Translations under genes and position numbers: made by a program | Part shown: in pieces, positions 1-64,000 of the stretch | How the letters are laid out: every line of letters begins with the position of its first letter | Numbering within the stretch: the stretch's first letter is position 1 | Notes under the pieces: model-generated | Database searches by the model: none | Seen by the model: the letters and a program-made list of their open reading frames with translations, nothing else | What the model was told of the DNA's origin: nothing | Assembly: GCF_902809845.1 (NCBI RefSeq) | Contig: NZ_CADDWI010000007.1 | Location: 62,001-126,000 of the forward strand | Origin: Chelativorans sp. Marseille-P2723 | Lineage (GTDB): Bacteria > Pseudomonadota > Alphaproteobacteria > Rhizobiales > Rhizobiaceae | Length of the DNA stretch: 64,000 bases | Direction of reading: 5' to 3'

Positions 1-182
1 CTTTGGCCGGGCAAGCCTTACTGCAATCGAATACTTCGCTGCCTGAAGGCACTTCTTCAGGTTACGGCTGAAAGTTACAACCCACCATCGAAGAGGGCTG
101 GCGTTACCATGCTGCTAGTTCTACATAGGCAAGACCCACAATGTTGCCATCGCACAAAATCGATATGCCGCTTAACGGCATA
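1..182. other. left edge, no gene seen
   Basis: These bases lie downstream of the leftward gene that ends at 183. I see no convincing reading frame, tRNA or terminator in them. The window edge may cut a neighbouring gene. Confidence 0.5.
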
Positions 183-1109
183 TCAGACGTAGTAGGATGC
201 CGGGTCGATAATGGGCTCAAGGCGAAGCCCGGCCCTGATGGTTGTATGGTCCCGCACTTCAATCGTCTGGCTGGAGGCCACGTATTTGGTTCCAGAAACG
301 AGGAGCTTATAGGTTCCTTTCACGACTTTAAGCTTCGCCACTCCATCCTCGTCTGCCAAGGCCCTGTAAGGATGCATCACGACGCGGGCTCCCTTTATCG
401 GCGCCCGGTTTTCAGCGTCGACTACCTTTACGGTCACCTCACAGTCGGGTGCTTCCATGACCTTAACCGGGAAGTCAACTGCGCCTTGAGCATGGGGTGC
501 TTCCGCGATGGAAGCGGGAATTTCGATCTTCCACTTGTAGTCACCGGGAACAGACGGAGCCTTGGCTTCAATCTCTGCGTAGTAGAGGGCGCTGGTCCCC
601 GGCCAGACCTCGCCACCCAGCGTGCGCGCCGCGACCTGTTTACCCTCCCCGTCAAAGACACCTACCTCCTTGCCGGCAAGGTTGCAGCCCGACGAGCATT
701 TGACGCCCACCTTGAAGGTGAAGGGTTCCCCAGCGTCGATCGCGCTCGGCAGATTCCAGACATTCAGCCTCGTCGAGTGAGCCTTCACGATGAATGAAAA
801 CGTGGTGGATATCGGCTCACATGCGTCGTCTTGAATGATGAGGGCGCGCCAGACTTGCTCGCCCATGGTCAAGGGCGCAGTGAGGGTCACATTTCCTGTC
901 GAATGAATGTCGTCCTCGATTTGCGTCAACTCGGCGGTGGCGACCTCTTCATCGTCGCTGTCCCGTATGGAAACGACAATCCCGGTATCCGCCAGTTCCG
1001 GAGGCAGGACCACCTGGCATGTAAAGGTGAACTCGCTTCCGGCATCCACTTCGTCGGGCACCTCGACTGACCAGGTGCCGTAATCAGTGCTCTCGTGTTC
1101 CGCAATCAT
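183..1109 (-). CDS. Ig-like / carboxypeptidase-regulatory-like domain protein
   Basis: This 308-residue protein appears to be built from beta-sandwich modules. Residues about 10-110 and 115-220 read as two related Ig-like repeats; each opens with a Pro-x-x-(I/V)DAG(S/E)-F-F-type stretch. Residues about 222-308 (from CEVTVKVVDAENRAPIKGA) look like a carboxypeptidase-regulatory-like domain, with the typical 'GARV...ADEDGVAKL' turn. I see no signal peptide or membrane segment, which is unusual for such folds. The start ATG follows a weak GCGGAAACC site. It lies downstream of, and in the same direction as, the exported flavoprotein, separated by a perfect hairpin, so cotranscription is doubtful. 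The specific function is unknown. Confidence 0.75.
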   Translation of the reverse strand: MIAEHESTDYGTWSVEVPDEVDAGSEFTFTCQVVLPPELADTGIVVSIRDSDDEEVATAELTQIEDDIHSTGNVTLTAPLTMGEQVWRALIIQDDACEPISTTFSFIVKAHSTRLNVWNLPSAIDAGEPFTFKVGVKCSSGCNLAGKEVGVFDGEGKQVAARTLGGEVWPGTSALYYAEIEAKAPSVPGDYKWKIEIPASIAEAPHAQGAVDFPVKVMEAPDCEVTVKVVDAENRAPIKGARVVMHPYRALADEDGVAKLKVVKGTYKLLVSGTKYVASSQTIEVRDHTTIRAGLRLEPIIDPASYYV

Positions 1110-1155
1110 GGTTTCCGCAATACCCGCAATGTTCTCGTTAGGCGGCTAAAGCCCT

Positions 1156-1187
1156 AAACTTCCGGTGGGTTTAGCCACCGGAAGTTT
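1156..1187 (-). terminator. perfect 13-bp inverted repeat, probable terminator
   Basis: AAACTTCCGGTGG (1156-1168) and CCACCGGAAGTTT (1175-1187) are perfect complements around a 6-base loop. The hairpin sits just after the stop of the leftward flavoprotein gene. The arms end in AAA/TTT, so a short U-run exists on either strand, but there is no long U-tract. It could also be an mRNA-stabilising hairpin. Confidence 0.55.
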
Positions 1188-1206
1188 CTGTGCGATCGCT
1201 GATTGC

Positions 1207-3288
1207 TCAAGCTTCCTCGGTCAAAGCGGTGCCAGCGATAAATCCAGTCATGTGAGCCCTTCCGAGACCATGCTGGTTACCGCTACCGGTAGCCTCGCCT
1301 CCGGCATAAAGACCCGGGATCACCTGTCCTTCGAAGTCGAGCACCTGGGACCTGCCATTGGTGCGCAACCCGCCATAGGAATCATGCCAGACCACCATGA
1401 TCGATGCGGCATAGAAGGGCGGCGTGTTGATTGCGTGCATAGGTGCATCTTCACCCCGTCCGAATTCCTCGTCCCTGCCGGCGGCCACGGCATCGTTCCA
1501 CTTTTCGACCGTTTCCACCAGATATTGCAGCGGAACTCGCTGGAACTCGTGTCCCTCCTCAATAAGACCGACCAGTTCCTCAATGGTATCGGCGGTAAAG
1601 AAGTAGCCGTTGTCAGGTGAGGTGAAGGGCGGATTGATGTTCCATCCGTCGCGTTCCACTGCGGCGCTGTCGAAGATTGCCCATAGAGGCCCGGAATAAT
1701 ACTCAGGCGCGGTGGAGCCTTCATTCATCGCCAGCGCGGCATCAACGCCATCGTACCGGCTGTACATTTGGCGGACCCATTGAGGTTCGCAATTGCGCCA
1801 ATCAAGCGGAACGTGTTCGACGCCGGATCTGGGTGTGCCAGCCGCGGGGCCACTAGGATACCAGGAGAACGGCACCACGCGCGTCAGATTGATCTCATTG
1901 AAGAATCTTTTCCCCACCTGGTTCACAGCGATCAGATGCTCGAAGGAGTTGGCTCCGAAAAGGGCGATTCCAGTCGATTTCCTGAAGGGAAATGTCGGAT
2001 GTCCGGGAAGCTCGCCGCTATAGGCATCCCGTGTCGCTAGCCGGGCGGGTATATGGTAGGTAATGGGTATACCAAGATTCTGCTGCATTCCGGACAAGGT
2101 ACCGCCGACCTTCATTCCGGCGATGATTCCACTCGCATCCTGACCTCGAGGTCCAAGTACGGCCCAGGTACTCGCCGGAAAGGCAGGTTCTCTCATCGCT
2201 GGATAGAACATGCTGCGGAACTGCGGATTGCCGGAGTGCCCACCCGTCGCGATCATCACGCCTCTACGTGCACGGATGGTAACGGTTTCGCGCGTTTCAT
2301 CGATATTGCCGTCGCTCCACAAGCTTTCAAGGCGCTCGCCCGTGTCCGGATCATTGCGGGGGGAATAACTAGCACGGATACCAAGGATTCTGCCTGCGAA
2401 CGGCTCCTCCCGGATAAGCTCGTCCATATGCCGGTTGAGCATAAATTGGACGCCCTTTTCCCGGGCGCTGAACTCCAGAGGTCTGGCAAGGCATGCGCCA
2501 TTGCCCACAGTATCCGGTCCGGCCACATCGCTGGTATCACCCATGGCAATTGGAGCGAAATGACTGGCCCGCTCGTTCAGCGTGCCGGCATCCTCGCGGG
2601 TGATTGTCCCTGCCTTGATGTCGGTTACGTCGCCAAGCTTGAGGAAAGGACCGGCCTGCCGGGCCCGCGATATTCCTGAGTTCGGGTTCGAGCCGCGGAT
2701 TCGGGCAAATCGAACGTAATTATCCATCAGAAACTGCCTGGTTGCAGGTGCATTTTCTGCCATGGCGCGCTGGATCTCACGCTCATTGTACCGATAAGGT
2801 GCCTGGGCTCCAGCATCCAGTATCGACCAATCCGTCCATTCGGTAAAAAGGCGGTCTACATCGTCAGTAAGTTCTTCGGCGGTGTGTATGGGAGGAACCG
2901 TAATATATCCCTCGGGGTCGCTTTCTCCCGCTATGTCCCGTTGTTGCAGCGGATCATTGCCGCCCAGAGAAACCTGTCCCCCGCTATGCAGCATCTTACC
3001 GCCAACGTCGAAGTTCTGGTCGACGACCATCACGTCAAGTCCGGCATCCCGCGCCCGGATGGCGCATACAAGACCAGAAGCTCCTCCACCACAGACCACA
3101 ACGTCGACTTCATAGTCCCACTGTTGTTGTTGCTGTTGCCCTTCTTGCTCTTGCGCCGATGCCGGCACGGACAGAGCTGCTACACCTAAACCAGCGGCTG
3201 CGCCCGCCTTGAAGACCTCGCGCCGGCTTATGGCCTTCTGGTCCTGAAGCTTTGCTTCACGCTTGTCGATGTCGGTTTTTTTGGCCAT
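1207..3288 (-). CDS. Tat-exported FAD-dependent oxidoreductase (fumarate reductase/flavocytochrome c family)
   Basis: This 693-residue protein has a twin-arginine signal (residues about 20-45; SRREVFKAGAAAGLGVAAL, then an Ala-x-Ala-like site), so it should be folded in the cytoplasm and exported to the periplasm. A short Gln-rich linker follows. The FAD-binding Rossmann motif VVVCGGGASGLVCAIRARDAG lies near residue 65. The C-terminal 'GLYAGGEATGSGNQHGLGR' FAD contact is typical of the fumarate reductase/ketosteroid dehydrogenase superfamily. No haem-binding CxxCH motif is present, so any electron partner must be separate. A strong AGGAGGAGAG site precedes the ATG. The substrate cannot be read from sequence. 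The family call is firm and the reaction is not. Confidence 0.85.
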   Translation of the reverse strand: MAKKTDIDKREAKLQDQKAISRREVFKAGAAAGLGVAALSVPASAQEQEGQQQQQQWDYEVDVVVCGGGASGLVCAIRARDAGLDVMVVDQNFDVGGKMLHSGGQVSLGGNDPLQQRDIAGESDPEGYITVPPIHTAEELTDDVDRLFTEWTDWSILDAGAQAPYRYNEREIQRAMAENAPATRQFLMDNYVRFARIRGSNPNSGISRARQAGPFLKLGDVTDIKAGTITREDAGTLNERASHFAPIAMGDTSDVAGPDTVGNGACLARPLEFSAREKGVQFMLNRHMDELIREEPFAGRILGIRASYSPRNDPDTGERLESLWSDGNIDETRETVTIRARRGVMIATGGHSGNPQFRSMFYPAMREPAFPASTWAVLGPRGQDASGIIAGMKVGGTLSGMQQNLGIPITYHIPARLATRDAYSGELPGHPTFPFRKSTGIALFGANSFEHLIAVNQVGKRFFNEINLTRVVPFSWYPSGPAAGTPRSGVEHVPLDWRNCEPQWVRQMYSRYDGVDAALAMNEGSTAPEYYSGPLWAIFDSAAVERDGWNINPPFTSPDNGYFFTADTIEELVGLIEEGHEFQRVPLQYLVETVEKWNDAVAAGRDEEFGRGEDAPMHAINTPPFYAASIMVVWHDSYGGLRTNGRSQVLDFEGQVIPGLYAGGEATGSGNQHGLGRAHMTGFIAGTALTEEA

Positions 3289-3610
3289 GACTCTCCTCCT
3301 GTTACCAACGCCTCGCTCATAGGCGTAGGGCTATTCGCCTGCGACTTGGGACAACCGCAAGCTGGAAAAATTTCGCGTAACGTAAGGAAAGCTAACGCCG
3401 GCTAATAGTCGAGAATTTGCTTTCCCGCCTTAAGAAGGTGGCGCACCCTCTAGTGGGTGTCAATAGGAGCGATCACACAATGAACGATCGGCGCCTGAAC
3501 CGCCCGTAGCGCAAGGGAATAAAGCGCTTACAAAATGTTTCCGCCAGAATGGGCGAAGCACGGAACCGAGATGATCCGGATGCCATTATCCTCTTGATGA
3601 GGAGGTCGGC
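3289..3610. other. divergent intergenic region
   Basis: This gap separates the leftward flavoprotein and the rightward DUF2945 gene and must hold both promoters. A small hairpin (CACCC/GGGTG around 3447-3463) and a GGAAC element (listed separately) are the only structures I see. No gene is apparent. Confidence 0.5.
3562..3587 (+). promoter_or_regulatory. possible EcfG-type (general stress sigma) promoter
   Basis: GGAAC at 3562-3566 is followed after 17 bases by CATT at 3584-3587. The alphaproteobacterial general-stress sigma factor EcfG recognises GGAAC-N16/17-CGTT, so the -10 has one mismatch. The element ends 23 bases before the DUF2945 start, a good distance for a stress-type gene. This is an inference from one sequence match. 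Confidence 0.35.
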
Positions 3611-3820
3611 ATGGCGAAATTTTCAGTGGGCGATCATGTAAGCTGGAACTCCGAGGCGGGCAGGGTAAGCGGAAGGATCATCAAGGTCCATTACAAGGAT
3701 TTTGACTACAAGGGGCATCGCCGCCGCGCGTCGCGAGGCGATCCGCAATATGAGATCAAGAGCGACAAGACCGATCACATCGCTGCGCACAAGGAAGGCG
3801 CGTTGACGAAAATCGAGTAA
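3611..3820 (+). CDS. DUF2945 (hypervirulence-associated TUDOR-like) protein
   Basis: This 69-residue protein matches the small DUF2945/HVA1 family in length and pattern: a start like 'KFSVGDHVSWNSEAGRVSGRI', then a central 'YEIKSDKT..IAAHK' and an ending with alternating strands. The family folds as a small SH3/Tudor-like barrel. It is often found near DUF488 and stress genes, and its biochemical role is unknown. A strong GAGGAGG site lies 7-8 bases before the ATG. Its stop codon overlaps the start of the DUF488 gene by one base (TAATG), so the two are almost certainly translated together. Confidence 0.85.
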   Translation: MAKFSVGDHVSWNSEAGRVSGRIIKVHYKDFDYKGHRRRASRGDPQYEIKSDKTDHIAAHKEGALTKIE

Positions 3821-4374
3821 TGGTGGCGCAGTTCACTACGATCGGACACTCCAACCGCAGCCTTGGGGAATTTCTCGGCCTGCTGCGCGACGCGCGGGTC
3901 AACCTGGTGGTCGACGTCCGGTCTTTTCCAAGGTCGCGCACGAACCCCGCATTCAACATAGATACGCTACCGCATGAGCTTGAGCGGGTGCAGATTGGCT
4001 ATTGCCATTGTCCTGCTCTGGGTGGGCGGCGGCCGCGTCAATCGCAAGTTGACGAAAAGATCAATTCCTTGTGGCGTGAGCCAAGCTTTCACAACTATGC
4101 TGACTATGCCCTCGGCGATGACTTTGCCGCCGCTTTCGATGAATTGCTCCACCTCGGCAGTCGAGGGCGTTTGGCGCTAATGTGTGCAGAGGCGGTCTGG
4201 TGGCGCTGCCACCGCCGGATCATTACGGATTACTTGCTTCTTAGCGGTCACCCTGTCGATCATCTGATGGCGCCCGGAAAGATCGACGCCGCCGAGCCAA
4301 CGCCCGGCGCCCGCATGAACAGCGCGGGGAAGGTGACCTACCCCGGAGCGGATCAAGCTGGCTCAATCTCGTAG
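3820..4374 (+). CDS. DUF488 domain-containing protein
   Basis: This 184-residue protein opens with 'FTTIGHSNRSLGEFLGLL' and 'LVVDVRSFPRSR..P.FN', the hallmark N-terminus of DUF488. The later 'ALMCAEAVWWRCHRRIITDYLL' is the conserved Cys/Glu-containing block (usually 'CaE....CHR..ia'). The family is widespread and uncharacterised; nucleic-acid or stress links have been suggested. The ATG overlaps the stop of the upstream DUF2945 gene, which indicates translational coupling in a two-gene operon. The last 30 residues are not conserved family sequence as far as I can tell. Confidence 0.85.
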   Translation: MVAQFTTIGHSNRSLGEFLGLLRDARVNLVVDVRSFPRSRTNPAFNIDTLPHELERVQIGYCHCPALGGRRPRQSQVDEKINSLWREPSFHNYADYALGDDFAAAFDELLHLGSRGRLALMCAEAVWWRCHRRIITDYLLLSGHPVDHLMAPGKIDAAEPTPGARMNSAGKVTYPGADQAGSIS

Positions 4375-4435
4375 CGGCAGTACTTCCAGTATCTGCGAGG
4401 CGGGGAAGGCGGCCCTTTGTGAGCCAGATACTTGC

Positions 4436-4471
4436 GATGGACCTTTGCAAGAAGATGGACCGTTGCAAGAA
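4436..4471. repeat. tandem 18-bp duplication
   Basis: GATGGACCTTTGCAAGAA (4436-4453) is followed directly by GATGGACCGTTGCAAGAA (4454-4471), with a single mismatch. It lies in the 280-base gap between the DUF488 gene and the SDR gene. It looks like a replication-slippage duplication; no function is evident. Confidence 0.8.
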
Positions 4472-4652
4472 GAAGCATCTGGTTTGCTGCATTTGATCAT
4501 CGTCTCGCTCAATGATCTTGATGTTGGATGAGCTGGCAGCCATCGGCCAGAAGCAGTTGGCCAAGACGAGATTTCCCGGCCGCACAGCGCCTCCTTTACA
4601 ATGGCTGACCCTGCTTTATCTCAATAGGTCTTGCGACCCACGGAGACGACGC

Positions 4653-5417
4653 ATGACGTATTCTGATCTCGCCGGAAAAGTAGTGCTGATAACTGGTGGA
4701 GCTAACGGCCTTGGCGCGGCCGTCGCGAAGGCCTTCCTGTCCGAAGGCTCCAAAGTCGCGATCGTCGATATTTCTGCAGACTCACTGGAGAAACGAGCGG
4801 CGGATCTCGGAGCTGGGCCCGATCGATTGCTGACCATTGTCGCGGATGTATCCAAGGAGGACGACGTCAAGCGGTACGTGGAGGAAACCGCCGCGCATTT
4901 CGGTACAATCGACGTGTTCTTCAACAATGCCGGAATTGAAGGGGAGGTGGCGCAGATCATTGAGCAGAAGACCGAGGATTTCGACCGCGTCATGGCCATC
5001 AATGTGCGCGGTAGTTGGCTTGGGCTGAAATATGTTCTGCCGGTGATGTATGCAAAGAGATCCGGCAGCGTCATCAATACTTCCTCCATTGGCGGCCTCG
5101 TCGCCGGGCCGATGCCGGTATCACCTTACGTGACGTCGAAGTTTGCAATTCACGGCATGACGCGCATTGTGGCGAATGAAGCGGCGCCCTACCAGGTGCG
5201 GGTCAATTCAATTCATCCTTCTCCAGCCAACACCCAGATGATGCGGTCTCTTGAGAGCGGTTCCGGTGCCTCGCAGGAGGAAATCGCCCGCTCTATTCCG
5301 CTGGGCCGGTATGCCGAGGGCGAAGACGTAGCCAATATGGTGCTCTTCCTGGCGAGCGAGAAATCCAGCTTTGTTACCGGGTCCCAGTTCCGCATCGATG
5401 GCGGTATGCTAAGCTGA
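4653..5417 (+). CDS. SDR family NAD(P)-dependent oxidoreductase
   Basis: This 254-residue classical short-chain dehydrogenase has the cofactor motif VVLITGGANGLG at the N-terminus, the structural NNAG motif, and the catalytic Ser (SSIGG) and Tyr-x-x-x-Lys (PYVTSK) residues. It ends with 'FVTGSQFRIDGGM', the usual SDR C-terminus. The frame is open from 4512, but the ATG at 4653 matches the family N-terminus and is preceded by a CGGAGACG site. The Asp at the end of the second strand (VAIVDIS) favours NAD over NADP. The substrate is unknown and no operon partners are adjacent. Confidence 0.88.
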   Translation: MTYSDLAGKVVLITGGANGLGAAVAKAFLSEGSKVAIVDISADSLEKRAADLGAGPDRLLTIVADVSKEDDVKRYVEETAAHFGTIDVFFNNAGIEGEVAQIIEQKTEDFDRVMAINVRGSWLGLKYVLPVMYAKRSGSVINTSSIGGLVAGPMPVSPYVTSKFAIHGMTRIVANEAAPYQVRVNSIHPSPANTQMMRSLESGSGASQEEIARSIPLGRYAEGEDVANMVLFLASEKSSFVTGSQFRIDGGMLS

Positions 5418-5786
5418 GGATTGCTGAACTAAGGCGCGATTGAGCGACGTTGTTTCCCACGGGGGTCATCAAGTTGCCGCCGGATGTTCAGATTGGATCT
5501 CGTCCATTCTGAAAGACATCGCTGCTTGTTCAACTCACTGGCCCCAGGAACCTGAAGCCGCCAATTGTTTCTTCCGAGTAAATGCGGAAGACAGCGACAG
5601 TTGGTCGCAAATAGTTTTCACAATATTGTAATGAGTGGGCTTAAGTACTGCAGCCTCCGCTACCATATGGTGGTCACAAGCGGCATGCAGGGCAATATCC
5701 ACTTCATGGTGGTAGAGCGCCTGCGGCAAAGTTCAAACATCCCCTGTCGCGTCGAATGCGATCAACCTGTATCTTGAAAGAGGATT
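5418..5786. other. intergenic region, nothing recognised
   Basis: Only short unsupported frames occur here. I see no terminator, repeat or RNA gene. The promoter of the small GcrA-like gene at 5787 should be at the right end. Confidence 0.4.
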
Positions 5787-6014
5787 ATGCTCGATACTTC
5801 CAAACGTCCTGTGGGTGACGTTCCCCTGATGAACCTTGGGCGCGATCAATGCCGTTTTCCGGTTCAGGAAGACCCGTCGGCAACGGGCGGCTATCGTTTC
5901 TGTGCAGCGCGAACCGCTGCGGATCGAGTCTACTGCGATCACCATCACGAGATTGTCACGGCCACGGAACCCCGTAGAGAACGCTCGACCTTTATCCCGC
6001 GCCGCTCGCGCTAG
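5787..6014 (+). CDS. small GcrA-like C-terminal-domain protein
   Basis: This 75-residue frame carries 'QCRFPVQEDPSATGGYRFCAARTAADRVYCDHHHEI' in pieces. The Cys-Arg-(F/W)-Pro ... (F/Y)xFC ... YC-x-x-H pattern is that of the C-terminal domain of GcrA, the alphaproteobacterial cell-cycle regulator that binds sigma-70. The N-terminal DNA-binding helix-turn-helix of full GcrA (about 170 residues) is absent. An AAAGAGG site precedes the ATG at short spacing; an internal ATG at 5829 is an alternative start. It may be a free-standing zinc-binding mini-protein related to GcrA. It is short and isolated, so moderate doubt remains. Confidence 0.55.
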   Translation: MLDTSKRPVGDVPLMNLGRDQCRFPVQEDPSATGGYRFCAARTAADRVYCDHHHEIVTATEPRRERSTFIPRRSR

Positions 6015-6614
6015 GCGTCTCCAGCACACACACAGCGGTACCGTGCAGCCTCCTGCGCGCTGCCTGCAACATCCGTCTGGAGAGTCTCTGAAATTCAATT
6101 CACATGGTCGGGCACGGCCGTCCAGAGACTCGACACGTCCGCCGGGTTTCCGAGCCTTCCGCGGTGCGACGGCGCCTCGTCCGATGGTGGGGCGAGGCGC
6201 TCCGACGCTCGCGCCGGCCCTTTCCCCACAATCCCGGAGAAGAAGGTCGGCATACCTTCGCCTTGTTGTTCGCGGGAGCAGACAGACGATCAGAACGGAT
6301 CATAATTTATCCGGCTAATGATAGACGCGAAGAGGCGCGAAGAGGAGTACGTCAAAAAACATGCCCTGGGCTGTCGAACATGCAGCCCGGAGCGGTTCAG
6401 GTCTTGGCCGGCAACATATGGCGTGGCCTCTTTCAAAAGATTTTCGCGACGGATCGGTTTTGGTGGTCGAGCGGCGAGACCTGCTGGACGGTGGCGGTGC
6501 CCGGTTCGGCACTGCCGTGTCGTCGGAGGTGCAATCCTAGCCTCGCCTGATCGCATCACTGCCTATTTCAGGAAATCGAACTCTTTCAAGCGCTGATTCA
6601 TTGATAAATAGAGC
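6015..6614. other. 600-base gene-poor region before tRNA-Gln
   Basis: I find no frame here with recognisable protein features, although several of 60-150 codons are open on both strands because the DNA is GC-rich. No insertion sequence ends or strong hairpins were seen. It lies on the 3' side of the tRNA-Gln gene, which is transcribed towards it. Confidence 0.4.
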
Positions 6615-6688
6615 TGGCTGGGGAACCTGGATTCGAACCAGGACTGACGGAGTCAGAGTCCGCTGTTCTACCGTTAAACTATTCCCCA
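6615..6688 (-). tRNA. tRNA-Gln (anticodon CTG)
   Basis: The reverse complement starts TGGGGAATAG and ends with the T-arm GGTTCGAATCC, the acceptor strand TTCCCCA, then GCCA, so the CCA end is encoded. The anticodon stem GCGGA/TCCGT encloses the loop CTCTGAC, giving anticodon CTG, which reads glutamine codon CAG. All arms pair as expected for a 74-base tRNA. No other tRNA was seen in the window. Confidence 0.95.
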
Positions 6689-6906
6689 TCAGGAGATGCA
6701 AAGCCCCTCAGGGCGATGCGGGCCAAGCTATTGAACCTTGCTTACTTAATAGTCAAGCCCATCGGGCTTTTCAAATCGCTCTTGAGGAGAGTTTTCCGCA
6801 TCGGTCGCTCTTGGTCATTTTGCCCTTCGCTGCTAATGTTGCGTTAACAGTGGATATTGAGCGTCTGCGTCGCTTTGAAGTTGTGCGCGGCGCGAAAGGG
6901 ATTGCG

Positions 6907-8223
6907 GTGGACGACCAGGAGGAAGCTGACGGCCCACCGGTCGCGGTGTTCGTACGCGATTACGTCCCGTCCAGGGGCGGTGCGGTGGAAAAGGGTTCCG
7001 AGAGTCTGGCTTCATCTTCGCAGGGCGAAGGTGAAGGGCAAAGGCGGCGCAAGCGCTGCAGAAGGCGCCGCCGAGGCGTCTACGTCCGCGACCGCGAGGC
7101 GGCTTCTCAAGAAGGGCCAGCATTGCGGCCCGAACAGAGCAGCAAGCCAGCGGCAGCCCCGCCACCAACCCGAAAGCTGATTTTCACCCCCAGTTTCCGT
7201 TCTTGCCAGGAGACGGAAGCCCTTTATGCCGCCCTCGATCTGGGCACCAATAATTGCCGGCTTCTGGTAGCGACGCCAAGCCGGCCAGGGCGATTCCGCG
7301 TTGTCGATGCCTTCTCCCGCATCGTGCGGCTGGGCGAGGGGCTTGCCGCCAGTGGCCGGCTGGGCGAAGCGGCGATGGACCGCGCAGTGGATGCACTTGC
7401 CGTCTGTGCGCGCAAACTCGATGGCCGCAGTGTGCGCCGGCTGCGCATGATCGCGACGGAAGCCTGCCGATCGGCGGAGAATGGCGCACATTTCATGGAG
7501 CGTGTCCGCAGGGAGACGGGGCTTACGCTGGAGATCATCGACCGCCACACGGAAGCGCGGCTGGCCGTTTCCGGCTGCAGCTCCCTGGTCGAACGGAATA
7601 CGGAAGGGCTCGTCCTTTTTGACATAGGAGGGGGCTCTTCGGAAATCGCGCTGATAGATTTGTCGAAGCGTAGCACCCCGCGGCTTGCTGACCACATTGT
7701 CGCCTGGACATCCCTGCCGACCGGCGTGGTTTCGCTTGCGGAGAAGTTCGGCGGGCATGTCGTCACGCAGGAGATCTTCGAGGAGATGGTCAGCGAGGTG
7801 ACCGACATGCTTTCCCGGTTCGAGGGCGCGGAACGTCTTTCCCACCTTGCCGGCAGCGGCCGATTTCACCTGCTGGGAACTTCAGGTACGGTGACAACGC
7901 TGGCGGGCGTGCATCTGGGATTGCGGCGCTACGACCGGCGGCGTGTCGACGGGCTTTGGATGGACCGCCAGAGCATCGACCGGATGATCGAAACAATTCT
8001 TGGCTGGAGCTTCGACGAACGCAAGGCCAATCCCTGCATCGGCACAGAACGGGCAGATCTCGTGCTTGCCGGTTGCGCAATACTGGAGGCGATCCGCCGT
8101 CAATGGCCCGCCGAGCGGTTGCGCGTCGCAGACCGTGGCCTGCGTGAGGGCATGCTCAACGAAATGATGGCGCGCGATGGCGTCTGGCGCCGCCGCAGGC
8201 GCATCGGAGCTCAGGCTGCATGA
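6907..8223 (+). CDS. ppx: Ppx/GppA family phosphatase (exopolyphosphatase)
   Basis: The protein belongs to the ASKHA-fold Ppx/GppA family, which hydrolyses polyphosphate or pppGpp. '[17 protein letters not shown]' is the phosphate-1 motif and '[14 protein letters not shown]' the phosphate-2 motif. A disordered Arg/Lys/Gly-rich N-terminus of about 100 residues (including [12 protein letters not shown]) precedes the domain; this is typical of rhizobial members. I chose GTG at 6907 (438 residues) because AAAGGG lies 6-7 bases upstream; the frame is open further left through the tRNA, which cannot be coding. The gene overlaps rlmE by ATGA, so they are coupled. The choice between polyphosphatase and pppGpp phosphatase is not resolved. 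Confidence 0.88.
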
Positions 8224-8936
8224 AGAAACCGGACAAGGCCGGAACCGCGCCCCGGGCATTAAAGACGCGGGTGAAGAAGAAGCGCGGGCTTAAGAGTTCC
8301 TCCCGCCGGTGGCTGGAGCGGCACCTGAACGATCCTTATGTGCGCCGCGCCACTGCCGAAGGCATGCGCTCACGCGCCGCATACAAGCTGGCGGAAATAG
8401 ACGATCGCCACCGCATTCTTGCCCCGGGCATGAAGGTGATCGACCTTGGGGCGGCGCCGGGCGGATGGTCTCAGGTGGCGGCGAGCCGCGTGCGGTCCGA
8501 CCCGGCGCGGCCGAGCGTCGTGGCCATCGACTATCTGGAGGTGGATCCCATCCCCGGGGTGGAGATCCTGCAGATGGATTTTCTTGACGAGGAGGCGCCG
8601 GCCAAGCTGATTGAGACGCTGGAAGGCGCGCCAGATATTGTACTTTCCGACATGGCTGCTCCAACCACGGGGCACCGGCGGACGGATCATCTGCGTACCA
8701 TGCATTTATGCGAGGTGGCCGCAGATTTCGCCATTTCCGTATTGCGGCCCGGCGGCCATTTTCTGGCCAAGACCTTCCAGGGAGGGGCAGAGGGCGATCT
8801 TCTGGCGCGGTTGAAGCGCAGCTTCCGGTCTGTCCAACATGTCAAGCCTCCCGCATCCAGGGACGAATCGGTCGAACTCTACCTTCTTGCCAAGGACTTC
8901 AAGGGGACGGAGGATCAGGATGCACGGGAGCGCTGA
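8220..8936 (+). CDS. rlmE: 23S rRNA (uridine-2'-O)-methyltransferase RlmE/FtsJ
   Basis: RlmE methylates the 2'-O of U2552 in the A-loop of 23S rRNA, using SAM. The SAM-binding motif '[15 protein letters not shown]' and the catalytic K-D-K-E residues fit: Lys in '[12 protein letters not shown]', Asp in '[19 protein letters not shown]', Lys in 'FLAKTFQGG', and Glu in '[12 protein letters not shown]'. At 238 residues it has the usual length, with a basic N-terminal tail. The ATG overlaps the ppx stop by four bases. The 3' end overlaps the convergent MFS gene by 22 bases. Confidence 0.95.
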
Positions 8937-10330
8937 TCGGCCGCCTCCAGGTTCCTGCGCCGGTGGCCGGAGACATTGCTTCCGGTATCATTCGGCAATG
9001 TCAGGAAAAACAGGGAAGAAAGCGCCGACAGCACCGCCACGATAACGAAGGCGTGGCCGAAATCGTCAAGGCCGAGCGAAGCGCCGCTTAGGCGCGTTGC
9101 CGCCTCTAATATACCGCCGCCGACTGCCACGCCAATGGCTATGCTGATCTGCTGGCTTGCCGCGGAAATAGCCGTTGCCTGGCTCGCTTCATGGTCGCCG
9201 ATCTCTGCAAAGACGAGGGCATTGGCTGAGGTGAAGAAGAGCGAGCGGAAAAAGCCGTTTGCCACCAGAACTCCGATGATGAGTGCATAGGGCGTCGTAG
9301 GATTAACCAGGGCGATGGACGCGAACATGGCGCTAGCCATGAGCGCAGCAAAGATCAGTACGAAGCGAAAGCCGGCTGCGCGCAAGGCCGCCGTGGCGAT
9401 GAACTTCATCGCTATCGCGCCAAAAGCCGAAACAAAGGTGAAAAGACCGGACTGGAACGGCGTCATCCCGAAGCCGAGCTGAAACATAAGGGGAAGCAGG
9501 AACGGTATCGCTCCCGCACCGATACGGAAAGCCGAGGCGCCGAGAATCGCGGACCGGAAGGCGCGGTTGGCGAAAAGCCGAAAATCGAGCAGAGGGCGTT
9601 GCGTGTTGCGGGCGTGCCGCAAATAAAGCCCCGCAGCAATCAGGCCGCCGGCCACTGTTGCGGCGCCGACAGCAGGAGGCAGCGCAGGGAGGCTGATAAC
9701 GGACGTGCCGAAAACAACCCCTGAAGCGGCAAGCGCTGCCAGCAGGAAACCCGTTACATCCAGCCGGGCTCCTGCTTCCGCCTCAAAATGAGGCAGGACC
9801 CAACCGGAAATGACGATGCCGGCAATCCCAATCGGCACGTTGATGAGAAAAATCCAGTGCCACGAAAAATAGGTTGTAATGAACCCGCCCACCGGAGGAC
9901 CGACGACGGGGCCGATGAGTGCGGGAACGGTTAGCCATGCCATGGCTGTGATAAGCTCGCTACGCGGTGTGGCTCGCACGAGCACGAGCCGGGCGATCGG
10001 CGTCATCATCGCCCCGCCCATACCTTGCACAAAGCGGGCCGCGATGAAGGCGGGAAGCGAATTGGAAAGGGCGCACGCGATAGACCCAAGAACGAACACG
10101 CCGATAGCCATCCGGAAGACGCGCTTGGCGCCAAAGCGGTCCGCCATGAAGCCGCTGATCGGGATGAAGATGGCCAACGCTACAAGATAGGTGGTGAGCG
10201 CAAGTTTCAGCGATACCGGACTTGTGCGTAGGTCCTCGGCAATGGCCGGGAGTGATGTTGCGATGATCGTCGAGTCCATGTGCTCCATGAACATCGCGAC
10301 GGCAAGAATCAACGGAACGGACCTTTTCAA
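8915..10330 (-). CDS. MFS transporter, EmrB/QacA-type drug exporter
   Basis: This 471-residue multi-spanning inner-membrane protein has the DHA2-type opening '[22 protein letters not shown]'. That is motif D1 with the 'D-x-T-I' pattern. '[14 protein letters not shown]' is motif A, and '[31 protein letters not shown]' (read in parts) is motif C plus the following helix. The family exports hydrophobic drugs in exchange for protons. The frame begins at a TTG (10330) without a strong ribosome site; a second TTG six codons in has AAGG upstream. No regulator lies beside it. Its 3' end overlaps rlmE on the other strand. The substrate is unknown. Confidence 0.88.
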
Positions 10331-10512
10331 GACGCAGTCTCTGATGCTTGCGCCGCATTTCGGAGCAGTTGCGGCGGATCGATAGAACTGCGATTGCCAT
10401 TACCACAGTTAAGGGGTTCTTCCTTCATGGACTTCGTTCAGCGGGCGGCACAGCCAGGGGAACAGAATCACGTTGCTGCGGTTGCGCATTCCATTAACGG
10501 AAAGATGCGCGC

Positions 10513-12953
<2,441 letters not shown>

Positions 12954-12992
12954 GACAGAGAGACCGGTATTCACTATTCAGCAGTTTTTAAT

Positions 12993-13024
12993 GCCCCGGG
13001 TTCATGACTCGGGGCTTTTCTTTC
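12993..13024 (+). terminator. intrinsic terminator after guaB
   Basis: GCCCCG (12993-12998) pairs with CGGGGC (13010-13015), with extra GGT/ACT pairing towards the loop, and is followed by TTTTCTTT. It lies 39 bases after the guaB stop and before rsmB, so rsmB probably has its own promoter. Confidence 0.8.
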
Positions 13025-13096
13025 GGCACAGTGAAGCTTGTCTAGGCAGCCCGACCAGCGTAGCAGGGGCCAAGACGGGCAACCGAAGGATAAGAC

Positions 13097-14383
13097 ATGC
13101 GGCTTGGCGGCAGGCTGGCGGCAGCCATCGAGATTCTTGAGGATATTGAGAGGCGGCATCGCCCTGCGGCGGACGCGTTGCGCGAGTGGGGGCTTGCACA
13201 CCGCTTTGCGGGGGCCGGCGATCGTGCCGCGATCGGCAATCTGGTCTTTGACGGGCTGCGTCGCAGGCGCTCGGCGGCCTGGCTCTTTGATCAAGACACA
13301 CCGCGCGCGCTCGTCTTTGGCGCATTTCTGCTGGAACGGGGTATTCTGCCGGAAGCCGTCAACAACGCGCTCGCTGATGATCGTTTCGCGCCGCCGCTCC
13401 TGGAAGAGGCCGAAATAGCGATGGCAGGAGAGCGTATTCGGCAGACGCCGCCCGACAGTGTCCGGGCAAACATACCAGAATGGAGCATGCCGCTGATGCA
13501 GCGATCCTTTAGCTCAGCATGGGTGGAAGAGGGGGCAGCGCTTGCCGAAAGGCCACCGCTCGACATGCGGTCGAACACGCTCAAGGCATCGCGGGAAAAG
13601 GTGCTTGCCAGGCTCTCGAATCTTGGTGCAATCCCTACAAGGCTGGCCCATGATGGCCTGCGCATACCGCCTGTCACCGGCGATGGAAGGCATCCTAACG
13701 TGCAGGCGGAGCAAGCCTTTGGCGACGGCTGGTTCGAGGTGCAGGACGAAGGATCCCAAGTGGTGGCCACGCTTGCCGGCGCGGCTCCCGGCAAGCAGGT
13801 TCTCGACTTCTGCGCGGGCGCCGGCGGCAAGACGCTCGCTATGTCGGCTGCGATGGGCAATCGCGGCCAGATATATGCCTACGATGCCGACAGGCAGCGC
13901 CTTGCGCCGATCTTTGACCGGCTGAAGCGCGCCTCATGCCGCAACGTGCAGGTTATTTCCGACCCGGCTCAGCTCGCGCCCCTCGAAACACAGATGGACA
14001 TCGTTCTGGTCGATGCGCCGTGCACTGGCTCGGGCACCTGGAGGCGCAGGCCGGATGCGAAATGGCGCCTCTCGCCGTCGCAGCTCGACATGCGCAGGCA
14101 GGAGCAGATGCTCATCCTCGATGCAGCGAGCCGCTACGTGAAGCCGGGAGGCTGGCTTGCCTATGTCACCTGTTCCATCTTTACGGAGGAGAACGCGGAG
14201 GCAATCTCCGCGTTCCTGAAACGCTCGCCTGCCTTCCGGTTGCTTGACCACGAGGCGATATGGCGCCGCCATTTCCCTGCCGAGCAGACTCGGCCAACTA
14301 TTACCGAGGGTATCACCCTGACGCCTGCAACAACCGGCACGGACGGCTTCTACTTCGCTGCCGTGGAACGCATCACCGCGTAG
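13097..14383 (+). CDS. rsmB: RsmB-type rRNA/tRNA (cytosine-C5)-methyltransferase
   Basis: This 428-residue protein has an N-terminal NusB-like helical region (about 1-110) and a C-terminal RsmB/NSUN methyltransferase domain. 'VLDFCAGAGGKTLAM' binds SAM. 'VDAPCTGSGTWRRRPDAKW' supplies the product-release Cys, and 'AYVTCSIFTEEN' supplies the catalytic Cys. The family makes m5C in 16S rRNA, position 967 in E. coli. The start has an AAGGA site six bases upstream. Some rhizobial paralogues act on other RNA sites, so the exact target is inferred from family membership. Confidence 0.9.
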   Translation: MRLGGRLAAAIEILEDIERRHRPAADALREWGLAHRFAGAGDRAAIGNLVFDGLRRRRSAAWLFDQDTPRALVFGAFLLERGILPEAVNNALADDRFAPPLLEEAEIAMAGERIRQTPPDSVRANIPEWSMPLMQRSFSSAWVEEGAALAERPPLDMRSNTLKASREKVLARLSNLGAIPTRLAHDGLRIPPVTGDGRHPNVQAEQAFGDGWFEVQDEGSQVVATLAGAAPGKQVLDFCAGAGGKTLAMSAAMGNRGQIYAYDADRQRLAPIFDRLKRASCRNVQVISDPAQLAPLETQMDIVLVDAPCTGSGTWRRRPDAKWRLSPSQLDMRRQEQMLILDAASRYVKPGGWLAYVTCSIFTEENAEAISAFLKRSPAFRLLDHEAIWRRHFPAEQTRPTITEGITLTPATTGTDGFYFAAVERITA

Positions 14384-14406
14384 GGACACTCCGTTGTACG
14401 ACCGGG

Positions 14407-15768
14407 CTACTGCGCATCACCCTCGTAGGTGATCCGGAATATCGTGCCGTTTGCGTCGTCGCTGACAAGAAGGGCGCCGTCAGGGGTTACCGCGATACCG
14501 GTTGGACGGCCCCAGACGGTATCCTCGTCGATGACGAAGCCGGTCATGAAGTCTTCATAGACCCCGGTGGGCTTGCCATCTTCCATCAGGGCGCGGATGA
14601 CCTTATAGCCTGTCCGGTACTCCCGGTTCCAGGAGCCGCGCATCGTGGCAAAGATATCTCCTCGATACTCCTCCGGAAATGCGTCCGCATCGTAGAAGAC
14701 GAGTTGCATGGTGGACGAATGCGCCTGCAGAAGTACGTCCGGCGTGATGACGTCCTCGCCAAGGTCAGGACGTTCCCCGGCATGGGCAGGATCTTCATTG
14801 CCGCCCGCATAGTACCAGGGCCAGCCATAGAAGCCGCCTTCCTCGACCGTCGTCAGGAAATCGGGCGCGAGATCCGGGCCGATATGGTCGCGTTCATTGC
14901 CGGTGCACCATAAGTTGCCGGTATCGGGCTGCACTGCCATGCCCGAGCAATTTCGCAGGCCGGTCGCATAGTTTTCGATATTGTCGCCCTCCGGGTCGAA
15001 CACGCGCACGACGGCGCGATTTTCCTCCTCGTCCCAGGCGGCACCGCGGCCATGGGTTTCCTCATGCGCTCTGATCTCTTCTTCCGTCTTCTCCGACATT
15101 CCGCCAGCGACATTCGAGGCGGAACCGATGGAGACGAAGAGGCGATCTCCATCCTGAGACACCGCCAGATCACGGGTCCAGTGGCGCTCTGTAGGAATAT
15201 CGGAAACGATGATTTCTGCCTCACCGCTCGCAGTTCGGTCGCCTTCACTATAGGGGAAGCGGACGACCTGGCTTGCTTCACCCACATAGATATATTCGGG
15301 CTCGTCCGGCGGGTAGAAGGCGATGCCGAAGGGACGGTCCAGACCTTCAACAAAGGCCTCCGGCTCTGCCGGCAGGTCTTCGGCCGAGTCCGCGGCGAAG
15401 ACGGCGATGCGGCCAGCCTCACTTTCGGAAACGAAGATGTCGCCATTGGGCGCGATCCGGATGACGCGGGGCTGGGTCAGGCCGGTGGCGAACACCTCCA
15501 CCGCAAAACCTTCCGGCACCTCCGGCGCAGCGCCCTCGGGCGCGTCGACCAGATTTGGCGCATTCTCGAAATCCGGCGCTTCGGGATCGTTTTCATGGTG
15601 GCTGGGCGGCGGGAGATCCTGCGGTGTAATGTGTCGGCGCATGCCGACAGCATCGTCTTCAGCGCTCCCGAAGGCAGCTTCGCCGGTCAAGACCTCCTGA
15701 GCTCCTGCCGGCACGGTGGCGATCACAAGTGCCAACGGCACGCTCGCCAAAATGGTCGATGCTCGCAT
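14407..15768 (-). CDS. exported sorbosone/PQQ-dependent sugar dehydrogenase-like beta-propeller
   Basis: This 453-residue protein has a cleavable signal peptide (about 1-23, ending AGA). It continues with an acidic region and a six-bladed beta-propeller of the glucose/sorbosone dehydrogenase family (from 'GFAVEVFATGLTQPRVIRIAPNGDIFVSE'). 'GLRNCSGMAVQP', 'GGFYGWPWYYAGG' and 'GRPTGIAVTPDGALLVSDDANGTIFRI' are family blocks around the PQQ/calcium site. It should act in the periplasm on a sugar or aldehyde and pass electrons to PQQ. AGGGAGAG precedes the ATG. No PQQ synthesis genes are nearby. A second, distinct member of the fold is at 35069. Confidence 0.82.
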   Translation of the reverse strand: MRASTILASVPLALVIATVPAGAQEVLTGEAAFGSAEDDAVGMRRHITPQDLPPPSHHENDPEAPDFENAPNLVDAPEGAAPEVPEGFAVEVFATGLTQPRVIRIAPNGDIFVSESEAGRIAVFAADSAEDLPAEPEAFVEGLDRPFGIAFYPPDEPEYIYVGEASQVVRFPYSEGDRTASGEAEIIVSDIPTERHWTRDLAVSQDGDRLFVSIGSASNVAGGMSEKTEEEIRAHEETHGRGAAWDEEENRAVVRVFDPEGDNIENYATGLRNCSGMAVQPDTGNLWCTGNERDHIGPDLAPDFLTTVEEGGFYGWPWYYAGGNEDPAHAGERPDLGEDVITPDVLLQAHSSTMQLVFYDADAFPEEYRGDIFATMRGSWNREYRTGYKVIRALMEDGKPTGVYEDFMTGFVIDEDTVWGRPTGIAVTPDGALLVSDDANGTIFRITYEGDAQ

Positions 15769-16020
15769 GATTCTCTCCCTGGGATGGAATGCAGCGCTCG
15801 AACCGCGTCATGCGCCGAAGGTTCCGCGTAATGCGAGAGCTGCACGGTCATGTTACCGCGTGCATCCGCATCAGACCGTTCACTCGGGAAGCTCCTCAGA
15901 ACAGTTCGCCGCGCTACCTATCGGGAATAATCGCAAGTGGAGGGGGGTGCTCAGTAGCCTTTTCTTGGCAGGACAACATCTCTTCTCAAGGTGGCTGCCA
16001 ATAACTGTCGGGAGGACGAT

Positions 16021-16467
16021 ATGTACAAGCACATCCTAATTGCGACGGACGGCTCAGAATTGGCCGACAAAGGTCTGGAGCATGGCCTGAAGCTTGCCAG
16101 CGCGCTCGGCGCACAGGTGTCTGTTCTTACAGTATCTCCACCGCTCTCGCATAACGTAGTGCAGGCGGCCCGCATTGCGGGCATTGAGGACCCGATCTCC
16201 CGCTACGATCAGCAGATTGCCGACGAAATGAAGGAGCAGTTTGCGAGTATCGAAAAGAAGGCTGCGGCGCACGGGCTCAAGATCAATCTCATTCATGAGA
16301 TCGACGACTTTCCCGCGGAAGCGATAGTGAGATTTGCCAAGCTGAAAGGTTGCGACCTGATCGTGATGTCGTCGCATGGCCGCAGAGGCGCTCGCCGATT
16401 GATCCTCGGCAGCCAGACGGCAGAAGTTGTGACGACGACCACCATACCAGTGCTGGTGGTCCGTTAG
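16021..16467 (+). CDS. universal stress protein UspA family
   Basis: This 148-residue single Usp domain starts 'MYKHILIATDGSELADKGLEHGLKLA' and ends 'VMSSHGRRGARRLILGSQTAEVV..TIPVLVVR'. The G-x2-G-x9-G-(S/T) ATP-binding pattern is seen in GRRGARRLILGSQT only partly (the second Gly is Ala), so ATP binding is uncertain. The ATG at 16021 has a GGGAGGA site; the frame is open 30 bases further left. Such proteins respond to starvation and oxidative stress. It is monocistronic, facing the convergent phospholipase-D-like gene. Confidence 0.9.
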   Translation: MYKHILIATDGSELADKGLEHGLKLASALGAQVSVLTVSPPLSHNVVQAARIAGIEDPISRYDQQIADEMKEQFASIEKKAAAHGLKINLIHEIDDFPAEAIVRFAKLKGCDLIVMSSHGRRGARRLILGSQTAEVVTTTTIPVLVVR

Positions 16468-16545
16468 GCATCTGCGATTTCACGAGCCGGCCAGGCAGGA
16501 CAACGCAGGACGCGCCAGGTGACGCGGTACCCTTCCTAGTGCGTG

Positions 16546-18090
16546 TTACAGGAGCCATTCGATCGGAAGCAGGCCGAGCAATCGCAGAAATAGGCGTGAC
16601 AGCGGGCTGGTCTGCGGCTCCGTGTAGTGACGGATCCGCTCACCGTCGATCCCGACTTCGTCCCAGACGATCCCGTCTTCGCCCGTAAGCACAGGCAGGT
16701 AGCTCACCTGGGGGAAACGTTCGACAAATGCAGCGGCAACGGCCTCCGCAAGCCTCGGGCTGTCGATCAGGACGCCCATCTCCGTGTTAAGATGGAAGGA
16801 GCGGGGATCGAAGTTGAAGGAGCCGATGAAAATGCGTTGCCCGTCCACGGCGAGGGTCTTGGAGTGCAGGCTCGCCCTCGACGATCCAGCCAAGCCCTGC
16901 GTGCGCGGCTCCTCGCGAATCGCATGCTCCGGCTTGAGTTCGTAAAGCTTTATTCCTGATTGCAGAAGCTCTGGCCGGTATTTCACATAAGCGCTGTGAA
17001 CGACGATAACATCGGTCGCCGCTTGGGAGTTGGTGAGTATCCGAACACGGACTCCTCCATCCGCAAGTTGTCTCAGCGCCCTGGAAAATGTCCTGCCAGG
17101 AATAAAATAGGCCGAAACGAGATCGACTGAACGCGTCGGCATGGACAGAAGCGACATCAGCTGCGGAAAAAGCAGATCGCGGTTCTCTGCCTTGCCCAGT
17201 CCCTTGGCCGGATCGTCACTGACCAAGGTAACTTCGGTCCACTCGAAATCCGGTCGGCCCGCGATTAGGTCACCGACGAGTTCCGAACTGCGCAGCCGTT
17301 CGAAATAAAGTCTTCCCTCTGCCGATTCCGCCGCACGCCGCGCGTCGGATATGAGGCGCTCAAGGGAATTCGCCTGCGGGCTGCCGATGATCCGCGCCAC
17401 CGGATGGGAAGAGCCGCTGTGCCAGTAGCGATCGAAATCGGTTCCCACATCGGCGGCTGCCTTGCCCGCGACAATTACGTCGGTATCGATGAACTGGACA
17501 CCATCACCGAAGCCGAAATAGACATCGCCGATATTACGTCCGCCAAGAATGCTGACTGCCCCGTCTGCGGTTAGCGCCTTGTTGTGCATCCGCCGGTTGA
17601 GACGCAAGAAGTCAAACGCATATCCAAACAGCTTGAACTTCCGCAAGATAAAGGGGTTGAAAAGCCGGACCTCGACATTGGGGAGGGCGTCAAGCGCCGC
17701 CAGATCTTCATCGAGCCCGGTGATTCCATTATCATCAAGCAGAAGCCGCACGCGCACTCCACGAGCGGCAGCCTTGCGTAGTTCGTCCAGCAGGATGAGA
17801 CCCGTCGCATCGCGCTGCCAGATATAATACTGGACGTCCAGCGCAAGCTCGGCAGTGCGGATGAGGGCTATTCTAGCGGCAAAGGAATCGGGGCCGTCGA
17901 TGAGCGGCAGGACACCGCTATCGCCATTCGGGCGCGGCTTCACGGCGAACTTGCCGAGCGTCGTCGCAGGAGAGGGCGACACGGCGCGGCTGGCAGTTCG
18001 TCCCTCAAGCGGCGGCGGCATGAAGATGAAATGCGCGCAAAGCGGAACCCCCGCGACGAGCGCTACTGTCAAGCCGATCTTCTTCAGCAC
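16546..18090 (-). CDS. phospholipase D family protein (cardiolipin synthase C-like)
   Basis: This 514-residue protein has an N-terminal membrane anchor or signal (about 3-25) and two HKD motifs: 'RMHNKALTADGAVSILGGRNIG' and 'SLHSKTLAVDGQRIFIGSFNFDPRS'. Each shows His-x-Lys-x4-Asp followed by a Gly/Ser-Arg/Phe-Asn block. This is the ClsC/YmdC-type layout, which makes cardiolipin or hydrolyses phospholipids at the inner membrane. The start is GTG at 18090, with only a weak upstream ribosome site. No YmdB-like partner is adjacent. Phosphatidyltransferase versus hydrolase activity cannot be told from sequence. Confidence 0.85.
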   Translation of the reverse strand: MLKKIGLTVALVAGVPLCAHFIFMPPPLEGRTASRAVSPSPATTLGKFAVKPRPNGDSGVLPLIDGPDSFAARIALIRTAELALDVQYYIWQRDATGLILLDELRKAAARGVRVRLLLDDNGITGLDEDLAALDALPNVEVRLFNPFILRKFKLFGYAFDFLRLNRRMHNKALTADGAVSILGGRNIGDVYFGFGDGVQFIDTDVIVAGKAAADVGTDFDRYWHSGSSHPVARIIGSPQANSLERLISDARRAAESAEGRLYFERLRSSELVGDLIAGRPDFEWTEVTLVSDDPAKGLGKAENRDLLFPQLMSLLSMPTRSVDLVSAYFIPGRTFSRALRQLADGGVRVRILTNSQAATDVIVVHSAYVKYRPELLQSGIKLYELKPEHAIREEPRTQGLAGSSRASLHSKTLAVDGQRIFIGSFNFDPRSFHLNTEMGVLIDSPRLAEAVAAAFVERFPQVSYLPVLTGEDGIVWDEVGIDGERIRHYTEPQTSPLSRLFLRLLGLLPIEWLL

Positions 18091-18476
18091 CTTATGGCAG
18101 CGCCTTTCCCGTCACAGCGCCAGGCGTCAAAGCAAACGCACAAAGGACATTGCACGTTTATTATTGAATACGCTCATCCTCAGCTTTGACCAGAAGACCG
18201 TTTCCGGTTCTGGGCCCAATACCATAGCATCCAAGGTCTTCTGGTTCTATCAGAGCCGGAAGGTCAAGACCTGACGCAAAACTGGCCGGCCTATGTAGCG
18301 ATTTATCCGAGCACGAAGGACGTCCAACATACCCGCAGGTGGTTCCTGGAAAGGTCTGATGGTTACCCGCTGACACTGCCGGAGGATCGATGCAAACGGC
18401 TGCCCTTTTCGATCGATAAAACGCCACAGGAAGAGCCAACCGCGTGGCCGACATCAAGAAAATCCGGTCTGCTGTT
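18091..18476. other. intergenic region, nothing recognised
   Basis: This gap lies between two leftward genes and should contain the promoter of the phospholipase-D-like gene. A 133-codon leftward frame (18161-18562) crosses it, but it has no recognisable features and overlaps the SpoIIAA-like gene, so I do not call it. Confidence 0.4.
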
Positions 18477-19277
18477 TCAAGCATGCACGCCCCGATCCGG
18501 GGCCCTGCTGTCTTTGTGGGGTCTTGTCCCGATCCAATCCCAGGCAGCCGCCTCGTCCTCAAGCGAGAAATGACGAATTTCGCCCTTGGTCAAGGCATCT
18601 ATAAAAGTAACCCATCCCGCTAGCCATGCCGGCCCGCCTATCAGTGCATATCGCTCCACGTTTGAGAATGCATGCAGCTTCATCTTTACGAAATCGTCGT
18701 CGAAGAGACCCTTCATCTCGGCCCCGCCAAGGCGGATGATCTTGCCGATCACGCGTTTGGGCGCTGGTCGGCTCTCCTCTGGCTCGAACCGTTCGACAAT
18801 CGTTTCTAGCTCATCTTCGGAAAGCTTTCCGTCGATCTCGAACGCCAGAACGTCTGGCCGGCTTGTCTCAATAATTTGTAGGCCCGCACCATGCGGCCTT
18901 GGCTCCCGGCCTTCAACCCATGCAAGGGCGCGCTCGCGCTCGCTCAGGTCGAATGTCTCGTAGCTGATGTTCGGCAGTAACGCGCTCTCGATCCTGGCGA
19001 GGGTTCGCAGCCAAGCCTGGTCAGAGACCACTGCAATGCGCCCGAAGCGTTTCAGCTTGCCGAGCAGCGGCAGCCCGCGCCGCAAATATTCCGGAACATG
19101 CTGGGGTTCGAAGCCGCTGAAATCGATGGCCTCGACAAGTACGTGCGTTTTTTCGTTTCTGAATAGCAAGTCCTCCAGCAAGTCGATCACGCGCAGCACA
19201 TCTTCGTGCTCCGCCTTACCCTCGATGCGAAGAAGAACGACGTCCGGCGCAGAGGAAGGAAGAATTTCTATAGTCAT
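18477..19277 (-). CDS. tandem SpoIIAA-like (STAS/SEC14) protein
   Basis: This 266-residue protein consists of two copies of the SpoIIAA-like domain, at about residues 1-118 and 130-255. Each ends in the same way: 'FDLSERERALAWVEG' in the first and 'FSLEDEAAAWDWIG' in the second. Domain 1 has 'GRIAVVSDQAWLRTLARIES' and domain 2 'ERYALIGGPAWLAGWVTFID', the central lipid- or partner-binding helix. Single-domain members are about 120 residues, so this is an internal duplication. The ATG at 19277 is preceded by GGAAAGG. It is cytoplasmic. The role is unknown, possibly stress or membrane linked like its neighbours. Confidence 0.78.
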   Translation of the reverse strand: MTIEILPSSAPDVVLLRIEGKAEHEDVLRVIDLLEDLLFRNEKTHVLVEAIDFSGFEPQHVPEYLRRGLPLLGKLKRFGRIAVVSDQAWLRTLARIESALLPNISYETFDLSERERALAWVEGREPRPHGAGLQIIETSRPDVLAFEIDGKLSEDELETIVERFEPEESRPAPKRVIGKIIRLGGAEMKGLFDDDFVKMKLHAFSNVERYALIGGPAWLAGWVTFIDALTKGEIRHFSLEDEAAAWDWIGTRPHKDSRAPDRGVHA

Positions 19278-19571
19278 CCTGAGACCTTTCCTGGCTGTCC
19301 ATACAAGCCTTTTCCACCATGAGACAATTGGGGAGCAGCTCATCGTTTTGGCTCAGCCCGCCTGCGCTCAGCCTAAAGTAAACGGCCGGGGACCGGAATT
19401 GTTTCGAAGCTCACAAAAGCCAGAGAGGTCGAGCAGTCCATCCGGTGTCTCGATATACGGCATATGGACGAGCGGCACGGTTTGCTCCGCATCGACTGAA
19501 CCTGGCTTCACTTGCCGCCCCACTCCGCCGCGCTATCTCTGCTCGTGATCGGAGTTTCAAAGGAGAAGATC

Positions 19572-20120
19572 ATGGCCGAGCTCGTCGTCGTAGGGTTTGA
19601 CTCGCCCACGGAAGCAGACCGCGTTCTGACCGAACTCAGCCGGCTTCAGAAAGAACATCTTGTCGATCTGGAGGATGCCGTTGTCGTCAGTCGTGACGAG
19701 AAGGATAAGCTCTACCTTAAGCAGGCCGTCAATCTCGTCGGCGCGGGTGCAGTGTCCGGCGGGTTGTGGGGCGGCCTCTGGGGAGCGCTTGTGGGCCTGC
19801 TTTTCCTCAACCCCATGCTCGGCCTCATCAGCGGAGGCATCTTGGGGGCGGGGGCAGGCGCGCTGTCAGGGCGCCTTGCCGACTACGGCATCAACGACGA
19901 CTTCATCAGATCTATCGGCGAAACGCTTAAAGCCGGAAATTCGGCACTTTTCCTGCTGGTGCGGAAAGTGCAGCCAGAAAAGGTGTTCGATGAACTCTCC
20001 GAGTATAGCGGTCGAGTGATTCATACCTCGCTTTCTCCTGAACAGGAGAGCCGCCTTCGTGAGGCAATCGAAAGCTCAGGCGTGGCGCTTCCTGGCAGCA
20101 TTGCTCAGCAAGCCGAATAG
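19572..20120 (+). CDS. DUF1269 membrane-associated protein
   Basis: This 182-residue protein opens 'AELVVVGFDSPTEADRVLTEL'. It has a glycine-zipper-rich hydrophobic middle at about 60-105 (GAVSGGLWGGLWGALVGLLF, then GLISGGILGAGAGALSG). It ends with a soluble part, 'IGETLKAGNSALFLLVRK..PEKVFDEL'. This is the full DUF1269 pattern. The Gly-zipper suggests membrane insertion or oligomerisation. AAAGGAGA precedes the ATG. The family is common in stress-induced loci of proteobacteria; the molecular function is unknown. Confidence 0.88.
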   Translation: MAELVVVGFDSPTEADRVLTELSRLQKEHLVDLEDAVVVSRDEKDKLYLKQAVNLVGAGAVSGGLWGGLWGALVGLLFLNPMLGLISGGILGAGAGALSGRLADYGINDDFIRSIGETLKAGNSALFLLVRKVQPEKVFDELSEYSGRVIHTSLSPEQESRLREAIESSGVALPGSIAQQAE

Positions 20121-20227
20121 CCTTCGCGCGCCGCGTCTTTGCGTCTTCCGAGGCGCTGCAACTTGCTGAAGACGCGGTTTGTGGAAGCGGAAGCGGCGAT
20201 CGAGGCAGCTGGTCAATGGAGGATTCG

Positions 20228-21898
20228 ATGGTGACCCAGGGCAAGAAGCCGAACTTCCTGCTGATCGTAGTCGACGATATGGGATATTCTGATTGTGAAC
20301 CCTTTGGCGGTGAAATCCGCACGCCAAACTTGGTCAAGCTGGCCGAAGAAGGCGTTCGCTTTCGCCATTTCTATACGTCATCGCTTTGTGCTCCCACACG
20401 CGCGCTACTGCTGACGGGTGTCGATAATCACCTGAACGGCCTAGGCGTCATGCCGCCTATGCACTCGACGAACCAGTTCATGAAGCGAGGCTATGAGGGT
20501 ACGCTGAACGGCAGCGTCGCAACCATCGCAGAGCTTCTCGGCGATGCCGGGTATTTTACCTGCATTTCCGGCAAATGGCATCTTGGGAAAAATGCCGGCC
20601 AGAGGCCTGAGGATCGCGGCTTCCAGCGCGTGTTCAGCTTCCTGGGCGGGGGAGCGTCCCACTTCTCTGACGCACGCGCATTGGCACCGTCCGAGCAGCC
20701 GCACACCGTTTATGACGATGACGGCAAGGACGTAACCCACGAACTGCCTGACAATTTCTATTCCACGACCTTCTACACCGAAAAGATGATTGAGTTCCTG
20801 GAGGCCAGACCGAAGGAAAAGCCGTTCTTCGGCTATCTTGCATATACTGCTCCGCACGATCCTCTTCAGGTGCCGGATGAATGGCTGGACCGATATAGCG
20901 GCCAATATGATGGCGGTTATCCAGCTATGAGGATGGAACGTATGCGCCGGATGAAGTCCCTCGGCTTGATCAGGCAGGATATGGAGCTCAACCCAGGCAC
21001 AGGCCAGTACGAGAATTGGGAAGACCTCACCGACGAGCAAAAGCGCCTCCAGGCCCGCAAGATGGAAATCTATGCAGCCATGATCGAGATGGTGGACGAA
21101 AGTATCGGCAAGATCGTCGAGCACCTTAAGCAGACGGGAGAATACGAGAACACGATCATCCTGTTCATGTCGGACAACGGAGCCAATCCAAAAGATCCCC
21201 ATTTTTACTCCGACCTCACTCCCGACGAAATCGATGAGATTTTCGATAATAGCTGGGATAATCTGGGCAGGGTCGGCTCCTTCATCTCAATCGGGGGCGC
21301 CTGGGCAGAAGCGTGCAACACGCCGCTGTCCTACTTCAAGCTGACGACCGCAGATGGTGGAGTGCAGGTGCCGCTGATCGTGAGCGGTCCGGGGATCGAA
21401 CAACGAGGCATCATCGCCGATCAGCTTCTTCATGTAACGGACGTGCTGCCGACACTGCTAGACTATGCTGGCGCGGAGCGACCAGAAACCAGAAATGGCC
21501 AGCGCCTGGCCCCGCTCTACGGCCGCTCGTGGCGTGCATTCCTAGAAATGACCTCCCGCCAGCCTATCCGCGGCCATTACGATGCGGTGGGCTTCGAGAT
21601 GATCGAGTGCAAGGCGGTGATTAAAGGCTGCTGGAAAATCCTGTTCATGGCGCCTCCTTACGGCAAAAACGAGTGGCATCTCTACAATCTTTGCGATGAC
21701 CCGCAGGAGCTTACGAATGTCGCGGACGAAAACCCCGACAAGCTGGCGGAGATGCTTGCAGAGTGGGAGGCATATTCCAAGGCCGTTGGCTATATCGAAG
21801 CTTCCGGCGAAAGGGTGCTATCCACGATGAGCCCAGAGGAATTCTTCGTCCGCTACGGCCACCAGGCTTCGCCGACGCCTGCTCTCGGCGACGATTGA
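20228..21898 (+). CDS. arylsulfatase (type I, formylglycine-dependent)
   Basis: This 556-residue alkaline-phosphatase-superfamily sulfatase hydrolyses sulfate esters. Metal ligands are in 'LLIVVDDMGYSD'. The modification motif Cys-x-Pro-x-Arg (CAPTR, Cys54) is followed by ALLLTG, so Cys54 should be converted to formylglycine. 'GKWHLGK' and 'FMSDNGANP' are further active-site blocks. No signal peptide is seen, so it acts in the cytoplasm and would need its substrate imported. No formylglycine-generating enzyme is in the window. GGAGG is five bases before the chosen ATG at 20228; the ATG at 20216 lies upstream of that site. It precedes a BASS transporter in the same direction. Confidence 0.92.
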   Translation: MVTQGKKPNFLLIVVDDMGYSDCEPFGGEIRTPNLVKLAEEGVRFRHFYTSSLCAPTRALLLTGVDNHLNGLGVMPPMHSTNQFMKRGYEGTLNGSVATIAELLGDAGYFTCISGKWHLGKNAGQRPEDRGFQRVFSFLGGGASHFSDARALAPSEQPHTVYDDDGKDVTHELPDNFYSTTFYTEKMIEFLEARPKEKPFFGYLAYTAPHDPLQVPDEWLDRYSGQYDGGYPAMRMERMRRMKSLGLIRQDMELNPGTGQYENWEDLTDEQKRLQARKMEIYAAMIEMVDESIGKIVEHLKQTGEYENTIILFMSDNGANPKDPHFYSDLTPDEIDEIFDNSWDNLGRVGSFISIGGAWAEACNTPLSYFKLTTADGGVQVPLIVSGPGIEQRGIIADQLLHVTDVLPTLLDYAGAERPETRNGQRLAPLYGRSWRAFLEMTSRQPIRGHYDAVGFEMIECKAVIKGCWKILFMAPPYGKNEWHLYNLCDDPQELTNVADENPDKLAEMLAEWEAYSKAVGYIEASGERVLSTMSPEEFFVRYGHQASPTPALGDD

Positions 21899-22010
21899 CG
21901 GGCTAACCCCTTGTCTACCAACTCGCCGCCAAGCGCAATCGCTCGAATGCGGCCAGCTCCGGCAGCGTCCTTGAGCAGAGCACTGATCAGGCATTCAGGG
22001 GCGTGAGGGC

Positions 22011-22925
22011 ATGAGCGGGATTATCCAAAGCCTGAACAGCGCCTTCACCCTGGCCTTCGTCGTCACCAGCATGTTCGGGCTCGGCCTTGGCATGACGGTT
22101 CAAGATCTGCTTGCGCCCCTCAGGAACGTCCGGCTGGTCGTGGCGATGATCGGGATTAATTTCATTTTCATCCCCTCGCTTGCCTCGTTACTGACCCGCC
22201 TGCTTCCGCTTGAGCCGGATCTCCAGATTGGTCTCATCATCATGAGCACCGTCGCCGGTGCGCCGCTCGCGATCAAGGCTTCCCAACTTGCACGCGGCAA
22301 CGTTGCTGTCGCCGGAAGCCTCGTGGCGCTTCAGGTTATCTTCACCGTTGCTTATCTGCCTTTTGTGCTTCCCCGTCTCATCCCGGGCATCGCTGTTGAT
22401 ACTGTGGCTATCTCTTTGCCATTGTCCCTCCAGGTCCTGCTGCCTCTTGCCGCCGGTATCGTCATGAACATCAGATATGATGAAGAGGCGGAGATGGCGC
22501 GGCCGATCATGGCAGACATCTCCAATATAAGTCTTGCTATAATGCTCGTCCTGAACCTCGGAAATGTGCGGCAAGTCCTGGGTCTGGTCGGAACGGGCGC
22601 AATCGCCGGAATCCTCATTCTCATCGTTGCAGGCCTAACGGCAGGGTACCTGCTGGGTGGACCGGACACAGGAACCCGTAAGACGCTTGCTCTGGGATCG
22701 GCGCAGCGGAACTATGCGGCTGCATTCGTGATTGCGCAGGGAAACTTCGCCGACCAGCCCGACGTCTTTCTGATGCTGCTGACGGCATCTCTGATAAGCA
22801 TGATTGTCATTCTGGTTGTCGCAGGAGAATTCGGCCGCCGGGTCCGCGGTGGCGGGAGCAATCCAGCCAGGCCGGCTGCCGCTGTCCGGGAGCCTGTGAA
22901 AAGCGCACAGCAAGGAAAGCGGTGA
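22011..22925 (+). CDS. bile acid:sodium symporter (BASS) family transporter
   Basis: This 304-residue protein has about nine to ten hydrophobic segments and the BASS start 'SMFGLGLGMTVQDLLAPLRN'. 'STVAGAPLAIKASQLARGNVAVAGSLVALQVIFTV' (in parts) and 'TLALGSAQRNYAAAFVIAQGNF' are the conserved sodium and substrate crossover regions. Members import organic anions with Na+, including bile acids, pantoate and sulfonated or sulfated compounds. It follows the arylsulfatase by about 110 bases, so import of a sulfate ester is an attractive but unproven role. Confidence 0.85.
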   Translation: MSGIIQSLNSAFTLAFVVTSMFGLGLGMTVQDLLAPLRNVRLVVAMIGINFIFIPSLASLLTRLLPLEPDLQIGLIIMSTVAGAPLAIKASQLARGNVAVAGSLVALQVIFTVAYLPFVLPRLIPGIAVDTVAISLPLSLQVLLPLAAGIVMNIRYDEEAEMARPIMADISNISLAIMLVLNLGNVRQVLGLVGTGAIAGILILIVAGLTAGYLLGGPDTGTRKTLALGSAQRNYAAAFVIAQGNFADQPDVFLMLLTASLISMIVILVVAGEFGRRVRGGGSNPARPAAAVREPVKSAQQGKR

Positions 22926-23028
22926 TGACGCCCACGAAGTCGCCGAAAACAAACCGGCTACTGCCTCTTTGGACGGAGCTTGGCAGGCAATTAGTTGGCG
23001 GTGAATGCAAGCTTCAGGGAGATGATGC

Positions 23029-23625
23029 TTGATCGACACTTGGTGGACAGTGCTTCGCGCCGTCCTTGAGCAGTTCAATTCGATACTTGGGTTTGATCGG
23101 GAACTGAGTGACGTTAACTCCGCCCAGATGGCGCTGCGCGCCGCCTTGACCTATACGCTGGCATTGTTGCTGGTGCGTATCGGCAGCAAGCGGTTTCTTA
23201 GCCAAGCGACGGCGTTCGACGTTATCATTGCAATAATGCTCGGCTCTATCCTGAGCCGCGCCATTAACGGGACGGCCCCATTCCTGCCAACCATTCTGGC
23301 GTCTGCCGCGCTGGTTGGGCTTCATTGGCTTTTCGCAGCGCTTGCTGTCAACACTTCGTTCTTTGGGCCGCTTGTGAAGGGAGAAAGGCGTCTCCTGATC
23401 GAGGATGGAAAGGTTCTGGAAGATCAGATGCGGGCGGCAAATCTCTCCGAAAACGATCTGAAGCAAGCGTTGCATGCCCAATCGCTGCGCGATCCATCCC
23501 GGGTGAAACGCGCCTATTTGGAGCGGGATGGAAGCATCAGCGTAATTCCCCTTGAGAGAGAACCGCGCATTCTTGATGTCGCGGCAGAAGAGGGAATGCA
23601 TACCATCCGTATCAAGATCGAATGA
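23029..23625 (+). CDS. DUF421 (YetF/YcaP-type) membrane protein
   Basis: This 198-residue protein has three hydrophobic segments in the first 110 residues (from 'ALTYTLALLLVRIGSKRFLSQATAFDVIIAIMLGSILSRAI', in parts). A small soluble domain follows, with 'LIEDGKVLEDQMRAANLSENDLKQALHAQSL'. This matches YetF/YcaP proteins. The start is TTG at 23029, with CAGGGAGA upstream. Bacillus relatives affect spore or envelope properties; the function here is unknown. It is 48 bases upstream of the SulP gene and probably cotranscribed. Confidence 0.85.
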   Translation: MIDTWWTVLRAVLEQFNSILGFDRELSDVNSAQMALRAALTYTLALLLVRIGSKRFLSQATAFDVIIAIMLGSILSRAINGTAPFLPTILASAALVGLHWLFAALAVNTSFFGPLVKGERRLLIEDGKVLEDQMRAANLSENDLKQALHAQSLRDPSRVKRAYLERDGSISVIPLEREPRILDVAAEEGMHTIRIKIE

Positions 23626-23673
23626 CATTTACGAGAAGTTGGTACCTGTAAGACGCGCCGCCAGGAGAAGACC

Positions 23674-25452
23674 TTGAGTCAGATAGAACGGCCACCGACC
23701 AAGATGGATGAGGCACCGGGGACAGCGGAAACAGACCAGCCGGGGCTCGCCGCAGTCCGCACTGCCGTCCATAACAGGATCTGGACCCGGCTCCCGAAGG
23801 GAGCCACGCTGCGGCGGGATGTCATCGCCGCATTGAGCAGCGCCGTCAGCAACGTACCCGATGGAATGGCGAATGGCGCTCTTTTGGGCGTCAGTCCCGT
23901 TCATGGGCTGTATGGCGCGATGGTTGGACCCGCGGTTGGAGGAGCCCTTTCCAGCACGAAAATGATGATGATAACCACGATGGCTGCGGCCTCGCTATCC
24001 GCCGCTCAGGCCCTCGGCGATCTAAAGGGCAGCGAGCGCATGGATGGTCTATTCGCCATGGTGATCCTGATCGGCATCATTCAGGTGCTCGCCGGTCTGT
24101 TTCGGCTCGGCCGGCTCCTTCGTTTTGTCTCCTATTCGGTCACTACAGGCTTTCTCCTCGGCGTCTCTGTTCTTCTTATCCTGAACCAGTTGCCGGTCGT
24201 AACCGGCCGCGATTCAGATGGCGGCATTGGCGGTGCGATACAGCTTCTCTTTTCGCCTGAGACGATTCACATGCCTTCGCTCGTCATCGCGTCGATCGCA
24301 TTAATTCTGGCGCTCGCTCTGCCTTATACTCCTGTCAAGAATATCGGCCGGCTGATTGCTGTAGTTCTCCCATCCCTGATCGTTCTTGCGCTAGGGCTGG
24401 ATGACGTAACGCAGGTACGCGACAACGGCGATATTCCTCAGGGCCTTCCGCTGCCGGTGCTTCCGCCGCTCTCCGCATTTACCCCGTCGGTGGTGACGGG
24501 TGCCTTCGCGGTGGCCATCATAATCCTTGTACAATCGGCAGGGGTGAGCCAGAGCGTTCCCAACCCGGATGGTTCCGCAAGGAAGATCTCGCGCGATTTC
24601 GCGGCCATCGGCTTTGCGAATATGCTCTCCGGATTGCTGCGCGGCCTTCCTGTGGGTGGCTCGCTCAGCGGAACGGCGCTGAGTGTGCTTTATGGCGGTG
24701 AAACAAGGTGGACGGCAATACTCGCTGGCTTCTTCATGGCGCTGATCGTCCTGCTGTTCTCGGGCACTGTTGGCCTCGTCGCCATGCCGGCACTGGGGTC
24801 CTTGCTGATCCTCGCCGGCTTCTCCAGCATCAACCTGCATGATATCCGTTTTGTTGTCGAAACAGGCTGGCCTTCATGGCTTGCAGGGGGAACGACCTTC
24901 GTCGCGATGCTTTTCCTGCCGATCCAGGCGGCGGTGGGCTTCGGCGTGGTGCTTTCCGCATTCCTCTATATCAACCGTTCGTCAACCGATGTTTCCGTCG
25001 TGGAACTGGTGGAGCGGGATGACGGTTTTATCGAGGAGCGCCATCCTCCGAGGCAACTTCCCTCAGAGGCCGTTACGGTTCTCGATGTGTACGGGCATCT
25101 GTTCTACGCTGGCGCGCGGACTCTTGAGCGCTTGTTGCCGCGCCCAGGCGACGCTAACCGCCCGGTTGTAGTCTTGCGGTTGCGCGGGCTGACCTCGATG
25201 GGCGCAACGCTGCAAGACGTTCTCTCGGACTACGCCGACAAATTGTCTTCGCGGGGTGGCCGTCTTTATCTCACCGGAGTGAGACCGGAAGTGCGCGTCC
25301 AGGTCAACCGTGCGAACCGCCTCGATCTTAGCGGCCCGGTGACGATGCTCGAAGCAACTGCGACACGCGGCGAATCTACGCGCAGAGCGGTCGCCGAAAG
25401 CCACACATGGCTGGTTCAGGGTGCTGCGGCTGAAGACCTCGAAAATGGCTGA
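23674..25452 (+). CDS. SulP family inorganic anion transporter with STAS domain
   Basis: This 592-residue protein has a long transmembrane domain (about 50-430) with SulP blocks: 'AALSSAVSNVPDGMANGALLGVSPVHGLYGAM' (in parts), 'QSAGVSQSVPNPDGSARKISRDF' and 'LRGLPVGGSLSGTALSV'. A C-terminal STAS domain (about 450-560) includes 'VLDVYGHLFYAGARTLERLLP' and 'LRLRGLTSMGATLQDVL'. SulP proteins carry sulfate, bicarbonate or related anions. The start is TTG, with AGGAGAAG upstream. Its position behind an arylsulfatase hints at sulfate handling, but bicarbonate is equally possible. Confidence 0.88.
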   Translation: MSQIERPPTKMDEAPGTAETDQPGLAAVRTAVHNRIWTRLPKGATLRRDVIAALSSAVSNVPDGMANGALLGVSPVHGLYGAMVGPAVGGALSSTKMMMITTMAAASLSAAQALGDLKGSERMDGLFAMVILIGIIQVLAGLFRLGRLLRFVSYSVTTGFLLGVSVLLILNQLPVVTGRDSDGGIGGAIQLLFSPETIHMPSLVIASIALILALALPYTPVKNIGRLIAVVLPSLIVLALGLDDVTQVRDNGDIPQGLPLPVLPPLSAFTPSVVTGAFAVAIIILVQSAGVSQSVPNPDGSARKISRDFAAIGFANMLSGLLRGLPVGGSLSGTALSVLYGGETRWTAILAGFFMALIVLLFSGTVGLVAMPALGSLLILAGFSSINLHDIRFVVETGWPSWLAGGTTFVAMLFLPIQAAVGFGVVLSAFLYINRSSTDVSVVELVERDDGFIEERHPPRQLPSEAVTVLDVYGHLFYAGARTLERLLPRPGDANRPVVVLRLRGLTSMGATLQDVLSDYADKLSSRGGRLYLTGVRPEVRVQVNRANRLDLSGPVTMLEATATRGESTRRAVAESHTWLVQGAAAEDLENG

Positions 25453-25566
25453 CTGCGCTGCGATGCGCGCAGCTTGCCAAACAGCAAGCTACCTTCCGTA
25501 CAAATTTTGCAGGCAAAGCCAGACCTTGGCCCCTTCTCCGGTTCTACGCTTGCTCCAGCCGTCGAA

Positions 25567-27129
25567 TTACTCCCACTCGATCGTTCCCGGCGGCTTTGAT
25601 GTCACGTCGTAGACGACGCGGTTGATGCCGCGTACCTCGTTGATGATGCGGGTGGCGGCGCGGCCCAGGAACTCCATGTCGTAGCGGTAGAAATCCGCCG
25701 TCATACCGTCCACTGATGTTACGGCGCGTAAGGCGCATACATATTCATACGTACGGCTGTCACCCATAACGCCCACCGTCTGCACGGGAAGCAGAACGGC
25801 AAACGCCTGCCAGATCGCGTCGTAAAGGCCGGCTTTGCGGATCTCGTCCAGATAGATGGCATCGGCAGCACGCAGGATGTCGAGCTTCTCGCGGGTGACG
25901 CCGCCCGGGCAGCGGATCGCAAGGCCCGGACCGGGAAAGGGATGCCTGCCGATGAAGTGGTTGGGCAGGCCAAGCTCCTTGCCGAGCGCACGCACCTCGT
26001 CCTTGAAGAGCTCACGCAGGGGTTCCACCAGTTCCATATTCATGCGCTCGGGCAGTCCGCCCACATTATGGTGGGACTTGATCGTAACAGAGGGGCCGCC
26101 GGTGAAGGAAACGCTTTCGATCACGTCCGGATAAAGCGTTCCCTGCACCAGAAAATCAGCGCCGCCGAGTTTCTTCGCCTCCTCCTCGAAGACCTCAATG
26201 AAGAGGCGGCCGATAGTCTTGCGCTTCTTTTCAGGGTCGCTCTCGCCATGGAGCGCGGAGAGGAAGCGCTCCGATGCGTCGACCAGAACGAGGGGAACGT
26301 TATAGTGCTTGCGGAACATCTCTACGACTTCCGCGGCCTCGTTCTTGCGCATCAGACCATGGTCGACGAGAATGCAGGTGAGCTGTTCGCCCACGGCCTC
26401 ATGGGCAAGCAGTGCGGCGACGGATGAATCCACCCCTCCGGAGAGGGCGCAGATCACCCGGCCTTCACCCACCTGAGAGCGGATGGCGGCGACTGCCTGC
26501 TCGCGATAGGTGGCCATCGTCCACTCGTCCTTCAGCCCAGCAATTTCCCGCACGAAATTAGCGATGAGCCGGGCGCCATCGGGTGTGTGGGCAACCTCAG
26601 GATGGAACTGAACGCCGTAGTAGTGGCGCTTGTCGTCGGCGATAGCGGCAAAAGGTGCGCCCGCCGATATGCCGATCACCTTGAATCCCTCCGGGAGGGC
26701 GGTCACGCGATCGCCGTGACTCATCCAGACCTGGTGGCGCGTCCCCGGCGCCCAGATTCCCTCGAAAAGCGGGTTGTCCGTTTCAATTTCCAGATAAGCG
26801 CGGCCAAATTCACGGTGATCGCCCGTTTCCACCTTCCCGCCGAGCTGGGCGCACATGGTCTGCTGCCCATAGCAGATGCCAAGCACGGGCACACCCGACT
26901 CAAAGACAATATCGGGCGCGCGAGGGCTGCCTATGTCGGTCGCAGAGGCCGGGCCGCCGGAAAGGATGACAGCCTTTGGCCTGAGGCGCCGAAATGCCTC
27001 TTCCGCGTTTTGAAAGGGAGCGATCTCGGAATAGACCCCCGCTTCGCGCACGCGCCGTGCGATGAGTTGGGTAACCTGGCTACCGAAATCGATGATCAGT
27101 ACAGTTTCAGGATGAATAGCAGTGCCCAT
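25567..27129 (-). CDS. guaA: GMP synthase (glutamine-hydrolysing) GuaA
   Basis: GuaA converts XMP to GMP using ATP and glutamine. The 520-residue protein has an N-terminal class I glutamine amidotransferase with the catalytic Cys in '[17 protein letters not shown]' and His/Glu in '[12 protein letters not shown]'. The ATP-pyrophosphatase domain has the PP-loop '[15 protein letters not shown]', and the dimerisation domain ends in '[19 protein letters not shown]', the invariant GuaA C-terminus. It is monocistronic on the minus strand and about 12.6 kb from guaB. Confidence 0.97.
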
Positions 27130-27499
27130 GGCGAGCCTTTAAAGAAGGATGGCGCAGCGCGCAACCGGTTTGCCGGACTATGTACAGGAACGAATGTCCC
27201 CCGCCCCGCGCCCGTTGCAGATGGACCATCCTGCTCTTCATGGCAAGAGCGAAGGGAACCGATGTTCATCCTGCAGGCGGGGTGAAAGCCGGTTGCGGTG
27301 TGCCCGCCAACCGGTGCGACGGTTCTGCCATGGGTGATGGACTGGCATAGACGGTAAGATTATGCCAGTAGAGCGTCGTTCTTCCGCCCATTTGGACAGA
27401 ACTGTCGAATCCTGGACTGGCGAATGGAATGCGGATGTTGGCGGGTATATACCGACATCTCTTGATTTATAGCTCAAAAATATGAAGGAGGAACATGCG
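27130..27499. promoter_or_regulatory. divergent region between guaA and the amidase-like operon, with inverted repeats
   Basis: CCGGTTG (27289-27295) and CAACCGG (27308-27314) form a 7-bp stem in a GC-rich stretch. Closer to the rightward operon, GATGT (27434-27438) and ACATC (27455-27459) flank an imperfect inner CGGgtatataCCG palindrome that looks like an operator or promoter. I compared the first structure with cobalamin, TPP and guanidine riboswitch landmarks and found no match. Confidence 0.4.
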
Positions 27500-27541
27500 A
27501 TGAAGCCGAACCGGCTGGATCGGGCGTATCGCGAGGGGTGA
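27500..27541 (+). CDS. 13-codon leader frame before the amidase-like gene (possible)
   Basis: ATG at 27500 is preceded by a very good AAGGAGG site at 8-base spacing. It encodes MKPNRLDRAYREG and stops at 27541, four bases before the GTG of the large-subunit gene. An in-frame ATG at 27482 would add six residues. It could be a leader peptide that couples translation, or the stub of a lost small subunit. It is too short to judge by coding statistics. Confidence 0.3.
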   Translation: MKPNRLDRAYREG

Positions 27542-27545
27542 CCTG

Positions 27546-29615
27546 GTGGAGCGGGCGGTCAATCATTCTGCTATGGCGGCGGTTGGGTATACGACGCCAT
27601 GGAGCGTCAAGGCGGGGGAGCCTGTGGCGTTGCATCTGTCTTGCGGAAAGCCATTGCGCGGCGTTTCCGTGCGCCGGCTGGATCTGCCTAATCCGGAAGC
27701 GATGGGCTGGCCGGTCGAGGCGGCGGACGCCGCACTCCAGCACCGCACCCTCAAGCAGGGCTCCTACCTGCGGGTGAGCGCCGAGGACTTGGCAAAGGCC
27801 GGGCAGATCAGCGGCCTGCGTTTCGAATTGCTGCTGACGCGGAATCCAGGGCAGAGAACGATCTTCGAGGCAGGCTCGCTTCGCCTGACCATGTCCGACG
27901 GCGTGATTGCATTGGAAAACGGTGGTAGCAAGCTGGCGGATGGCATCGAATTTCCTGCCCGAACGTGGCTAACCTTGCGCCTGATGCAGGATGACGGATA
28001 CATCTGCCTGAGCGTGAAAGGGCACGATCCGCTTGCTCCTTATAATTTTCAGAGTCGGTTTGCGGATGCCGCCTGGAGGGGACTGAACGGCGACCTTCTG
28101 TTCGGGGCAGATAAAGGCTTCAGCACGCCGACACTCAATGCCCGGTTTGCCGCCATTACGCTGGAGACGGACAATGGCGCTATTGGCTGGTCCTTCCCGA
28201 CCTTGCTGCCGGCCGGCCCGATTTCCTCCACCGGTCCGGCCAAGTTATTTCTGGAAGCGGTGAACCAACCGACATTCTGCGTGACCTCTGTACGCTGGGA
28301 CGGGTCGAGCTTCGATCCACGGACAGTGCCTTCTCATTACGACGCGGTACACTGCCATGACGACGACATGGGCCCGCTTGACTGGCCTGCTTCACACCTC
28401 GTTTTGGTGCCGGATGATGCGGAGGCGGGGGTCTATGCCTTCGTGGTCGAGTATGAAGGGGGAACCGAAGAGATTATCTTTTTCGTGGCTTCCCATGAGG
28501 TGCGCGCTCCGATACTCTTCCTGGTGCCGACGGCGACCTATCTTGCCTATGCGGACGAGTTTTTGCCCGCGCACCTTTACGAATGGAAATGCGAGGATCG
28601 CGGACAGCGTTTTGCCGTCGATAACAATCTGCGCTCCCTCTACGATTATCATAGCGATTTCAGCGGTGTTTCCATCTGTTCCTACAGGAAACCGAAGGCA
28701 ACGCTGCGCGCCGATTACCGCTACCCGCTCTGCGGCTGCCCGCACAATCTTCCCGTCGATCTTCATTTCCTGCGCTTCTGCCGCGCCAATAACATCGCCA
28801 TTGATCTCATCACCGACCATGACCTGCATGAAGACGGGGAAGCCTGCCTGCGCGGGTATCGTGCGCTCGTAACAGGCAGTCACCCGGAGTATATGTCGGT
28901 CGAGATGGAGCAGACGATCCGCTCCTTCCTGGCCGAGGGCGGGAGCCTTGCTTACCTCGGGGGCAATGGCTTCGCCGGCACTGTTGCGTTCAGGGACGAT
29001 CTGATGGAGTTGCGGCGTTCGCCACTAGAAGCGGGACGCACCTGGGATGGGCCCGTGGGCGAGCAGGCACTGTCGATCACCAATGAGCCGGGCGGCTATT
29101 TGCGCTCACGCGGGAGCGGCGAGTTCTCGCTGGTTGGGGGAGCCATCTCGCTGATGGGCTTCGAAGGCTCCCGTCCCTTTACGCGTACGGCCGAAAGCTA
29201 TGCACCGGAATATGCCTGGCTGTTCGACGGCGTGGAAAAGGACACCTTTGGCGAGGAGGGAATCGTACTGGGCGGGGCGGCAGGGTACGAGGTGGATGCT
29301 ACGGACCCGCATCTCGGGACCTCTCCTGACGTGGTCGTCATTGCCCGTGCCGATGGTTTCCCTGATTCCTTCTACCACGACCCGGGTCGCTGGTATGCGG
29401 GCGGTGACGCAGAGCTTGAAAAGAGGCGTTGCGCAGAGATGACGCTCCGGCGTCTTGCTTCCGGCGGGTTGATCTTCAGCGCAAGTTCCGTCGCCTGGTG
29501 CGGCGCGCTCCCCTTTCCGGGAGCAATGAACGAAGTCGGAAGAATCGTCTTGAACCTTTTGGGCCGTCTTTCGGGCCAGAAGCAGGCCGACGGGGCACAA
29601 GATTCCAACCTGTAA
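27546..29615 (+). CDS. N,N-dimethylformamidase large-subunit-like protein
   Basis: This 689-residue protein has an N-terminal beta-sandwich region (about 10-210, lectin/LamG-like) followed by the dimethylformamidase beta-subunit domain (about 240-670). The block 'FLVPTATYLAYADE' and the motif SHPEY (445-449) are the family landmarks. In characterised dimethylformamidases the His and Glu of this motif lie at the mononuclear iron/catalytic site. Those enzymes are about 760 residues and need a small alpha subunit of about 130 residues, which is absent here. The start is GTG with GAGGGG upstream. It is followed by ABC importer genes, suggesting hydrolysis of an imported amide. The substrate is not known. 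Confidence 0.8.
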   Translation: MERAVNHSAMAAVGYTTPWSVKAGEPVALHLSCGKPLRGVSVRRLDLPNPEAMGWPVEAADAALQHRTLKQGSYLRVSAEDLAKAGQISGLRFELLLTRNPGQRTIFEAGSLRLTMSDGVIALENGGSKLADGIEFPARTWLTLRLMQDDGYICLSVKGHDPLAPYNFQSRFADAAWRGLNGDLLFGADKGFSTPTLNARFAAITLETDNGAIGWSFPTLLPAGPISSTGPAKLFLEAVNQPTFCVTSVRWDGSSFDPRTVPSHYDAVHCHDDDMGPLDWPASHLVLVPDDAEAGVYAFVVEYEGGTEEIIFFVASHEVRAPILFLVPTATYLAYADEFLPAHLYEWKCEDRGQRFAVDNNLRSLYDYHSDFSGVSICSYRKPKATLRADYRYPLCGCPHNLPVDLHFLRFCRANNIAIDLITDHDLHEDGEACLRGYRALVTGSHPEYMSVEMEQTIRSFLAEGGSLAYLGGNGFAGTVAFRDDLMELRRSPLEAGRTWDGPVGEQALSITNEPGGYLRSRGSGEFSLVGGAISLMGFEGSRPFTRTAESYAPEYAWLFDGVEKDTFGEEGIVLGGAAGYEVDATDPHLGTSPDVVVIARADGFPDSFYHDPGRWYAGGDAELEKRRCAEMTLRRLASGGLIFSASSVAWCGALPFPGAMNEVGRIVLNLLGRLSGQKQADGAQDSNL

Positions 29616-29638
29616 AGCTGCCACTAGAGGAGATTGTC

Positions 29639-30604
29639 ATGATTAGGAAACTAGGATTTGCATTAGCGGCGCTTGCCGCGGGCGCGGCAACGGCAAGCGC
29701 CGATCCGGTCCGGTTGGGCCTGCAGCCATGGCTGGGTTACGGCCCGCTCTGGGTCGCCGAGGAAAAGGGCTTTTTCGAAAAGCATGGCGTCGATGTGGAG
29801 CTTACGAACTTCAACTGGGATCAGGACATGACCGCTGCACTTGCCAGCGGCAATCTTGATGTCATCGCCGCCGCCACCAACACAACGATCGTCAACATCA
29901 ATCAGGGTGTCGACCAGATGGGCTTTCTGGTCATGGATCTTGCCTTCGAAGCCGATGCGATTCTGGCTGGAGAGGGGATTGAGTCTATTGCCGATCTGAA
30001 AGGTAAAACCGTGGCGTTCGAGAGCGGCACAACGAGTGATCTTCTGATGAACTACGCGCTTCGTGAGAACGGCATGTCGATCGCTGATATCCAGCATGTG
30101 CCCATGGGGGCGTCGGAAGCAGGCCTGGCACTTATCGCCGGCCGGGTCGATGCTGCCGTTACTTACGAGCCCTATGTGTCGACAGCCCTCTCGCAGGACG
30201 AGAGCTTCAAGGTGATTTATACGGCAGCGGAAAAGCCTGGCCTTATCAGCGACATGCTTACGGCGACCTCAGACTGGATCGAGGCCAATCCCGAGGCTGT
30301 GCAGGGCCTGATCCGCGCTTGGGACGATGCGATAAACTTCATCCGCGAAAACCCGGAAGAGGGCGAAGCGATGATCGCGGAGGCCGTGGGCAGCCCTATG
30401 GAGGAGTTCAAGCCGGCCTTTGAAGGTGTGCGCCTCTACAATGTCGCCGAAAACGTGGAGTTCCTGGAGGGCGAATTCCAGGCCACAATTCAGGAGATCG
30501 GCGAGATCATGATGGAGACGAACCCGAGCGAGATAAAGAAAGTCCCTTCGGCGGATGAAATTCTCGCTTTGGATAACCTCTACGCGGTTGCAAACGAGCA
30601 GTAA
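29639..30604 (+). CDS. ABC transporter substrate-binding protein, NMT1/SsuA-like
   Basis: This 321-residue periplasmic protein has a signal peptide (MIRKLGFALAALAAGAATASA, residues 1-21 in pieces). 'LQPWLGYGPLWVAEEKGFFEKHGVDVEL', in parts, is the typical NMT1/THI5/SsuA start. The continuation 'ALASGNLDVIAAATNT' and 'LKGKTVAFESGTTSDLL' also fits. The family binds nitrate, taurine, alkanesulfonates, pyrimidines or similar small molecules. I moved the start to the ATG at 29639, with AGAGGAGA upstream, because the frame is open into the preceding gene. It is second in a four-gene operon. The ligand is probably the amidase substrate. Confidence 0.88.
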   Translation: MIRKLGFALAALAAGAATASADPVRLGLQPWLGYGPLWVAEEKGFFEKHGVDVELTNFNWDQDMTAALASGNLDVIAAATNTTIVNINQGVDQMGFLVMDLAFEADAILAGEGIESIADLKGKTVAFESGTTSDLLMNYALRENGMSIADIQHVPMGASEAGLALIAGRVDAAVTYEPYVSTALSQDESFKVIYTAAEKPGLISDMLTATSDWIEANPEAVQGLIRAWDDAINFIRENPEEGEAMIAEAVGSPMEEFKPAFEGVRLYNVAENVEFLEGEFQATIQEIGEIMMETNPSEIKKVPSADEILALDNLYAVANEQ

Positions 30605-30614
30605 GCGCACGGCA

Positions 30615-30637
30615 CGGCGCCTCCTTGCGGGGCGCCG
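30615..30637 (+). terminator. intercistronic hairpin between binding-protein and permease genes
   Basis: CGGCGCC (30615-30621) pairs with GGCGCCG (30631-30637) over a 9-base loop. No U-run follows. Hairpins here commonly protect the upstream mRNA or attenuate transcription, so that the binding protein is made in excess over the membrane parts. Confidence 0.55.
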
Positions 30638-30660
30638 CAAATCCGGTACGGAGTCAAAAT

Positions 30661-31500
30661 GTGAAGCGGCGTCAACCCAACCCTGCCGCGCCATACAGGA
30701 AGCGGCGCATCGGAAACCTTTTCCGCCTCCGCGAGGAGATTCCCCGCAGCATTTACTCCGCGGCCGGCTTCATCGTCCCGGCCGTCCTGCTTCTGGCATG
30801 GTGGGCGGTGACCTATTTCGGTCTGGCACGGCCGCTGTTCCTGCCCAGCCCCGGCGCTGTGCTTTCGGAAGGGTGGCGCCAGCTTACCGAGGGGATCCTG
30901 CTGGCGGATGCCTCGGTCAGCATCTACCGTATCGTTGTCGGCTGGCTTGCCGCCACTGTCGTGGCTGTTCCCGTCGGCATCCTCATGGGTAATTTCAGGA
31001 TCTTCGAGGGCGCGCTCGAACCGCTCATCTCCACGGTCCGTTACATGCCGGTGGTGGCGCTCATACCGCTGTCGATCCTGTGGGCAGGCATTGGCGACGT
31101 GCAGAAGATCCTGATCCTGTTCCTGGGGACGTTCTTCCAGCAGGTGCTGATGATCATGGATAACGTTAAGAATATCGACGTGAACCTCATTCGCGCGGGC
31201 CAGACGCTTGGCTTCAACAACCGGGAGATCCTGATGCGCATTATTCTGCCGGCTGCCTCGCCGGCGATCTGGGATACGTTCAGGATCACCATCGGCTGGA
31301 CGTGGACTTATCTGGTCGTTGCCGAACTGGTAGCCGCGAATGAGGGGCTCGGGCGCCGCATCATGGATGCACAGCGTTACCTGGCAACCCACACCATCCT
31401 GTTCGGCACGCTGTTCATCGGGGTGCTCGGTCTCTTGACTGACCAGATCTTCAAGCGCGCTGGCCAGTTGATGTTCCGCTGGAACATCCAGACACGATGA
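30661..31500 (+). CDS. ABC transporter permease, SsuC/TauC-like
   Basis: This 279-residue inner-membrane protein has about six hydrophobic segments. The EAA loop that docks the ATPase is readable as 'LIRAGQTLGFNNREILMRIILPAASPAIWDTF', in parts. It has the nitrate/sulfonate permease ending. I chose GTG at 30661, with ACGGAG upstream, over an in-frame TTG at 30625. Its stop overlaps the ATPase start by ATGA, indicating coupling. Confidence 0.88.
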   Translation: MKRRQPNPAAPYRKRRIGNLFRLREEIPRSIYSAAGFIVPAVLLLAWWAVTYFGLARPLFLPSPGAVLSEGWRQLTEGILLADASVSIYRIVVGWLAATVVAVPVGILMGNFRIFEGALEPLISTVRYMPVVALIPLSILWAGIGDVQKILILFLGTFFQQVLMIMDNVKNIDVNLIRAGQTLGFNNREILMRIILPAASPAIWDTFRITIGWTWTYLVVAELVAANEGLGRRIMDAQRYLATHTILFGTLFIGVLGLLTDQIFKRAGQLMFRWNIQTR

Positions 31501-32327
31501 GAGGTATCGTGGCGCAGCAGAAGACAGTGACGCCGAAAGTCGCGATCGACGCCGTATCAAGGATCTTTCTCGTTGACGGGGCGCCCCTTGTCGCCATTGA
31601 GCGGATCGACCTCGACATAAAGGAGAATGAATTCGTCTCAATCGTCGGCACGTCCGGTTGTGGCAAGTCAACGCTGCTTAATATGATCGGCGGGCTTGAC
31701 GAGCCGAGTTCCGGCGAGATCCGGATCGATGGCGTGCCAGTCGTGGGTCCGGGCCGCAATCGCGGCTTTGTCTTCCAGTCCTACAGCCTGTTCGAATGGA
31801 TGACCGTCGAAGGGAACATCCGCTTTGCCCTGGAAAAGAGCCAGATCTCGAACGCCGAGAAGAAAGAGCTCGTTGCCCATTTCATCCAGGCGGTCGGGCT
31901 GTCAGGCTTTGAAGCAGCTTATCCAAGGCAGCTTTCAGGCGGAATGCGCCAGCGGGTGGCGATAGCGCGGGCGCTCGTCTACAGGCCTTCCATTCTCCTG
32001 ATGGACGAGCCTTTCGGCGCCCTCGACGCGCAGACGCGCGGCATGATGCAGGAGCTTCTTCTGAAAGTGTGGGAGGACCACAAGGTGACGGTCGTCTTCG
32101 TCACCCACGACGTTGACGAAGCAATCTTTCTAGCGGACCGGGTCGTTGTGCTGGCAAGCCGCCCCGGCAGGGTCAAGAAGGACATCCGCATCACGCTCGA
32201 AAGGCCGCGCAGCTTCGAGATCATCACCGATGCGAAATTCACCGACTACAAGCGGGAAATTCTTGCGGATATTCGGGAAGAGACGCTGAAGGTGATGGCT
32301 CAGCAGGCCGGATCTTCAATCGTGTAA
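31497..32327 (+). CDS. ABC transporter ATP-binding protein, SsuB/TauB-like
   Basis: This 276-residue ATPase has Walker A 'GTSGCGKSTLL', signature 'LSGGMRQRVAIARAL', Walker B 'ILLMDEPFGALD' and the switch 'FVTHDVDEAIFLADR'. The 'HDVDEA' form is typical of nitrate/taurine/sulfonate importers. It is the last gene of the amidase-like operon and ends 30 bases before the convergent flavoprotein gene. There is no obvious terminator in that gap. Confidence 0.9.
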   Translation: MRGIVAQQKTVTPKVAIDAVSRIFLVDGAPLVAIERIDLDIKENEFVSIVGTSGCGKSTLLNMIGGLDEPSSGEIRIDGVPVVGPGRNRGFVFQSYSLFEWMTVEGNIRFALEKSQISNAEKKELVAHFIQAVGLSGFEAAYPRQLSGGMRQRVAIARALVYRPSILLMDEPFGALDAQTRGMMQELLLKVWEDHKVTVVFVTHDVDEAIFLADRVVVLASRPGRVKKDIRITLERPRSFEIITDAKFTDYKREILADIREETLKVMAQQAGSSIV

Positions 32328-32357
32328 ACCGGCCAAGCGGCGTTTAGTCTGGATGCC

Positions 32358-33608
32358 TCAGCCCCTGCCTTGCGCCGGTTCGCCCTTGGCAGGCGAGGCT
32401 GCTTGCTTGAACGCTTCGTTGGCGCGTCCGGCAGCCGCATCGCTGCGGCTAGGCGAAAAGCCAGCGGCAATCATCCTTCGCCCCATCATGTGGTCGGCGG
32501 GACGGTTGACCGAGTCGATCGCAATCAGTTTTCCGGCGGAGAAATGATAGACGGAAAAGGCATTGGCCGCCGGATCGCCGGAGATGAGCTGCTCGTCAGC
32601 GCCGATGGAGAGCCCTACCATCTGAAGCTTCATGTCTCCGATGTCGGACCAGAACCAGGGCACAGCCCGGTAGGGTTCGCGTATTCCCATGATCGTCTTG
32701 GCTAAAAGGCGTGCCTGATCGGTGGCATTCTGCACGGATTCCAGCCGCACCCTGGAGCCTGTCTGCCAATGCGGAAAGCGTGCGCAATCCCCGAGTGCGT
32801 ACACATCGGGGTGCGAGGTCTGGAGGTACTCATCTACCAAAATCCCATCGTCGCACGCAATGCCTGCTTCGCGTGCAAGTTCCAGATCCGGTTCTGCGCC
32901 GATGCCTACAAGAACGAAGTCTGCAGGCAGTTCCTCGCCGCTGGTTGTAGCGACGGCCATGACCTGATCGTTGCCGAGGATCTTTGATACACCTGTATTG
33001 AAGGCAATCTTCGCCCCCGCGCCTGCCAGCCGCGAGGCTACATGTTGCGATATTGCAGGGCATACGGCGCGTGCCAGCAGCCGGTCTCCAATCTCGATTA
33101 TGGTGACTGACTTTTCCATGGCAGTAAAGGTGGCCGCCGCCTCCAGGCCGATGAAGCCTCCGCCTGCCACGACAATGTGCCTTGCCTGCGGCAGGCGTGC
33201 GCGAATGCGGCGTGCATCCTCCGCTGTGCGAAGGGCGAAAACGCCATTTAGATTCGTCCCGGCGACACAGGGCCAGCGCGGCTTTGCCCCCGCGGCAAGC
33301 ACGAGTTTCTCAAATGGGCGCTGAAGCCCGCCTAGACGGCAAAGCTTCCTTTCAAGGTCAATGCCGGTAACGGTGGTCGAAGGCAAAAATTCGATGGCGT
33401 TCTGCTTATAGAAAACATCCGCGCGCAACGACTGGATGCGGCTATCCTCACCCTTCAAGAATGTCTTGGAAAGGGGAGGCCGGTGATAGGGGAACTCCGG
33501 TTCGCTGCCAATCAGGGTTATAGGTTTGTCGTAGCCTTCCTGCCTCAGCGAAGCGGCAAGCTGGGACCCGCCATGGCCGGCACCGACGATGATGGTGCCA
33601 TGGCTCAT
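32358..33608 (-). CDS. NAD(P)/FAD-dependent ferredoxin/rubredoxin reductase
   Basis: This 416-residue protein has an FAD-binding motif at the N-terminus (GTIIVGAGHGGSQLAASLR) and 'PYHRPPLSK' of the putidaredoxin/rhodocoxin reductase family. A central NAD-binding motif (HIVVAGGGFIGLEAAATF) follows. 'VYALGDCARF' contacts FAD, and the protein ends with a reductase C-terminal domain. Such proteins feed electrons to a small ferredoxin for a P450 or Rieske oxygenase, but no such partner lies nearby. ATG at 33608 is chosen; an ATG 14 codons upstream is less consistent with the family. It is monocistronic. Confidence 0.88.
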   Translation of the reverse strand: MSHGTIIVGAGHGGSQLAASLRQEGYDKPITLIGSEPEFPYHRPPLSKTFLKGEDSRIQSLRADVFYKQNAIEFLPSTTVTGIDLERKLCRLGGLQRPFEKLVLAAGAKPRWPCVAGTNLNGVFALRTAEDARRIRARLPQARHIVVAGGGFIGLEAAATFTAMEKSVTIIEIGDRLLARAVCPAISQHVASRLAGAGAKIAFNTGVSKILGNDQVMAVATTSGEELPADFVLVGIGAEPDLELAREAGIACDDGILVDEYLQTSHPDVYALGDCARFPHWQTGSRVRLESVQNATDQARLLAKTIMGIREPYRAVPWFWSDIGDMKLQMVGLSIGADEQLISGDPAANAFSVYHFSAGKLIAIDSVNRPADHMMGRRMIAAGFSPSRSDAAAGRANEAFKQAASPAKGEPAQGRG

Positions 33609-34168
33609 GCTGCGTTCCGGGCGAAAGCGGCATCCGGGCTGGCCAGCCACACTGCTCCGTCTGCCGCACAGTGCTGACCGCGCTTGTTCATGAGCATCGT
33701 GATCGTGGTGTATAGCCTGGCTGAACGAACGTGTAGGGCAGGGTATCCTGCAATGTTCTCAACTTTACGAACGAGCATTCGCTCCTTCCATGACCGATCC
33801 GCGATCAAGCTGGATTGCGGCTCGTTCCTTGTTTGCCCCATAAAAAGGAGGCAAGGCAGAGGTAGGAAAAATTGCGGCCCACGTCAATATTTCTCCGGCG
33901 AATGGGCGAGGCATCGTGCCTAGCGGATGCACAAAATTCCAAAAAGCTAAATAAAGCCAACGTGTTTGGTTTGCGAACAGTGAAGCTCGCACGCGCCGGC
34001 GGGGGTGGATTGGCCCGTAGCGGACGACCGCCTCTCCCACAGGTGGCGGTGCAGAAGCTCGCCTATTTCGGAGAGGCCGAGATGCTGTTCCTTGCAGAAG
34101 GGGATTGATGCCGCCACGGATCGTGGCGCACCTCCTTTTCTGATTTTGCCTATAACTGCTAAACGACC
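33609..34168. other. 560-base gap, no gene recognised
   Basis: This region is somewhat richer in A+T than the flanking genes and holds only short frames without family features. The promoter of the reductase gene should be at its left end. No repeat or insertion-sequence end is evident. Confidence 0.4.
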
Positions 34169-34645
34169 CTATCTCCGGTCGACCGGACCCACGTCGAGCA
34201 GCGGCGAGGCGTCAATGGCGCCAGCGTTCAGCATCGCACCCACCTTTTCAAGGGCGGCCACGATCATTGCCTGCTCCCAGTCGGGCAGCGCCTGAAATTG
34301 CTGCGAGAAAGTGCGCTGCAACGGGTCGGGCGCGGCTTCCAGCATCTCATGACCTGATTCGGTTGCGGCTACCCACACAACGCGCCTGTCTTTCTCGCTG
34401 CGGGTGCGGGTGACCAGCCCGCGCGCTTCCAGCTTATCGACCAGTGAGGTGGCCGTTGCTTGCCCGACGCCCGCCTTCGTGGCGATGTCCTTGGAGGTGA
34501 TGCGGCCAGCAGCCGCAACAATCTCCAGAACGATGAGCTGAGGGGTTGTAAGCCCGGTGGCACGCGCAAGGGTACGTGCGTTAAGCTCTGTCGCTCGCAG
34601 GATGCGCCGGAGCGCAATAAGGCTTGTCTGGGTACGGTTTTCCAT
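34169..34645 (-). CDS. MarR family transcriptional regulator
   Basis: This 158-residue winged-helix protein has the recognition helix region 'SKDIATKAGVGQATATSLVDKLEARGLVTRTRSEKDRRVVWVAAT' (in parts). Asp-Arg-Arg at the wing tip is the MarR hallmark. It should bind DNA as a dimer and respond to a small ligand. It is divergent from the sugar-dehydrogenase-like gene at 35069. The intervening gap contains ACGGA-TT-TCCGT at 34712-34723, a possible operator. The target and ligand are unknown. Confidence 0.9.
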   Translation of the reverse strand: MENRTQTSLIALRRILRATELNARTLARATGLTTPQLIVLEIVAAAGRITSKDIATKAGVGQATATSLVDKLEARGLVTRTRSEKDRRVVWVAATESGHEMLEAAPDPLQRTFSQQFQALPDWEQAMIVAALEKVGAMLNAGAIDASPLLDVGPVDRR

Positions 34646-35068
34646 GGATCGAGGCCATCAGAAGGATAGGGTCATTCTTTGATAGCAGAAAAAACCTGAT
34701 TTGATGAGCGAACGGATTTCCGTCTAAAAAACAATAGGAAAGGTGGCTGTGCTTGCTTGGTCAAAATGAGAAGCGACAATTTTCGCTGCAATGCCATTCG
34801 CAGACCGTAACATCAACCACTACGGAAGAGAGGCCGTGGCCATGGCGATATTGAGCTTTCCGGAATGCGCTGCCCAATCTTCCGTATCCGGACACTGAAA
34901 GCCGGCAGCTGTCCCAAGCTCTTGAGCGATACGAGCATCTGCGGAACAACTAAGCTGTGCAAGTGCCACAATTCCGGCGACTTTGGGAACGGTGACTCCA
35001 AAGGGGCTTTTATGCAATCCGGGACTGCGGCATGATTGCCGGCTGCTAAAGCGAGGAGAGAACCTGCC
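34646..35068. promoter_or_regulatory. divergent promoter region, MarR gene / sugar-dehydrogenase-like gene
   Basis: The gap holds a small palindrome (34712-34723) and a TTTGAT direct repeat near 34677 and 34700, both about 30-80 bases upstream of the MarR start. Either could be a MarR site. No coding frame is supported. Confidence 0.35.
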
Positions 35069-36211
35069 ATGTCCAAATCGCTTCTATTAGCCAGTTCCTC
35101 GATTGCCCTTTTTCTCGCCTCGTCCGCATTCGCCGTGGATGAAGTTTTCGATACGGAAGAGACATCAATTCGCGTCACAACGCTTGCGGACGGACTCGCT
35201 CACCCCTGGGCGCTCGCCCTCCTGCCGGACGGTACCATGCTGGTTACCGAACGCCCCGGCCGGCTTCGCCATGTTAGCCGGGATGGGCAGCTCTCGGAAC
35301 CGGTTGCGGGCGTGCCGGAGGTCGATGCCCGTGGCCAGGGCGGGCTTTTGGACGTCGCGATTGACCCTGATTTTCAGAACAACAGGCTCGTTTATCTCAG
35401 TTTTGCCGAAGCAGGCGAGGGCGGCAATGGCACGGCAGTGGCTCGTGGCCGGCTTAGCGAGGATATGACCAGCCTTTCCGGCGTCAAGGTGATCTTCCGC
35501 CAGCAGCCGAAACAGAACAGCACCGCTCATTTCGGATCGCGTCTCGTCTTCGATGAGGGCGGATATCTGTTCGTCACGCTCGGAGAACGTTCCAGTGTCC
35601 AATTTCGGGGGCAGGCGCAGGAGCTCAATTCGCATCTGGGAAAGATCGTTCGCATCCACCCTGACGGCTCGGTGCCGGGCGACAATCCATTCGTAGGGCA
35701 GGAGGGTGCATTGCCGGAGATCTGGTCCTATGGACATCGCAACATTCAGGCTGCCGCAATCAACCCGCAAACGGGCGTTCTGTGGGAGATCGAGCATGGC
35801 CCAAGGGGAGGGGATGAACTGAACATCGTCCAGCCCGGAGCAAATTACGGCTGGCCGATCGTGAGCCTTGGCATCAATTATGATGGTTCCCCTGTGGGGG
35901 AGGGCATTCAGCAGGCGGAGGGCATGGTGGACCCGAGCTATAGCTGGACGCCGGTCATCGCTCCCTCCGGGATGATTTTCTATCAGGGGGCAGCTTTCCC
36001 GGAATGGCGGGGCAACCTGTTCGTCGGCGGGCTTGCCTCCACCGCGCTTGTCCGCCTTGAACTGAACGGCAATGCCGTTGCTTCGGAAGAAAGGCTTCTC
36101 GAAGCTCTCGGCTTGCGCATCAGGGACGTCGCGGAGGGACCAGGTGGAGAGATTTTTGTGGTGACCGACCAAAGGAACGGCGAAATCCTGCGCATTACGC
36201 CGGCCGGATAG
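35069..36211 (+). CDS. exported aldose sugar dehydrogenase-like (PQQ-type beta-propeller)
   Basis: This 380-residue protein has a signal peptide (about 1-22, ending AFA). It has the soluble glucose dehydrogenase/YliI fold, with 'LAHPWALALLPDGTMLVTERPGRLRHV', 'QGGLLDVAIDPDFQNNRLVYLSF', 'WSYGHRNIQAAAINPQTG', 'WEIEHGPRGGDELN' and 'NYGWPIVSLGINYDG'. These blocks carry the His, Arg, Gly and Asn residues around PQQ and calcium in this family. It oxidises aldoses in the periplasm if supplied with PQQ. ATG at 35069 has GCGAGGAGAG upstream. The divergent MarR gene may regulate it. Confidence 0.88.
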   Translation: MSKSLLLASSSIALFLASSAFAVDEVFDTEETSIRVTTLADGLAHPWALALLPDGTMLVTERPGRLRHVSRDGQLSEPVAGVPEVDARGQGGLLDVAIDPDFQNNRLVYLSFAEAGEGGNGTAVARGRLSEDMTSLSGVKVIFRQQPKQNSTAHFGSRLVFDEGGYLFVTLGERSSVQFRGQAQELNSHLGKIVRIHPDGSVPGDNPFVGQEGALPEIWSYGHRNIQAAAINPQTGVLWEIEHGPRGGDELNIVQPGANYGWPIVSLGINYDGSPVGEGIQQAEGMVDPSYSWTPVIAPSGMIFYQGAAFPEWRGNLFVGGLASTALVRLELNGNAVASEERLLEALGLRIRDVAEGPGGEIFVVTDQRNGEILRITPAG

Positions 36212-36278
36212 ATGCCATTGCACTCGTCTTCATGCGTGTTGGCCTTCGGCTAGAGCAGGAACCGGATCGCGTCCTCCA

Positions 36279-37070
36279 TCAGCCACGAAGCCGATGGCGG
36301 TCGAGAAAGGACGAGACGGTTTCGCCGAAGCGCCCGGGCTGCTGATAGGGAATGAAGTGCGCGCCGTCTTCGAACGCCACAAGTTCCGCGTCCGCAACCT
36401 GTCGGGCTATTTCTTGCGCGTGCATGGCCGCTGGGAAGAGCCCGTCGAGGCCGCCGGGCACAAGCATTGTGGGGCAGCGTATCAGGCCAAGCACTCCCGT
36501 GAGATCCGCTCCCTGTAATCCAAGTGCCGCCCACGCATAACCATCGGGATCATGGGACAGGAAGCGCTGTTCATAGCGCCGCCGGTTCGCTTCGTCGGTG
36601 CATCCCGCAAACGCATTGTCGATGGCCCCGGGCAGAAGCGCCTGCATGCCTTCGCAGCGGACCTTTCGTGCTCTTTCCGCAAGGTCAGCCCCCGCCGCTT
36701 CGGATATCTTGATTCCGGGGTTTGCCATGACGAGCCCGGCAGTCCGCTCGGGATGGCGAGCGGCGTAAAGGGCGGCAACCATAGCGCCCACCGCACAGCC
36801 GATCATCACTGCCCGTTCGATTCCAAGATGCGTTTTCAGCAAAGCTATGTCTTGGACACTACGCTCCAGCGTTACGGGTGCCGTAGCCGCGGGCGAGCTG
36901 CCCGCACCGCGAAGGTCGCAGGCAATGGCGCGCACACCTCCGCCAAACAAGCGGCGGCACTCCTCCCAGAACCGGCGGTCTGCCCCGAGCGGATGAACGA
37001 GTATGAGGGGGATGCCTCCCGCCTCACCCTCGACATCATACGCAAGCGTGCCTTCCGTCATGTTCGGCAT
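36279..37070 (-). CDS. alpha/beta hydrolase with Cys nucleophile position
   Basis: This 263-residue alpha/beta hydrolase is related to 3-oxoadipate enol-lactonases and N-formylmaleamate deformylases. The oxyanion strand is 'LILVHPLGADRRFW' and the terminal catalytic His is in 'FEDGAHFIPYQQPGRF'. The nucleophile elbow reads GCAVG (Cys92) instead of Gly-x-Ser-x-Gly, as in dienelactone hydrolase, where Cys is catalytic. The ATG at 37070 lies 8 bases after the NicX/M29-like gene, so the pair is one operon and may run consecutive steps. The reaction is not known. Confidence 0.82.
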   Translation of the reverse strand: MPNMTEGTLAYDVEGEAGGIPLILVHPLGADRRFWEECRRLFGGGVRAIACDLRGAGSSPAATAPVTLERSVQDIALLKTHLGIERAVMIGCAVGAMVAALYAARHPERTAGLVMANPGIKISEAAGADLAERARKVRCEGMQALLPGAIDNAFAGCTDEANRRRYEQRFLSHDPDGYAWAALGLQGADLTGVLGLIRCPTMLVPGGLDGLFPAAMHAQEIARQVADAELVAFEDGAHFIPYQQPGRFGETVSSFLDRHRLRG

Positions 37071-37078
37071 GTAAAAGC

Positions 37079-38143
37079 TTAGTCCATTTCCCGTTCGATC
37101 GGTACCAAGAAGCGGCCACGCTCGATCTTCTTGACCCCGTCGACCTCCAGCGTCGGATGCAGGATCACGCCATCCATGTGAATCTTGGACTTGATTGAGC
37201 CACCGACATCGACATTGGTGCCGAGGCCGAAATGCAACGTGCCCCAGATGTTTTTGTCCTCTCGTTGTATGCCGCGGACGACTGCCTTGGCATTGACACC
37301 GATGGAGGCTTCTGCGGGGCACATATAGGCGTTCTCGTCGCCATAGGTTTCCAGATAGTCGCGCAGGATGCGGGCTTCGGGCCCCCCATCGATCCCGACC
37401 ACTCGTCCATCCTTTACCGTGAGCTCGATCGGCGTCAGGAGCCGCCCGATATGGTGCATAGTCAGATCGATGACCAATTTGCCATTAGCGCTGCCTTCGA
37501 CGGGAGCGACATTGAACTCGCCCGTCGGGAAAAGATAGTAGAGCAGGTTGTTGCCCGGACGGTTCTCGTCCTTTGCGAAATCTATAATCTTGTATTGATC
37601 GAAGTCGGACCCGGGTAGCGGCGGAAGGGTTATGCGGTTCTCGACGCTGTAGGTGAAGTCGGTTCCATAGTCGGAGGTCACGCGGCACATCCTGGCATTG
37701 GAGCCGAAGACATTCTTCGAGACATAGTGCTTGCGCACGGCGATCATTCTCATGTCATCCGTCACGGCACCCGACTGAAACATCTCCAGTGTCATTCCGC
37801 CATCCATGCAGATGGACGGGATGCCTGCGGCCATCGCATTGAAGCTGGCCGAGGAATGCAGCATTCCGGTGGAGGCAAGAAGGATATTGAAATCCGACTT
37901 CATCATGGCTTCTACGACGGCTGATGGCGGGTCGTAATAATCGGCCGGGCGTCGCTCGAAAAGGGTGAGCGTGGCATCCGCACCGATATCGGCAAGGATG
38001 GTCATCACCGCCTGCCAAACGCGCGGATCGTGATCGAAATCGGACAGTACCAGAACCTTCTTCCCCGCCTCGATGTTTCTGACAAGGGGGCGCCGGAGAT
38101 ATTCCAACGTCCCGCTTATCATCCCGCCTGTCGCCAAACTCAT
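37079..38143 (-). CDS. NicX / M29 aminopeptidase-like metalloenzyme
   Basis: This 354-residue protein belongs to the COG2309 superfamily, which includes aminopeptidase T and the ring-cleaving 2,5-dihydroxypyridine dioxygenase NicX. Candidate metal ligands follow the family order: Glu256 (GGPEA), Glu278 (AEASIGVN), His304 (GTLHFGLG), His322 and Asp324 (KIHMDG). I chose ATG at 38143, with AGGGAG at good spacing. The upstream in-frame ATG at 38203 has no ribosome site and overlaps an operator-like GTCGAC. It forms an operon with the following hydrolase, a layout like nicX-nicD. Peptidase, dioxygenase or other hydrolase activity is undecided. Confidence 0.8.
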   Translation of the reverse strand: MSLATGGMISGTLEYLRRPLVRNIEAGKKVLVLSDFDHDPRVWQAVMTILADIGADATLTLFERRPADYYDPPSAVVEAMMKSDFNILLASTGMLHSSASFNAMAAGIPSICMDGGMTLEMFQSGAVTDDMRMIAVRKHYVSKNVFGSNARMCRVTSDYGTDFTYSVENRITLPPLPGSDFDQYKIIDFAKDENRPGNNLLYYLFPTGEFNVAPVEGSANGKLVIDLTMHHIGRLLTPIELTVKDGRVVGIDGGPEARILRDYLETYGDENAYMCPAEASIGVNAKAVVRGIQREDKNIWGTLHFGLGTNVDVGGSIKSKIHMDGVILHPTLEVDGVKKIERGRFLVPIEREMD

Positions 38144-38193
38144 GAGCCCACTCCCTGTCAAGATGCGCGGATTTGCCGTTGCAACCTCGCATG

Positions 38194-38203
38194 AAGTCGA
38201 CAT
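38194..38203. promoter_or_regulatory. GTCGAC operator 1
   Basis: GTCGAC at 38196-38201 lies in the leader of the NicX/M29-like gene (start 38143). It reads AATGTCGACTT towards that gene. It is proposed as a binding site of the GntR regulator encoded at 44371-45186. Confidence 0.55.
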
Positions 38204-38210
38204 TTTAGGA

Positions 38211-38220
38211 AAGTGTCAAC
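38211..38220. promoter_or_regulatory. degenerate copy of the operator
   Basis: AAGTGTCAAC differs from the consensus AAGTGTCGAC by one base. It lies 10 bases from operator 1. On the minus strand the same bases supply a TTGACA -35-like hexamer. Confidence 0.4.
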
Positions 38221-38343
38221 AAGCAATTGAAGCTGAAAGACTCCGGGTGTGTACTATTAAGCACTTGTTTTATAAGAAAAAATGATGTTAACGCGCATGA
38301 AAAGCATCAACGAGTTTTTTGTTCTCTGTGATAGAAAACCAAA

Positions 38344-38356
38344 ATGTGTCGACTTT
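38344..38356. promoter_or_regulatory. GTCGAC operator 2
   Basis: ATGTGTCGACTTT lies in the divergent gap between the NicX/M29-like and CoA-transferase genes. It shares GTGTCGACTTT with the copies at 46272 and 46458 (reverse). Confidence 0.6.
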
Positions 38357-38424
38357 CGATCTTGCAAGCGATGGCAGGATCCGCTTACGCCGTGTCATTT
38401 GCGGGTTGAGCGTAAAAGCTTCAA

Positions 38425-38437
38425 CTGTGTCGACTTC
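38425..38437. promoter_or_regulatory. GTCGAC operator 3
   Basis: CTGTGTCGACTTC is the third copy in the same gap, spaced 81 bases from operator 2 and 64 bases from operator 4 (centre to centre). Confidence 0.6.
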
Positions 38438-38489
38438 TTGTACCTTATATCCGTTACATATGGACAATTTCGCTTGATTTTGGAAAGAT

Positions 38490-38502
38490 AGTGTCGACAA
38501 AA
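38490..38502 (+). promoter_or_regulatory. GTCGAC operator 4, overlapping a probable -35
   Basis: AGTGTCGACAAAA lies 80-90 bases before the CoA-transferase start. TCGACA followed by 17 bases and TAGGCT could form the promoter, placing the operator on the -35 hexamer. Confidence 0.6.
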
Positions 38503-38584
38503 CATCGGAGCGAGACTAGGCTTGAACCAGTAGCGGACCCGGCCGCGCTCAGATTTTGTGCTGGCGAAGGAACGAGGGATCAGA

Positions 38585-39853
38585 ATGCCTAACAGCAGTT
38601 CGATGCATGAAAGAGCGGGAGAGCAATTCGCCGCGGGGATTGGGGAGAAAGCCCTAAGAGATATTACAGTCGTCGATCTGACCCAGTTCGAGGCGGGACC
38701 CTCTTGCACTCAGATGTTGGGTTGGCTCGGCGCCAATGTGATCAAGGTCGAGCCGCCGGTAAAGGGAGAGCAAGGCCGCCGCGCCTCGACGGATGACCCG
38801 GAAGTCGATTCTGTCTATTTCATGCTGCTCAACGCTAACAAGCGCAGCGTCACATGCAATCTGAAGCATGAGAAGGGCAAGGAGCTTCTGCGCCGGCTGA
38901 TCGAGAAGGCGGACGTCTTCATCGAGAATTTCGGCCCCGGTGTGATCGAGCGGCTTGGTTTCTCCTACGAAGAAGTGCAGAAGATCAATCCGCGCATCAT
39001 CTACGCACAGGTAAAGGGCTTCAATCCGTCCGGACCCTATGCGAACCTGCTCGCCTTCGACAACATTGCGCAAGCGGTGGGGGGTAGCCTTTCGGTAACG
39101 GGCGACGCGGACGGACGGCCGCTTACGCCGGGCGTGAATGTAGGCGACACCGGAAGCGGCCTGCATTGCTCGGTGGGGATACTTGCCGCGCTTTGGCAAC
39201 GTCAGCGCACCGGGAAAGGACAGCGGATCGAGATCGTCATGCAGGAAGCGGTCATCAATTTCGGCCGCATCCTTTATGCCGCACAGGACATTTTCAAGGC
39301 TCCGGTACCGCGCCGTGGAAACGCGCACATCATGGGAGCTAGCGCCCCTTGCGAGGTTTATCCATGCAAGGGAGGCGGGCCGAATGATTACTGCCTCATT
39401 TATACCAGCCGCGCGGGAAATCATCAGTGGCACGCCCTGCTTAAGGTAATGGGGCGGGAGGAGCTCATGGACGATCCGCGCTTTGCCAGTCCGCAGCTTC
39501 GCTTCCAGCATCAGGATGAGATCAATAAGCTGGTAACGGAATGGTCGCTTCAGAGGGACAAGCATACCTGCATGAAGGAGCTTGGCGAAGCAGGGGTGCC
39601 GGCGGGCGCCGTCTTCGATACGATGGAGCTTTATGAGGATCCCGTGCTTCGCAAGCAGGGCGCCTTCGTCACGGTCCAGCATCCGGTGCGCGGGGACTTT
39701 ACTATGCCCGGTTGTCCCGTACGCATGTCGGATTCGCCAATAGAGACCAAGGCGGCGCCTCTCCTTGGCGCCGATAATAACGATGTTTACCGTGGTCTGC
39801 TCGGGCTTTCGGAAGCTGAAATTGCAGGACTTGCGGAAGAGGAAGTGATCTAA
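38585..39853 (+). CDS. family III (CaiB/BaiF) CoA-transferase
   Basis: This 422-residue protein moves CoA from one acyl-CoA to a free carboxylic acid. It has the family opening 'VVDLTQFEAGPSCTQMLGWLGANVIKVE', the block 'NANKRSVTCNLKHEKGKELLRRLIEKADVFIENFGPGVIERLG' (in parts), and the catalytic Asp188 in 'VNVGDTGSGLH'. It ends with the GQR-containing region typical of formyl-CoA:oxalate-type enzymes. The ATG at 38585 has GAGGGA upstream; a GTG nine codons earlier is the alternative. It is monocistronic, with four operator copies upstream and a strong terminator downstream. The acid it activates is unknown. Confidence 0.9.
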   Translation: MPNSSSMHERAGEQFAAGIGEKALRDITVVDLTQFEAGPSCTQMLGWLGANVIKVEPPVKGEQGRRASTDDPEVDSVYFMLLNANKRSVTCNLKHEKGKELLRRLIEKADVFIENFGPGVIERLGFSYEEVQKINPRIIYAQVKGFNPSGPYANLLAFDNIAQAVGGSLSVTGDADGRPLTPGVNVGDTGSGLHCSVGILAALWQRQRTGKGQRIEIVMQEAVINFGRILYAAQDIFKAPVPRRGNAHIMGASAPCEVYPCKGGGPNDYCLIYTSRAGNHQWHALLKVMGREELMDDPRFASPQLRFQHQDEINKLVTEWSLQRDKHTCMKELGEAGVPAGAVFDTMELYEDPVLRKQGAFVTVQHPVRGDFTMPGCPVRMSDSPIETKAAPLLGADNNDVYRGLLGLSEAEIAGLAEEEVI

Positions 39854-39864
39854 CCTAAAGGATC

Positions 39865-39900
39865 TTAGCAGCTCCCGTTCGCATCGGGAGCTGCTAATTT
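39865..39900 (+). terminator. strong terminator hairpin after the CoA-transferase gene
   Basis: TTAGCAGCTCCCG (39865-39877) and CGGGAGCTGCTAA (39885-39897) are perfect 13-bp arms with a 7-base loop, followed by TTT. It begins 12 bases after the stop codon and insulates the gene from the insertion-sequence debris beyond. Confidence 0.8.
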
Positions 39901-39949
39901 ACGCGGCGAACCCTGCCCGGCCTACCAAATAGGAAACCTGCAGGTTTTA

Positions 39950-40264
39950 GTTTGTGCGACGCCCATGCGCGCCAGCATCCCTGCGTCCACCAGATCGGTC
40001 ATGGCGAGCTTTGCCAGTGGCTTCGGAAAACCGTTTTGCCTGGCGCGGGTTCACCTTGACCACGCGTCGGCGAGCCCACGCTCAAAAGCGCGGCGATAGA
40101 GGTCCCGCCGGCTCGTAGATCGCCCGGATAGGATGCGCCGAGCCATGACAGTAGGGCGCTGTGGCCGCTCCGTCATTGGTGAAGCGGCGGCTGGTGCCCT
40201 CGCTCACGCGGTAGGCATCGAGATTGGCTTTTGAGATGTCGACGCCGATGCTATCGTTGGTCAT
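39950..40264 (-). pseudogene. IS110 family transposase remnant (N-terminal part)
   Basis: On the minus strand from ATG 40264, 'SIGVDISKANLDAYRV' gives the DEDD-type IS110 N-terminus with the first catalytic Asp. 'AIYEPAG' follows (normally 'cyEaTG'). After frame breaks, 'VKVNPRQAKRFSEATGK' and 'AMTDLVDAGMLARMG' appear in different frames (normally 'KTDr.DA..la'). The C-terminal transposase half is absent. It is a decayed fragment of about 300 bases. Confidence 0.75.
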
Positions 40265-40536
40265 CTTTTGCTTGTCCTCCGGAGCCAAACTCCAGGTATC
40301 GTCAGGACCAAAGAGAAAGACGGCGGCGATTACCTTTAGCTCGAAACTGGATAGCCGGAGGTTCATCGATCCGCCTCTCGCCGCTTAGGAAGGGACGCAA
40401 CCCTTTCCCAGCGGTTCATGTTCGCTGGCTTAGCGAAGAAAGTGACAAGCGGTTCAGGCTGTGTCTGAATCGGAGGGGATTCCGGCTTACTGTGTATTGT
40501 GATTGAAGATGCTTATTGAGTGGCGACCAGCATCGG

Positions 40537-41016
40537 TTGGCGCGACCTCTTTCGAATGATCTTCGCAAGCGTAGTTCTGGCGATCAAGGCGCGGGAACGT
40601 TGCCCGACGGTGTGGTCTGCGGCGAAGTGGTCCAGCCTCACCGCCTAGGCGGGACTGTTAGCCGGATAAGACAAGATGGGCGGGCGCCGCAAGCGCGTTC
40701 TGGAGCCGGCCGGACTTTCATCGCCGAGCGGATCAGCCAGATGCCGCATCCGACGCTGCACAAGCCGAGGGAAGAGCTGGCAGTGGATGGGGTGATGATA
40801 GCGCACGATAGTGCGATTTTTGCGCCGCGAGAGGCTGCCGTTCAAGAAAAACGCTGTTCGCCGGGGAGAACGCGGCCGGCATTTCTCCCGGCGGCAAGGC
40901 TGGCGTGCCGTTCAGCCCGGTCTCGATCCCAGACGCCTGGTGTTCATCGACGAGACCTGGATCAAAGACCAACATGGCACCACTATGGCTGTGGACGAAA
41001 AGCCAAGCGCCTGCGC
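40537..41016 (+). pseudogene. IS630 family transposase remnant with frameshifts
   Basis: The plus strand shows IS630 pieces in changing frames. 'LARPLSNDLRKR' starts at 40537, 'TFIAERISQMPHPTLHK' lies near 40719, 'FLRRERLPFKKNAVRRGERGR' near 40815 and 'DPRRLVFIDETWIK' (with the catalytic Asp-Glu) near 40925. The similarity stops at about 41016, just before the convergent hydrolase stop codon at 41018, so the element is cut at its 3' end. It cannot encode an active transposase. Confidence 0.8.
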
Positions 41017-41017
41017 T

Positions 41018-41788
41018 CTAAATCTTCATCTCGGAGAGGAAGCTGTCTACCGCTGCGGCGAAATCTTGCGGGCATTCCACCTGCATCATGTGCGGCGCAT
41101 TTTCGAGAACTGTCAGCCGAGCGCCGGGGATCCGCTCTGCAATCGCCTGTAGCACCGCCGGGGGCGAGGCGGGATCGTGCCGTCCTGCAATGCATAGGGT
41201 GGGAACATTGATCCGATGAAGGCGGGGTTCGATATCTACCTGGCTGATCGCTTCCCAGACGGCGTTCCAGCCGGCCGGATCATCGGCAAGCAGTCGCTGC
41301 CGCACGGCTTCCGCTCCCCCACTTTCGAGAAATGCCGGCGTGAACCAGCGTTGCAGCGTCTCGTCCACAATCGCTTCCATCCCCATCGCGAGCGCAGCGC
41401 TGCCTCTGGCAGCCAGCACGGGGCGCGCCTGAGGCGGAAGGGTGGCAGGGCAGCCGGCCAGAACCAGCCGCGATGCCGCTTCCGGATAGGCGAGCGCCAA
41501 CTCCTGGGCGACCATGCCGCCAACAGAGAGGCCCACTATGGCGGCCGGCAGAAAATCCGCCTGCTTCAACGTGTGGTAAACATCCCCTGCATAGTCGGCC
41601 AGCGTCATGCCGGCGCGCGCGGGCGACGAGGCCCCATGACCTGCCAGGTCAAGCCGCAAAATGCGAAACCGCGGCGAAAGCAGGGCAGCGACCTCGTCCC
41701 AGCCCGTTAGGTCAAGCCCGGCAGGGTGAATGAGGACGACCCTCGGTCCGGAGCCACTGATTTCATAGTTGAGCGTTTGGGGCGTCAC
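41018..41788 (-). CDS. alpha/beta hydrolase
   Basis: This 256-residue cytoplasmic hydrolase has the oxyanion strand 'VVLIHPAGLDLTGWD', the nucleophile elbow GLSVG with Ser88, Asp in 'LCIAGRHDPASPP' and a terminal His in 'LENAPHMMQVECPQDF'. It resembles 3-oxoadipate enol-lactonase and C-C bond hydrolases. The start is GTG at 41788 with GGAGGAGGAGG upstream, 24 bases after the ThDP enzyme gene, so both are one operon. Unlike the hydrolase at 36279, it keeps Ser. The substrate is unknown. Confidence 0.87.
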   Translation of the reverse strand: MTPQTLNYEISGSGPRVVLIHPAGLDLTGWDEVAALLSPRFRILRLDLAGHGASSPARAGMTLADYAGDVYHTLKQADFLPAAIVGLSVGGMVAQELALAYPEAASRLVLAGCPATLPPQARPVLAARGSAALAMGMEAIVDETLQRWFTPAFLESGGAEAVRQRLLADDPAGWNAVWEAISQVDIEPRLHRINVPTLCIAGRHDPASPPAVLQAIAERIPGARLTVLENAPHMMQVECPQDFAAAVDSFLSEMKI

Positions 41789-41812
41789 GACCTCCTCCTC
41801 CCGGCCATGTTC

Positions 41813-43447
41813 CTAGGTGCTGTAATTGGTGAAGTTAGCAGTGCCCGCTCGGGCCCGCCAGTCGGTTACCACATTGACGAGCGCGACACGCCCCTTGGCG
41901 ACCTCGGCCGCCGCCCGTTCGAGAGCGGGCCGGATACCCTCCGGCCGCTCCACATACTCCCCATAGCAGCCGAAGGCCTCTGCCATCTGGTCAAACCGAG
42001 TATAGCCCAGGTCGCGGCCGGGCTTCTTCCGTTCGGGATCCGCAGTCCAGCCGCCATTCAGGCTGATAACGATGAGGACTGGCAGCTTGTGGCGAACTGC
42101 CGTGTCGATTTCCAGCCCATTGAGTCCGAAGGACCCGTCGCCGTGGAGCACCACTACATCGCGCTCCGGCGCTGCCGCCTTCGCACCGAGCCCGAAAGGC
42201 AAGCCGACGCCCATCGTCCCGAAGGGCCCAGAATTCAGACGATGACCCGGACGGTAGCTGGGAATCGTCTGCCTGCCGTAGTTCAGGATCTCCTGACCGT
42301 CCACGCACAGAATTGCATCGCGAGAGATGAAGTCGCGGATCTCCTTGCACAGCCTGAGCGGGTGGATCGGCGTTTGATCGCTGGAAAGCGATGCTTCGTG
42401 CTTTTCTTCCTTGCGCCGGTTTTCCGCAGCAAGACGTTCCCGCCAGGGGGCATAGCGTTCGGGGTCCAACTTGCCTTCCGCCGCGCTGCGCAATTGGTTA
42501 AGCACTTGTCCGGCGTCTCCGACCAGTCCCGCTTCAAGGCGGAGCGAGCTGTCGATCTCTGCCGGATCTATGTCGATCCGAACGAGCCGCGCATTCTCGG
42601 AAAAGCGCGGTGGCTCGCCATAGGAGAAGACGTAGTTGAGCCGCGTTCCCGCAACGATCACGAGGTCTGCTTCGCGAAACGCCGCTGAGCGCGCAAGCGG
42701 AAAGAAGAAGTCGTGATCCTCGGGGATGACACCACGCCCCTGCGGGGTGGTGTAGAAGGGGATGCCCGTTGCCTCCACGAAGGCCTGCAGGACTTCGGAA
42801 GCTTGCGACCAGATGATGCCGCTACCGGTCAGAAGCAGCGGACGCTCGGCCTTGCCAAGCAGTTCGACAACCCGCGCTATCTCTGCGGGGTCGGCCGCCG
42901 GCTTCGCCTGCGGCTGCTTCCGCGGCCAGCGGACGGAAGCCTCGTCCACATCTGCGTAAAGCACGTCGCCCGGCAGGTCGAGATAAACGGGGCCGGGCTT
43001 TCCGGACGCCGCAATGCGGAAAGCACGCGCCACATATTCGGGAATGCGGGCGGCGTCATGAACACGCTCGGCGAATTTCGTTACCGGCTTCATGATCGCA
43101 AGCTGGTCGATTTCCTGGAAGGCGCCGCGTGCATATTGGCCAATCGGGCTCGACCCACCAAAAGCGACGACAGGGGCACAATCGATCAGCGCATTGGCAA
43201 GGCCGGTGGAAAGATTGATAGTGCCCGGACCAGACGCGGCGACGCAGAAACCGGGTTTTGCCCGTATGCGCGCATAGGCTTGCGCCATCATCGCCGCTGC
43301 CTGCTCGTGGCGTACGTCGATCATGCGCACGCCCTGCGCCGTGCACGCTTTGATCGCGTCATTGGAGGGGCCGCCCATGAGGAAGAAGCCGACGTCACTC
43401 CCTTCGGCTGCCACTGCCTGTCCGAACAGCTCGTATCCCTTGACCAT
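41813..43447 (-). CDS. ThDP-dependent lyase/decarboxylase (2-hydroxyacyl-CoA lyase / oxalyl-CoA decarboxylase-like)
   Basis: This 544-residue ThDP enzyme has three domains. The N-terminal pyrimidine-binding domain has the activating Glu48 (VRHEQAAAMM). There is a central domain (about 190-320). The C-terminal diphosphate-binding domain has GDG (436-438), then 25 residues, then Asn464 (SLNGG). 'FNNGG'-like wording and 'GRDLGYTRFDQMAEAFG' are closer to 2-hydroxyacyl-CoA lyase/oxalyl-CoA decarboxylase than to acetolactate synthase. With a family III CoA-transferase in the same regulon, a CoA-thioester substrate is likely. AAAGGGG precedes the ATG, and two GTCGAC sites lie upstream. Confidence 0.85.
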   Translation of the reverse strand: MVKGYELFGQAVAAEGSDVGFFLMGGPSNDAIKACTAQGVRMIDVRHEQAAAMMAQAYARIRAKPGFCVAASGPGTINLSTGLANALIDCAPVVAFGGSSPIGQYARGAFQEIDQLAIMKPVTKFAERVHDAARIPEYVARAFRIAASGKPGPVYLDLPGDVLYADVDEASVRWPRKQPQAKPAADPAEIARVVELLGKAERPLLLTGSGIIWSQASEVLQAFVEATGIPFYTTPQGRGVIPEDHDFFFPLARSAAFREADLVIVAGTRLNYVFSYGEPPRFSENARLVRIDIDPAEIDSSLRLEAGLVGDAGQVLNQLRSAAEGKLDPERYAPWRERLAAENRRKEEKHEASLSSDQTPIHPLRLCKEIRDFISRDAILCVDGQEILNYGRQTIPSYRPGHRLNSGPFGTMGVGLPFGLGAKAAAPERDVVVLHGDGSFGLNGLEIDTAVRHKLPVLIVISLNGGWTADPERKKPGRDLGYTRFDQMAEAFGCYGEYVERPEGIRPALERAAAEVAKGRVALVNVVTDWRARAGTANFTNYST

Positions 43448-43566
43448 CGCTAATACCCCTTTCCCGTTCCATCCTTGCCGGACTGCCCGCTCTTCCAGCC
43501 TGACGGATAGCCGGGGCCGTTCGTACGGCTAGTTGGCTAATTGGTATGCTATAGTTGAGCGGCCAT

Positions 43567-43578
43567 CTTGTCGACATA
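43567..43578 (-). promoter_or_regulatory. GTCGAC operator 5
   Basis: CTTGTCGACATA lies about 125 bases upstream of the ThDP enzyme gene. On the minus strand TCGACA, 17 bases and TAGCAT would make a promoter overlapped by the palindrome. Confidence 0.55.
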
Positions 43579-43629
43579 ACATATATCTACAGACAGTACA
43601 TAAGCATATTCAGAGAAAACAGCCTATAA

Positions 43630-43639
43630 CTGTCGACAG
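43630..43639. promoter_or_regulatory. GTCGAC operator 6 (perfect 10-bp palindrome)
   Basis: CTGTCGACAG is a perfect palindrome 62 bases from operator 5, in the same gap upstream of the ThDP enzyme gene. The spacing is near six helical turns, which would allow both sites on one DNA face. Confidence 0.55.
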
Positions 43640-43718
43640 AAATGGAGCGCGGGACAATGATGATGCTGCTCAACGGCAGCCTCTCAGATGCAGACGTTTG
43701 TTCTGCGAGAGAAGCCGT

Positions 43719-44315
43719 TCAAAGCCTGGGATCGTAGGGCGCGTAGGTGGTGGCAAGATCCAACGCGTCGGCAAAGCGCCCCAGCCGCGGCAGCAACACA
43801 CCGATGGCGATTGGCGCATGCGCCTCGACCAGTACGTAATGATCGGCGCTCTCGCTGCAGGCGAACACGCGCAACCTGGTAGTCTCCAAGTGCTTGCCGA
43901 AGGCCTCGCGCAGCGTGGTGACCAACTCCGCTTCCCCGTTTCCGGCAATTCCATGAAAACGCAGGACCATGAGGCGGGAGGCGCGTCCGGTGAGGGCGTT
44001 ACCTGGTTCGATCTGCCGGCCGATCCGCCGGTCGACTAGGACGCGGCTGGTGACACGCTTTGTCCAGGGGCTGGATGATTCGCCTGAGACTGCTTTGTAG
44101 GCTTCGCTGTCCAGTACATCTGGCCTTTCCAGATCGTACATTGCCAGATAGCGGGGATGACCATCGACGCTGACAAAGCGGCGCGCCGAGAGAAACCCAG
44201 GCACAGCCAGCCGTTCCGGCACATGTTCCGTATCATACCATTCGTTGAATTCCTCTTCCATCGCCGGCGGCGGCTGCATCATGACAAGGAGAAAGCCGTA
44301 TTGCGCGTTGTCCAT
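43719..44315 (-). CDS. EthD/dimeric alpha-beta barrel-like hypothetical protein
   Basis: This 198-residue protein appears to be two ferredoxin-like alpha+beta repeats. The first has 'MMQPPPAMEEEFNEWYDTEHVPERLAVPGFLSARRFV' (in parts), the EthD-type signature with Trp-Tyr-x-x-Glu-His. The second (about 105-198) has 'LMVLRFHGIAGNGEAELVTTL'. Family members act as small decarboxylases, monooxygenase helpers or lactone-processing enzymes; none is firmly assigned. The ATG follows GAGGTGAGGAG. It lies 55 bases downstream of the GntR gene in the same direction, so it likely belongs to the regulator operon. Confidence 0.75.
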   Translation of the reverse strand: MDNAQYGFLLVMMQPPPAMEEEFNEWYDTEHVPERLAVPGFLSARRFVSVDGHPRYLAMYDLERPDVLDSEAYKAVSGESSSPWTKRVTSRVLVDRRIGRQIEPGNALTGRASRLMVLRFHGIAGNGEAELVTTLREAFGKHLETTRLRVFACSESADHYVLVEAHAPIAIGVLLPRLGRFADALDLATTYAPYDPRL

Positions 44316-44370
44316 CTGCTCCTCACCTCATTCTTACAGGCGTTGTTGGTGATTGCTTTCCCTGTGCGGC

Positions 44371-45186
44371 TCAACGTTTGCTGCGCTGGCCACGTTTGCT
44401 GGTCGCTTCCTCCGCGGCGAGGAAGCCTTCGAGCCGCTTCAAGGCGCCTGCGATGTTGGAGCGCATGATGGCCTGGGCAAGAACGGGGTCGCGATCACGA
44501 TAGGCCTGAAGGAGATAGCTATGGTCGCGGCAGGACCGCTCGATGCCTTCCGGCCGTGACAGGCTGAGCTTGCGGAAGGAAAGCGAGCGCAGGTGAAGGG
44601 AATCCAGTATGCGCGTGACCACCTGATTGTTGGCTATCCTGTTGTTTTTCTCGTGAAAGTCGGTGTTGCTCCACAAATACGCGGAATAGTTCCGTGCCGC
44701 GCAGTCGGCCTTCATGATTTCAAGCTGGTCTGCAAGTTCGTCGATCTGCTCGGGCGTGGCCGTAACGGCAACCTTGGCCACAACCAGTTCCAGCAGCGCG
44801 GAACGGGTGTGATAAATGTCACGCACCGCTGAGGCGTTCCACTTCATGACTCTCGGGCGCCGTCGCGGCGGAATGTCGACAAGGCCTTCCTTTTCCAGAA
44901 GCATAAGGGCTTCGCGGATCGGCGTGCGGCTGGTGCGGTACTGGGTGGATAGGTCAACCGAATTCAGGTCCTCGCCTGGCTGCCGGATGCCCTCGATGAT
45001 CTCGGCACCAATCTCGCAGGCAAGCTCCGATACGAGGGATGGCCGGACATGCCGTTGCGCCACGACGCGGCGTACCATAGCCGCAGCGTTGCGGAAGGAT
45101 TCTGTGCGTTCCGCGCCGTTCTCTACCCATTCCGGCCGGAATATGGTTTCTCCGGAGGGACGGTTATCGTCGTCTGGATTTTGCAT
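44371..45186 (-). CDS. GntR family regulator, FCD subfamily
   Basis: This 271-residue protein has an N-terminal winged helix (about 50-115) with 'LSTQYRTSRTPIREALMLLEKEGLVDIPPRRRPRVM', the GntR helix-turn-helix and wing. A C-terminal FCD ligand domain (about 125-255) keeps the metal-type residues in 'SNTDFHEKNNRIANN' and 'SCRDHSYLLQAY'. FCD regulators are dimeric, sense small organic acids and bind short palindromes. It is embedded between the Gfo/Idh gene (2-base gap) and the EthD-like gene. Its best candidate operators are the GTCGAC palindromes across the island, including one upstream of its own operon, so autoregulation is likely. Confidence 0.92.
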   Translation of the reverse strand: MQNPDDDNRPSGETIFRPEWVENGAERTESFRNAAAMVRRVVAQRHVRPSLVSELACEIGAEIIEGIRQPGEDLNSVDLSTQYRTSRTPIREALMLLEKEGLVDIPPRRRPRVMKWNASAVRDIYHTRSALLELVVAKVAVTATPEQIDELADQLEIMKADCAARNYSAYLWSNTDFHEKNNRIANNQVVTRILDSLHLRSLSFRKLSLSRPEGIERSCRDHSYLLQAYRDRDPVLAQAIMRSNIAGALKRLEGFLAAEEATSKRGQRSKR

Positions 45187-45188
45187 GG

Positions 45189-46223
45189 CTATTTCCCCGC
45201 AGTTTCCTCCAGCATCGCTAGCGGCTCATCAGGTGTGCCGCGCTTTTCTCCCGATTTTCCTCCGGTTGCATATGCGCTGTCCAGTAATCTCACTACCTTG
45301 GCCATATCACTCAGATCTGCGACCGGCGGAAGGCCTTCCCGCAAGCGTCGCACGACGTCGCGCACGAATTGAGGATATATCTCGATGTTGGTTGTCGTAC
45401 CGGCGATGCGCCGGCGGTTTCCGGCCAGATCGCAAATGTCGATTGCGCCGGGCCCGGTCGCGGTGAAATAATGGTTCTCAGTGCGCACGGAGAAGTGCAT
45501 GTCAAAAATGCCTGTAGGAGCTGGATATAGATAACCCGTCTCAACGTGGCCAAGCGCGCCGCCATTGCGAAGAGTCACGGCGGCAAAGTCCTCGACGTTA
45601 CCTTCACCGCTGAAGTTCATGAATTCTGCGGAGGAAACGCTTGTATCGTCCACGGAGGTCAGCACCTGCATCAGATCGAGAAAATGCACGCCAAGATTGG
45701 TAAGGGAGCCGCCGCCCGCTTCTTGCCGGTCGAACATCCACTCGCAGCCTGCCTCACGGTAGCGCGAGGTAAGCCCCGCAATGAACTTGAACCCGGCATA
45801 AAGCACTTTCTCGCCACCTGCAGTTTCACGCACCGCCTGCATGAAGCCGCTGGAACGGAAGACAAGGGGCACGGCTGCAAAGACCCCGGCTTTTTCGGCT
45901 TCCCGTGCGATGCCTTCGACCTCTCCTGCGCCGATGCCTGCCGGCTTCTCGATCACGAAAGGAATACGCTCGCCGATAAGATAGCTGGCGGACTCGGCCA
46001 TGGCGGAGTGCTTTCCCAGCACGAATGCGAGATCCGGGCGGGCGGAGGCGCAGAGCCGCTCAAGACTGGTCTCAGATATGCATCCGTACCGATTCGCAAG
46101 CGAGGCCGCCACCTGCGCATCGGGATCGCAAACGCCGGAAAGCTGGACGCTCTCCAGCCGCAGCAGCGGTTCGAGGTAGAGCGGCGTATGCCAATGGCTT
46201 ACGCCAGCGAAGACAACTTTCAT
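45189..46223 (-). CDS. Gfo/Idh/MocA family oxidoreductase
   Basis: This 344-residue protein has a Rossmann N-terminal half ('MKVVFAGVSHWHTPLYLEPLL', then 'GVCDPDAQVAASLANRYG'), the family's Glu-Lys-Pro motif (FVIEKPAGI) and a C-terminal alpha/beta domain with 'GGGSLTNLGVHFLDLMQ' (His and Asp at the active-site helix). It oxidises or reduces polyols, sugars or inosose-like substrates with NAD(P). The glycine motif GVSHWHT departs from the usual GxGxxA/G, so cofactor binding may differ. It is first in the operon with the GntR and EthD-like genes. The ATG at 46223 has a GGAAGAG site upstream. Confidence 0.85.
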   Translation of the reverse strand: MKVVFAGVSHWHTPLYLEPLLRLESVQLSGVCDPDAQVAASLANRYGCISETSLERLCASARPDLAFVLGKHSAMAESASYLIGERIPFVIEKPAGIGAGEVEGIAREAEKAGVFAAVPLVFRSSGFMQAVRETAGGEKVLYAGFKFIAGLTSRYREAGCEWMFDRQEAGGGSLTNLGVHFLDLMQVLTSVDDTSVSSAEFMNFSGEGNVEDFAAVTLRNGGALGHVETGYLYPAPTGIFDMHFSVRTENHYFTATGPGAIDICDLAGNRRRIAGTTTNIEIYPQFVRDVVRRLREGLPPVADLSDMAKVVRLLDSAYATGGKSGEKRGTPDEPLAMLEETAGK

Positions 46224-46271
46224 GGTGCGCGGATCTCTTCCTGTTGGCACGAGATTGCATTGTCGAGGGAC

Positions 46272-46285
46272 AAGTGTCGACTTTT
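46272..46285 (-). promoter_or_regulatory. GTCGAC operator 7
   Basis: AAGTGTCGACTTTT is the best match to the consensus. It lies about 50-60 bases upstream of the Gfo/Idh-GntR operon start, so it can mediate autoregulation of the GntR gene. Confidence 0.65.
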
Positions 46286-46457
46286 TGGGGCGTTGTTGCA
46301 AGCGCTTTCGTGGCGCGACGTTTGTCAAGAGGACGCTTGTCGTTCTTGCGGATCGCGGAAGATGGCTGGTTTCTTGTGTGGACGAAACTTCTTGCGTTGA
46401 GGGAAGAAAAGTTTGGGTGACCCAAGAGGGAGAATTCCGACTTGGGCAGGATTATAG

Positions 46458-46471
46458 AAAGTCGACACTTT
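46458..46471 (+). promoter_or_regulatory. GTCGAC operator 8
   Basis: AAAGTCGACACTTT is the reverse complement of AAAGTGTCGACTTT, nearly identical to operator 7. It lies 75-90 bases before the SDR gene. TCGACA plus 17 bases to AATATT is a plausible overlapped promoter. A partial copy (AGTGTCGAAG) follows at 46513. Confidence 0.65.
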
Positions 46472-46544
46472 AGCAATAATGCGCAATATTCACGCTGCCA
46501 ACCTCCGTCTGGAGTGTCGAAGAATCATCATAAGGGAGTAAAGG

Positions 46545-47375
46545 ATGAAGACCTGGCTGGTGACGGGCGCCTCGGGTGGCTTGGGAGCGGCAATCACAAA
46601 AGCAGCGCTGCACCGCGGCGACCGGGTGGTGGTCAGTGCGCGGAATATTGAAGGCGCTCGCGCGCTTGCGAGGGAAGTGCCCGACAGGGCACTGGCCGTT
46701 CGGATCGACGTAGAGGATTCCCAAAGCATCAGCCGGGGGATTGAGGAGGCCCTCGCCTGGGCAGGGCGGATAGACGTGCTCGTCAACAATGCCGGTAGAG
46801 GATTTCACGGCGCAGTGGAGGAGGTGAGCGACGCGGAGGCACGTGCCCTATTCGAGACTAATGTCTTCGGCCTGCTTTCCGTGACCCGCCCTGTTCTTGC
46901 CCATATGCGTGAAAATCGCACTGGGCATGTCATCAATATCGGATCCATGGCAGGATTGGCTTCGGGCGCTGGAACCGGCATCTATTGCGCCACGAAATTC
47001 GCCCTGGAGGGAATATCCGAAGCAATGCACGCGGAACTTTCGCCCCTGGGCATCAAGGTGACGATTGTGGAGCCTGGTCCGTTCCGTACGGAATTTAATG
47101 GCAGTTCCATTCGTCAGGCGGCGCGCTCCATTCCCGACTATGAGAGTACAGCAGGCGAGCGAATCGCGGCGTTGCGCGCGTCCAACGGCCACCAGCCAGG
47201 CGATCCCGCCAAGGCGGCAGAACTCATCTGCGACATTGCAGCCATGGATAGCCCGCCCTTGCATCTGGTGGTCGGCGGAGCCGCCATTGAACGGGCGCAA
47301 AGAAAGCTGGAGCAGCTCGGCGCCGAGATTGCCGCCTGGGAAGAACGCAGCCGCGCCACCAGCTTCAGCAGTTGA
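46545..47375 (+). CDS. SDR family oxidoreductase
   Basis: This 276-residue classical SDR has the cofactor motif TGASGGLG and the structural motif NNAGRGFHG. The catalytic Ser is in 'NIGSMAGLASG' and Tyr-x-x-x-Lys in 'GIYCATKFALEGISE'. 'VEPGPFRTEF' follows. 'SARN' at the end of strand 2 (an Arg) suggests NADP preference. It resembles oxidoreductases of the DltE/YbbO type. It is the first gene of a two-gene operon with the CoA hydrolase-like gene, under operator 8. The substrate is unknown. Confidence 0.88.
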   Translation: MKTWLVTGASGGLGAAITKAALHRGDRVVVSARNIEGARALAREVPDRALAVRIDVEDSQSISRGIEEALAWAGRIDVLVNNAGRGFHGAVEEVSDAEARALFETNVFGLLSVTRPVLAHMRENRTGHVINIGSMAGLASGAGTGIYCATKFALEGISEAMHAELSPLGIKVTIVEPGPFRTEFNGSSIRQAARSIPDYESTAGERIAALRASNGHQPGDPAKAAELICDIAAMDSPPLHLVVGGAAIERAQRKLEQLGAEIAAWEERSRATSFSS

Positions 47376-47401
47376 TTTTCTTCAGAGTGTGAAGATATGG
47401 G

Positions 47402-48397
47402 ATGGGAGAGGAAACATTGGGGAACGGGAGAAGTGACGGTGAAGACCGTCCCATTCGCACAGAGGAACTAGGGTCAGCCAGGATAATCGTGCTCGACAGG
47501 CCAAGGGCGCTTAATGCGTTGAGCCAGGCCATGGTGGATGCGCTTGCCGAAACGCTCGGCAACTGGCGCCGGGACGCTTCGGTAAAGTCAGTCATCCTAA
47601 AGGGCGCGGGAGACAGAGCTTTCTCTGCAGGCGCTGACGTGCGGGCGATGTGGGCTCATGCCCGCGCGGGCGAATACGATGCCATCGAGGACTATTTCGC
47701 AGCCGAATATGCGCTCGACCTAGCAATTGCGATCTATCCGAAACCCATATTGTCGATTGTGAACGGCATCTGTTTTGGCGGTGGCATGGCGCTTGCGGTC
47801 CACAGCCGATACTGCGTGGCGGGGGAGGGAGCGAGCTTCTCCATGCCGGAGACGCTGATCGGCTTCTTCCCCGATGCCGGAGCGACGTATTTCCTTTCCC
47901 GTCTTCCAGGAGCCATTGGCCGTTATTTGGGCATGACGGGTGCCCGGCTGAGCGGAGCGGACGCCGTGCATCTCGGCCTTGCCACCCACTACGTACCGGG
48001 CAAGGACCATGAACGAGCAGCGCAGGCTTTTGCAGAAGGCGGCGAATCTGCCCTTGCTGAATTGACGGTGCCGCTGCCGCCTTTCTCCCTGGCGCCCCAT
48101 CGCGAGGCGATCGATGCCGGTTTCAGTGCTGACACGGTGGAAGGCGTATTCGAACGCCTGCGTGCGCAGGATACCGAATGGGCTCGGCAGACGCTGGACG
48201 TACTTGAGCAGCGCTCCCCGGCCTCGCTGCAGTGGACTCTCGAAAGTTTGCGGGCCGGTAGAGGGCGGACGCTCGAAGAATGCCTTGCAGCGGAACTTGA
48301 ACTGGTTCGCGTCTCCACCGCCCATCTCGACTTTGCGGAAGGTGTCCGGGCCGCTCTTGTGGACAAGGACCGGCAGCCAAATTGGCAACGCAGATAG
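47402..48397 (+). CDS. enoyl-CoA hydratase/isomerase superfamily, 3-hydroxyisobutyryl-CoA hydrolase-like
   Basis: This protein of about 331 residues has the crotonase fold, with the first oxyanion block 'AFSAGADVRAMW' and the second 'PILSIVNGICFGGGMAL'. 'MPETLIGFFPDAGATYFLSRL' and the C-terminal 'DFAEGVRAALVDKDRQPNW' are specific to 3-hydroxyisobutyryl-CoA hydrolases. It would release a free hydroxy acid from its CoA ester, or hydrate an enoyl-CoA. ATG at 47402 lacks a clear site; TTG at 47417 has GAGAGG at ideal spacing and may be the real start. It follows the SDR gene by 26 bases and is likely cotranscribed. Confidence 0.85.
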   Translation: MGEETLGNGRSDGEDRPIRTEELGSARIIVLDRPRALNALSQAMVDALAETLGNWRRDASVKSVILKGAGDRAFSAGADVRAMWAHARAGEYDAIEDYFAAEYALDLAIAIYPKPILSIVNGICFGGGMALAVHSRYCVAGEGASFSMPETLIGFFPDAGATYFLSRLPGAIGRYLGMTGARLSGADAVHLGLATHYVPGKDHERAAQAFAEGGESALAELTVPLPPFSLAPHREAIDAGFSADTVEGVFERLRAQDTEWARQTLDVLEQRSPASLQWTLESLRAGRGRTLEECLAAELELVRVSTAHLDFAEGVRAALVDKDRQPNWQRR

Positions 48398-48903
48398 AAC
48401 CGGCAGCGCATCATGCGCCGGCTGGCCTCAAGCGGTCGCTCAACCCTTCGCAAGGTTCGATATTGCAACTTTCTCCAAGGGCGTTCCGTGTCCGGTAATT
48501 AACCTGGCTCTCGTCCTACGGGATAGGCTAAACGCCGCCGAGCTAGAGCACATCCGGTTTAATATGGTGCATATTTTAATATGGTGCATATCCGGAAGCT
48601 TGAAGCAATTTCGCGCATTCTGTGGAGTGAAGCGGCCGAGGATCGAGGCGATCGTGTCCCTAGGGCAGCGATGTTCTTTCGGCCTTTGCGCGCAGCAGCC
48701 CTTTAGAGCCTGCAGGCGCGACGCACGCCTAGTCAATGTCTACCGAACAACCCATGCGGTACGCCATCCTCCCGCGCTCATTGTTCTTCCCATCACCCAC
48801 CTGCGCCAAAGCGGACCCTGAAGCACCCGCCAACGCAAAACGTCACATCTCAATCGACTCATCGATAGCGAGGCGTGCTCCAGGCTGGTCCTGCCTCTTG
48901 CGG
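48398..48903. other. 506-base convergent gap with a tandem repeat
   Basis: This gap lies between the ends of the rightward SDR operon and the leftward tct operon. It contains the 17-bp duplication listed separately. I see no clear intrinsic terminator and no supported gene. Confidence 0.5.
48558..48591. repeat. perfect tandem duplication of 17 bp
   Basis: TTTAATATGGTGCATAT occurs twice head to tail (48558-48574 and 48575-48591). The pair is flanked by CATCCGG on the left and CCGGAAG on the right. It is AT-rich in a GC-rich gap. It may be a slippage duplication within a dispersed intergenic repeat; the unit was not seen elsewhere in the window. Confidence 0.85.
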
Positions 48904-50415
48904 TCAAATGCTTTCTGGCTCCTGGAAGACCACGTTGCGCTTCTTGCGTAGTCCAGGCAGCGCCATCAATACGAGAGCAAGAAGCGAACAGCCCAATAGG
49001 CCGGCACTGATCGGCCGTTCGATGAATATCAGAGGGTCGCCTCGCGAGATGATCAAGGCGCGTCGGAACTGCTCTTCCAGAAGCGGTCCGAGGACAAAGC
49101 CCATCAGCAGTGGTGCTGGTTCGAAACGCAGCCGCATCAACGCGTAGCCCATCAGCCCGAAGAAGGAGACGAGCACCACCTCCACCGTGGAGAGCGAAAC
49201 AGCATAGACCCCGACCATGCAGAAGGCGATGATGGCGGGAAACAGGTATCTGTAGGGGATGAGCAACAGTCTTACCCAAAGCCCGATCAGCGGCAGGTTT
49301 AGGATGACGAGAAAGATGTTGCCGATCCACATGGATGCTACCAGGCCCCAGAAGAGCTCGGGATTGCTTGAGATCACAGTCGGTCCTGGGCGGATGCCCT
49401 GGATGATGAGCGCCCCGATCATCAGTGCCATGACCGGATTGGCCGGCAGGCCGAGCGTCAGCATGGGAATGAAGGAGGTCTGAGCGGCAGCATTGTTTGC
49501 CGATTCAGGTCCCGCTACGCCTTCGATCGCCCCATCTCCAACCTTGACCGGCCCCTTTGCGAAGCGCTTTTCCGCGGAATAGGACGCGAAAGAGGAAAGC
49601 GTCGCACCCGCTCCGGGCAGGAGTCCGAGAAAAGAGCCGATGGCCGTGCCTCGAAGTATGGAGGGCGTCATCAGGCGGAAATCCCGCAGCGTGGGGAAGA
49701 GACCTTTCACGCGAGTCGTGGTCAGGTCCTGCTGGGTGGTATTCTCCAGATTGCGGATGATCTCACCGATGCCGAACAAGCCAACGGAGATAACGACAAA
49801 GCTGATGCCGTCTGCCAGCGCCATGTAGCCGAATGTCAAGCGATGGCTGCCTGTGTACAGATCGGTGCCTACCATCGACAGCATGATGCCTACGATGATC
49901 ATGGCGAGCGACTTCAGTACCGGACCGTGCGCCAGGGTTGAGGAAGCAACGAGCCCGAGCACGATCAGGGCGAAATATTCGGCTGCGCCAAAGCGCAGCG
50001 CCAGATGCGACAGAGGAAGGGCAAAAAGAGCAATGAGAAAGGTCGCCACCGTACCGGCGAAGAGCGAGCCGAGCGCGGCTGTGGCGAGTGCGGGACCCGC
50101 GCGGCCCTTCTGCGCCATCTTGTAGCCGTCTATCGCCGTAACGACGGAAGAACCTTCCCCCGGAATGCGTACCAGAATGGCGGTGGTCGATCCGCCATAT
50201 TGCGAGCCGTAATAAATGCCGGCCAGCATGATGAGTGCAGGCAGCGGATCGAGCGCGAAGGTGATCGGCAGAAGCAGCGCTATCGTGGCTGTTGCGCCGA
50301 TCCCCGGCAGCACCCCGATCGCCGTTCCGAGAATGGCACCCACGAGGCAATAAAGAAGATTTTCAAATGAGAAGACAGCGTTGAAACCGATGCCCAGGCC
50401 TGCCAGTATCTCCAT
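48904..50415 (-). CDS. tctA: tripartite tricarboxylate transporter permease TctA
   Basis: This large membrane subunit of 503 residues has about twelve hydrophobic segments and the TctA blocks 'GVLPGIGATATIALLLPITF' and 'YYGSQYGGSTTAILVRIPGEGSS'. The later 'GSFLGLLPGAGATLSSFASY' shows the internal repeat. TTT systems import carboxylates such as citrate, tartrate or aromatic acids using a periplasmic binding protein. I chose ATG at 50415, with AGGA upstream, not the TTG one codon earlier. The order tctC-tctB-tctA on the minus strand is standard. Operator 9 lies upstream of the operon. Confidence 0.93.
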   Translation of the reverse strand: MEILAGLGIGFNAVFSFENLLYCLVGAILGTAIGVLPGIGATATIALLLPITFALDPLPALIMLAGIYYGSQYGGSTTAILVRIPGEGSSVVTAIDGYKMAQKGRAGPALATAALGSLFAGTVATFLIALFALPLSHLALRFGAAEYFALIVLGLVASSTLAHGPVLKSLAMIIVGIMLSMVGTDLYTGSHRLTFGYMALADGISFVVISVGLFGIGEIIRNLENTTQQDLTTTRVKGLFPTLRDFRLMTPSILRGTAIGSFLGLLPGAGATLSSFASYSAEKRFAKGPVKVGDGAIEGVAGPESANNAAAQTSFIPMLTLGLPANPVMALMIGALIIQGIRPGPTVISSNPELFWGLVASMWIGNIFLVILNLPLIGLWVRLLLIPYRYLFPAIIAFCMVGVYAVSLSTVEVVLVSFFGLMGYALMRLRFEPAPLLMGFVLGPLLEEQFRRALIISRGDPLIFIERPISAGLLGCSLLALVLMALPGLRKKRNVVFQEPESI

Positions 50416-50464
50416 CAATCCTGTCCCGATATGTTGTTGCGCCTCTTCCGGCTTGCCTCAGGGC

Positions 50465-50938
50465 TCAGAACGCAAGCAATGGGCCGAACATCTGCAGCGG
50501 CAGGCCGAGCATCCATCGGAAAAGCGCAAGGCAGAAAAGCACCATGGCGAGTGAGACGCCGAGCGCGCCGACCAATGTTGTCGTGCGATTGGCGAGTGCG
50601 GCGGCGAACACGGAAACACCCAGCGCCGGGGCAAGGCCTAGCGGCACGACAATAAGCGCGAAGATGAGTGGGGCAGCCGCAACCAGCAGGATGCCGCGCA
50701 GCGGTACCGGCCCGCCCGCTTCGCCCGGGTGCTCCTCCTCTTCGCTCGAAGGGTCTGCCCTAAGGGCCTGGACGGTCATTGCTACGCCGAAAAGAACCAG
50801 AAGCCCCGCGAGCATCATGGGAAACAGGCCTGAGCCTATTCCCAGTGAACTCGTCATGCTCAGATTGCTGGCTGCGAGCGCATAGACGCCCGCAAATGCC
50901 AGCAAAGTGAGCCCGCCGGCGAAATCGCGTTTGAGCAT
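50465..50938 (-). CDS. tctB: tripartite tricarboxylate transporter small subunit TctB
   Basis: This 157-residue protein has four hydrophobic segments, an N-terminal 'GIGSGLFPMMLAGLLVLFGVAMT' block and an acidic linker at about 65-75 (SSEEEEHPGEAGG). This is the normal TctB size and layout. It forms the small membrane part of the transporter with TctA. GGAGGAG precedes the ATG, and 33 bases separate it from tctC. Confidence 0.88.
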   Translation of the reverse strand: MLKRDFAGGLTLLAFAGVYALAASNLSMTSSLGIGSGLFPMMLAGLLVLFGVAMTVQALRADPSSEEEEHPGEAGGPVPLRGILLVAAAPLIFALIVVPLGLAPALGVSVFAAALANRTTTLVGALGVSLAMVLFCLALFRWMLGLPLQMFGPLLAF

Positions 50939-50971
50939 GCTTTCTCCTCCAGCGCCCCGGCACGATCCGCC

Positions 50972-51940
50972 CTATTCGACGCGAATACCCGCAGCTTCGA
51001 CAATCTCGCCCCAGCGCTTTGTGTCCGCGATGATGAGATCGCGCAATTCCTCTGGCGAGGAGGAGACTGGATCAAGGCCGCTGTCGTGATAACGGTTGAT
51101 AACCTCTTCATTGGCAAGAGCGGCCTGCGTAGCCTCGCTCACCTTCTGGATGACCTCGTCAGGCGTCCCGGCCGGAGCCATGAGAGCACCCCAGGCAGCC
51201 GCCTCATAACCTTCAAGACCCGCCTCCTGCATCGTTGGCACATCAGGCAGCGTCCGGTTTCGCCGCGAGTTGGTCACCGCAATGGCGACCAGTTCGCCAG
51301 ATTCGATATGCGGCAGTGCGGAGGGCGGTGAGTCCATCACCATGTCGACCTCACCGGACACCACGGCCACGCGGGCTTCCGCCGAACCCTTGTAGGGCAC
51401 CTGACGCATTTCAATGTCCGCCATCATCTCCAGCATGACCGCGAACATCTGCACGGAGGAGCCGATCCCGGCCGATCCATAGGAAAGTTCTTCCGGCTTT
51501 TCCTTCGCCAGGGCGATTAGTTCCTCAAGCGTATCGACGCCGAGCGAGGGACGGACCACCAGCACGTGATCGACCTCGAAGGTCTTTGAGATCGGAACAA
51601 GGTCTTCCATCACGTCGAAATCCGTTTCGTAAAGATGCGGATTCGTCGTCATGGTGCCCATGGTCGCATAAAGCAGCGTGTAGCCGTCTGGGGCGGCAGC
51701 GGCGCCATAGGCCACGCCGATATTACCCGCGGCGCCTGTACGGTTTTCCACGACCACGGACTGGCCGAGCTCCTTGCTGAGCTGGTCGGCGAGGATGCGC
51801 GCGGAAACGTCAGTCGCTCCGCCGGGTGCGAAGGGGACGACGAGCGTGATGGGCTTGGATGGCCACTCCTGAGCGGCCGCAGCGCCGGTCAAGATGCAGG
51901 CGGCGGCCGCGAGACCAAGAAAAGTGCGACGAACGATCAT
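50972..51940 (-). CDS. tctC: tripartite tricarboxylate transporter substrate-binding protein TctC
   Basis: This 322-residue periplasmic protein has a signal peptide (about 1-24, ending AAA). It has the Bug/TctC pattern 'WPSKPITLVVPFAPGGATDVSARILADQLSKELGQ' in parts, then 'VVENRTGAAGNIG' and 'YGSAGIGSSVQMF'. Bug proteins bind carboxylates through two water molecules held by backbone loops, so the ligand should be an acid. AGGGAGG precedes the ATG. It is the first gene of the tctCBA operon; operators 9 and 10 lie upstream. Confidence 0.93.
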   Translation of the reverse strand: MIVRRTFLGLAAAACILTGAAAAQEWPSKPITLVVPFAPGGATDVSARILADQLSKELGQSVVVENRTGAAGNIGVAYGAAAAPDGYTLLYATMGTMTTNPHLYETDFDVMEDLVPISKTFEVDHVLVVRPSLGVDTLEELIALAKEKPEELSYGSAGIGSSVQMFAVMLEMMADIEMRQVPYKGSAEARVAVVSGEVDMVMDSPPSALPHIESGELVAIAVTNSRRNRTLPDVPTMQEAGLEGYEAAAWGALMAPAGTPDEVIQKVSEATQAALANEEVINRYHDSGLDPVSSSPEELRDLIIADTKRWGEIVEAAGIRVE

Positions 51941-52022
51941 TGATTCCTCCCTGAAAGAATCCTGTTACAAAATGGGCTCCAGTTGCAGCCGCCCATAAAT
52001 GCATCATATCTGACCGAGTGGA

Positions 52023-52037
52023 GTTGTCGACACTTTT
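52023..52037 (-). promoter_or_regulatory. GTCGAC operator 9
   Basis: GTTGTCGACACTTTT reads AAAAGTGTCGACAAC on the minus strand, about 85-95 bases upstream of tctC. TCGACA, 16 bases and TATGAT form a convincing promoter overlapped by the palindrome. Confidence 0.65.
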
Positions 52038-52390
52038 GATGAAGTGGTGCCCCTAAGAATCTGGCATGTTCCCGCACCGGAGGGGAAAGTGTGCTATGCT
52101 TGGACTTTGAACCAGGCGCTGACCGGGCGCCCCGCGCGGAAAGGCCCGTACTATGGTGGCCCACTGGGCGGAGCCGGAAGGCCGTAGCGCGCGCAATGAC
52201 AGGCGTAACCGTGTCTTTCTTTGCCTCGCATGCCTTCCACGAAATCTTCCTTCGCGCGATGGTGGCTTTTACAAGCTATCCTGAAAAGCAGACTTTACGG
52301 CGACATTCACCATCTTTATCGGCTCTCCGCTCTTGCCTGTAAGTTCTGGCGGATGAGAAAAAAGCGCTCTCCCTCGGCGGAGCGTTCATT

Positions 52391-52405
52391 TTAAGTGTCG
52401 ACATA
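52391..52405 (+). promoter_or_regulatory. GTCGAC operator 10
   Basis: TTAAGTGTCGACATA lies about 235 bases before the dipeptide-type binding-protein gene. An AT-rich TATTTATAAAA stretch follows at once and could contain the -10. Confidence 0.6.
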
Positions 52406-52637
52406 TTTATAAAAGTGGATCATTCTGAAGTTTCGGCTGTCCCAGCGGGGCCATGCGAAACGTGGTGTGGCGGGGGCCTGCGCTGCTAGTGATCGAGCCG
52501 AGAGAAGCGGCGCCTGCGGCGCAAAGTTCAGGAACGAGGCGGATTTCCGCCTCCGGCAAATCGGCGGCAATCGGCGCAAGTGTGCTCGCGTCGGCTACCA
52601 TGGCGCTGCCGTGGTGGGAGGAAACGGGAGAAGAGTA

Positions 52638-54278
52638 ATGATAAGCAGGTATTTGGCCGCGTTCCTTGTGGCGATGGTGGGAGGCTATGCCCACGCCCAG
52701 GATGCGAATGCGGATGTTGAGGGGCCGCGCTATGGCGGCACCTTCGTTGCGGCAATCGCCGGCGAACCGGGCGGGCTCAATCCGGTGCTCTGGCAAGGTG
52801 CGGAGCCGCAGATATCGACTTCGCCCATATTCGATCCGCTCATCCGGCTGGACATGGATGCAAATCCGACGGGCGTGCTTGCCGAGTCGTGGGAGGTCTC
52901 GGAAGACCGTACGACGTTCACCTTCAATCTGCGCGACGGCGTCACCTGGCACGATGGCGAGCCCTTCACCTCCGAGGATGTGCTGTGGACCTTCCTTGGC
53001 ACGCGGGATGATTACATGCCCCACCCGCGCTACCAGTCGACCCTCGATACGCTGGTGGAGAGCTACGAAGCGCCTGATCCCGACACCTTCGTAATCAAGC
53101 TCAAGCACCCTTACGCACCCTTCCTCACCGTCTTCGGGGCGTCCAACTACGCCATGCCGATCGTGCCGAAGCATGTCTATGACGGGACCGACATCGCCAA
53201 TAACGAGGCGAACTGGGCGCCCGTCGGAACAGGCCCCTTCAAGTTCAAGGAATGGGTGCGAGGCAGCCATATCGAATTGGTTCGTAATGAGAACTACTTC
53301 ATCGAAGATCAGCCGCGTGTCGATTCCTTCATCATCCGCATCATGCCCGATGAAACAGCGCGGCTTCTGGCCCTCAAGCAGGGTGAGGTCGACTATCTCT
53401 ACTACTATGCAGTCGCCTACAACTCGATTCCTGAACTGCAGAATGATCCGAATATCGTTGTTACGAGCGATGGAGCCGGTCTTCAGGGCCTCATCGAAAT
53501 GTTCCACTTCAATCTGAAGCAGGAACCTTTTGACGACCTGCGCGTGCGGCAAGCCTTTGCCCATCTTCTGGACCGCGAGCTCATCAACCAGGTTGTCTAT
53601 TATGGGCTGGCCCGACCGACTGGAAGCGCAATCGGCAAGACGGTGCCCTTCTGGAACGAGGAAGTGCTAGCCACATACGACAAAGGCGGCCTGGAGGAAA
53701 ATATCGCTGAGGCAGAGCGTCTACTAGATGAGGCCGGATACACGCGTGACGCCTCTGGCAACCGCTTTGAAGTGACGTTGCTCTACATGAGCGGACGTCC
53801 TTATGCGGGCAAGGTTGGAGAGGTCTTCAACGACAATCTGAGCAAGGTCGGCATCCGCATGACCACGCAGCCGATGGATCGGCCTGCCTTCATCGAGCAG
53901 ACCCACACACGGTGGGACTACAAGATCTCCGAGCAGCAGTTCTCGTCCGGCCCGCATCCCTATCTTGGCCTGCCGCGCTATCTGCTGTCCTCCCAGCACC
54001 AGCCCGGGATCTACCCCGCAAATGCAATGGGGTATGAAAATCCCGAGGTAGACAAGCTGTTTGAGGAGTCCACGGTGGCTTCGGGTCCGGAGGAAGAAGC
54101 CAAGATTTGGGCTGAGGTGCAGCGCCACCTTTCGGAAGACCTGCCGATCCTGCCGATCGTGGAGATGCCCTATACGAACATTTATCGCGCTGAATGGAAG
54201 GATGTGTTCTCCAGCATCGACGGTGTGTTCGACGTCAGCCGCACAGTATGGTCGGTAAACGGCAGCCCAAATCGCTAG
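52638..54278 (+). CDS. ABC transporter substrate-binding protein, peptide/opine (family 5) type
   Basis: This 546-residue periplasmic protein has a signal peptide (about 1-21, ending AHA). It has the SBP_bac_5 blocks 'PRYGGTFVAAIAGEPGGLNPVLW', 'PIFDPLIRLDMDANPTGVLAESWEVSEDRTTFTFNLRDGVTWHDGEPFTSEDV' (in parts) and 'ANWAPVGTGPFKFKEWVRGSHIEL'. The class binds peptides, nickel, opines, sugars or aromatic conjugates. The frame is open further left, but ATG at 52638 with GGGAGAAG upstream begins a good signal peptide. It starts a five-gene importer operon. Confidence 0.92.
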   Translation: MISRYLAAFLVAMVGGYAHAQDANADVEGPRYGGTFVAAIAGEPGGLNPVLWQGAEPQISTSPIFDPLIRLDMDANPTGVLAESWEVSEDRTTFTFNLRDGVTWHDGEPFTSEDVLWTFLGTRDDYMPHPRYQSTLDTLVESYEAPDPDTFVIKLKHPYAPFLTVFGASNYAMPIVPKHVYDGTDIANNEANWAPVGTGPFKFKEWVRGSHIELVRNENYFIEDQPRVDSFIIRIMPDETARLLALKQGEVDYLYYYAVAYNSIPELQNDPNIVVTSDGAGLQGLIEMFHFNLKQEPFDDLRVRQAFAHLLDRELINQVVYYGLARPTGSAIGKTVPFWNEEVLATYDKGGLEENIAEAERLLDEAGYTRDASGNRFEVTLLYMSGRPYAGKVGEVFNDNLSKVGIRMTTQPMDRPAFIEQTHTRWDYKISEQQFSSGPHPYLGLPRYLLSSQHQPGIYPANAMGYENPEVDKLFEESTVASGPEEEAKIWAEVQRHLSEDLPILPIVEMPYTNIYRAEWKDVFSSIDGVFDVSRTVWSVNGSPNR

Positions 54279-54488
54279 ATCGGCCCGCGTGATTTCTTCG
54301 GCGCCGGCGAACACTTCCACGTGGATCCGGCGCCCAAGGATTATGAAACGCAATCGCTAACACCGGGATGTCGAGACAATAATGATGCCGCCCCGCTTAG
54401 CCCACGCTTCCGAACGATGCCTGGCGTCTGTTCCAGCGCGGATGCGCCAGGAAATGCGCTGTCTGCATGAAGACGAGGCTAGTGCGCG

Positions 54489-55472
54489 ATGAAGAGTACG
54501 TCCGTCGCCACGCTGGCTTACGTGATTCGGCGCTTGTTCCAGGCGATACCGCTCATCCTTGGCGTCATCGCCATAAACTTCACCCTTATCCATCTTGCCC
54601 CGGGCGACCCGGCGACTCTTCTGGCCGGCGAGTTTGCCAGCCCGGAAGCCGTTGAGCGGCTGCGGGAGGAGTTCGGGCTGAACGATCCGTTCTATAAGCA
54701 ATTCCTGACCTATCTGGGTAAGGTCGCGACGGGAGATCTGGGCTATTCCTACCGTTTCCGTGCTCCGGTGCTGGATATCGTATTGGATCGGATCCCCAAT
54801 ACGCTTCTGCTTCTTTTCGTCTCCTTCGTTCTGTCGATGATCGTGGCCGTAGTGCTTGCCGTGCTATCGGCTCGGCGGCCGAACTCGCTCTTCGACAATG
54901 TGGCTTCCAGCCTTGCCATGGTCGGATATGCTCTGCCCATGTTCTGGCTCGGCATGATGCTGATCCTGGTGTTCTCCTCCCAACTCGGCTGGCTCCCGAC
55001 GGGCGGGATGTATTCCCTGCGGGGAGAACGCACCGGGCTGGCGATGGTGCTCGACATGGCGCGCCATCTCGTCCTGCCTGCGACCGCCTTTGCCGCCTAT
55101 TTCATGGCAATGGCCTATCGGCTCACGCGCAGCAAGCTCATTGAAACGCTTCGCGAGGACTATATTCGCACTGCCCATATGAAGGGGCTGAGCGAGAGGG
55201 AGGTCCTCTTCCGCCATGCCCTTCGCAACTCGCTCGTGCCGGTGATTGCGGTAATGGGGCTCGACCTTGGCGTCATGGTCGGCGGCGCGGTGGTCGTCGA
55301 GACTGTGTTCACGTGGCCCGGTGTCGGACGGCTGATGTATGACAGCATTCTGGCACGCGACTATCCGCTTTTGCTCGGTATCTTCGTCGTCGTCTCCTTC
55401 GGCGTCATCATTATCAATCTTCTGGCGGACCTGGTTGCCGCCCTCGTCGATCCGCGGATCATCTATGACTAG
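54489..55472 (+). CDS. ABC transporter permease, DppB-like
   Basis: This 327-residue inner-membrane protein opens 'YVIRRLFQAIPLILGVIAINFTLIHLAPGDP', in parts, the DppB/OppB hallmark. The EAA loop is readable as 'EDYIRTAHMKGLSEREVLFRHALRNSLVPVI'. A 210-base gap separates it from the binding-protein gene and shows no gene. It overlaps the next permease by 8 bases. No strong ribosome site precedes the ATG; GAGG is 12 bases away. Confidence 0.92.
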   Translation: MKSTSVATLAYVIRRLFQAIPLILGVIAINFTLIHLAPGDPATLLAGEFASPEAVERLREEFGLNDPFYKQFLTYLGKVATGDLGYSYRFRAPVLDIVLDRIPNTLLLLFVSFVLSMIVAVVLAVLSARRPNSLFDNVASSLAMVGYALPMFWLGMMLILVFSSQLGWLPTGGMYSLRGERTGLAMVLDMARHLVLPATAFAAYFMAMAYRLTRSKLIETLREDYIRTAHMKGLSEREVLFRHALRNSLVPVIAVMGLDLGVMVGGAVVVETVFTWPGVGRLMYDSILARDYPLLLGIFVVVSFGVIIINLLADLVAALVDPRIIYD

Positions 55473-56382
55473 CAATCTCGTCAGCACTGCCGCACAGGCG
55501 CCGCAATCGGCGGTATCCGCACCGTCCCGCCGCAAGCAGGCTGCATTCCGCCTCTTTCTCAGGAAATATGCCGAGAACAGATCCGCTCTCGTCGGTGTCG
55601 CGCTTGTGCTGCTGCTCGTAGTTGTCGCAGTGGCCGCTCCGCTTCTGACGCCTTTCTCCCCGCGCACCCTCGGTAATGTCCCGCTGCAGCCGCCAAGCCT
55701 CACCCATTTCATGGGTACGGACGATCTTGGCCGTGACGTGTTTGCCCAATTCCTCTATGGCGGGCGCGCATCAGTGCTGGTGGGCGTTGTGGCGGCGACG
55801 ATATCCACCGTCATCGGCGTGCTTCTGGGCGCGGTCTCCGGTTATTGGGGTGGATGGATCGATGACATCATCCAGCGTGTCACCGAAATGTTTTCGATCA
55901 TCCCCCGCTATTTCCTCGCCATGGTGACCGTCGCCATCCTGGGCGCCAATCTCTTCAACGTCATCGTCGTGATCGGCCTTCTGAGCTGGCCGGCGGCCAC
56001 CAAGCTGACGCGCGCAGAATTTGTTACCCTGAAGACGCGCTCCTTTGTCGATGCGGCAAAAATGAACGGCGCCAGCTCCTGGTCCATCGTGTTCAGCGAA
56101 ATCCTGCCCAACGCCATGCCTCCTATCATCGTCCAGACAATCCTCACCATTTCCGTTGCGGTGCTGATGGAAGCGACCTTAAGCTTCCTGGGCCTTGGCG
56201 ATCCGAATCTGGTGAGCTGGGGGCTGATGCTCAACAAGGCACAGAGCTTCCTGACCATCGCACCCTGGATGGCCATCTTCCCGGGGTTGGGCATCTCGCT
56301 GTTCATCCTGGGCCTTAATCTGATGGGTGACGGGCTTAATCAGGCGCTTAACCCGCGCTTACGCCGGGAAGCCAAGGCATAA
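55465..56382 (+). CDS. ABC transporter permease, DppC-like
   Basis: This 305-residue protein has an N-terminal cytoplasmic tail and five to six membrane segments. Its family blocks are 'HFMGTDDLGRDVFAQFLYGGRASVLVGV' and the EAA loop 'KTRSFVDAAKMNGASSWSIVFSEILPNAMPPIIV', in parts. ATG at 55465 overlaps the end of the DppB-like gene by 8 bases, giving translational coupling. The protein ends 18 bases before the first ATPase gene. Confidence 0.92.
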   Translation: MTSNLVSTAAQAPQSAVSAPSRRKQAAFRLFLRKYAENRSALVGVALVLLLVVVAVAAPLLTPFSPRTLGNVPLQPPSLTHFMGTDDLGRDVFAQFLYGGRASVLVGVVAATISTVIGVLLGAVSGYWGGWIDDIIQRVTEMFSIIPRYFLAMVTVAILGANLFNVIVVIGLLSWPAATKLTRAEFVTLKTRSFVDAAKMNGASSWSIVFSEILPNAMPPIIVQTILTISVAVLMEATLSFLGLGDPNLVSWGLMLNKAQSFLTIAPWMAIFPGLGISLFILGLNLMGDGLNQALNPRLRREAKA

Positions 56383-56399
56383 ACAGGAAGGAGCGAGCA

Positions 56400-57422
56400 T
56401 TGACCGGGACTCTCTTGGAGAGCGAGACCGAGGCAACCGTGAAGGCCCGCGACCTTCTGGAAGTCGATCGCCTCGCTGTGCATATCGATACCTACCGCGG
56501 CACCGTGAAAGCGGTGGACGGCGTTTCCTTCCGCATCGGGGAGAAGGAATCCGTCGGCATCGTCGGAGAATCGGGAAGCGGCAAGAGCATGACCGCGCTG
56601 AGCCTGCTGCGCTTCACGCCACCTGGGGCGCGCTTTGCTGAAGGCCGCATCTTGTTCGAAGGGCACGACCTTGTCCGGCTGTCGCAGGAACAGATGCGCT
56701 CGGTTCGCGGCAATCGCATCTCCATGGTTTTTCAGGACCCCATGACCTTCCTTAATCCGCTGATGAAGGTCGGTGACCAGATTGCAGAAGGTCTGGTGAA
56801 ACAGGGCGTCGGCCGCAGGCAGGCTCGGGAGAAGGTCATCGAGGCGCTGCGCCAGGTGCGCATGGCCTCGCCAGAGGATGTGGCCGATCAGTATCCGCAC
56901 CAGCTTTCAGGTGGCATGCGTCAGCGGGCGCTCATTGCGATGGCGATCATCCGTTCGCCAGCGCTGCTCGTGGCCGATGAGCCAACCACCGCACTTGACG
57001 TGACGGTGCAGGCGCAAATCATCAATCTTCTGCGCGAGATCAAGGAGGAGCACGGTCTTTCGCTGCTCCTGATCACTCATGATCTGGGCATCGTCGCCCA
57101 TGTTTGTGACCGCATCTATGTCATGTATGCCGGGCGCATCATGGAGGAGGCCGACGTGTTCTCCCTGTTCCGCGACGGCAAGCATCCTTATACGCGCGGC
57201 CTCATCGCTTCCGTGGCCTATGAAGATCAACCGGGCGGTGCTGTCAGCTTCATCGAGGGCAGCGTGCCCAGCCCCATTAATCCACCGGCCGGTTGCCGCT
57301 TCCAGACCCGTTGTCCGCACGTCATGCCAGTCTGCCGCGAAAAGCAGCCGCCGCGGACACGTATTTCCGATACGCAGGCGGTCTATTGCTGGCTTTACGA
57401 GGAGGAGGGCAGGGATGGCTGA
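56400..57422 (+). CDS. ABC transporter ATP-binding protein, DppD-like
   Basis: This 340-residue ATPase has Walker A 'GIVGESGSGKSMTALSLL', signature 'LSGGMRQRALIAMAI', Walker B 'LLVADEPTTALDVTVQAQI' and switch 'LITHDLGIVAHVCDRI'. A C-terminal oligopeptide-type domain follows, with Cys residues in 'GCRFQTRCPHVMPVC' that could hold an iron-sulfur cluster, as in DppD. The start is TTG at 56400 with AGGAAGGAG upstream. It overlaps the next ATPase by 8 bases. Confidence 0.92.
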   Translation: MTGTLLESETEATVKARDLLEVDRLAVHIDTYRGTVKAVDGVSFRIGEKESVGIVGESGSGKSMTALSLLRFTPPGARFAEGRILFEGHDLVRLSQEQMRSVRGNRISMVFQDPMTFLNPLMKVGDQIAEGLVKQGVGRRQAREKVIEALRQVRMASPEDVADQYPHQLSGGMRQRALIAMAIIRSPALLVADEPTTALDVTVQAQIINLLREIKEEHGLSLLLITHDLGIVAHVCDRIYVMYAGRIMEEADVFSLFRDGKHPYTRGLIASVAYEDQPGGAVSFIEGSVPSPINPPAGCRFQTRCPHVMPVCREKQPPRTRISDTQAVYCWLYEEEGRDG

Positions 57423-58434
57423 CATGACCACGGCTCCCGACATTCTGAGCGTCGAGAATGTCAGCCGGCATTTCACCCTCAGTAGCGGCCTTGCCTCCCT
57501 GCTGACGGGCGAACAGCGCGTATTGCATGCGGTCGACGGCGTGTCCTTCAGCATCCGCGCGGGGGAGACCTTCGCAATCGCGGGAGAAAGCGGCTGCGGC
57601 AAGTCAACGCTCGCGCGGCTCATCTGCCGCCTCGATTTGCCAACGGGTGGCGCTATCCGCTTCCTGGGCGAAGACACGGCAAAGCTCGATCGAGAGGGGA
57701 TCAAGCGGCTTTATCGGAATGTGCAGATGGTCTTTCAGGACCCTATGGCTTCGCTCAATCCGCGCAAGTCGATCCACAGCATCCTGTCCCGCCCCCTTGC
57801 CATACAGGAGGGGCTGTCGGGCGCCGAACTGAACCAGCGCGTCCTGAACCTGCTCGAAGACGTGGACCTCAATCCGGCCGCCGAATATGCGCAGCGCTAC
57901 CCTCACGAACTGAGCGGCGGTGAGAAACAGCGCGTTGTGATCGCACGTGCCGTGGCGCTGCGCCCCAAGCTCGTCGTTGCGGACGAGCCCGTCACCTCCC
58001 TTGACATGTCGATCCGTGGCAAGATCCTTAATCTGATGCGTGAGCTGCAGGAAAAATATGGGCTCGCTTACATGCTGATCACGCATGATCTGCGGGTCCT
58101 CAGGATCATGTCTTCGCGCGCAGCGGTGATGTATCTGGGGCAGGTGATGGAGATGGCGCCCACCAAGGCGCTCTTCGGCAATTCCTATCATCCCTATACA
58201 AAGGCGCTCTTTGCCGCGGAGATGGTACCGGATCCGGCTTCGGCACACCGCACCCGGGGCGAACTCCTACAAGGAGAGGTGACTTCCGCCGTGAATCCGC
58301 CTTCCGCCTGCCGCTTCCGCCAGCGTTGTCCGTTCCGGAAGGCCCGCTGTGATGCGGAGGCACCGGTTCTAGAGCAAGCCGGGGAGGAACACTGGGTCGC
58401 CTGCCATTTCTGGCGCGAAATAAGCGCGAACTAG
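57415..58434 (+). CDS. ABC transporter ATP-binding protein, DppF-like
   Basis: This 339-residue ATPase has Walker A 'AIAGESGCGKSTLARLI', signature 'LSGGEKQRVVIARAV', Walker B 'LVVADEPVTSLDMSIRGKI' and a C-terminal Cys block 'ACRFRQRCPFRKARC'. It pairs with the DppD-like subunit. ATG at 57415 lies inside the end of the preceding gene, with GGAGGAGGGCAGGG upstream. It is the last gene of the importer operon; no clear terminator follows. Confidence 0.92.
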   Translation: MADMTTAPDILSVENVSRHFTLSSGLASLLTGEQRVLHAVDGVSFSIRAGETFAIAGESGCGKSTLARLICRLDLPTGGAIRFLGEDTAKLDREGIKRLYRNVQMVFQDPMASLNPRKSIHSILSRPLAIQEGLSGAELNQRVLNLLEDVDLNPAAEYAQRYPHELSGGEKQRVVIARAVALRPKLVVADEPVTSLDMSIRGKILNLMRELQEKYGLAYMLITHDLRVLRIMSSRAAVMYLGQVMEMAPTKALFGNSYHPYTKALFAAEMVPDPASAHRTRGELLQGEVTSAVNPPSACRFRQRCPFRKARCDAEAPVLEQAGEEHWVACHFWREISAN

Positions 58435-58810
58435 CTGCATGGGAAGTGCCGCCTTCCGGAAGAGCGTTCTTTAGGTGGTTGGTCCACTGCGCTCTCCATT
58501 AGTGGAACAATGACGAAAGATAGGATTTTAGATCCTAACAGATTGAGAAAATAAACTAGATCGGTTGATATATCTTGCGCGTTGAAGCTGCGGGAGAGTA
58601 CCAAGCAGTGACGCCGCTAATCAGATACTGCCCGTCTCTTTCTACGCCCGCGCTGATAGGGGACCTGCCACCGGTTTGATCGGCAAGTGCTTCCTTCGGC
58701 ACCTGTTTTGGAAGACCGGTTATTTCTCGATGGAAACCATCTTCGAAGGTCATCCTCTTCTGCTGACGGGATGATGCATTAGTGGCAGACGCAGGGGTAA
58801 GGAGGCTGCA
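58435..58810. other. 376-base gap, nothing recognised
   Basis: This gap lies between the importer operon and the PLP enzyme gene. A minor GGAT/ATCC inverted repeat near 58524-58536 is the only structure. No GTCGAC operator is present, which suggests the PLP enzyme gene is outside the regulon. Confidence 0.5.
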
Positions 58811-59782
58811 ATGCATACGGCGCCGACAAGCGCGATGACGCTCCCCACCTATAACGATGTTCTGGCCGCACATGAGAGAATCGGTCCGTATATTCACCGC
58901 ACGCCCGTGCTGACCTCCACCTTCATGAATGAGCGGACAGGCGCAGATCTGTACTTCAAATGCGAGAACTTCCAGAAAGCCGGAGCCTTCAAGGCGCGTG
59001 GCGCAGTGAACGCGGTCTTTTCGCTTCCAGAGGCGGCAGCCGCAAAGGGGGTTGCAACCCATTCTTCCGGCAATCACGCACTTTCCCTTTGCTATGCCGC
59101 TGCGCGCCGGGGCATCCCGGCGAGGGTTGTCATGCCCGCAACGGCGCCTTCTGCCAAGAAGGCGGCGGTTCTTTCCTATGGCGGGCAAATTGTGGAATGT
59201 GCACCCTCAATGGCCGCGCGGGAAGCCGCAGCCGCCCGCATTATCGATGAGACGGACGCCGATCTTGTCCATCCCTACGACGATCCGCGGGTAATAGCCG
59301 GCCAGGCCACCGCGGCCAGGGAACTGGCCGAGGACATCGCTGATCTCGACGCCTTCATCGCGCCAATCAGCGGTGGCGGCCTTATTTCCGGCTGCTGCCT
59401 TGCACTGTCGGCGCTTTCGCCGATGACCGCTATCTATGCTGCGGAACCTGATAATGCCGCCGACGCCCATGAATCATTGAAGGTCGGCCGTATCGTGCGG
59501 AAGGAGGCGGGCGAAACGGTTGCTGACGGGCTGAAGGCGTGTCTCAGCGAACGCACCTGGCATTTCGTTTCCCGGCATGTGGCGGACATCCTCACTGTGA
59601 CGGAAGCTGAAATCATAGAAGCAATGCGGCTCGTCTGGGGACGCATGAAGATTGTTATCGAGCCATCGAGCGCGGTGCCGGTCGCGGCCCTGTTGAAGAA
59701 TCCCTCCATCTTTGCGGGAAAAAGGGTCGGCATCCTGATCAGCGGAGGCAATGTGGACCTCGACCGGCTGCCCTGGCAGTAA
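58811..59782 (+). CDS. PLP-dependent threonine/serine dehydratase-like enzyme
   Basis: This 323-residue fold-type II PLP enzyme has the Schiff-base Lys in 'KCENFQKAGAFKARGAVNAV' (normally 'fqktGSFKiRGA'). The Asn loop is 'ATHSSGNHALSLCYAA' and the Gly-rich phosphate loop 'ISGGGLISG'. It ends with 'ILISGGNVDL'. Ala replaces the usual Ser before Phe-Lys (GAFK), as in some serine racemase, hydroxyaspartate ammonia-lyase and ectoine-utilisation dehydratases. The regulatory ACT domain of biosynthetic IlvA is absent. TAAGGAGG precedes the ATG. It is convergent with hmuV, 15 bases away. Confidence 0.87.
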   Translation: MHTAPTSAMTLPTYNDVLAAHERIGPYIHRTPVLTSTFMNERTGADLYFKCENFQKAGAFKARGAVNAVFSLPEAAAAKGVATHSSGNHALSLCYAAARRGIPARVVMPATAPSAKKAAVLSYGGQIVECAPSMAAREAAAARIIDETDADLVHPYDDPRVIAGQATAARELAEDIADLDAFIAPISGGGLISGCCLALSALSPMTAIYAAEPDNAADAHESLKVGRIVRKEAGETVADGLKACLSERTWHFVSRHVADILTVTEAEIIEAMRLVWGRMKIVIEPSSAVPVAALLKNPSIFAGKRVGILISGGNVDLDRLPWQ

Positions 59783-59797
59783 CCTCATCGGCCGGGA

Positions 59798-60595
59798 TCA
59801 CGGAGCACCAGAGCATGCCGTCTGGGGCAGCACGAAAGGCACCATGCCGCCTGGCAGGGCATTCACCTTCAAAGCGCATTGAAACACGCGGGCGAGGATA
59901 TCATCCTTCAACACCTCGGCCCGCGCGCCGCTTGCCGCGAGCCGGCCGCCGCTCATCACGATCACATGATCAGCGAACATGGCCGTCAGATTCAGATCGT
60001 GCAGGATCGCCACGACGCCGCCTCCATTGCGAGCGAAATCTTGGGCGATTTCCATGATGACGAGCTGGTGCCTGATATCGAGGCTGGAGACTGGCTCATC
60101 CAGAAGGAGGTATCGTGGCACACCCTCCTCGACAGGCTGCCAGACCTGGCAAAGGACGCGGGCAAGCTGTACGCGCTGCTGCTCGCCGCCTGAAAGCTCC
60201 TGGTAGAAGCGGCCTGCGTAGCCGGCAAGGTCCACCCGCTCCAGCGCAAGTTCGGGCAGGCGCTCGCTTTGTGCTGCCCCGCCCGGTCGGCCGTCCAGAA
60301 TGCCAAGTCGCACGATCTCACGCACGGTAAAGGGGAAGGCGAGGCTCGTTGCCTGCGGCAGCACGGCACGCATGGCGGAAAGTTGCCCGAGCTTTGTTCC
60401 CGCGATCTCGTTTCCGTTCATGCGGATACTTCCCGCATAGGGGATCTCGCCCGAAAGCGCCCTCATCAGTGTCGTCTTGCCGGAGCCGTTCGGGCCAATG
60501 ATGACCGTTACCTCTCCGGCCCGGGCCTTCAGGCTGACTTCCGAGACGATGGGCTTTACACCGATCGCGACGGAAAGCCCCGAAGCTTCAATCAT
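59798..60595 (-). CDS. hmuV: haem ABC transporter ATP-binding protein HmuV
   Basis: This 265-residue ATPase has Walker A 'VIIGPNGSGKTTLMRAL', signature 'LSGGEQQRVQLARVL', Walker B 'YLLLDEPVSSLDIRHQ' and switch 'AILHDLNLTAMFADHV'. It powers haem import through HmuU at the inner membrane. GAGG lies five bases upstream of the ATG, and the gap to hmuU is 7 bases. It is the last gene of hmuPSTUV. Confidence 0.93.
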   Translation of the reverse strand: MIEASGLSVAIGVKPIVSEVSLKARAGEVTVIIGPNGSGKTTLMRALSGEIPYAGSIRMNGNEIAGTKLGQLSAMRAVLPQATSLAFPFTVREIVRLGILDGRPGGAAQSERLPELALERVDLAGYAGRFYQELSGGEQQRVQLARVLCQVWQPVEEGVPRYLLLDEPVSSLDIRHQLVIMEIAQDFARNGGGVVAILHDLNLTAMFADHVIVMSGGRLAASGARAEVLKDDILARVFQCALKVNALPGGMVPFVLPQTACSGAP

Positions 60596-60602
60596 GGCTG
60601 CC

Positions 60603-61703
60603 TCACAGGTCGACTATTCCACGGATCCGCAGGAGCATCCAAAGGAAGAATGGTGCGCCTACGGCGGCCGTCACAATGCCGATGGGTAGCTCTGCCGGCG
60701 CCACCACCGTACGCGCAGCCGTGTCTGCCAATAGCAGGAGCACCGCACCAAGCAGTGCTGACGCGGGCAGGAGATAGCGGTGATCAGGCCCGATGAGCAG
60801 CCGCAGAAGGTGCGGAGCGACGATGCCCACGAAGCCGATGCCGCCGCTAACAGCCACCACCGCGCCGGTGGCCGCGGCCACCGCTATGATGGCGACATGT
60901 TTGAAGCGCTGCACCGAGACGCCCAGATGGCCCGCAACAGCTTCCCCCAGCGCCAGCGCGTTAAGCCCCTTGGCGAGGAAAGGAGCGGCACACAAAGCGG
61001 CGGCGACGGTGGGCCCGATCGCACCGAGCTTCACCCAGGTTGCTCCAGCAAGGGAGCCCAGCCCCCAGAAGGTGAGTTCACGCAATTGCTGGTCATCGGC
61101 GATGAAGATCAGAAGCCCGGTAAAGGCCCCGGCCATGGCTGCGATGGCTATTCCCGCAAGAAGCATGGTCGCAACGGAGGTGCGGCCCTTGCGCGTTGCC
61201 AGCCGGTAGAGTGTTGCCGTGGTGGCGAGTGCGCCGGCAAAGGCTGCGAGCGGCAGGGCATAAGAGCCCAGCGGTTCGATGAATGGCGCAAGGAACGTGT
61301 CTCCAAGGACGATGATGGTAACCGCGCCGAGCGCGGCACCGGAGGAAACTCCGACTACGCCCGGATCTGCCAGCGGGTTGCGGAACAGACCTTGCATGAC
61401 CGCGCCGGAAAGAGCGAGCGAGGCTCCGACCAGAGCACCCATTGCGACGCGTGGGAGCCTGATGTCGTAAATGATGATCGTATCCGTCGCTGCAAGCGCC
61501 TCGCCGGCGAAGATGCTGCGCAGAAGCGCCACAAGGGAAGCATCCGACGCGCCGGCTGAAAGGCTGAAGAGGAAGGCGACCGGCAGCATAAGGAGGAGGA
61601 CGGCGATCACGAGCCGGGCGCGGATGGATCGATCTCCCTCCGTCCGTGCCTGACGATGGAAGGAAGAGAAAATTCTGCCACCCCTTTCCATGCAAGACAC
61701 CAT
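60603..61703 (-). CDS. hmuU: haem ABC transporter permease HmuU
   Basis: This 366-residue member of the FecCD/BtuC family has about ten hydrophobic segments. Its family blocks are 'LPRVAMGALVGASLALSGAVMQGLFRNPLADPGVVGVSSGAALGA' (in parts), 'AVAVSGGIGFVGIVAPHLLRLLIGPDHR' (in parts) and a Pro-rich end. I chose ATG at 61703, with AGGAAAA upstream; a GTG at 61721 overlaps the hmuT stop and is the alternative. It forms the channel with HmuV. Confidence 0.92.
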   Translation of the reverse strand: MVSCMERGGRIFSSFHRQARTEGDRSIRARLVIAVLLLMLPVAFLFSLSAGASDASLVALLRSIFAGEALAATDTIIIYDIRLPRVAMGALVGASLALSGAVMQGLFRNPLADPGVVGVSSGAALGAVTIIVLGDTFLAPFIEPLGSYALPLAAFAGALATTATLYRLATRKGRTSVATMLLAGIAIAAMAGAFTGLLIFIADDQQLRELTFWGLGSLAGATWVKLGAIGPTVAAALCAAPFLAKGLNALALGEAVAGHLGVSVQRFKHVAIIAVAAATGAVVAVSGGIGFVGIVAPHLLRLLIGPDHRYLLPASALLGAVLLLLADTAARTVVAPAELPIGIVTAAVGAPFFLWMLLRIRGIVDL

Positions 61704-61720
61704 CTCGGCTTTTCCTGACA

Positions 61721-62611
61721 CTAGCGTGCGGCCTTCCTGCCATAGAATGCGGTGGAAAGGTCCCGAATGGCGGAAGGGGTGCGGGGGCCGAAGCCAAGGA
61801 GATAGGCACCGTCCATAGTCACGAAACGACGTTCCTGCCCCGCAGGAGTCGCAGCGATGGCCGGATGGGAGAGAAGCTCGTCCTTTGCTATGTTAAGGTT
61901 CTCGCTTCGGTTCATCATCAGGATTACGTCCGGCTGTGCTTCGATCAGCGCTTCCTCGGTTAGCTGTTTGTAGCCTTGGAAGCCTTCGACCGCATTCACC
62001 GCGCCCGCCATCCGGATGATCCCGTCTGCCGCGGTGCCGCTGCCGGAAGCAAGCACCCTCCCGCCCTGCAGCGAGAGGATGAAGAGGACGCGCACGCGTT
62101 CTGAAATATCAGCGGTGGCGCTTTCCGCCGCCTTGATATCCGCATCGACTGTCCGCGCAAGAGCAGCGGCCTCCTCCGGTATACCGAGGGCGGCGCCTAC
62201 GGCCTCTATCTTTTTGACTATGCCGTTTCTGTCATATGTCTCCGGCACCAATCTGAGGGGAACGCGCGCCTTCCGGAGTACCTCCAGTGCTTCTGGCGGC
62301 CCGCTTCCTTCCAGCGCGATGATGCCCGTTGGATTCATCGAGAGCACACCTTCCGGCGAGAGCTGGCGCATATAGCCTACATCCGGCAGTTCCAATGCAT
62401 CGTCTGGATAAATGCTTGTGCTATCGCGAGCGACCAGACTGTCCTGCTTGCCGAGCGCATAGACGATTTCGGTGATCGAGCCGCCGATCGTCACCAGCCG
62501 TGAGGTGTCGGTAATCGTCGTGTCCTCCGCCAGGGCGAAGGACGGAGCGAAGAGCGCCACTGCCAAGAGGCCAGCGCCGCTCTTACGCAGGAAAGGGAAG
62601 GGCAGCCTCAC
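61721..62611 (-). CDS. hmuT: haem ABC transporter substrate-binding protein HmuT
   Basis: This 296-residue periplasmic protein has a signal peptide (about 1-29; LRKSGAGLLAVALFAPSFALA). It has the BtuF/FhuD-type fold, with 'RLVTIGGSITEIVYALGKQDSLVARDSTSIYPDDALELPDVGYMRQLSPEGVLSM' in parts. The conserved haem-ligand Tyr region is 'DVGYMRQLSPEG'. The start is GTG at 62611 with AGGAG upstream, 11 bases after hmuS. It delivers haem to HmuUV. Confidence 0.92.
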   Translation of the reverse strand: MRLPFPFLRKSGAGLLAVALFAPSFALAEDTTITDTSRLVTIGGSITEIVYALGKQDSLVARDSTSIYPDDALELPDVGYMRQLSPEGVLSMNPTGIIALEGSGPPEALEVLRKARVPLRLVPETYDRNGIVKKIEAVGAALGIPEEAAALARTVDADIKAAESATADISERVRVLFILSLQGGRVLASGSGTAADGIIRMAGAVNAVEGFQGYKQLTEEALIEAQPDVILMMNRSENLNIAKDELLSHPAIAATPAGQERRFVTMDGAYLLGFGPRTPSAIRDLSTAFYGRKAAR

Positions 62612-62621
62612 AGGGGCGCTC

Positions 62622-63680
62622 CTATGCTGCCGATTTCTGGCTGAGGCGCGGCAGGTTTTCCACCAGCATGCGCCACTGAGGCCGCTCCTCCTCGCCCTCC
62701 TGGCGCTGCCCGAAGAATTGTATGATGAGGTTCCCGGTCGCGTCATAGGCTTCGACGGAGGTGACATGGCCTTCGCTATTAGGCTTGCGCACGGCCCAGG
62801 CTTCACTGATGTGGTCGAGGCGCAGATGCAGATGGAAGGTCGGGTCCATCACATTAAGCCAAGGCCCCATCGGCCGGATGTGGGCGATTAAGCCGGTGTG
62901 GATCTGTATGCAGCCCCTGTTTCCAACAAAACACATGATGGGCAATGCCTCATTGGCGCTGAGGCGCATCAAGGCTGCCACCGATCCGGTGTCGAGCGGC
63001 CAGGCAAAATCTTCGCCGACGAGCCGTACTGCCTGATGTCGCGACAGGTTCAGCTTGCGCAAAATGCCAACGAACTGGTGCACGTCCGTCATCCGGCTCC
63101 ACCGGTCGCGAAGCTCATTGAGATCCGCCGCTGGCTTCTCCGCTTCGTCGCTGTCATCCCCTGCTTGCGTGATTTGAAGCGCTTGCGATTGATCCTCCGA
63201 CAACAGTTTATCTACAAGTCTGCGGTAGGCTTTTAGGTCGGAGTTAGGCCGCAGATGAATCTTGTGCACAGCTTCGCCGGATGCGTCGAAAAACTGAAGG
63301 CTGCGGCGGACCTCACCGTCGTCCCGCTTCTCTACCGCGAAGCCATGGCGCCATAGTGCCGGAAAGATGCGCAGGTCGATCTGCGCGCCCAGCATCAGCG
63401 CGTGCTGCTTGCCCGTGATAGGCTTGTCATAGACGCCGATTTTCTCGTGGACAGCACTTTCGTTGCGGGTGAGCGCCATGACTTCGCCAATCGCCTCCAT
63501 GCCCAAGAGCAGGTCGTTGACGCGCGGTTCGATCCGCGTCACCGTTTCCCCGCAATAGGCGGCGAGCAATTCAGCTTCGGAAATCCCCATTTGATGCGCA
63601 AGATCGCGCTCACGCATTTTCGGGTTATCCGCTCGTGCCTTTCTAATGGCTGCGGTCTCCGGCCTTTCGGTCTTATCCAT
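62622..63680 (-). CDS. hmuS: haem-degrading/haem-trafficking factor HmuS
   Basis: This 352-residue cytoplasmic protein is of the HemS/HmuS/ChuX family, with two related halves. 'KMRERDLAHQMGISEAELLAA' starts the first half. 'PIMCFVGNRGCIQIHTGLIAHIRPMGPWLNVMDPTFHLHLRLDHI', in parts, is the most conserved block of the second half and carries the haem-ligand His region. It accepts imported haem and, in relatives, opens the ring or passes haem on. AAGGGGG precedes the ATG. The gap to the hmuP stop is 11 bases. Confidence 0.93.
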   Translation of the reverse strand: MDKTERPETAAIRKARADNPKMRERDLAHQMGISEAELLAAYCGETVTRIEPRVNDLLLGMEAIGEVMALTRNESAVHEKIGVYDKPITGKQHALMLGAQIDLRIFPALWRHGFAVEKRDDGEVRRSLQFFDASGEAVHKIHLRPNSDLKAYRRLVDKLLSEDQSQALQITQAGDDSDEAEKPAADLNELRDRWSRMTDVHQFVGILRKLNLSRHQAVRLVGEDFAWPLDTGSVAALMRLSANEALPIMCFVGNRGCIQIHTGLIAHIRPMGPWLNVMDPTFHLHLRLDHISEAWAVRKPNSEGHVTSVEAYDATGNLIIQFFGQRQEGEEERPQWRMLVENLPRLSQKSAA

Positions 63681-63691
63681 TCACTTCCCCC

Positions 63692-63877
63692 TTACTTATT
63701 CAGAATGAGCTTGCCCTGACGCGTGATCTTCAGGCGATAAAGAGAACCGGCATGTTCAATGGCGATCTCCGTCGCGCCCGAAAAAAGCTCCCGGCTCGAA
63801 TAGGTCCTGACCAGCGGCAACGGGCGGAGGGTGGTAGAGCCACGCTCCTGGCTCTTGGAAGAATCGTTATACGGCAT
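63692..63877 (-). CDS. hmuP: haemin uptake protein HmuP/HemP
   Basis: This 61-residue protein ends with the HemP signature 'RTYSSRELFSGATEIAIEHAGSLYRLKITRQGKLILNK', read in parts. HmuP is a small activator needed for haem-receptor and transporter expression in Bradyrhizobium and Sinorhizobium. The ATG at 63877 gives the usual length; the frame is open for another 21 codons but that part is not family-like. It is first in the hmuPSTUV operon. Confidence 0.88.
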   Translation of the reverse strand: MPYNDSSKSQERGSTTLRPLPLVRTYSSRELFSGATEIAIEHAGSLYRLKITRQGKLILNK

Positions 63878-63982
63878 GCTGCAATGCTCGCGGCTATTCA
63901 CGGAACAATGCCTTTCTGGCTGTTCGCGCCGGGCTTGCAATGCTGGCTGGGCGCCGTAATCAAGTGCGATTGCTGTTTATGT

Positions 63983-63997
63983 TGACAGTCAGTATCA
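63983..63997. promoter_or_regulatory. candidate iron-responsive (RirA) operator
   Basis: TGACAGTCAGTATCA fits TGA-N9-TCA, the IRO-box pattern bound by RirA in rhizobia, about 105 bases upstream of hmuP. A TTGACA hexamer overlaps it and may belong to a rightward gene beyond the window. The pattern has only six fixed bases, so the position next to haem genes is the main support. Confidence 0.4.
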
Positions 63998-64000
63998 AGT

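Follow-up and report, generated by a model that had tools for sequence, protein, structure and literature searches.

Ten GTCGAC palindromes in a catabolic gene island of Chelativorans as putative operators of a local FCD-type GntR regulator

Which protein reads the GTCGAC palindromes that punctuate a catabolic gene island of Chelativorans sp. Marseille-P2723, and which genes would it control? The original prediction, made on the window (the whole stretch of 64,000 nucleotides that was analysed), listed ten copies, all in non-coding DNA, and linked them to a GntR-type protein encoded among them. Upon recount the ten coordinates were exact, and 10/10 sites fell inside the gaps of a scripted gene map:

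38196..38201, no strand: proposed operator 1, GTCGAC core, centre 55 bp upstream of the M29-like gene start
38348..38353, no strand: proposed operator 2, GTCGAC core, in the gap common to the M29 (-) and CoA-transferase (+) genes
38429..38434, no strand: proposed operator 3, GTCGAC core, in the M29 (-)/CoA-transferase (+) gap
38493..38498, no strand: proposed operator 4, GTCGAC core, 89 bp upstream of the CoA-transferase start
43570..43575, no strand: proposed operator 5, GTCGAC core, 125 bp upstream of the TPP-enzyme gene
43632..43637, no strand: proposed operator 6, GTCGAC core, 187 bp upstream of the TPP-enzyme gene
46276..46281, no strand: proposed operator 7, GTCGAC core, 55 bp upstream of the Gfo/Idh-GntR operon, the regulator's own
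46461..46466, no strand: proposed operator 8, GTCGAC core, 81 bp upstream of the SDR gene
52026..52031, no strand: proposed operator 9, GTCGAC core, 88 bp upstream of tctC
52397..52402, no strand: proposed operator 10, GTCGAC core, 238 bp upstream of the dpp-like binding-protein gene

In the longest M29 frame, the first ATG shares bases with the site at 38196. Alignment to orthologues placed the start of the M29-like gene at 38143, so that the centre of this site lies 55 bp upstream of the gene, in non-coding DNA like the other nine. By eye, an AGGGAG stretch stands just upstream of this start. The original prediction noted that GTCGAC also occurs in coding DNA elsewhere in the window; 20 of the 22 remaining copies are within called genes, and the two exceptions (30178 and 57532) both lie in long open frames missed by the gene caller.

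We then looked into the genes that surround the sites:

36279..37070, minus strand: alpha/beta hydrolase downstream of the M29-like gene (start estimated by eye)
37079..38143, minus strand: NicX/M29-like enzyme, 354 aa, core gene of the putative regulon (Pfam M29, 28.1 bits, cut-off 27)
38585..39853, plus strand: class III CoA-transferase (PF02515, 4e-108)
41018..41788, minus strand: alpha/beta hydrolase, shared core gene (domain search and relatives' islands)
41813..43447, minus strand: thiamine-diphosphate (TPP) enzyme (domain search)
43719..44315, minus strand: small protein, shared core gene (EthD/ABM-like only below curated cut-offs)
44371..45186, minus strand: FCD-type GntR regulator, 271 aa, proposed operator binder (Pfam GntR and FCD; rare subfamily)
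45189..46223, minus strand: Gfo/Idh/MocA oxidoreductase, first gene of the GntR operon (a relative occurs in the G030 island too)
46545..48397, plus strand: SDR and 3-hydroxyisobutyryl-CoA hydrolase-like genes (domain search)
48904..51940, minus strand: tctCBA tripartite transporter (domain search)
52638..58434, plus strand: dpp/opp-type ABC transporter operon (domain search)

The predicted arrangement of seven units in four gaps, the GntR operon included, holds: M29 (-), CoA-transferase (+), TPP enzyme (-), Gfo/Idh-GntR-small protein (-), SDR-ECH (+), TctCBA (-) and dpp-like (+). Each of the four gaps has at least two sites, 62 to 371 bp apart, and the nearest site to the start codon of each unit lies 55 to 238 bp ahead of it. 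Since the TPP unit is downstream of the GntR unit and shares its strand, the two sites ahead of it may belong to an internal promoter. A suspicion of transposase remnants at 40.1-41.2 kb found no Pfam support and was rejected.

Of the label NicX/M29, given to the enzyme encoded at 37079-38143, the NicX part proved too specific. The protein matches NicX of PDB 7cn3 with an E value of 2.4e-07 over residues 204-348 only, and because this match is weak and confined to the C-terminal part, we regard a dioxygenase role as a lead and not as a result. Set by eye beside the metal ligands of NicX, the M29-like family keeps an HxD pair (IHMD, CHLD) but has a Glu near the NicX His of HIGWG.

Evaluation of the site alignment refined the extended consensus that had been proposed: a palindrome with an extended context stood, its letters becoming AAGTGTCGACA with A/T-rich outer flanks. 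The core is flanked by A or T on both sides in 10/10 window sites and in 20/20 sites from related genomes (see below), and the outer flank is mostly A/T. Letters vary beyond ~5 bases either side of the core, which argues against a longer repeat unit. All 30 sites, which were selected for GTCGAC (10 in the window, 20 in relatives), have a GT-CG-AC centre, in agreement with the operator rule of the FadR/FCD type. We also considered a general overlap of the operator with a -35 element (TCGACA as TTGACA) and rejected it, 5/30 sites having a fair -10 against 3.7 expected; between 36 and 54 kb, 4/8 promoter-like matches use a site (5.9 matches expected).

The window as a whole contains 32 GTCGAC against a mean of 16.6 (sd, 4.4; 100 shuffles). 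The four gaps, with 1,730 non-coding bases of 52% GC, contain 10 against 0.35 expected, a count reached in 0/5,000 dinucleotide shuffles, and when all 64 hexamer palindromes were counted in each of 1,000 shuffles of the gaps, none exceeded 8 copies. Within the window the extended form AGTGTCGAC is confined to the four gaps (5 copies), as originally claimed.

We then scanned the organism's own genome (3.77 Mb, 13 contigs). AGTGTCGAC occurred at 19 places, 5 in the island and 14 elsewhere, with 12 of the latter within called genes. The scan with WNTGTCGACWNW gave 24 rows, some palindromes being counted twice, hence 17 distinct places, 6 in the island and 11 elsewhere; its reversed control pattern had 1 place in the genome. 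The predicted enrichment in the island was therefore found with both patterns (5/19 and 6/17 places), with Poisson values of 3e-9 for AGTGTCGAC and 7e-12 for WNTGTCGACWNW that are optimistic, the patterns being drawn from the same sites. Outside the island, 22 of the 25 matches to both patterns were within called genes, and the three in gaps scored 6.8, 5.4, and 11.6 against 16.6-22.7 for the ten sites, on which this window matrix was trained. Run by pattern, the scan thus found no equally strong extended site in random gaps. Strong outside matches inside genes scored 20.7 and 19.6 with the window matrix (its best outside matches, by eye in a sugar-nucleotide epimerase-like gene and in elongation factor G) and 21.9, 19.1, and 15.6 with a matrix made from the relatives' sites. 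A further outside match, with a score of 15.0 (L061 1997), lies no more than 20 bases into a called MocR-like gene, where the sequence may in fact be non-coding. By eye, pattern scans of the own genome and of six relatives contained no second spot with three places within 15 kb.

Sites from the relatives also recovered those of the window. Over 103 kb (the window plus 39 kb of flank), the matrix from the relatives' 20 sites ranked eight of the ten window sites 1st to 8th and all ten within the first 17, and a calibrated sequence model of the same sites gave five matches, 5/5 at island sites. Across the whole own genome at E<=10, this model gave two places, the first in the island and the second within a gene of C13, with 150/782 candidates scored. 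Being a sequence-only covariance model, it holds too little information for a whole-genome scanner and was dropped for that use, the matrix being used beside it.

We then analyzed the sequence of the regulator. Its PF00392 (3.6e-11) and PF07729 (7.3e-23) domains are both above the curated cut-off, which places it in the FadR/FCD subfamily. We found it in 6 of 394 genomes of a family sample (E<=1e-35) and, at a strict threshold, in 1 of 385 genomes of a class sample, the own genome alone. Identity to the window's regulator is 40-47% in the other five, and all six orthologues share identical TSRTPxRE and PPRRRPR stretches, with R87, T88, and R91 invariant and by eye matching R45, T46, and R49 of Atu1419, a characterized FCD regulator. 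The protein falls outside the metal-binding (VanR-type) FCD group: the third His is Asn in 6/6 orthologues, and the Asp position, four residues ahead of the first His, holds N, G, S, S, S, and N. The usual FCD metal ligands are an Asp and three His, whose positions were set beside solved FCD chains. A wider contig search yielded a single relative: a GntR gene, apparently frameshifted, from a Bradyrhizobium MAG, whose 6.7-kb contig (L031) has no site. Plasmid records gave nothing related to the regulator at E<=1e-25, and 5 of them had M29 relatives of 33-39% identity.

The M29-like gene was found in 7 of the 394 family genomes (E<=1e-60), including 6/6 of those with the regulator, and at the thresholds used both are absent from 387/394. 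With genomes taken as independent, the hypergeometric probability of this co-occurrence is 1e-12, or 8e-11 without the own genome. The seventh M29 genome, G379, has the sites and the M29 gene, and no regulator was found in its assembly, which is 69% complete. The AAGTGTCGACA palindrome precedes the M29 gene in the five other genomes with readable upstream DNA, the nearest site lying 75 (G030), 96 (G177), 53 (G287), 98 (G379), and 94 bp (G050) upstream of the start codon. In the islands and flanks of these relatives, 26 places passed the matrix threshold; we retained the 20 GTCGAC sites in gaps and dropped a GTCGGC that overlapped another site as well as five places in called genes. Because the relatives' sites were found with the window's matrix, their likeness to the window sites is partly selected. 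The kept sites also precede an alpha/beta-hydrolase gene in G177, G379, and G050, a hydrolase/small-protein run in G287, and an SDR operon plus one further operon in G030. The pattern scans placed four matches each at the islands of G030, G287, and G379, three at that of G050, one at that of G177, and none at that of G304, the others being scattered. GTCGAC was the top hexamer palindrome in 6/7 of the relatives' promoter gaps (alone in 3, tied in 3).

G304 has the regulator and the M29 gene and no site on its available contigs; its M29 operon, made up of branched-chain-type ABC, hydrolase, small-protein and M29 genes, is cut off by the end of a 6.2-kb contig, so that its promoter is not readable. 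The 11-kb GntR contig of G050 has no site either. The regulator genes of G177 and G287 are separated from the M29 sites by ~10 kb, along a one-strand gene run, broken in G177 by one called gene, and we assumed that they belong to the transcription unit of these sites. The recurring core consists of the M29-like enzyme, the alpha/beta hydrolase, the small EthD/ABM-like protein (a sub-threshold assignment), and the regulator, and GntR is the sole regulator seen among the genes common to the window and the relatives' islands. Transporters and side enzymes differ between islands (transporters: Tct and Dpp in the window; sugar-type ABC, TRAP or branched-chain-type ABC elsewhere).

FCD-type GntR proteins are indeed known to bind short palindromes, as the original prediction stated: their dimers recognize GT and AC set 2 or 3 bases apart (PMC4494728). 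The closest described case is PrpR (PA0797) of Pseudomonas aeruginosa, an FCD-GntR repressor of the methylcitrate operon, whose operator ATTGTCGACAAT was predicted by footprinting and whose promoter region was bound in gel shifts (PMC9765439). As described there, PrpR also regulates its own operon, its operator has eight central bases in common with the island sites, and its TGTCGACA core is the same. PrpR differs in having one palindrome at one operon versus ten at seven units here, an outer flank of AAGTG versus ATTG, and prp genes as targets whereas the island's targets are other genes. No prp-type gene occurs among the 19 window genes scanned, a neighbourhood unlike that of a PrpR orthologue. 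In G087, a distant FCD-GntR relative (32% identical) carries the exact 12-mer ATTGTCGACAAT at its own gene start and has PrpF-like, PrpB-like, and Tct genes (named by eye) as neighbours, so that this operator type also occurs outside Pseudomonas.

Atu1419 of Agrobacterium fabrum, from the VanR group of PF07729, is a tetrameric repressor that binds ATGTATACAT via R45, with T46 and R49 at the backbone, and is reported to loop DNA over 190 bp (PMC7797058). It resembles the present case in governing a catabolic island through several operators, that of its own gene included, with the GT-N2-AC spacing. Its core letters are unlike those of the island, and its effector domain holds Zn, whereas the six orthologues here all carry substitutions at two of the four usual metal positions. 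Suvorova et al. 2015 list GT-N2-AC motifs in the FadR subfamily for GntR, HpxS, HypR, MdcY, PrpR, and UxuR, which share the 2-nt spacing of GT and AC and the A/T-rich flanks; no M29/NicX-type target is named for these groups (PMC4494728). Among the papers listed by literature searches on GntR/FCD with GTCGAC, TGTCGACA or GTGTCGAC palindromes, Tct, and nicX, none is about the island, to go by their titles and abstract openings.

From these comparisons of sequence, we propose that the ten palindromes are very probably operators of the FCD-GntR encoded at 44371-45186, which would be autoregulated and control the catabolic island. The link to this protein, part of the original prediction, gains support from its co-occurrence with the M29-like gene, the recurrence of the sites in five genomes, its status as sole shared regulator, and the PrpR core. 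The location and enrichment of the sites, the way they recur ahead of orthologues, and their co-occurrence with the regulator are computed directly.

That the palindromes have no regulatory role, being a repeated element or chance occurrences in A/T-richer gaps, is scarcely credible: GTCGAC is over-represented across the window, mostly inside genes, but no gap shuffle reached the observed count, and five other genomes carry the palindrome in front of their orthologous genes. It is also quite improbable that the sites are operators of a regulator encoded elsewhere, for instance a PrpR-like FCD protein, with the local GntR binding something else. The TGTCGACA core is found in the PrpR operator too (PMC9765439) and occurs at the start of the FCD-GntR gene of G087, G379 has sites with no detected regulator, and a search of the own genome with the regulator gives 6 matches at E<=0.001, one of them the regulator itself. 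Against this, the regulator and the M29 gene occur together in six genomes and are jointly missing from nearly all others, and the pattern scans, checked by eye, revealed no second cluster of sites.

A departure from simple repression, with the local GntR acting as an activator or looping DNA between paired sites like Atu1419, seems unlikely, though less so than the preceding alternatives. The pairing of sites in all four gaps and the reported looping by Atu1419 would suit it, but 14 spacings from six genomes showed no helical phasing at 10.5 bp (Rayleigh p 0.55), and both PrpR and Atu1419 are repressors (PMC9765439, PMC7797058). The position of the sites 55-238 bp ahead of start codons, the regulator's own operon included, fits an autoregulated repressor.

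We return to the local FCD-GntR as the protein that reads the sites. It is probably a repressor relieved by a pathway intermediate; we infer its binding, its repression, its ligand, and the substrate of the pathway. A dimer would read the two halves of (A)AGTGTCGACA, and with at least one site ahead of each of the seven units, one protein could control the whole island: Tct and Dpp uptake, the M29/NicX-like enzyme, hydrolases, CoA-transferase, TPP enzyme, and oxidoreductases. It would control its own operon as well, and an acidic pathway intermediate bound to the FCD domain most probably causes the repressor to leave the DNA.

This kind of system is well known, and this particular system appears undescribed. 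More tentatively, and with slightly less than even confidence, we suggest that an undescribed FCD-GntR branch, which lacks two usual metal ligands, governs a travelling catabolic module in which a constant core is joined by lineage-specific transporters and side enzymes, each recruited via a AAGTGTCGACA operator, and that the substrate and reaction of the M29-like enzyme are new. The analysis supplies a putative regulator, an operator code, and a local target list for the catabolic island, with the operator seen in six genomes. As the target units would share one switch, the regulator offers a handle on the substrate, and whatever frees it from the operator would be the inducer of the pathway. 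The island would also represent a second kind of target for the TGTCGACA operator type known from PrpR.

Within the island, the catabolic gene cluster that carries the ten GTCGAC palindromes, the interval between the CoA-transferase and hydrolase genes (window 39854-41017) spans more than 1 kb without a convincing gene; by eye, its short frames look like transposase pieces, and they gave no Pfam match. A degenerate palindrome copy, AAGTGTCAACA, lies at window 38212-38222, about 17 bp from operator 1. Adjoining the island, at window 59798-63680, is an operon for haem uptake that encodes HemS, a binding protein, a FecCD permease and an ATPase and is without the extended palindrome.

We also noted palindrome copies within genes or at their starts. 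TGTCGACAG was found inside an alpha/beta-hydrolase gene in three relatives (stretches L045, 11283; L069, 17772; L071, 16092), where it could reflect either protein conservation or an intragenic operator. Elsewhere in the Chelativorans genome, a GTCGAC site with a matrix score of 15.0 (contig C13; L061, 1997) sits right where a called gene for a MocR-like regulator begins. In the relative G304 (contig C440; L073, 2675), a strong copy, AGTGTCGACAT, overlaps the start of another gene, judged M29-like by eye, beside which lie branched-chain-type ABC genes. The M29-like gene of another relative, G050, is shortened close to a contig end (L071, 18915-19501, with L072) and is followed by an apparent transposase start; its predicted operators are uninterrupted.

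Relatives of the GntR regulator itself were seen in two further genomes. A Bradyrhizobium MAG encodes one with 73% identity across residues 30-148 (L031, 5319-5909), in an apparently broken reading frame that adjoins genes common to the islands of G050 and a further relative, G287. In genome G087 (locus at L035, 9191-12002), ATTGTCGACAAT is present at the start of an FCD-GntR gene whose product shares 32% identity with the window regulator, and the neighboring genes resemble, by eye, PrpF, PrpB, and Tct genes. On that reading, the locus is a PrpR-type system outside the family of Chelativorans but within its order.
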